IMG/VR virus record: IMGVR_UViG_3300026519_000065
Coordinates: 1-22,991 of that record
Reading direction: 5' to 3' (one strand)
Source: a virus
Length of the DNA stretch: 22,991 nt
Positions within the stretch are counted from its first letter, which is position 1, and the number at the start of each line of letters is the position of its first letter. The translations under genes and the position numbers were made by a program. Shown here one piece after another: positions 1 to 22,991 of this stretch. The notes beneath the pieces are model-generated. The model was not told the origin of the DNA, made no database searches, and was given only the letters and a program-made list of their open reading frames with translations.

Positions 1-1257
1 TTAACAGAAAATGACACGCCGATTCAGAGAATCCCATTCGAGTTTTCAACAGATATTGATTATATCAAGGTTTACACTGATAAGATCACGCTCGGGGCTG
101 AAGAATATGCAGGAACATTCACTGCCGACATTTCCCATACAAGTATCAGCTCTAATGTGCTTATGGCGGATGGCGTCCATGGGATTGCGCGCACTGACGG
201 CACGCAGATTGTTGATGCTGCATTCACGACCGACACAGGCAAGCCAAGCTCGGAATTTGATGGCATATTCTCGCACCAAGACCGCCCATACGCTTGGGAT
301 AGCGATGATCTCGCATTCTATTATGGCGACGTTGGTGCCGTTACCGGCCAGCTAACGCGCTTCCCGCTCGATAGGCTTGGGAATATAAACGGCACAATAA
401 CAATAATAACGTCAATGACCGTAAACGCTGCCCACGGCATGAACGATATTCTGGTTATCGTGACGAGCACGGGATGGATTGTTCTATATGAGGGGATTGA
501 CCCAGGAGATGCGCTCGATTGGCGATTGCTTGGCCGCGTTAAGGGCGCGGCACCAGTATCTAAATTTGCGGTTCATTCATTCGGTGCTGACCTCTGGCTT
601 TTAACCGTGCGTGGCATTATTTCTGTGAGGGAAAGCCTCCAGCGAGGCGTTTTTGCCCTGACCTCGCCAATGTCTATGGCAATATCTGACCTTGTTATTG
701 CTGATATTAAGACTGGTAAATCCCTTCGCGGCTGGCAAATGATTGCGCGACAAGATGAAGCCCAGATTTTCTTAAATGTTCCAACTATATCGGGATTTAA
801 GCAGTATATCTATGATGCAAACGCAGGCGCGTGGCAGACGTCAGATTACGATGCACGCTGGCTTCACGATCTTGATGGCAATCTTGATTTCACCACGTCC
901 AGCGGTGACCTATGCCGGATCGGAGCCGCAGGCGACAACGGCGCCAGCATTACCGCAGAATTCTACACATCTTGGATACGGCTTCCACGCGCTTCTGAAC
1001 TTTCCTACCTTATACCAACCATAATTGCTGATTCCGAATTAGTGGTTAAAATCACTGTTTTAACGGATCACAACGACACCGCCGGAGACGTTGCGCAGGC
1101 CGAGCAGACTGTGACCATAAGGCCGGACAACGCGGGAACTCAGGTTTCGCTAGATGATCTTATCGGGGTGAACGCCAGCGGCAGAGTGTTTCAGGCGCGT
1201 TTCGAGATAACGGGGGCAAAATTTTCGTTTGAAAGCCTAATCGCGGGGGTGGTGTGA
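1..1257 (+). CDS. Beta-propeller-like phage virion protein (nozzle / DNA-stabilisation type), 5' end missing
   Basis: The reading frame is open from base 1, so the gene begins outside the window and only its last 418 codons are seen. The first in-window ATG (157) has no convincing ribosome binding site and should not be taken as the start. The product is rich in short beta-strand stretches with spaced Trp, Tyr and Gly (for example LAFYYGDVG, WIVLYEGIDPGD, LWLLTVRGI). This is the look of the propeller proteins that close the DNA channel in short-tailed phages, such as P22 gp10 and tail tubular protein B. No catalytic motif is visible. Its stop overlaps the GTG of the next gene in GTGA, which suggests translational coupling. 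Its position just before an S74-domain protein and a giant ejection-type protein fits a tail or neck component. The family is inferred from general look and context, so a generic tail protein is also possible. Confidence 0.6.
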   Translation, partial: LTENDTPIQRIPFEFSTDIDYIKVYTDKITLGAEEYAGTFTADISHTSISSNVLMADGVHGIARTDGTQIVDAAFTTDTGKPSSEFDGIFSHQDRPYAWDSDDLAFYYGDVGAVTGQLTRFPLDRLGNINGTITIITSMTVNAAHGMNDILVIVTSTGWIVLYEGIDPGDALDWRLLGRVKGAAPVSKFAVHSFGADLWLLTVRGIISVRESLQRGVFALTSPMSMAISDLVIADIKTGKSLRGWQMIARQDEAQIFLNVPTISGFKQYIYDANAGAWQTSDYDARWLHDLDGNLDFTTSSGDLCRIGAAGDNGASITAEFYTSWIRLPRASELSYLIPTIIADSELVVKITVLTDHNDTAGDVAQAEQTVTIRPDNAGTQVSLDDLIGVNASGRVFQARFEITGAKFSFESLIAGVV

Positions 1258-1727
1258 TTTTGGGTGAAATGGTTGGCAATGTTGTTTTTGGGTCAGATAT
1301 GGAGGTGGCCGATTGGGTAGCATCGCATATCCCAGAATTTAAGGTGGATGAAAATTCAACGGCACTCGGGGTTATACGCGATGGTGAGTTGATCGCTGGC
1401 GTGATTTATGAGCGCTACAATGGTGTCCATGTTGAGGTGTCGATTGCGACAGCAGACCCGCGCTGGGCAAAGAGGTCAACCCTAAAAACCCTATTCGGAT
1501 ACCCGTTTAATCAGTTGCGATGCAAAGCAATAACGGTTTTAGTGCCATCGAGCAATATGGAATCGCTAAACTTGGCGACAAAGCTTGGGTTTCGACCTGA
1601 AGCATTTATAAAATATTCCGCACATGATGGCAGCGCTCTGGTAGTGTTGAAGATGTTCAAAGAGGACTGTCATTGGATTGAGGAGAAGAACTATGGCCAA
1701 AGGCGGAGCAGCACCAACACCACCTGA
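1254..1727 (+). CDS. GNAT-like N-acetyltransferase
   Basis: This 157-residue protein resembles the small GNAT acetyltransferases often found among phage structural genes. Such enzymes move an acetyl group from acetyl-CoA to an amine on a protein or small molecule; the substrate here is unknown. What can be seen is a central beta-rich core (LGVIRDGELIAGVIYERYNG), a middle region with ADPRWAKRSTLKTLFGYPF, and a C-terminal NLATKLGFRPEAFIKY block. The last matches the usual NxxSxxLxxKLGFxxEG end of the fold. The start is GTG at 1254, overlapping the previous stop as GTGA with a G-rich stretch 5 bases upstream. ATG at 1269 is the alternative. The end runs 35 bases into the next gene. The acetyl-CoA loop (R/QxxGxG/A) is poorly preserved, so activity is uncertain. 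A decayed copy of part of this gene may lie at 14840-14887. Confidence 0.65.
   Translation: MILGEMVGNVVFGSDMEVADWVASHIPEFKVDENSTALGVIRDGELIAGVIYERYNGVHVEVSIATADPRWAKRSTLKTLFGYPFNQLRCKAITVLVPSSNMESLNLATKLGFRPEAFIKYSAHDGSALVVLKMFKEDCHWIEEKNYGQRRSSTNTT
1590..1647 (+). repeat. Repeat copy A, within the acetyltransferase gene (partner at 14840-14887)
   Basis: This segment shares an ordered series of exact blocks with 14840-14887: TTTCGAC, TTATAAA, ATATTCCGCACA and TGGTAGTGT, separated by small insertions or deletions. Here it encodes the C-terminal strand region of the acetyltransferase. Found by eye; significance was not calculated. Confidence 0.5.
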
Positions 1728-2760
1728 TCCATACAAGACGGCGGCGGTGGAGGCCAGTTTTAACCGGACAGATACATTCAGCCCTAACGGGTCTGGCGTG
1801 CGAAATGGCTACACCGACGCAAACGGAAACTTTGTGGCGGGTGTGGCCCCAGAAGGCTTCCAATCTGCCACTTCATACATCGAGAGCGCATCCGACAAAT
1901 CCAAACGGGAATTACTTGACCCTGCATCCGTGGCGCTGACGCAGCGCCTACTCGCAGACAACACAGGCAGCAATATGCCTGGACCTGCTCGGGTGCGTGA
2001 CTTTTCCAGCATGGCCGATGATATTTTTAATGCCGGATATAATCGTATGCAGCCGCAATTTGATGCGCAAAATAACCGGATGCTTGCGAACTTACAGGCG
2101 CGCGGTATTCCAGTTGGGTCCGAAGCTTTTGGCGAAGCCTATAACCAGCAACAGGGTAGCGTAAATGACGCGATGATTAAGCTTGCTATGGATGCTAAAA
2201 TGGCCGCAGGTGGCGAGCAGTCTCGACAGTTTAGCCTTGATTCAGCCCAACGCGGCGGAGCGTTGAATGAGCTGGCTACAGCCATGAGCGGCGGTTTAAG
2301 CCCTGTATCACAAACCCCGAGCGGGAACCAACCCGGGGTTAATTACTCTGGCCTTGTCGGTCAGCAATATAATGCTCAATTATCGCAATACAACAATCAG
2401 CAAGCCAACCGGTCCGCCAATATGAGCGCGCTCGGGTCTCTTGGTGGTGCGCTTCTTATGAAGTGCTCTGTTTCTGCGAAGGCTATTACCGGAGACCTAA
2501 ACGCGCGCGGCGCTGCTAATGCCATTCAGAACATGCCTCTTTTTGCATGGCACTATCGAGAAGGCGAGGCCCCCGAGGGAATGGGCCAAGAAACCCATGT
2601 TGGGCCGATGGCGGAGAGCTTCCACGGGCTAACAGGCTTGGGCAGCCCAGACACGATCAGCGTTATTGATATGCTTGGTGTGGTCACTGGCGCGCTCAAA
2701 GACGCGCTACAGCGCATTGATGTTCTTGAGCATAAAATGAAAGGCGGGAGGGTCCACTAA
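1693..2760 (+). CDS. Virion protein with C-terminal S74-type (intramolecular chaperone) domain
   Basis: A 355-residue structural protein. The start at 1693 is chosen because AGGAG lies 7-8 bases upstream, at 1681-1685. The N-terminus (GGAAPTPPDPYKTAAVEASF) is the Pro-rich opening seen on small virion proteins of short-tailed phages. The middle is Ala/Asn/Gln-rich and helical, with QPQFDAQNNRMLANLQARGI near residue 120. Residues about 258-355 look like an S74 auto-processing chaperone domain: an LFAWHYRE strand, then HVGPMAESF in the place of the family's GxIAQEV, and a terminal helix ALKDALQRIDVLEHKMK. In known S74 proteins a Ser-Lys pair cleaves the domain off after trimer folding. Here the Ser position appears to be Cys258, with Lys263 five residues on. 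It overlaps the acetyltransferase by 35 bases and shares TAATG with the next gene. Confidence 0.7.
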   Translation: MAKGGAAPTPPDPYKTAAVEASFNRTDTFSPNGSGVRNGYTDANGNFVAGVAPEGFQSATSYIESASDKSKRELLDPASVALTQRLLADNTGSNMPGPARVRDFSSMADDIFNAGYNRMQPQFDAQNNRMLANLQARGIPVGSEAFGEAYNQQQGSVNDAMIKLAMDAKMAAGGEQSRQFSLDSAQRGGALNELATAMSGGLSPVSQTPSGNQPGVNYSGLVGQQYNAQLSQYNNQQANRSANMSALGSLGGALLMKCSVSAKAITGDLNARGAANAIQNMPLFAWHYREGEAPEGMGQETHVGPMAESFHGLTGLGSPDTISVIDMLGVVTGALKDALQRIDVLEHKMKGGRVH

Positions 2761-3497
2761 TGGCGAAAATGGGGAACACAGGCGGCATGACGATTCCGCC
2801 GCGCCGCGATGGTGTAGCGCGGACAGGCACCATGCAGAACGGCCTTATGAGCGGCTTGAACAACCTCTTGCCAGCACAGGGGTCGAAGGAACGCTACGAC
2901 ATGGTGATGCAGCTCGTTAATTCTGGCTTGGGAGCCGCGAGCCAGTCTAACTCGCCTCTTGCGAACCTGCTCGCCCCATTAGCGGGTGCGGCCATTGGCG
3001 GCGGGGCGACACGGAAATATAACGATGCGACCGAAGCGCGCAATAGCGAGATGGCGAACTCCCTACTTGGCAGCATGGCAGGCAACCCGCAGGCACAGGC
3101 ATACCTTACGGCCCTGAATGACCCTAATACGCCGCCTCACTTGCGCGCTATCGCGCAAAGCAAGCTTGATGCACTTATGACACCGCCGAGCCGTGGGGGT
3201 GACGGTGGGTATAGTGGTGGTCCTGCACCGTTTACAGCACGCAATACCGATGCGCTGATTGCGCAGGTTCTTCAAGCCGCCATGGGTGCAGGTGGCGATG
3301 GTGGCGAAACCGTTACAGCAGCCGAACAAGCGCGCATTGATTTGATCAAGAACGCGCGCAGCCGGATGGGCGCTTCTTCTACCGCACCTGTTGTTGATGA
3401 GCTGACGGGGTTGCTTAATGGCGGACCGAACCCACCAGCCATGCCAGCGCCACAAATTTCCGACCCAAACTCTGATCCATTGGGGATATTGAATTAA
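2760..3497 (+). CDS. Ala/Gly-rich phage protein, probably a minor internal virion protein
   Basis: The 245-residue product is not assigned to a named family. It is rich in Ala, Gly, Asn and Pro. A helical, weakly hydrophobic stretch at about residues 59-82 (NSPLANLLAPLAGAAIGGGA) could act as a glycine-zipper membrane segment. It is followed by helices around SLLGSMAGNPQAQAYLTALN and a flexible Pro-rich tail ending SDPNSDPLGILN-like. The start ATG shares its A with the stop of the S74 gene (TAATG), and the stop is directly followed by the ATG of the giant gene. That tight spacing between two ejection-type genes suggests a virion or scaffolding partner of the giant protein. Function is inferred only from position and composition. 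Confidence 0.6.
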   Translation: MAKMGNTGGMTIPPRRDGVARTGTMQNGLMSGLNNLLPAQGSKERYDMVMQLVNSGLGAASQSNSPLANLLAPLAGAAIGGGATRKYNDATEARNSEMANSLLGSMAGNPQAQAYLTALNDPNTPPHLRAIAQSKLDALMTPPSRGGDGGYSGGPAPFTARNTDALIAQVLQAAMGAGGDGGETVTAAEQARIDLIKNARSRMGASSTAPVVDELTGLLNGGPNPPAMPAPQISDPNSDPLGILN

Positions 3498-6400
3498 ATG
3501 GGCATTTTAGACGAATATCGCAGACAAAATCCACAATACAAAGACATCAGCAACAACGCGCTTGCTGATGCAATGTATGATAAATTCTACAGCAACATTC
3601 CACGCGAGGAGTTTGATGCAAAGGTTGGGTATGCCCAAACCCTGCCGCGCATTCCAGCCACGCCGGAAAGCATGGCCGGTGAAATCGCGCAGCCATATAA
3701 CCCTGTTGCCAGAACTCCGATGCAGATTCGTGGTCTTGAGGATCGGGATGCGATGGATGGAGTTGGATTTGGTTCTGACCAAACTTCACCAATTATGACA
3801 GATGTTAAAGCTGGTGAATATTCTGATCAGCTTGGAGGTGTTACGTATGGTCAGCTTACTGACATGCGGAATCAGTCATCAAACATGACACTCTTTGGCA
3901 TTGGCAGCCAAGAAGATGTTGGGTATGGGATAAACCCAGCAATATCAAGCTCTGAATTTGGGCGCGGGTTTGAATCTGGGGTTACCGGACTGAAGCAAAT
4001 GGTCGTCGCTGCATCCACGATACCTCTCAGTGGAATGACAACTGTTCTCGGAGAGCGCCTGTCGATGTATGATAAGGTAGATGCGCTTCCGCAAGGGCTT
4101 GAGCGTTGGCAGGTTGCGGAAGCATTGGGCATTTCCCCAATGAACTACGCTTCAAGTCTTGCGGATGATTACTACCATGGCGATGCGAAAAGGCGCGGAG
4201 ACCACAGGTCGCGCGCCCTAAGAATGATCACCTCAAACGAAGAGCTTATGCGGCAGATTGTGGCGCTTCATAAGCAATATTCTGATGAGATGCAGGCAAT
4301 GACAGGCCGAGTCCCGAATTTCACAGATATTAACGATGTGAATGATTTTGTTGATTGGGCTGCTAGCTCCACAGGTCAGGCGATACCGTTCTTGGGAGCT
4401 ATAGCCGCGTCCGGCGCGCTCGGTGGTGCTCCCGCAATTGGCGCGGCTGGTTATGGCTTGGGTGCTGGCGACCTGCAAAGCTCTCTCATGGATGAAGGGA
4501 TAACAGATAGGGGTGATCTCGCACTGGCCGGAGCCATACCTTACGCAGCATTGGAATACCTAGGACCGGCTGCTTCAGCCTTCAGAGGTGTCTCCAACAA
4601 GGTCATCAAGGAAGTAGCACGTGGGTATTTTCGCAGATTAGGACGCGCTATCCCTCAAAATGCAGTTGAGGAATTTATCAATGAAGCCGGGCAGGGAATA
4701 ATTAGCGATATTGCTGTTGGCGAGGGAACTGGTGATGGCGTTACACTTGATGATGAGACGCTGCTAAGTTGGTTTAATCAAGGAATGGCTGGGGCTATTG
4801 TTGGTGGTGCTGGTGGCGTCCTACACGCCTCTGTTGGCGGCAGGAATACCCCCGCAGCCCCACAAGTCACGCAGCCAGCCGCGCCGCAACCTCCCACGCA
4901 GGGCGCACCTATAAATGCACCAAACGGCCCGCAGGCAGCGCCAAACCAAGCGCAGCCACAGCAACCGCAACAACCAGATGTAACGCAACCACCGGCCACG
5001 CCGGAGACCGCTGCCCCGCAGCAACCGACGCCGCAAGAAATGGCGGACGGGTTGGCGGGCGCAGCAACCGCCCCCGCCAGCCCCGCTACACCAGAAGCGC
5101 CAGCACAGCCACAAGAACCAGCCGCAACACCGGAGGCACCGCAGCAACCCGCAGGGGATACTGCTGCCAAGCCTGACCGCTCGATGTTTGACGCCAAGGA
5201 ATGGCAAGAGATCGAAAGCATTGTTGGTAGCGGCGATAACCGCAATGACGCGACAGGTCGCACCGTCATGTATAACGCCCGCACGGGCGAGACCATGCAG
5301 ATGGATAAATTCGCCGAGATGGTGGCAGACCGCGCCGCACCGGACGTGCAGGACACTGCACCAAATGCTCCTACCGCACCATCCACCCCACAATCAGGGG
5401 AAAGTGGCAATGTGGGTTCTGTGCAGCCTGCCCCGCAAGAGGTGCAAGCTCCACAACAACCTGTTGCCCAGGGCGCAGACGCCCCCGCCCAGCCGGACAC
5501 TGCGCCCGCACCGCTACCAGAAAGCGCCGCACCGCCGAAAGAATCGCCAAATAGTGCTGAAACCGCTGTTGATACGCCTTTACCCCCCCCAGAACAAACG
5601 GGGCAAGAGAATCAGCCAGCGCCTGTTACCCAAAAGCAGGCTAACGGCGCACTCCCCGATGGTCTGCGCGCCGTGCGCCGAAACCCAGACAACAGCAACG
5701 AGTGGACGCTCTTGGGTGATAATGCGGACCCTGTTGGCACGTTCACCTCCACAGCGCAGGACGGCATTGACGCGCAAACCTTTGAGCGTATGCGCGCTTC
5801 CGCCGCGACCTATAACCAAAACCGCCAGCGCGGCGCAGATGGTGGACCCGTGCAAATGCAGAACGAGGTATTGCCGGACAACAGCAATCGCGTTCCCCCG
5901 CAGGTAGCACCGATGGACCGCAGCCTGTCGCAGGCCGGTGCATACTGGGATGGCATGTCATCGGGGCAACGCGAGAATTTCCTCCGGTCCATGAACCCGA
6001 ACGGCAAGGCAGATGTGCGCGAACGCTTCATTAAAATGCCATGGTCAGAGATTTCGGACAACGTGCGGATGGCAATCACTGAAAAGCTGCCTAATGGCGC
6101 GTTTCAGCAATCCGAGCAACAAAAGCCTGCCGCTGATCTTGACACTATCGCTAAAGAGATATTCCAAACCTATCAGGATTTTAGCCCGCAGGTGGCTTCA
6201 AAACTCATGGCGCGGCGCGGGCGTGAGAACGGCCTGACAGATGCGCAGGTTGCGGATGTGACGGAAAAAGTTAAGGCGCTCAGGAAGCAGGGCCGCTCCA
6301 CCAGCGAAGAATTCACACAAAAATCACAGAGCGAACCAGTTACCGACCGCGAAAAGGCTATGGCCGCGCTGCCGGATGGCTTTTCTTTGATCGAGATCAG

Positions 6401-9400
6401 GAGGCGCACCAACGATTACCGCGCCATTGTGGAAATGGACGCCAACAGCAAGCGCGAGGCCGGAACAGGCGAAACGCCGGAAAGCGCTGTTGAGGTGGCT
6501 GCACGCCTTCTGGAAATTAGGAACCCGCAGAAGCAAGGCGCAGCGGCGGACCCAGCATTCAAGGCAGCTCAGGACAGCGGCAAGCTTCAGGTTGTTCATG
6601 TCGGCCAGCCGGAGGGCGGAATATCCAAAGCAGAACCGCGCATAATTACAAAAGCGGAGTGGGACAAAACACACAGCGACTACAAAAGCGTTATCGACGG
6701 ACAAAAGCACATCCTTGAGCTTGATAAAAAATCGGGTGCCACGGTCTTGTCGCCGGTAGATGTTGCCTCACCTTACGAAGATAATTCTATGATAGACGCC
6801 AGACAAGGCCCTCACTATGCGAGCGGACAAAAGGCAGCTCGTGATGGAATGAGGCGAGAATTACCGTCATACTTCACCAAACAGCGCGGTAAAAATGCAA
6901 AAGATTGGTATCGCGGATATGACAGCTTTAAGTCAGAAGCAAGCCCAACAACCGCCGAGCAGATCGCATCTGAGGCAGCACAGGCCGATACCAACCCGAC
7001 GGACGCGCAAAAAAAGGCCGCGCCCGAAAGCGCGACCCAAGTCCAACAGGGAGGTATGAATCCTGATGCAGTAGCAGGGCTTCAACAGCCAGACAATGCC
7101 ACAGACTTGGCCGCAGATCAACCCACGGTCTCACTTGGTAAGCGATTGGCTGAACTTATGGGGTCCAGCGCGTTCCCGAGCACAAATATCAAACTGATGA
7201 AAATGGCGGCGGAGGACTTCGGCGGCACTATTGCCGAGGGTAAATTCTCCCCGAAAGATGCATATGAAGGCTTAGAGTTGGCCATGAATATGTGGATTGC
7301 AAAAAAAGGCTACGAGCCTTCCGTGGATAAGACTGCCGCTAAAATGATCGTCGTCAAGTTGCAGGAGATGACTGAAACCCTGCCAACACAGACTCGCCTC
7401 GATGGTGAAACCGATGCCTTCCAGCAATTCAGCACACCGCCTTCCTATGCCTTTGCCGCAAATTGGGTGGCAAACATCCAAATGGGTGAGCGAGCACTCG
7501 AGCCTAGCGCGGGGAACGGCGGCATTGCCATATTCGCAAAGAATGCTGGTGCTAAAGTTGATGTGAACGAGATTGCCGCGCGACGCGCCCCGTCGCTTAA
7601 GGCACTTGGCTTTAACCGCGTCACAAAAGAGAACGCTGAGCAGATCGCCAATATATGGGCAAAGGACCCATCTCGCAAATATGACGTAGTGGTGATGAAC
7701 CCGCCATTTAGCGCCAGCGGTATCCGTGGTGGCAACAACACGTCTGCCACGGGCGCGCAACACATTCAGCAGGCGCTTGACCTTATGAAGCAGGGCGGGC
7801 GTCTGGTGGCGATTATGGGCCACACGTTCCATCCCGGCAATTCCCGCGTGTCCAAATTCTTCAAGGGATTGGATGGGGAATACACCGTTCAAGCTAATAT
7901 TGAGGTCAATGGCTCAAAGGTGTATACTAAATATGGAACATCTTACGACAACCGGATTTTGGTGATCGACAAGATGGCCGCGCCAGAAGGCCATAAGACA
8001 CTCGGGGGGCGTGCTGAAACCATACCCGAATTGATCGACATGATGGAGGATATTCGCAATGTCGCCAACGACCGAAGCACAAAGAATGGCACAGATTCAG
8101 ACCCTCAAGGGATCTCGAGTCGAGAAGAGGGCCGAGCACCTGCTGAAGATGGCGGGCAATCCAGAGACGGAAAGCCTAAGCGCGTTCCTGAGCCTGATGG
8201 TGTGGGGCGCGAGACAGACGGGGCAGGACGACATCGCGGAGATGATCCTGCAAATGGACAGAGAACTCGGGCCAAAGAAGGCCGCGAAGGAGTTGATGGC
8301 AGGAGAGAAACCAACGAAGTTGATGGAGGAGCTAGGGCCAGCGGAAGCAGCCGAGCAGCTTCTTCTAATCGTCAGCGAACAACTTTAGAAGATGCAAAGG
8401 CATATGAGGTCGAAGACGTATCCGGCGGATTTTCAAAATACCGTCCTTCGCGCGTGCGCGTTAAAAATGCGGTAGAGCACCCAATGCAGTTGGTGGAATC
8501 CTCTGCCATGGCCTCCGTTAATCCACCGCGACCGAATTATGAAATTCAGCTTCCCGAGGCTATGGTCAAAAAAGGGCTTCTTTCTGAGGCACAACTTGAA
8601 ACCGTTGTTTATGCTGGGGCGGCGCATTCCGAAATGCTCCCCTCCGATGCGCAGAACCCTGCGCGGCGCAAAGGCATTCTTATCGGGGATGGCACCGGCG
8701 TTGGCAAAACGCGCGAGATTGCGGGTATTATCGCGGATAATTGGGCGCAGGGGCGCAAAAAACACATCCTGATTTCCAAGGATAAAAAGCTGATCAAGGG
8801 CGCGCGACGCGATTTTGATAATGTCGGTATGAATAGCGTGCCGATAAACGACCTTGGCTCGGTTAAGGCAGATGGCGAAGTTAAAAAAGGCACCCAAGGC
8901 GTTATGTTTGCCACATACTCCACCATTGGGCGCGCGGCGGCAGATGGTAAAAAGTCCCGCCTTGATCAGTTGGTTGATTGGGTTGGCCCTGACTTTGATG
9001 GCACGATCACATTTGATGAAAGCCACTTGGCGGGCAATGCTCTTGCGGTAAAAGGGAAGCGCGGCACCACCAAGCCTTCAGCCACGGCCCTTGCTGTTGT
9101 GGACTTGCAAAACCGGCTTCCCAACGCGCGCGTGGTCTACGCCTCCGCTACGGCGGCAACAGAGGTCCACAATCTCGCCTATGCAAACCGCCTTGGCATG
9201 TGGGGGCCTGGAACGCCCTTCCCTACCGTGAACAGCTTTGTTGAGCAAATAAACAAGGGCGGGATAGCGGCAATGGAAGTCGTTGCCCGTGATATGAAGC
9301 AAAGCGGCGTTTATATCGCACGGAACCTATCTTTCGATGGGGTTGAATACGCCAAGGTTGAACACGAACTCACCGCCGGGCAGCGGGAAATGTATGATGC

Positions 9401-12400
9401 AGCCGCAAAGGCATGGCAGAGTATTTTGCAAAACATATCGACGGTTATTGAAGAGCACACAGATGGTGGCGGGAGGCAACGCGGCGCAGCGCTTGCTCAA
9501 TTCTGGGGGACACACCAGAGGTTCTTCCAGCAGGTTCTCACGTCCATGCAAATGCCGACCATTATTGCGGCAATCAAAAAGGATTTGGATGCGGGAATGT
9601 CTCCCGTCATCCAGTTGGTAAACACCAACGAGGCGGCAGTGAAGCGCGCCATGTCGAAAATGCAGGAAGGCGATACGTTTGATGATATTGATATTTCTCC
9701 GCGTGACGATATTATCCAGTATCTCGAAACGTCTTTCCCAATAAATCAGTTTGAGGAATATACCGACGATAGCGGCAACGTGAGAACACGTCCGGCACAA
9801 GATTCAAAAGGGAACTTCATTGTGAACGCTCAAGCCGTGCGTATCCGCGATGAAATGGTTGATAAGTTGGCCTCAATGGTTCTGCCCGGCAACCCGTTAG
9901 ATATGATCATAGATGAACTCGGGGCAAGCAATGTGGCAGAAGTCACGGGCCGCACGCTGCGCGTTATCAATAAAGGCGGGAAAAAGGTCAAGGAGCGCCG
10001 TAGCCAAAGCAAGGCGTTAGCAGAGGCGCATGAGTTTCAGGCGGGCAAGCGCAAGGTTTTGGTGTTCTCTGATGCGGGCGGCACAGGCATGGACTTCCAC
10101 GCAGATAAAAGCGCCAAAAATACGGCACGCCGCGCTCACTATGTTTTGCAAGCGGGATGGCGGGCCGACAAGGCAATTCAAGGTTTTGGCCGGACCCACC
10201 GCACCAACCAGGTATCTGCGCCGATTTACAAGCTGGCAGGAACAAACCTTTCCGGCCATAAGCGGTTCACATCCTCAATAGCACGTAGGTTGGACCAGCT
10301 CGGGGCGCTAACCAAAGGACAGAAAGACACGGGCGGCGGCGGTATGTTTAATGCCACGGACAACCTTGAGAACGAATTTGCCGATGTTGCAGTTATGGCG
10401 CTATTCAGGGATATTTACGCGGGCAATGTCGATGGCTTTACAATGGCTGACGTTGATTCTGAACTCGGCATAAAAATAGCGGGTGAAAGCGGCTTCAACA
10501 ACACCGCCGTTCCAAGCGTTCCTCAATTCCTAAACCGCCTCCTCAACGTCTCTATCGACCGTCAAAATATGCTTTTTGATCGCTTTATTGAGCATATGGA
10601 GATCGCTGTGCAGACCGCGATCGACAACAACGAATATACGGCCGGCGTTGAGGAAATCACGCATGATGGTGCTGTTTTGGAGGAAACAAAGCAAGCATAC
10701 CGCGACCCCGTGACGGGCGCGACATCGGAATACCGCATGATCAATATCACTCGAAAAGTGAAAACAATACCATTCGCGCAGTTGGTCAGCACATTTAGGA
10801 ACCTGAAATTCAAAAAAAGCAACGAGACAGGCACCGTTTACGCCTTCCGCCCTGCATCATCTCGCACAAATGATCGCGGGCAGGTTATCCCGACATATCA
10901 CCGATTTACGGCGACAGACCGAACCATTATTGACAGTGACAAATACCGCTTTCAATACTCCATGGTTGAGGAGAAGGAGGCAGAGGCAGCATGGGGCCAA
11001 CAGATTAAAGATGCGCCGAGCACGCGCGACGAAACTATCCACCTTGTCACAGGAACGCTTTTGCCAATATGGGACCGCCTGCCAAGTAGAAGCCCGAAGA
11101 TTGTGCGGCTGAAGCTTGATGACGGACGTTCTCTGCTCGGTCGCCAGATACCAGATGTTGAACTTGAACGGACATTGGAAAATTTGGGTGTTGACGCTCC
11201 GGAGATAAACCTAAGCGCACCTGAAATACAAAAGGCGGTTATGGACGGAAAAACAATTCTGCTTTCCTCCGGCCATAAGATTGTGCGCCGCCGTGTTGGT
11301 GGCGAACTTCGGATTGAGGTCATCACGCCTCCGGGCGACTATTCCGGCCCCGATGGCTTGCGCCGCGCTGGCTTTAATGTAGAGCGTATCCAGTATAAAA
11401 ACCGCATATTCGCAGCCACGGGCGAGGCTGGCGTTGCACCGCTGGAAAGCCTGATGATGGGCAAGCGCATTGTCAGTGTGACCATGAGCAAAGAACGCCG
11501 CCCCAAAACAGGAATGATCCGGCCATACGGGAACCTCTCTGATGGTTCGCCTGTTTTCAAGAAATTCCGCGCTGAGCTTGACCGCATGGGTCTCAAAAAT
11601 GTGGAATTGCAATTCAACCCTGATTTCGGAGTGCCGGGGGGCATTACTGGCGACCATTTCGGACATATCACAATTACCATTGGCGATACGCTGAACCCGA
11701 AGTGGACAATGGCACACGAGTCCGTCCACGCCTACAAACACATGGGTGTTTTTACCGCCGAAGAGTGGTCAATCCTTGAGGCTGAAGCCAAAAGCGTATG
11801 GATGAAGCGTTACTATATTCGCCGCCGATACCCCAACCTCACCCGCGCCGAGCAGTATGAAGAAGCTGTTGCCGAGGCATTTGGCGAAGCCTATGAGCGG
11901 CGCGGTCAATTCCACACAGAAAGCGCGGTGCGCGCGGCGCTGGGCAGGATTAACAATTTCTTGAAAGCAGTGCGAAGCTGGGCCAAAGGGCTTGGCATGA
12001 AATCACCATCCGATGTTTTCGAGGGGATCATGCGGGGCGAGTTTAAGGGCCGGAAGGCCATAAGAGACTGGACTAGCCAGACCGGACGCCTGATGAAGCA
12101 CCAGCGGCGTGCAAGCGATATAGAGCACACAAGTGGCGCGCTGCACATCCCTGACCGATATGTGTTTGACGAGCTGATCAATGGGAATGGCACGATATTT
12201 GAGCGGGTTATGGCGGCAAAGCGCGCTATGGGAGACCGGATTGATTGGGGGGTATTTGGGACAAAACACGGCAAGGAAAACTCAGCGTTTTTCAGCCGTG
12301 TGCGCTTGCAGGATTATTTCCTGCCCTTCCTGCGCGCCAATGAGTTGATCGAGCGCGAAACCAATGGCAAAGTTCCTGATGATCTGAACGTCTATGACAC

Positions 12401-14849
12401 CGAGGGCTTATATGCTGGCCGTGTCGGCTCTCGCCTTGGCGATATTCGCAGAAAATACACCATGCCCATAATTGGCATCATCGGCAAAACGCGCGGCATG
12501 ACCATGGAAACGGTTGGTGATTATCTTACCGCCATGCACGCGAAAGAGGCCAATGCTCACATCGCAAATATCAATCATGATATGCCAGATGGCGGGTCCG
12601 GCATGACAAATGCTCAAGCAGAAGCTATTCTGGATGCTGTTAAAGATAGCCCGCAAGCCTCCGCTTACCAAGATATTTCCGTCCTGATTGGTAAAATGCG
12701 GGAAGAATCGATTGATATGCGCGTGGAGTCAGGGCTGATATCCGAACATGAGGCCAGCGCATGGCGAAACAGTTATGCCCATTATGTCCCGCTCAAAGGC
12801 TTTGCGGAAACCGATTATGCAGATGCTTCGCTTGATATTAACGGTATCGGGCGCGGTTACAATGTGCGTGGTCACGAAACAAAGCGACGGCTCGGGCGAA
12901 AATCTGCCGCCTTTAACCCGCTGATCTCCGCCATAACTCAGGCCGAAGAGGTGGTGGTGCGAGCCGAGAAGAACCGTGTTGGTCAGGTGATGTATCAGAT
13001 GGCCAAGGACTTTCCGACAAATGGCCTATGGCATGTAAAGAAAACAGAGACTAAGCCCGTGTTTAATGAGGCTACAGGGCTGGTTGAGGAACGCTCTGTC
13101 GCGCCAATTTCTCTGATCATGGCGCAAAACGAATTGGCCGTTAAGGTGGATGGGCAAGAGCACCGGATAATCTTTGATGACATGCGCCTTGCCCGGGCCG
13201 CAAGCCGGATGGGATCGGCCCGCCTTGGCGACATAATGGTTTATCTGTCGAAATTCAGCCGATACTTTTCGGCCATAAATACCATGCTTAGCCCGACGTT
13301 TATTGTGAAAAACTTTGTGCGCGACATTGTAACCGCCTCGATCAATATATCCTCCTACGAAAATGGCGGGAAAATCAGAAAGGGGATGCTCAAGGATGCC
13401 CCAAAGGCATTTATGGGCGCGTGGCGCGGGCAGGGTGGAAAATTCGATACCGAATATTCGAGATATTATCGGGAATACGATCAGGGCGGCGGCAAGGTGT
13501 CGTTCTGGACCGTGGACACGCCGTCGGTTAACCAGAAGCGCCTTGAGAAGCTGATGAAGGCCAAAACTGGCGGGGTCGCGCGAAAATCGCTAAACCTGAT
13601 CACGCCAAACTCAGAAATCAATCCTATTATTGGCGGGATAGAGCGGATCAACTTGGCAGTAGATAATGCCATTCGCCTATCGGCCTATGTGCACGCGCGC
13701 AAAAACGGGTATTCAGCGGAAAAGGCTATGTTGCTGGCGAAAGACTTGACGGTAAACTTCAATCGGCGCGGCGAGTCCGGAGCTGCCATGAACGCGATCT
13801 GGACATTCTCAAATGCTGGTATGCAAGGGCTTCACATAATGATGCGAGCGCTCAAAAGCCACAAAGTAAAGGCTATTGTCGCTGGCATGGTGATATTCGG
13901 GTTTATGTTGGACCAAGCCAACGTCTACCTCTCTGACGATGATGATGACGGCGAACTCTATTACGATAAAATCGCAGATTATAAGCACGAAATGTCGGTG
14001 ATGTTGATGCTTGGCCTTGAGCCGGATTCGGCGAAAAGCGCTGCCGCTCTTTGGATGCCGTATGGTTATAATGTGTTTCCATACCTCGGAAACCGTTTAA
14101 GCCAAATGTATCGCGGGAAAGTTACTGGTGGAAAGGCATTTGGAGATGTTGCTGCAGCAGCCTTCAATTCATTTGTGCCGATTTCCGGCGGTGACTTGAT
14201 GGCGACGGCCACGCCAACAATCCTCGACCCATTTATTGAGATCGCCAGAAACAAAAACTTCCTTGGATGGGCAATTCACAACAACTATCCAAATCAGCGG
14301 GGGCCGAATTCCGAGCAGACAGCAATGGGCAACCCGTCCTTGGCCTCGCAGTTTATCGCCCAGAAAGTCAACGCATTCACAGGCGGAACATATGCTGAAA
14401 GCGGATGGGCTGACTTTTACCCGCAGGACATCGACCATATCGGCGGGTTCCTCACCGGCGGGGTGGGCCGGTTCTTCGGGCGGTCAAGCGACATCATTGC
14501 GAACCTGCTAAATGGGAATGATATTGAGGCCGGACAGGTGCCATTGGTGAGAGACCTATACCTGCCGCCGGACCAACGCGCAGATCGACGTCTTTATTTA
14601 GACCGCTCTTCCATGATCAAAGAGGCTTATGCTGCAGCAAAGGCTTATTACGATGCTGGCGACCCTATACCTGAGCGCGTAAGATGGGTGGCCGCTCTAA
14701 ATGATGTTCGGCGCGAGGCGGCGCGGTATTATCGTGGGTCAGCACGAACCCCGAGAGACAGAGAGAGCGCGTATTATATTCTGAATAAGGCATATGTTGC
14801 CGCATGGAAAGCGAATACAGCCTATAGTTCGAACTCGATTTTCGACTGA
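3498..14849 (+). CDS. Giant polyvalent protein: ejection N-terminus, RMF-like, N6-adenine methyltransferase, SNO-type helicase, metallopeptidase, LPD38-like C-terminus
   Basis: A 3783-residue protein of the large polyvalent class, related in plan to P1 DarB. Residues 1-45 carry the YPQY-like motif of podovirus ejected proteins (RRQNPQYKDISNNALADAMY). Glycine-rich hydrophobic stretches at 291-330 and 422-449 could enter membranes. Residues 450-717 are mostly Pro/Gln/Ala-rich linker. ALPDG modules start at 718 and 957, and an RMF-like segment lies at 1107-1143. The methyltransferase has EPSAGNGG (1335-1342) and NPPF (1401-1404). The helicase has GDGTGVGKT (1730-1738), DESH (1840-1843), SAT (1883-1885) and QGFGRTHR (2228-2235), as in Strawberry-notch proteins. 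A metallopeptidase-like HESVH lies at 2740-2744 with an EEAVAEAF helix after it. The C-terminal ~800 residues look like LPD38, with a hydrophobic stretch near 3457. Probable role: ejected with the DNA to modify it and block restriction. The ribosome binding site is weak. Residues 1521-1629 are overprinted by another gene. Confidence 0.9.
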   Translation: MGILDEYRRQNPQYKDISNNALADAMYDKFYSNIPREEFDAKVGYAQTLPRIPATPESMAGEIAQPYNPVARTPMQIRGLEDRDAMDGVGFGSDQTSPIMTDVKAGEYSDQLGGVTYGQLTDMRNQSSNMTLFGIGSQEDVGYGINPAISSSEFGRGFESGVTGLKQMVVAASTIPLSGMTTVLGERLSMYDKVDALPQGLERWQVAEALGISPMNYASSLADDYYHGDAKRRGDHRSRALRMITSNEELMRQIVALHKQYSDEMQAMTGRVPNFTDINDVNDFVDWAASSTGQAIPFLGAIAASGALGGAPAIGAAGYGLGAGDLQSSLMDEGITDRGDLALAGAIPYAALEYLGPAASAFRGVSNKVIKEVARGYFRRLGRAIPQNAVEEFINEAGQGIISDIAVGEGTGDGVTLDDETLLSWFNQGMAGAIVGGAGGVLHASVGGRNTPAAPQVTQPAAPQPPTQGAPINAPNGPQAAPNQAQPQQPQQPDVTQPPATPETAAPQQPTPQEMADGLAGAATAPASPATPEAPAQPQEPAATPEAPQQPAGDTAAKPDRSMFDAKEWQEIESIVGSGDNRNDATGRTVMYNARTGETMQMDKFAEMVADRAAPDVQDTAPNAPTAPSTPQSGESGNVGSVQPAPQEVQAPQQPVAQGADAPAQPDTAPAPLPESAAPPKESPNSAETAVDTPLPPPEQTGQENQPAPVTQKQANGALPDGLRAVRRNPDNSNEWTLLGDNADPVGTFTSTAQDGIDAQTFERMRASAATYNQNRQRGADGGPVQMQNEVLPDNSNRVPPQVAPMDRSLSQAGAYWDGMSSGQRENFLRSMNPNGKADVRERFIKMPWSEISDNVRMAITEKLPNGAFQQSEQQKPAADLDTIAKEIFQTYQDFSPQVASKLMARRGRENGLTDAQVADVTEKVKALRKQGRSTSEEFTQKSQSEPVTDREKAMAALPDGFSLIEIRRRTNDYRAIVEMDANSKREAGTGETPESAVEVAARLLEIRNPQKQGAAADPAFKAAQDSGKLQVVHVGQPEGGISKAEPRIITKAEWDKTHSDYKSVIDGQKHILELDKKSGATVLSPVDVASPYEDNSMIDARQGPHYASGQKAARDGMRRELPSYFTKQRGKNAKDWYRGYDSFKSEASPTTAEQIASEAAQADTNPTDAQKKAAPESATQVQQGGMNPDAVAGLQQPDNATDLAADQPTVSLGKRLAELMGSSAFPSTNIKLMKMAAEDFGGTIAEGKFSPKDAYEGLELAMNMWIAKKGYEPSVDKTAAKMIVVKLQEMTETLPTQTRLDGETDAFQQFSTPPSYAFAANWVANIQMGERALEPSAGNGGIAIFAKNAGAKVDVNEIAARRAPSLKALGFNRVTKENAEQIANIWAKDPSRKYDVVVMNPPFSASGIRGGNNTSATGAQHIQQALDLMKQGGRLVAIMGHTFHPGNSRVSKFFKGLDGEYTVQANIEVNGSKVYTKYGTSYDNRILVIDKMAAPEGHKTLGGRAETIPELIDMMEDIRNVANDRSTKNGTDSDPQGISSREEGRAPAEDGGQSRDGKPKRVPEPDGVGRETDGAGRHRGDDPANGQRTRAKEGREGVDGRRETNEVDGGARASGSSRAASSNRQRTTLEDAKAYEVEDVSGGFSKYRPSRVRVKNAVEHPMQLVESSAMASVNPPRPNYEIQLPEAMVKKGLLSEAQLETVVYAGAAHSEMLPSDAQNPARRKGILIGDGTGVGKTREIAGIIADNWAQGRKKHILISKDKKLIKGARRDFDNVGMNSVPINDLGSVKADGEVKKGTQGVMFATYSTIGRAAADGKKSRLDQLVDWVGPDFDGTITFDESHLAGNALAVKGKRGTTKPSATALAVVDLQNRLPNARVVYASATAATEVHNLAYANRLGMWGPGTPFPTVNSFVEQINKGGIAAMEVVARDMKQSGVYIARNLSFDGVEYAKVEHELTAGQREMYDAAAKAWQSILQNISTVIEEHTDGGGRQRGAALAQFWGTHQRFFQQVLTSMQMPTIIAAIKKDLDAGMSPVIQLVNTNEAAVKRAMSKMQEGDTFDDIDISPRDDIIQYLETSFPINQFEEYTDDSGNVRTRPAQDSKGNFIVNAQAVRIRDEMVDKLASMVLPGNPLDMIIDELGASNVAEVTGRTLRVINKGGKKVKERRSQSKALAEAHEFQAGKRKVLVFSDAGGTGMDFHADKSAKNTARRAHYVLQAGWRADKAIQGFGRTHRTNQVSAPIYKLAGTNLSGHKRFTSSIARRLDQLGALTKGQKDTGGGGMFNATDNLENEFADVAVMALFRDIYAGNVDGFTMADVDSELGIKIAGESGFNNTAVPSVPQFLNRLLNVSIDRQNMLFDRFIEHMEIAVQTAIDNNEYTAGVEEITHDGAVLEETKQAYRDPVTGATSEYRMINITRKVKTIPFAQLVSTFRNLKFKKSNETGTVYAFRPASSRTNDRGQVIPTYHRFTATDRTIIDSDKYRFQYSMVEEKEAEAAWGQQIKDAPSTRDETIHLVTGTLLPIWDRLPSRSPKIVRLKLDDGRSLLGRQIPDVELERTLENLGVDAPEINLSAPEIQKAVMDGKTILLSSGHKIVRRRVGGELRIEVITPPGDYSGPDGLRRAGFNVERIQYKNRIFAATGEAGVAPLESLMMGKRIVSVTMSKERRPKTGMIRPYGNLSDGSPVFKKFRAELDRMGLKNVELQFNPDFGVPGGITGDHFGHITITIGDTLNPKWTMAHESVHAYKHMGVFTAEEWSILEAEAKSVWMKRYYIRRRYPNLTRAEQYEEAVAEAFGEAYERRGQFHTESAVRAALGRINNFLKAVRSWAKGLGMKSPSDVFEGIMRGEFKGRKAIRDWTSQTGRLMKHQRRASDIEHTSGALHIPDRYVFDELINGNGTIFERVMAAKRAMGDRIDWGVFGTKHGKENSAFFSRVRLQDYFLPFLRANELIERETNGKVPDDLNVYDTEGLYAGRVGSRLGDIRRKYTMPIIGIIGKTRGMTMETVGDYLTAMHAKEANAHIANINHDMPDGGSGMTNAQAEAILDAVKDSPQASAYQDISVLIGKMREESIDMRVESGLISEHEASAWRNSYAHYVPLKGFAETDYADASLDINGIGRGYNVRGHETKRRLGRKSAAFNPLISAITQAEEVVVRAEKNRVGQVMYQMAKDFPTNGLWHVKKTETKPVFNEATGLVEERSVAPISLIMAQNELAVKVDGQEHRIIFDDMRLARAASRMGSARLGDIMVYLSKFSRYFSAINTMLSPTFIVKNFVRDIVTASINISSYENGGKIRKGMLKDAPKAFMGAWRGQGGKFDTEYSRYYREYDQGGGKVSFWTVDTPSVNQKRLEKLMKAKTGGVARKSLNLITPNSEINPIIGGIERINLAVDNAIRLSAYVHARKNGYSAEKAMLLAKDLTVNFNRRGESGAAMNAIWTFSNAGMQGLHIMMRALKSHKVKAIVAGMVIFGFMLDQANVYLSDDDDDGELYYDKIADYKHEMSVMLMLGLEPDSAKSAAALWMPYGYNVFPYLGNRLSQMYRGKVTGGKAFGDVAAAAFNSFVPISGGDLMATATPTILDPFIEIARNKNFLGWAIHNNYPNQRGPNSEQTAMGNPSLASQFIAQKVNAFTGGTYAESGWADFYPQDIDHIGGFLTGGVGRFFGRSSDIIANLLNGNDIEAGQVPLVRDLYLPPDQRADRRLYLDRSSMIKEAYAAAKAYYDAGDPIPERVRWVAALNDVRREAARYYRGSARTPRDRESAYYILNKAYVAAWKANTAYSSNSIFD
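7010..7034 (+). other. Possible -1 frameshift signal: A AAA AAG plus small GC hairpin
   Basis: In the frame of the giant gene the codons read CAA AAA AAG, which puts the heptamer A AAA AAG in the phase used by the dnaX frameshift site. Two bases later CGCGC and GCGCG (7019-7023, 7030-7034) can form a 5-bp stem with a CCGAAA loop. A shift would reach a TGA at 7064-7066 and give a product of roughly 1190 residues, ending between the RMF-like segment and the methyltransferase. The stem is short and close to the heptamer, so this is a weak candidate. Confidence 0.25.
8045..8049 (+). promoter_or_regulatory. GGAGG ribosome binding site for the nested gene at 8059
   Basis: A perfect GGAGG lies inside the giant gene, 9 bases before the ATG at 8059. 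In the giant gene's own frame it merely encodes part of MMEDI. It is one of the best Shine-Dalgarno matches in the window and decides the start of the overlapping gene. Confidence 0.6.
8059..8388 (+). CDS. Overprinted small helical protein nested in the giant gene (+1 frame), family unknown
   Basis: A complete 109-codon gene lies in the +1 frame inside the giant gene, from ATG at 8059 to TAG at 8386-8388, with GGAGG 9 bases upstream. The product is not recognised. It looks like a folded helical protein, with 15 Leu, 8 Met and amphipathic stretches (AEHLLKMAG, LSAFLSLMVWGAR, DDIAEMILQMDREL). ELGPxxAAxxL occurs twice, from residues 69 and 91. The giant protein over the same bases (residues 1521-1629) has no Leu, Phe, Trp, Tyr, Met or Cys, one Ile, and is rich in Gly, Arg, Asp and Ser, so it is a disordered linker between methyltransferase and helicase. 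Codons in the nested frame favour CTG, GAG and AAG and end mostly in G or C. The layout suggests a partner or regulator made separately from the same transcript. No signal peptide or clear membrane segment is seen. Confidence 0.7.
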   Translation: MSPTTEAQRMAQIQTLKGSRVEKRAEHLLKMAGNPETESLSAFLSLMVWGARQTGQDDIAEMILQMDRELGPKKAAKELMAGEKPTKLMEELGPAEAAEQLLLIVSEQL

Positions 14850-14856
14850 TTATAAA
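14828..14856 (+). promoter_or_regulatory. Weak sigma70-like promoter candidate before the tail-fibre genes
   Basis: TATAAA at 14851-14856 matches five of six bases of the -10 consensus. TTCGAA at 14828-14833 matches three of six of the -35 box, with a 17-base spacer. It lies at the only AT-rich gap between the giant gene and the tail-fibre genes. The same TTATAAA is part of the repeat shared with the acetyltransferase gene, so the match may be incidental. Confidence 0.25.
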
Positions 14857-14887
14857 TATATTCCGCACAAACATTCCTTGGTAGTGT
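14840..14887 (+). repeat. Repeat copy B: decayed relic of the acetyltransferase 3' region
   Basis: This matches 1590-1647 through TTTCGAC, TGA, TTATAAA, ATATTCCGCACA and TGGTAGTGT in the same order, with indels between blocks. It covers the last codons of the giant gene (including its TGA) and most of the 65-base gap that follows. In one frame it reads YKYIPHKHSLVVYLW, close to IKYSAHDGSALVVLKM in the acetyltransferase, but the blocks are not all in one frame, as expected for a relic. CACAAA (14866-14871) and TTTGTG (14889-14894) could pair as a weak hairpin. No terminator with a T-run is present. Confidence 0.45.
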
Positions 14888-14914
14888 ATTTGTGGGAGAA
14901 ACTTGGAGAGAGCC

Positions 14915-15595
14915 ATGAGTTACAACAGCGCGACAAAGACAATCATACGAGGTTACAGGTTCACCACGGCATTAGACGCTGAAAGTGGCGACCCGATAAC
15001 ACAGGCGCAGCACGATGCAGCGCATGACGAGGTTGTGGCGGACGTTAATGCCATGCGCGCCGATATAGCCAGCGCCAGCGTGATTATCGACAATTTCACT
15101 GGAGATGGGTCTACGACAACTTTCGCGCTAACAGGATCTCCAGTGGACGAAAATACTCTGTTTATCCATATTGATGGCATCTACCAGAACTTGGACACCT
15201 TATCGCTTATCGCAGGGGACTTGGTTTTCTCTGCCGCGCCACCGAACTTGTCAGACATCGAAGTGAAGCAATTTTCAACGCCTCCGGTATCAAGATCCGT
15301 GACCACATTTTTAGCTGGCGACACCACGCCTTCTGTTCTTGGCGGGCTGGTTTTTCTGACGGACGCGGGTTCGATCACGATCACAGATTTTGATGACGGG
15401 GCCGCTGGGCAAGAAATTACTATCATATCCAAGGGCGCAGTAACATTCGACACCACGGGAACAGACCTCACGGGTAGTTCTGTTGATCTGGTGACAGCTT
15501 CCGGCGATGTGACGCGCTGGGTGTGTGAGGATGGGACCACTTGGCGCTTGATGGGTTTTGTTAACGCATCCGCAGATAACTCGGTGGGGGCATAA
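14915..15595 (+). CDS. Phage tail-fibre / appendage protein
   Basis: A 226-residue protein. The ATG at 14915 is chosen because GGAGAG at 14905-14910 is correctly placed; an in-frame TTG at 14903 is less likely. After a short helical N-terminus (about residues 24-48), residues about 55-115 carry NFTGDGSTTTFALTGSP and IHIDGIYQN. This repeated module of phage tail fibres has the form FtGDGsTttFtLs...v.idGvyq. The second half has a beta-strand-rich segment (TPSVLGGLVFLTDAGSITIT, then TWRLMGF) of the kind found in fibre shafts and baseplate appendages. It is the first gene after the 65-base gap and ends 3 bases before the next fibre gene, so the two are probably co-translated and assemble together at the tail tip. 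Confidence 0.75.
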   Translation: MSYNSATKTIIRGYRFTTALDAESGDPITQAQHDAAHDEVVADVNAMRADIASASVIIDNFTGDGSTTTFALTGSPVDENTLFIHIDGIYQNLDTLSLIAGDLVFSAAPPNLSDIEVKQFSTPPVSRSVTTFLAGDTTPSVLGGLVFLTDAGSITITDFDDGAAGQEITIISKGAVTFDTTGTDLTGSSVDLVTASGDVTRWVCEDGTTWRLMGFVNASADNSVGA

Positions 15596-15598
15596 ACC

Positions 15599-16975
15599 AT
15601 GGGCTTGACCAAACCATTTAACCGCATGAATGGAAGCGTTTTCAACGCCACCTCCGAAGTCCCTGCCAACTTAACGGTTGGCACCTACATCACCATTGCC
15701 GGAGTGACCAAGGAGGTTGTTTCCACGGGCGAGGACGAGACCGTTAACAGCAACAAGCTCCGCAATGTCGCGCCGGGGCGAAAGAACGTGCGTGCGAAAT
15801 CAACTAATTACTCGGTCCAAGCCGACGATGATGGCGCGGTGATAAAATGCGATTCATCCTTCACTGTATCCTTGCCAGCGGCAGCATTGCTTCCCAATGG
15901 CTGGTTTGTTGATGTAATCTCCGTGTCTGGAGATGTGGTGATTGATCCAAATGGTGCCGAAGTTATAGATGGGGCATCCACCGTAACACTATCGTCTGGT
16001 CAGGATTGCAGAATTACGTGTAATGGGTCGGCCTTCTATTCCCAATTTCTCTCAAACACAAGATTGGAAAATATAGTAGAAGATGCCACGCCGCAGCTCG
16101 GCGGCGCGCTGGATGCAAATGGCAATTCTATTGATCTGTCTCAAGGTGCGGACGTGGCCAGCGCGGCGGAGCTGCTGGTTTTGCGCGATGGTAACAGCTT
16201 TGACGTTACGGGCGCGGTGACTATTTCCAGCATCGAGGACACGGCAGATGCTTGGCCGATTGGCTCGGTGATTACACTGAAATTCGATGATGCACCTCTA
16301 TTGGCGCACCACGCAACGAACCTTGTCTTGCTCGGGGGCGCTGACATTCAAACGGCGGCTGGCGATGTGGCCATATTCCAGAAATACGCTGCCGGTGATT
16401 GGCGAATGGTGAGCTTTAGCGGGATTAGCGCTACGACTGGCTGGCAGGCTGGCACAAGCACCAAGCCAAGCTTGGCAAGCCCTGCCAATATCGCTGCGTC
16501 CATCGGTGCCTTGCAGCGAAGCCCCGCGCCTGATTTGATGGTAAGCTTTGAAACAACATCCGGAACTGCGGGAACCTCGGGCATTCCGGCGGCGCTTACC
16601 TTGCTACCATTAAACACTGTAAACAGGAATGTTATTGCAGGGGTGTCGCTCGCATCAAATGTAATTACCGGGCTGCCTGCCGGGGATTATTACATAGAAT
16701 GGTTAGTAAATTTCCGCCGAGCTGGTGCTTCTACAGCACTGGTCCAGACGGACATTTATGACAATCTTGCAGCAGCTCGCGCGGTCCCAGGCATATCAGA
16801 TCAAATCGGGAGTTATGATGCTGGAGTGATTGCAGGCGCAGGATTTTATTCACCAGCCGCAACCGCCGACTTGATCCTGCGAGGCTATTCCAATTCATCC
16901 GGCACCACAAATGGCGCGCCTACGGCGAGCGGCTCGCCAAACGTGATCAACATCGTGAAACTATGGAAACTGTAA
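15599..16975 (+). CDS. Tail-fibre protein with C-terminal jelly-roll-like domain
   Basis: The product has 458 residues. Residues about 62-145 contain the common fibre module that starts with NYSVQADDDGAVIKCDSSFT and VSLPAAALLPNGW and ends near GSAFYSQ. At about residues 163-180 the motif EDATPQLGGALDANGNSIDL is the widespread fibre linker TPQLGGxLDxNGNxI. The last ~125 residues, starting near LLPLNTVNRNVIAGVSLASN and ending INIVKLWKL, look like a C1q-like jelly-roll cap used by many phages to bind receptors. A G-rich ribosome binding site (GGTGGGGG) lies about 8 bases before the ATG. The gene is followed within 10 bases by another small gene. Role inferred: trimeric fibre with shaft and receptor-binding tip. 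Confidence 0.75.
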   Translation: MGLTKPFNRMNGSVFNATSEVPANLTVGTYITIAGVTKEVVSTGEDETVNSNKLRNVAPGRKNVRAKSTNYSVQADDDGAVIKCDSSFTVSLPAAALLPNGWFVDVISVSGDVVIDPNGAEVIDGASTVTLSSGQDCRITCNGSAFYSQFLSNTRLENIVEDATPQLGGALDANGNSIDLSQGADVASAAELLVLRDGNSFDVTGAVTISSIEDTADAWPIGSVITLKFDDAPLLAHHATNLVLLGGADIQTAAGDVAIFQKYAAGDWRMVSFSGISATTGWQAGTSTKPSLASPANIAASIGALQRSPAPDLMVSFETTSGTAGTSGIPAALTLLPLNTVNRNVIAGVSLASNVITGLPAGDYYIEWLVNFRRAGASTALVQTDIYDNLAAARAVPGISDQIGSYDAGVIAGAGFYSPAATADLILRGYSNSSGTTNGAPTASGSPNVINIVKLWKL

Positions 16976-16985
16976 AGAGGCCATT

Positions 16986-17111
16986 ATGGCGCAAAGCACA
17001 GCGATACCCCTTCCAAGCGATACTTGGATCATGATTTCGCAAACAGGGGCGAATATCGCAAGTGCAAACTGGGATATGACTATTCAGGTCCTCATTAAAT
17101 TGAACGCATAA
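16986..17111 (+). CDS. 41-residue phage protein of unknown function
   Basis: A short gene with AGAGG at 16976-16980, five bases before the ATG, filling the gap between two well-supported genes. The product has a Ser/Pro-rich start (MAQSTAIPLPSDTWIMISQT) and a short beta-like end (MTIQVLIKLNA). It has no signal peptide or clear membrane span. Its opening resembles the first part of small beta-rich tail-associated proteins, so it could be a shortened version of one, but no family is recognised. The next gene starts 11 bases later with its own AAGGGGG signal, which argues that the TAA is a genuine end and not a frameshift. Confidence 0.5.
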   Translation: MAQSTAIPLPSDTWIMISQTGANIASANWDMTIQVLIKLNA

Positions 17112-17122
17112 AGGGGGAACCA

Positions 17123-17311
17123 ATGATGTTAACTAGCGATATTAAGGCAACTTTGTGTGATGGGGTGGCTAAATTCGCGGTGCGCAAGGACGGGATTATT
17201 GAGGCTAAGAATTTGCCGACCTGTGCCGATAATGCAACGGCGGTAACGGGTGGGCTTGCTATTGGCACAATTTACCAAACCGCAACTGGCGAATTGAGGA
17301 TTGTGGTATGA
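17123..17311 (+). CDS. 62-residue conserved phage tail-region protein
   Basis: The start follows AAGGGGG (17111-17117) by 5 bases; a second ATG at 17126 is also usable. The second half, DNATAVTGGLAIGTIYQTAT followed by GELRIVV, matches a motif common at the ends of small phage structural proteins, of the form DNAxAvxGGLxxGxxYxTxTGELRIVV. The biochemical role is unknown. It overlaps the LamG-like gene by 4 bases (ATGA), so it is probably made together with it and may be a chaperone or attachment piece for the receptor-binding proteins. Confidence 0.6.
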   Translation: MMLTSDIKATLCDGVAKFAVRKDGIIEAKNLPTCADNATAVTGGLAIGTIYQTATGELRIVV

Positions 17312-18084
17312 TAAGCCTAGGACTGGGATTGGGAATTTATCGTAACGATGGCGGTGCGTCCAGCTTCTCGCCGCTTGACCTAAACCTTGACGGCTTCTGG
17401 GACCCTGACCAATCCTATTCCGGCACCCTCACGGACGTTACCGGCTTGCCTGATCTAACTGATAACGGTCGGGATCTGACCTATCACACGGCGCTTGAGC
17501 TGGCGATCATATCAGCGAGCAATGGTAAAAGCTGGGCGGAGCTGATCGGCGGCGGAGGGAATAACCACTTTTACAATAATGCGGTCGGCGCGCTGGTCGC
17601 TGCTGGCGCTAATGTGCCGTGGACGCATTTCGGGGTGGTCCAGCTTGATGCCATTAACACAAATCCCGTTCTAATGACGCTTTGCAATACAGACGTCGCC
17701 GATAATTACCAGATTTTCAGGTTCCCAATTGACGGATCAATCACTGTTGAGAACAAAAACACGGCGGGGACGGTCGTCACGGCTACGCTATCCGGCAAGC
17801 AAGCTGCGCTAACCACAAAGTCATTCGTCCTGCGAATAAATGGAGACGGCACCCTGTCTTTCTGGCTCGATGGCATATTGGTCGATGCGGCATTGCCGTT
17901 TTCCGGCCCTACCTTTGCCTCGCCAATGACGCGCTACAACATTGGCGCAAATGTATTTTCGGCCAACGGAAACGCAGCCAACGAAGCCAACGGAAAGTTT
18001 GGCGCACATGGCTTTGCGGCTTCGGCCTTGTCAGATACCGCCTGTGCCGATATCGCTGAATGGTTGTTAGCGTGGCATCCGTGA
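17308..18084 (+). CDS. LamG / concanavalin-like receptor-binding tail protein
   Basis: A 258-residue protein beginning with a glycine-rich short hydrophobic start (MISLGLGLGIYRNDGG). It is followed by LNLDGFWDPDQSYSG and a beta-rich body typical of concanavalin-A-like (LamG) jelly rolls. Supporting features are the WTHFGVVQLD strand, FVLRINGDGTLSFWLDGIL at about residues 172-190 (the family's usual RvNGxxxxxxxnG block) and the final GAHGFAASALSDTACADIAE. This fold binds carbohydrates, so it probably contacts the host surface polysaccharide. It starts with a 4-base overlap and ends inside the esterase gene. That pairing suggests that binding (this protein) and deacetylation (next protein) act together at the tail tip. 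Confidence 0.65.
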   Translation: MISLGLGLGIYRNDGGASSFSPLDLNLDGFWDPDQSYSGTLTDVTGLPDLTDNGRDLTYHTALELAIISASNGKSWAELIGGGGNNHFYNNAVGALVAAGANVPWTHFGVVQLDAINTNPVLMTLCNTDVADNYQIFRFPIDGSITVENKNTAGTVVTATLSGKQAALTTKSFVLRINGDGTLSFWLDGILVDAALPFSGPTFASPMTRYNIGANVFSANGNAANEANGKFGAHGFAASALSDTACADIAEWLLAWHP

Positions 18085-18869
18085 TCTGCGATCTTAACAT
18101 TGTGATGGGCCAATCAAATTCCGGTGTGAAAACCAACGACGGGATACTATTCCCCGTTGGCGAGGGTGGCTTTGCGCACCCATCGAATGGCGCCGGCGCG
18201 GGGGCTATGTCAATCAAGTTCGAGAATGATAATTCAAATATCGAATGGAAATATTTCGCGGAAACGTGGCTTGCGCAGACGGGTCGCAATGCGGCCTTTG
18301 TGCAGGCCGGTGTTAGCAATACATCTCTGCTAAAGGCGGCAGAGGCGTGGAGTCCTGCTGGATCTTGGGAGCTGGGCATTGATAGTCTATATGACGCGCA
18401 GGCGGCGAAGATCAACGCCGCCCTTGCAACGCGCACGCTCTCTCCGGCTATGAAGCGGGGGAGGATTTACGTTCACTGGCTGCAGGGTGAGCGCGATGCC
18501 GGAAGTATTAACGGCACGACGATCACCGCCGATTTATACACCGCCGCGCTCGATGCGCTTGTCAATCAGTCTATGGCTGACTATGGCGCGTCAAAGTTTT
18601 TGCTCTACAAGCTCGGCCTGAATCCAGCCAATCCGCCAGCTACGGGTTGGCCTGCAATTCAGGCGGCGCAACAAGCCGTGGCCGACAGCAATGCAGGTGC
18701 CGAAATGGTCTGGGACAAAGCGGCCAATGGCACCACGCTGGTTATTGACGGCAACGGCGAGTGGGTAAGCGGCTGGGGATATCGGGCAGACAACCACTAT
18801 TCAGATAATGCGCGCCGAGCGCTTGGGATCGGGGCCGCTAAGAATTTGGCAATTTTGGAAGGATTTTGA
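18060..18869 (+). CDS. SGNH-type carbohydrate esterase (sialate O-acetylesterase-like), tail-associated
   Basis: The product has up to 269 residues with three conserved blocks of SGNH esterases. These are IVMGQSNS (nucleophile Ser19), HWLQGERDA in the middle (QGExD, typical of the acetylxylan and sialate O-acetylesterase branch) and RADNHYSDNARRALG near the end, with His246 and Asp244 as likely catalytic partners. Such enzymes remove acetyl groups from sugars. Placed among fibre genes, it probably trims capsule or O-antigen to help attachment. The Asp-His spacing (DNH) is one residue shorter than the usual DxxH, so the catalytic Asp could differ. Start choice is open: ATG 18060 overlaps the previous gene by 25 bases, while GTG 18081 gives a GTGA overlap and starts MICDLNIVMGQSNS. 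Neither has a strong ribosome binding site. Confidence 0.75.
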   Translation: MVVSVASVICDLNIVMGQSNSGVKTNDGILFPVGEGGFAHPSNGAGAGAMSIKFENDNSNIEWKYFAETWLAQTGRNAAFVQAGVSNTSLLKAAEAWSPAGSWELGIDSLYDAQAAKINAALATRTLSPAMKRGRIYVHWLQGERDAGSINGTTITADLYTAALDALVNQSMADYGASKFLLYKLGLNPANPPATGWPAIQAAQQAVADSNAGAEMVWDKAANGTTLVIDGNGEWVSGWGYRADNHYSDNARRALGIGAAKNLAILEGF

Positions 18870-18871
18870 TT

Positions 18872-19051
18872 ATGAAACTGACAGACCAAGAGGCGCAAGA
18901 GGCAATGGCGGCAATAAAGCTGCTCCACCGGTTGGCCATGAAAACAGAAAACCGAGGCCTTATCCGTGCGGCTAAAACGATGCACAAACGGGCGCGGCGA
19001 TATGGCGAGAAATATCACACAGGTGTGACTATCAAAGCTGGTAGCACCTAA
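18872..19051 (+). CDS. 59-residue basic helical protein, unknown
   Basis: The start at 18872 is fixed by GGAAGGA at 18857-18863, eight bases upstream. The product is a single charged, mostly helical chain (MKLTDQEAQEAMAAIKLLHR, later AAKTMHKRARRYGEKYHTG) with many Lys and Arg and no membrane segment. No family is recognised. Its stop and the start of the following membrane-protein gene share a base in TAATG, which ties it to the lysis cassette. A soluble partner or regulator of the membrane proteins is possible but not shown by the sequence. Confidence 0.6.
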   Translation: MKLTDQEAQEAMAAIKLLHRLAMKTENRGLIRAAKTMHKRARRYGEKYHTGVTIKAGST

Positions 19052-19524
19052 TGTTTGGGCTGGTTTATATCGCAGTTACATCTGCTATTTGGCTGCAAAC
19101 CCGCTCGCTGGCGTCACTGGTGGCCTTGCCTGCCCTTGTGGCTACTGTAGCGCTGTTCTGGCTCGATGCGGCGCATTCAGGTGCGTATGCCTCGGCTGTT
19201 TGGGCGCTGGCAGGGGCGTGGCTTATATTCCAAGGGCTTAGAAATGGAGACACCCCCAAAAATAGCGAGGTTCTGGCCGGTGCGCTCTATGGTATTTCTG
19301 GGATAGTTTACGTTCTGTTCTATCTTGGGTTCCAAAATGAAACGCTATCGGCGGTTCCTGTTATTTCTGATGTTGCTTTTGGTCTTGGTCTTTTCGTTGG
19401 CACTTGGCCAGGCGTTATTGCTAATCGTCGCCATCGCGGTGGACGTGGCTTTCGCCGGGGTGATATGGAAATTGCGCGGGAGGATTTGGCGCGCGGTGCT
19501 TTGCGTGATCGGAGTGAAGGATGA
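19051..19524 (+). CDS. Multi-span membrane protein at the head of the lysis cassette
   Basis: A 157-residue protein with about four to five hydrophobic segments: near residues 2-15, 22-40 (LVALPALVATVALFWLDAA), 48-62 (WALAGAWLIFQGL), 77-95 (GALYGISGIVYVLFYLGF) and 103-122. It then ends in an Arg-rich tail (ANRRHRGGRGFRRGD). It starts in TAATG and ends in ATGA with the XhlA-like gene, and both couplings support it as a real gene. The Arg-rich tail coincides with a second membrane-protein frame (19337-19534), so that part of the sequence may be shaped by the other frame. Function unknown: a holin-like or other inner-membrane lysis helper is possible. Confidence 0.6.
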   Translation: MFGLVYIAVTSAIWLQTRSLASLVALPALVATVALFWLDAAHSGAYASAVWALAGAWLIFQGLRNGDTPKNSEVLAGALYGISGIVYVLFYLGFQNETLSAVPVISDVAFGLGLFVGTWPGVIANRRHRGGRGFRRGDMEIAREDLARGALRDRSEG

Positions 19525-19534
19525 CGGGAGATGA
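19337..19534 (+). CDS. Overlapping 65-residue two-span membrane protein (holin or lysis-regulator candidate)
   Basis: An ATG at 19337 opens a frame different from both neighbours, starting MKRYRRFLLFLMLLLVLVFS. A basic start is followed by two hydrophobic helices (about residues 7-24 and 27-47) and a basic end (WKLRGRIWRA, then KDDGR). This is the build of a small holin or antiholin. It lies entirely within the previous gene except for its last 10 bases, and overlaps the next gene by 14 bases. No good ribosome binding site precedes it, so expression would depend on coupling or weak initiation. It may instead be a by-product of the hydrophobic codons of the overlapping frame. Confidence 0.35.
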   Translation: MKRYRRFLLFLMLLLVLVFSLALGQALLLIVAIAVDVAFAGVIWKLRGRIWRAVLCVIGVKDDGR

Positions 19535-19712
19535 CAAGGAAGAGGGCCGGAGGCAGGGGCGGGTTGATACGCGCTTAGATGTCCTTGAGAAGGCGCTTGA
19601 TGAGATCAAATCAGAGCTGAAGGCCGCGCGCGGTTTTGTGTGGAAGGCCCTCGCGGCTGTAATCGGTATGCTTGCCGCGCAGTGGGCCAAGATAATGGGG
19701 TTTTGGCAGTGA
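19521..19712 (+). CDS. XhlA-like small membrane protein
   Basis: The 63-residue product has a charged coiled-coil first half (RLDVLEKALDEIKSELKAAR) and one C-terminal membrane helix (VWKALAAVIGMLAAQWAKIM). This is the plan of the hemolysin XhlA family, which sits in the cell membrane and helps phage lysis. It begins with GGAG six bases upstream. ATGA joins it to the previous gene and TGATG to the following 34-residue gene, so it is translated within the cassette. It is most likely an accessory to the holin or endolysin rather than an enzyme. Confidence 0.65.
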   Translation: MTGDDKEEGRRQGRVDTRLDVLEKALDEIKSELKAARGFVWKALAAVIGMLAAQWAKIMGFWQ

Positions 19713-19816
19713 TGTTTACAAAATTCACAATTTTCGGCTATGGTGTCCTTGGGGCTGGCGGCTGGCTGGCGGTTACGTCGGCGCTTGATCACCTAGCAAA
19801 ATGGCTTGGAGGCTGA
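19712..19816 (+). CDS. 34-residue membrane peptide in the lysis cassette
   Basis: A very short gene whose ATG shares a base with the previous stop (TGATG) and whose TGA is one base before the endolysin ATG. The peptide, MFTKFTIFGYGVLGAGGWLA followed by VTSALDHLAKWLGG, is one hydrophobic, glycine-rich helix with Lys at position 4 and near the end. It exactly fills the space between two firm genes, which is the main argument for it. Possible roles are a pinholin-like peptide or a helper of the XhlA-like protein; the family is unknown. Its 3' end contains the GGAGG that serves the endolysin gene. Confidence 0.5.
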   Translation: MFTKFTIFGYGVLGAGGWLAVTSALDHLAKWLGG

Positions 19817-19817
19817 C

Positions 19818-20648
19818 ATGTATCCATGGGAAGGCGCAAAGAAACCACTAACGACGGGCATCATGGTCGAGGTCGCGCAATCGCTTGATATTGACCTGGC
19901 TACGCTAAAAGCTGTTTGGGAGGTCGAGAGCGGCGGCGAATTCTGGGACAAGCACGGCGTTATCAGCCGATTCGAGCCGCACAAGCTGGCCAAGCCTATC
20001 GGAACGTGGCGCACAAGCCTCAAGATAGGTCGAGCGCGGCGCTGGGAGATGTTTCTGGCAGCTTACGCAAACGACCCAGAGGATGCGATTAGAGCGGCAT
20101 CATGGGGGGCGCCGCAAATCATGGGGTTCAACCATAAAGCGGCGGGATACCCGACGGCGGCTAAAATGGTCGAGGCTATGGCACAGTCTGCCGACAATCA
20201 CGTTAGGATATTCGCAGCCTTTATCACGTCGGCCAAGCTAGCCACGCATTTACGGGCAAAAAACTGGCGGGCTTTTGCCAGAGGCTACAACGGAAGCGGC
20301 CAGGTTGATGTTTACGCGACCAAGCTTGAGCGGGCTTATCGGAGGCACTCGGGTCTGGCCTCCGAGGTGGTGCTATCGGTCGGTGCATCTGGGGCTACGG
20401 TGAGAAAGCTGCAACGGCTTTTGAAAATCAATGTTGACGGGCATTTCGGCGCGAAAACGAAAGCGGCGGTTAAGCGGTTCCAGCGGGATAGGGGTCTTGA
20501 AAGCGACGGGGTGGTCGGGGCCAAGACTTGGGCCGCATTGCTGCCCGCCAGCGACCCGCAGACATCCGGCCAAGCGCCTACCAAAAAACTAAACTGGCTG
20601 CCGGTGCTTGTCGCGGCCATTCTCAAAATGATCGGAGGCAAGAAATGA
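19818..20648 (+). CDS. Endolysin: N-acetylmuramidase with peptidoglycan-binding domain
   Basis: A 276-residue cell-wall hydrolase. The start at 19818 is set by GGAGG at 19808-19812. Residues about 10-175 look like the muramidase family formerly DUF3380. They contain WEVESGG with Glu37 as the likely catalytic acid, the RFEPHKL block, RAASWGAPQIMGFNHKAAGY near residues 94-113, and FARGYNGSGQ. The domain would cut the glycan between MurNAc and GlcNAc. Residues about 184-241 form a PG_binding_1 domain (SVGASGATVRKLQRLL, then DGHFGAKTKAAVKRFQ). The last ~20 residues (NWLPVLVAAILKMIGGKK) are a short hydrophobic helix with a basic end, which may hold the enzyme at the membrane. There is no N-terminal signal peptide, so release depends on the holins around it. 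The next gene overlaps by 4 bases. Confidence 0.9.
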   Translation: MYPWEGAKKPLTTGIMVEVAQSLDIDLATLKAVWEVESGGEFWDKHGVISRFEPHKLAKPIGTWRTSLKIGRARRWEMFLAAYANDPEDAIRAASWGAPQIMGFNHKAAGYPTAAKMVEAMAQSADNHVRIFAAFITSAKLATHLRAKNWRAFARGYNGSGQVDVYATKLERAYRRHSGLASEVVLSVGASGATVRKLQRLLKINVDGHFGAKTKAAVKRFQRDRGLESDGVVGAKTWAALLPASDPQTSGQAPTKKLNWLPVLVAAILKMIGGKK

Positions 20649-20824
20649 ATGAGCCAACGAAAAGTAAGATCAACTGGACAGCCGCCGCTATCAGCGCGGT
20701 GACACTTGGGCTTGTCGCGATGGGCGCGACCCCAGAGGTGAAAGCCAATGTGCTAACACTGGTCGGCATATTCGTGCCGCCGCTGATTATCGTATTTCGC
20801 ACGTGGTTCACGGGTCCGAAATGA
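20645..20824 (+). CDS. 59-residue holin-like membrane protein
   Basis: ATG at 20645 overlaps the endolysin stop (ATGA), with GGAGG at 20634-20638 six bases before it. The product has a short hydrophilic start (MNEPTKSKINW) and two hydrophobic stretches (TAAAISAVTLGLVAMGA and VLTLVGIFVPPLIIVF), ending with a basic tail RTWFTGPK. This is the build of a small class II holin. The gene sits between endolysin and the 3-TM holin-like gene and is coupled to both by ATGA overlaps. A role in membrane permeabilisation during lysis is inferred from position and shape. Confidence 0.65.
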   Translation: MNEPTKSKINWTAAAISAVTLGLVAMGATPEVKANVLTLVGIFVPPLIIVFRTWFTGPK

Positions 20825-21180
20825 AGTGGCTATTAAAGCTTCTTGGCGGCGGGTTGCTCGACCGCGTGCTGGATACCGTTGACAAAAAGGTCCAGTCTGA
20901 AACTGACCGCGAAAAGATCAAGGGCGATATTATCAGGGAGGCATACCGGACAAAGGCGGATTGGATGCGTGCGGGCGGGTTCTGGCTAATGCTGGGATTC
21001 GCCCTTCCCTTAATGTTCTGGTTTGCTGCCGTGGTGGTTTATAGCGTGTTCTGGTGCGCGGGATGCGCATACCCGCAGGGCTGGAGCATTGCGGCATTGC
21101 CAGCGCCGCTTGACGAATGGGCAGGACTGATTATTGTGAGCATATTCGGAGTGATTGGCGCAACGAGATTGAGAGGCTAA
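20821..21180 (+). CDS. 3-TM holin family protein (GTA type)
   Basis: A 119-residue protein starting at ATG 20821 (ATGA overlap with the previous gene); an in-frame GTG at 20803 is less likely. After an amphipathic N-terminus (KWLLKLLGGGLLDRVLDTVD) and a charged helix (TDREKIKGDIIREAYRTKAD) come hydrophobic segments. These are FWLMLGFALPLMFWFAAVVV and, after a short loop with two Cys, GLIIVSIFGVIGATRL. The order matches the 3TM holin family found next to endolysins in alphaproteobacterial phages and gene-transfer agents. It would form holes in the inner membrane that let the endolysin out. Only two spans are strong here, so the third is probably the N-terminal amphipathic piece. The stop is one base before the head-closure gene. 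Confidence 0.7.
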   Translation: MKWLLKLLGGGLLDRVLDTVDKKVQSETDREKIKGDIIREAYRTKADWMRAGGFWLMLGFALPLMFWFAAVVVYSVFWCAGCAYPQGWSIAALPAPLDEWAGLIIVSIFGVIGATRLRG

Positions 21181-21181
21181 T

Positions 21182-21514
21182 ATGGCAGGCGGGCGATATA
21201 GAGAGCGGGCAGTGTTCCAGCGGCTGAATGCCGAAGCCGTTGACGCATACGGTCAGCCGCATTCCGCTTGGGAATCGCTTACAACCGTATGGGCCGACCT
21301 GCGCGAGACCACGGGCAAGGAGCGGGTCGAGGCTGGGGCCGTGAATAGCGCGGTCACCGGAACGCTTAGGCTCCGCTACTCGATGGATGCAGCCTCGATC
21401 ACGGCGGCGGACCGCGTGACAATTAGAGGCTCGACCTGGAATATCCGCTCGGTGGGCGAGGTCGGGCGAAAGCACAAGCAGGTTGAAATGCTGATTGAGC
21501 GAGGCGTGTCATGA
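21182..21514 (+). CDS. Phage head-closure (head-tail adaptor) protein
   Basis: The 110-residue product has the layout of the SPP1 gp16 / HK97 head-closure family. It has an N-terminal RERAVFQRLN strand, then DAYGQPHSAWESLTTVWADL (the family's dxxGgxxxxWxxxxxvwA block), ETTGKERVEAGA, a beta run with LRLRYSM, and the end TIRGSTWNIRSVGEVGRKHK. In siphoviruses such proteins seal the capsid portal and receive the tail. GAGAGG lies 5 bases before the ATG. It follows the holin gene by one base and overlaps the next gene by 4 bases. The upstream adaptor (gp6-like), capsid and portal genes that usually precede it are absent here, so the lysis cassette separates this block from the head genes. Confidence 0.85.
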   Translation: MAGGRYRERAVFQRLNAEAVDAYGQPHSAWESLTTVWADLRETTGKERVEAGAVNSAVTGTLRLRYSMDAASITAADRVTIRGSTWNIRSVGEVGRKHKQVEMLIERGVS

Positions 21515-21909
21515 AGGTAATCGGAGGCAAAAAGCTAGCTAAGCAGCTCAACACGCTGCCAGACGAGGTGCAGGCGAATATCCGCAAAGTGGTCCGAAAG
21601 TCTGGCGACGAATTTGTGAGCGTCGCGCGTGCGCTGGTGCCTGTTGATACTGGCGCGCTGCGCGATACGATTAAGGTGGAGTATAAGCATAACGGCATGA
21701 CCGCCGTTATCACGGCAGGCGGTGACGATCCGAAAACGATCATCCAAGCGAAGGCAATCGAAGGTGGCCGCAATCCATCGGCCATGCGGGGCGGCATGGA
21801 GGCGCGGCCATTTATGAGCCGCACCGAAAAATTTCTCGCCAAGAAAATCGCGGGCCGCTATAAGCGAGCCATAAAAAAGGCGGTAAAGGATACGACAAAT
21901 GGCGGATAG
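21511..21909 (+). CDS. HK97 gp10-family tail completion protein
   Basis: A 132-residue protein of the HK97 gp10 family. It has a helical start (KLAKQLNTLPDEVQANIRKV), then the signature VPVDTGALRDTI at about residues 43-54, and a beta hairpin with GMTAVITAGG. The block EARPFMSRTEKF follows (usual xARPFlxpA), and the end is Lys-rich. These proteins sit at the head-tail joint of long-tailed phages. The ATG overlaps the preceding stop as ATGA, and the last 11 bases overlap the next gene. Near its 3' end the codons ATA AAA AAG form an A AAA AAG heptamer. A -1 shift there would read on to about 22090, but the resulting chain does not look protein-like. Confidence 0.85.
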   Translation: MKVIGGKKLAKQLNTLPDEVQANIRKVVRKSGDEFVSVARALVPVDTGALRDTIKVEYKHNGMTAVITAGGDDPKTIIQAKAIEGGRNPSAMRGGMEARPFMSRTEKFLAKKIAGRYKRAIKKAVKDTTNGG

Positions 21910-22312
21910 CTGGGAGCTGGATTTGCAGGCTGGGATACGCGCAGCGCTTGCCGCTGATGCTGGTGTCGCTGCACTTGTTGGCGCTCGCATTTATGACACC
22001 CCGCCTGATTCGCCAACATATCCATTCATTCGGTTCGGCGATCTTTCCATGCAGCCAAACGATACCGACGGCACGCTTGGCGCGCTGATCACGGTCTCGA
22101 TTGAGGCGCATTCACGGTCGCTTTCTGGCAGTGTCGAGGCTAAGCGAATCCTCGGGGCAGTCCGTGCCGCTTTGCACAGGCAGGAAACGGGCGTGACATT
22201 GGCAAATTTTTCGCTTATAGAATTGATTGAGAGGACCAGCTTGACGCGACGAGATAGCTCTGGCGAGTCCTTTGTGGGTGTCGCGGTCTATCGCGCCGAC
22301 CTCAGCCCATAG
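21899..22312 (+). CDS. DUF3168-type tail completion protein
   Basis: A 137-residue protein matching the DUF3168 family (gp17 of SPP1 type, tail completion). The N-terminal helix LQAGIRAALAADAGVAALVG is followed by ARIYDTPPDSPTYPFIRFGD, which is the diagnostic block vyDxxPxxxxyPyvvlGd. Further on are SIEAHSRSLSGSVEAKRILG (usual wsrxxgxxxakxi) and the end RRDSSGESFVGVAVYRADLS. It joins the tail tube to the connector in long-tailed phages. AAAGGA lies about 9 bases before the ATG, and the gene overlaps its neighbour by 11 bases. It is followed by the longest gap in this part of the window (71 bases). Confidence 0.85.
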   Translation: MADSWELDLQAGIRAALAADAGVAALVGARIYDTPPDSPTYPFIRFGDLSMQPNDTDGTLGALITVSIEAHSRSLSGSVEAKRILGAVRAALHRQETGVTLANFSLIELIERTSLTRRDSSGESFVGVAVYRADLSP

Positions 22313-22383
22313 TCCCGGCCCTTGGGCAAGGCCGTGATTGGAACGCTGGATAGCGTGCCATACCCTTAGAAGGAGCCTAAAAA
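22313..22383 (+). other. 71-base gap before the tail-tube gene, with a small hairpin and ribosome binding site
   Basis: CGGCC and GGCCG near the left end can pair around a loop with CTTGGGCAA, with a possible inner TT/AA extension. No T-run follows, so it is not a clear terminator. AGAAGGAG stands just before the ATG at 22384 and is a strong ribosome binding site, as expected for an abundant tail-tube protein. No promoter is evident. Confidence 0.4.
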
Positions 22384-22800
22384 ATGGCCAAGCAACTCGG
22401 TCGCGCCATGACGCTTAGTATCTGGAACGGAACTTCCTCCGCTTACGACTTCATCGCGGCGCTCAACTCAAAAACCCTCACGATCAACAATACGTCAATC
22501 GACGTGACCACGCCGGACGGCACCACGCCGGAAGGCGTTCTGTGGGCTGAGCTTCTAGACGGCGTTAAAAATGTCTCGATTTCTGCCGATGGGCGCTTTG
22601 ATGCAGCCGCGCCGGAATCGCTTCTTTTCGATGCAGCAGATTCTTCCCCGCCGATTGAGAAATTTCAGATCGTCGTTCCCAATCTAAAAACATTCACGGG
22701 CAGCTTTTTTATCGACAGCTATGAGCTGGGCGGCGAAACTACGGGCGAGCAGACGTTCAGCATTTCGCTGTCGTCCACTGGCGCGGTTACGGTAGCGTAA
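22384..22800 (+). CDS. Major tail tube protein (TP901-1 type)
   Basis: The 138-residue product resembles the TP901-1 major tail protein family. It begins MAKQLGRAMTLSIWNG, continues with LNSKTLTINNTSIDVTTPDG (the usual gxrxtslsxnxexvDvTnxdS block) and LWAELLDGVKNVSISADGRF, and has FTGSFFIDSYELGGETTGEQ near the end. The final TFSISLSSTGAVTV strand is the family's typical S-(i/l)-S-G-x-v ending. It forms the hexameric rings of the tail tube and is strong evidence for a long non-contractile or contractile tail. A strong AGAAGGAG precedes the start. The stop shares a base with the next ATG (TAATG). Confidence 0.85.
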   Translation: MAKQLGRAMTLSIWNGTSSAYDFIAALNSKTLTINNTSIDVTTPDGTTPEGVLWAELLDGVKNVSISADGRFDAAAPESLLFDAADSSPPIEKFQIVVPNLKTFTGSFFIDSYELGGETTGEQTFSISLSSTGAVTVA

Positions 22801-22991
22801 TGATCGGCGACAAAGCCCCGCTCGGAGGCATCCTTGAAACGATAGGCGGCGCGCAGCACCCCATGCGTCTGCTGATCGGCGGCATTGAGCGGCTGGAGGA
22901 GCGGCATCGCAGCGTTTATGATGTGTGGGATGGCTTTTTTAACGGTGGCCGCAAGCCAACATCGGTTGAGGTGCGCGACATTATTTGCATG
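22800..22991 (+). CDS. GTA gp10-like tail assembly protein, 3' end missing
   Basis: Sixty-four codons from the ATG at 22800 stay open to the end of the window. The visible part has MRLLIGGIERLEERH at about residues 22-36, which fits the LrLtiGalaeLEe core of the GTA gp10 / TAC_11 tail-assembly family. It is followed by a linker and PTSVEVRDIICM, the usual position of the second helix. The place directly after the tail-tube gene is standard for tail assembly chaperones, which guide the tape-measure protein. The C-terminus, and any frameshifted second product, lie outside the window. Confidence 0.7.
   Translation, partial: MIGDKAPLGGILETIGGAQHPMRLLIGGIERLEERHRSVYDVWDGFFNGGRKPTSVEVRDIICM

Follow-up and report, generated by a model that had tools for sequence, protein, structure and literature searches.

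A conserved, unannotated gene nested out of frame within methyltransferase-helicase giant genes of phages and plasmids

The comS gene of Bacillus subtilis, a regulator in one bacterial lineage, is a small out-of-frame gene with its own start inside the giant multidomain gene srfA. Nested out-of-frame genes are also a known kind in phages, with Rz1 in Rz and E in D as examples. In the lambda Rz/Rz1 spanin gene pair the architecture is embedded, i.e., Rz1 lies inside Rz in the +1 frame (PMC6139136). Gene E of phiX174, which encodes a lysis protein, overlaps internally with gene D, the latter being the frame predicted to be ancestral (PMC8227390). Giant polyvalent proteins, on the other side of the comparison made here, include the DarB-kind proteins, virion components that protect the incoming DNA, as well as a cited Methylomonas strawberry-notch polyvalent protein (PMC5512222). 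No description of a nested gene in polyvalent or DarB-type genes was found in that paper, in which the word "overlapping" is absent.

The DNA analyzed here (the window) is the 22,991-nucleotide stretch from positions 1 to 22,991 of the IMG/VR virus record IMGVR_UViG_3300026519_000065. An initial annotation of this DNA had singled out a 109-codon ORF at 8059-8388 with its own ATG, in the +1 frame of a giant gene and with a GGAGG 9 nt upstream, all of which was borne out on the sequence. The features referred to below are as follows.

3498..14849, + strand: giant polyvalent-type gene, 3783 aa, with methyltransferase, strawberry-notch helicase, and LPD38 (Pfam)
7491..7865, + strand: methyltransferase small domain (MTS) of the giant, residues 1332-1456 (Pfam PF05175)
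8041..8043, + strand: TGA in the frame of the small gene, 6 codons 5' of its ATG
8045..8049, + strand: Shine-Dalgarno (SD) sequence GGAGG, exactly 9 nt 5' of the ATG, within giant codons M-E-D
8058..8387, + strand: giant-frame reading of the nested-ORF DNA, a Gly/Arg/Ser/Asp-rich linker without aromatic residues
8059..8388, + strand: nested gene, +1 frame relative to the giant, ATG start, 109-aa acidic helical protein (comparative evidence, AlphaFold)
8475..9401, + strand: AAA_34 (strawberry-notch NTPase) domain of the giant, residues 1660-1968 (PF13872)
9891..10652, + strand: Helicase_C_4 (strawberry-notch C-terminal) domain of the giant (PF13871)
13962..14549, + strand: LPD38, large polyvalent protein associated domain, of the giant (PF18857)

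The giant gene is of the same kind as the polyvalent proteins and the DarB methylase-helicase dyad (PMC5512222), since a single chain combines the dyad with an LPD-type domain (MTS, AAA_34, Helicase_C_4, and LPD38). It also lies among virion or transfer genes, with endolysin, head closure, neck, tail terminator, and major tail genes downstream in the window and with TraF, topoisomerase III, and conjugative DNA transfer genes nearby in its plasmid relatives. A few genes 5' of the giant, at 1254-1727 (+), an acyl-CoA N-acyltransferase gene (phrog_4470, E 1.8e-44) adjoins a lysis-type amidase gene. At 5188-5907 (+), a further open frame of 239 codons, in +1 like the nested gene, underlies the Pro/Ala/Gln-rich N-terminal region of the giant, which is highly diverged among relatives.

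The nested ORF is wholly contained in 3498-14849 in a different frame, and Pfam places it in the linker between MTS and AAA_34, i.e., between methyltransferase and helicase as originally proposed. The linker had been described as having no Leu, Phe, Trp, Tyr, Met, or Cys; this holds for the latter five, and the sole Leu is the last codon, at the stop of the ORF.

The open frame alone is no evidence of a gene because the +1 frame of the window stays open in 60% of synonymous randomizations of the giant (P 0.60); openness is likewise not significant in one of two close phage relatives, L003 (P 0.49). Single sequences would therefore be compatible with a chance open +1 frame in a GC-rich, Gly/Arg-rich giant linker, a reading that is refuted by the conserved homologous protein, the conserved start site, and the reversed codon-position pattern documented below, and to which we attach a negligible probability.

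Two phage contigs retrieved by the helicase search, L003 and L004, are 77 and 76% identical to the window over the helicase and have a homologous +1 ORF, with SD and ATG at the same codons as in the window. The nested ORF is also found in four gammaproteobacterial, conjugative-type plasmids, from Methylomonas (two), Methylotuvimicrobium alcaliphilum, and Thioflavicoccus mobilis, and is absent from the alphaproteobacterial and cyanobacterial plasmid relatives having short linkers. Linker length is at least 176 residues in ORF carriers versus 67 to 144 in relatives without it, the excess being about the length of the ORF. Carriage of the nested ORF goes with long polyvalent giants; plasmid proteins of ∼1,450 to 1,580 aa that consist of methyltransferase and helicase only lack it. 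Among the first seven sequences, identity was higher for the small protein than for the giant linker in all nine within-group pairs, for example 54% versus 28% between the window and L004 and 53% versus 28% between L007 and L017 of the plasmid group. Direct profile comparison of the window trio (the window, L003, and L004) with the plasmid group was not significant (hhalign probability of 0.4%; 300 of 2000 shuffled-column trials as good), the relatedness of the two being resolved because a larger family, described next, joins both groups. In T. mobilis pTHIMO01 (L017) the giant looks broken, its frame coming to a stop after the helicase and resuming in other annotated ORFs, while the nested ORF is intact. 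The linker of Methylomonas sp. AM2-LC (L008) has ∼100 extra residues downstream of the nested ORF.

The wider survey used 72 IMG/VR loci retrieved with the helicase profile, 68 of them informative once two re-finds had been dropped along with two contigs whose linker was not intact. A +1 ORF was present in the linker at 66 of the 68, in the same frame and slot (at one locus, L073, it was located by the family profile and not by the automatic pick). The remaining two, L070 and L080, are near-identical to each other and have a long viral giant without the nested ORF; they sit within the tree of ORF carriers, i.e., a natural loss lineage. Stops scattered through the +1 frame of long-linker homologues, which the initial annotation had named as evidence against a gene, were therefore not the pattern encountered, the frame being open in all but one intact-linker lineage. 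On the helicase tree (79 rows), the distribution of the nested ORF needs 3 changes versus 12.4 with shuffled labels. A single blastp cluster comprises 52 of the 69 unique small proteins. Searched against 11,242 six-frame ORFs, a profile built without the window, L003, and L004 found the window ORF at E=4.6e-6, L004 at E 2.1e-4, and L003 weakly (0.04), with no match outside the slot; seven ORFs in the slot were not linked to the family by profile. No standalone copy of the small gene was found in the 19 whole virus records searched. Four phage methyltransferase giants without this helicase (L100 to L103) gave no family-profile match in the first 175 residues after the methyltransferase, where the sequence looks ordinary. 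Near position 4001 of L073, the giant helicase has an intein-like insert ending in ...FVNHN before TGVGKGREIAG at the P-loop; the match in L063 (4001-7255) is ∼1 kb too long, perhaps owing to a similar insert.

Variability across giant codon positions is reversed over the nested ORF. Position 3 was the least variable inside the ORF (0.15 to 0.34) in nine of nine pairs, versus the most variable in both flanks (0.52 to 0.79), and the most variable inside was position 1, which serves as wobble base for the +1 frame. When the window giant was scanned against its two relatives, a clear reversal was confined to 8037-8399 along the alignable part, the N-terminal third being poorly alignable. In an ORF-blind test with 49 pairs chosen on giant-flank identity alone and aligned as nucleotides, blind to frame, position 3 varied less than position 1 in 47 of 49 pairs inside the ORF, compared to 3 of 49 at the methyltransferase end and 0 of 49 at the helicase start. 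The +1-frame constraint anticipated across 8059-8388 is hence present. No reversal was seen (44/371) in 371 pairs with giant-flank identity of at least 0.60 aligned in the giant frame, pairs mostly too diverged to align in the linker, and small-protein identity was above that of the giant in only 132 of them; we read this lost signal as saturation and low-complexity alignment because the closer ORF-blind, frame-blind pairs do give it.

The giant frame is also maintained. Across 67 sequences it contains 0 stops over the ORF, against 350.9 expected if the small protein alone were constrained, and the third frame has 626. This bears on a reading in which only the small frame matters, the region being three genes with the giant not translated through. 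Although such a reading would be in keeping with the abnormal codon usage and fast divergence of the giant linker, the giant frame is open in all 67 sequences, and the methyltransferase and the helicase share a single frame in phages as well as plasmids, making three separate genes very improbable. Sequence evolution shows purifying selection on the +1 protein, conservation of its start site, and a giant frame that is likewise kept open; therefore, as far as sequence can tell, both proteins are made, with the nested-ORF DNA probably also read in the giant frame, where it would specify a flexible linker.

A +1 ORF at the corresponding slot was also found in Bacteroides phage BS-TP4 (L014), whose record has a single 16-kb gene at 1511-17686 annotated only as "hypothetical protein." This ORF recurs in 14 IMG/VR relatives, its ATG conserved at giant K-T-N/D-G and preceded by a stop 6 to 11 codons upstream. 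Of 102 pairs, many of them not independent, 86 varied less at position 3 than at position 1, compared to 0 and 0 in the flanks. The encoded protein has no detectable sequence relation to the first family and no convincing match to known families, and a second small protein, apparently unrelated to the first, thus occupies the slot in Bacteroides-type phages.

The start site of the first family is strongly conserved. Nested starts are almost always at the same giant codons, L-L-E-G-I/V-R-N/D, with N or D as the giant residue at the ATG in 67 of 72 relatives. The start codon is ATG in 70/72, and an SD core of at least 4 nt precedes it in 67/72, so that the loss of ATG and GGAGG in relatives, which had been raised as grounds for doubt, was not found. 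An in-frame stop is located no more than 30 codons upstream of the ATG in 69/72, at a median distance of 7 codons. These data weigh on the possibility that the giant undergoes programmed frameshifting to yield a fusion of methyltransferase and small protein, as might be imagined for an ORF that starts where the methyltransferase ends. Because the small-frame stops sit so near the ATG, with one codon between in L007, L036, L064, L067, and L098, there is almost no room for a frameshift; the short stop-to-ATG distance in the Bacteroides-type relatives argues in the same direction. Conserved ATG, SD, and upstream stop favor internal initiation, and frameshifting is, in our estimation, highly unlikely. 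Independent translation of the small protein by internal initiation, at the conserved SD/ATG near the end of the methyltransferase domain, is very probably the mechanism.

Taken together, the ORF is contained within another gene in a different frame, has its own conserved start and SD, and both frames are under selection. The conserved ATG/SD, the +1 protein, the reversed variability, and the open giant frame give strong support to the proposal that the giant gene also encodes a separate small protein, and 8059-8388 is almost certainly a true protein-coding gene, out of frame inside the methyltransferase-helicase giant gene. To the whole of this reading, i.e., a nested gene, internal initiation, and a giant read through the same DNA, we assign a probability of roughly 0.9.

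The codon-usage score over the ORF was 0.118 when read as the small protein and -0.233 when read as the giant, versus 0.200 elsewhere in the gene; codon usage is thus ordinary in the small frame and abnormal in the giant linker. Together with the longer linker of the carriers, this suggests that the small gene is of greater age and that the giant is read across it. On this evidence the odds are about even that the small gene came first and that read-through of it gave rise to the linker. The overprinting frame may then be the giant, which refines the initial view of a gene overprinted within it. Like E in phiX174, the nested gene sets a Leu-rich product against the composition of the other frame, but in E/D it is D that is predicted to be ancestral, whereas the codon evidence here points to the small frame.

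The small protein has a median length of ∼120 aa and a median pI of 4.76 (range, 4.05 to 9.79; above 7 in 4/67). AlphaFold modeling of a typical member with 47 family members gave an all-helical structure with a pLDDT of 83.6 and a pTM of 0.80; the model of the window copy, from three sequences, was weaker (68). No fold match was found in PDB or BFVD below E 0.001 (Foldseek), and no sequence family match in Pfam, PHROG, NCBIfam, or PDB. tblastn with three members turned up nothing convincingly related among about 50,700 phage records, nor did scans of genome contigs find a match. Several hits were dismissed as chance: NCBIfam EstT with one member (E 3.5e-4; 19.8 bits versus a cutoff of 450), scattered single-member Pfam/PHROG matches, an Aeromonas phage tblastn match (E 0.8), Acinetobacter htpX matches, and a Rhizobium match located in unrelated genes.

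The window product has no Cys and hence no lipoprotein signal with the lipobox Cys of an o-spanin Rz1. As in Rz/Rz1, a small gene is wholly inside another's +1 frame in a conserved arrangement; the Rz/Rz1 products are functional partners. Unlike Rz1, an outer-membrane lysis lipoprotein and the unstructured, Pro-rich member of its pair, the nested protein here is the predicted structured one and is encoded in the middle of the gene for a DNA-processing giant.

The nested product, small, acidic, and helical, would be made alongside the giant from one shared mRNA, and since such a protein encoded inside its neighbor's gene most simply serves that neighbor, we tentatively propose that it acts as a dedicated partner of the giant, at somewhat less than even odds. 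The occurrence of the ORF in the long polyvalent giants and its absence from the two-domain plasmid proteins are in line with this proposal. It could be a chaperone, assisting in folding, holding, or delivery, or could inhibit the giant in the cell that makes both, ahead of packaging or transfer. The roles put forward in the initial annotation, binding of the giant or an action early in infection, may likewise apply. In its manner of working it would resemble T3SS or VirE1-like delivery chaperones, which are also small, acidic, helical, and encoded with the client, with no homology implied. An independent counter-defense factor, e.g., an acidic DNA mimic merely sharing the DNA and expression timing of the giant, might be suggested by the acidity and fast evolution of the small protein and by the link of its host gene type to antirestriction (PMC5512222). 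However, its net charge is modest (median, -6.4), some members are basic, and the family and fold searches gave nothing that would place it with the DNA-mimic antirestriction proteins Ocr or ArdA; strict linkage to the giant and the absence of standalone copies fit a dedicated partner better, leaving counter-defense as the main rival but an unlikely explanation. Extending the partner proposal to both families, the methyltransferase-strawberry-notch genes of at least two bacterial phyla might have a dedicated out-of-frame partner slot used by two seemingly unrelated families, one in Pseudomonadota plasmids and related phages and the other in Bacteroides-type phages, with the linker an overprint of a once-separate partner gene between the methyltransferase and helicase genes. 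This is possible, though we regard it as doubtful.

The nested ORF represents a real, conserved, and unannotated gene family. No annotation of the nested gene was found, and the small gene was missed because annotated records list only the larger frame. It resembles comS in srfA as a small gene set out of frame inside a giant multidomain one; unlike comS, it occurs across phages and plasmids and is tied to the linker between methyltransferase and helicase. Going by the open-licence literature, there appears to be no earlier description of this gene family, of its fixed start site, or of its presence in phages as well as plasmids. An undescribed protein family is thereby added to the well-studied class of injected anti-defense giants, and mobile elements (dozens of uncultivated phages and four plasmids) appear to make an extra protein from within the giant gene. 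The arrangement occurs in culturable hosts, Methylomonas and Methylotuvimicrobium, and also in Bacteroides phage BS-TP4. It provides a clean natural case of an ordered protein and a disordered linker on shared DNA with a conserved start site, and with about 70 unique sequences, frame age, dual-frame constraint, and co-evolution become measurable.
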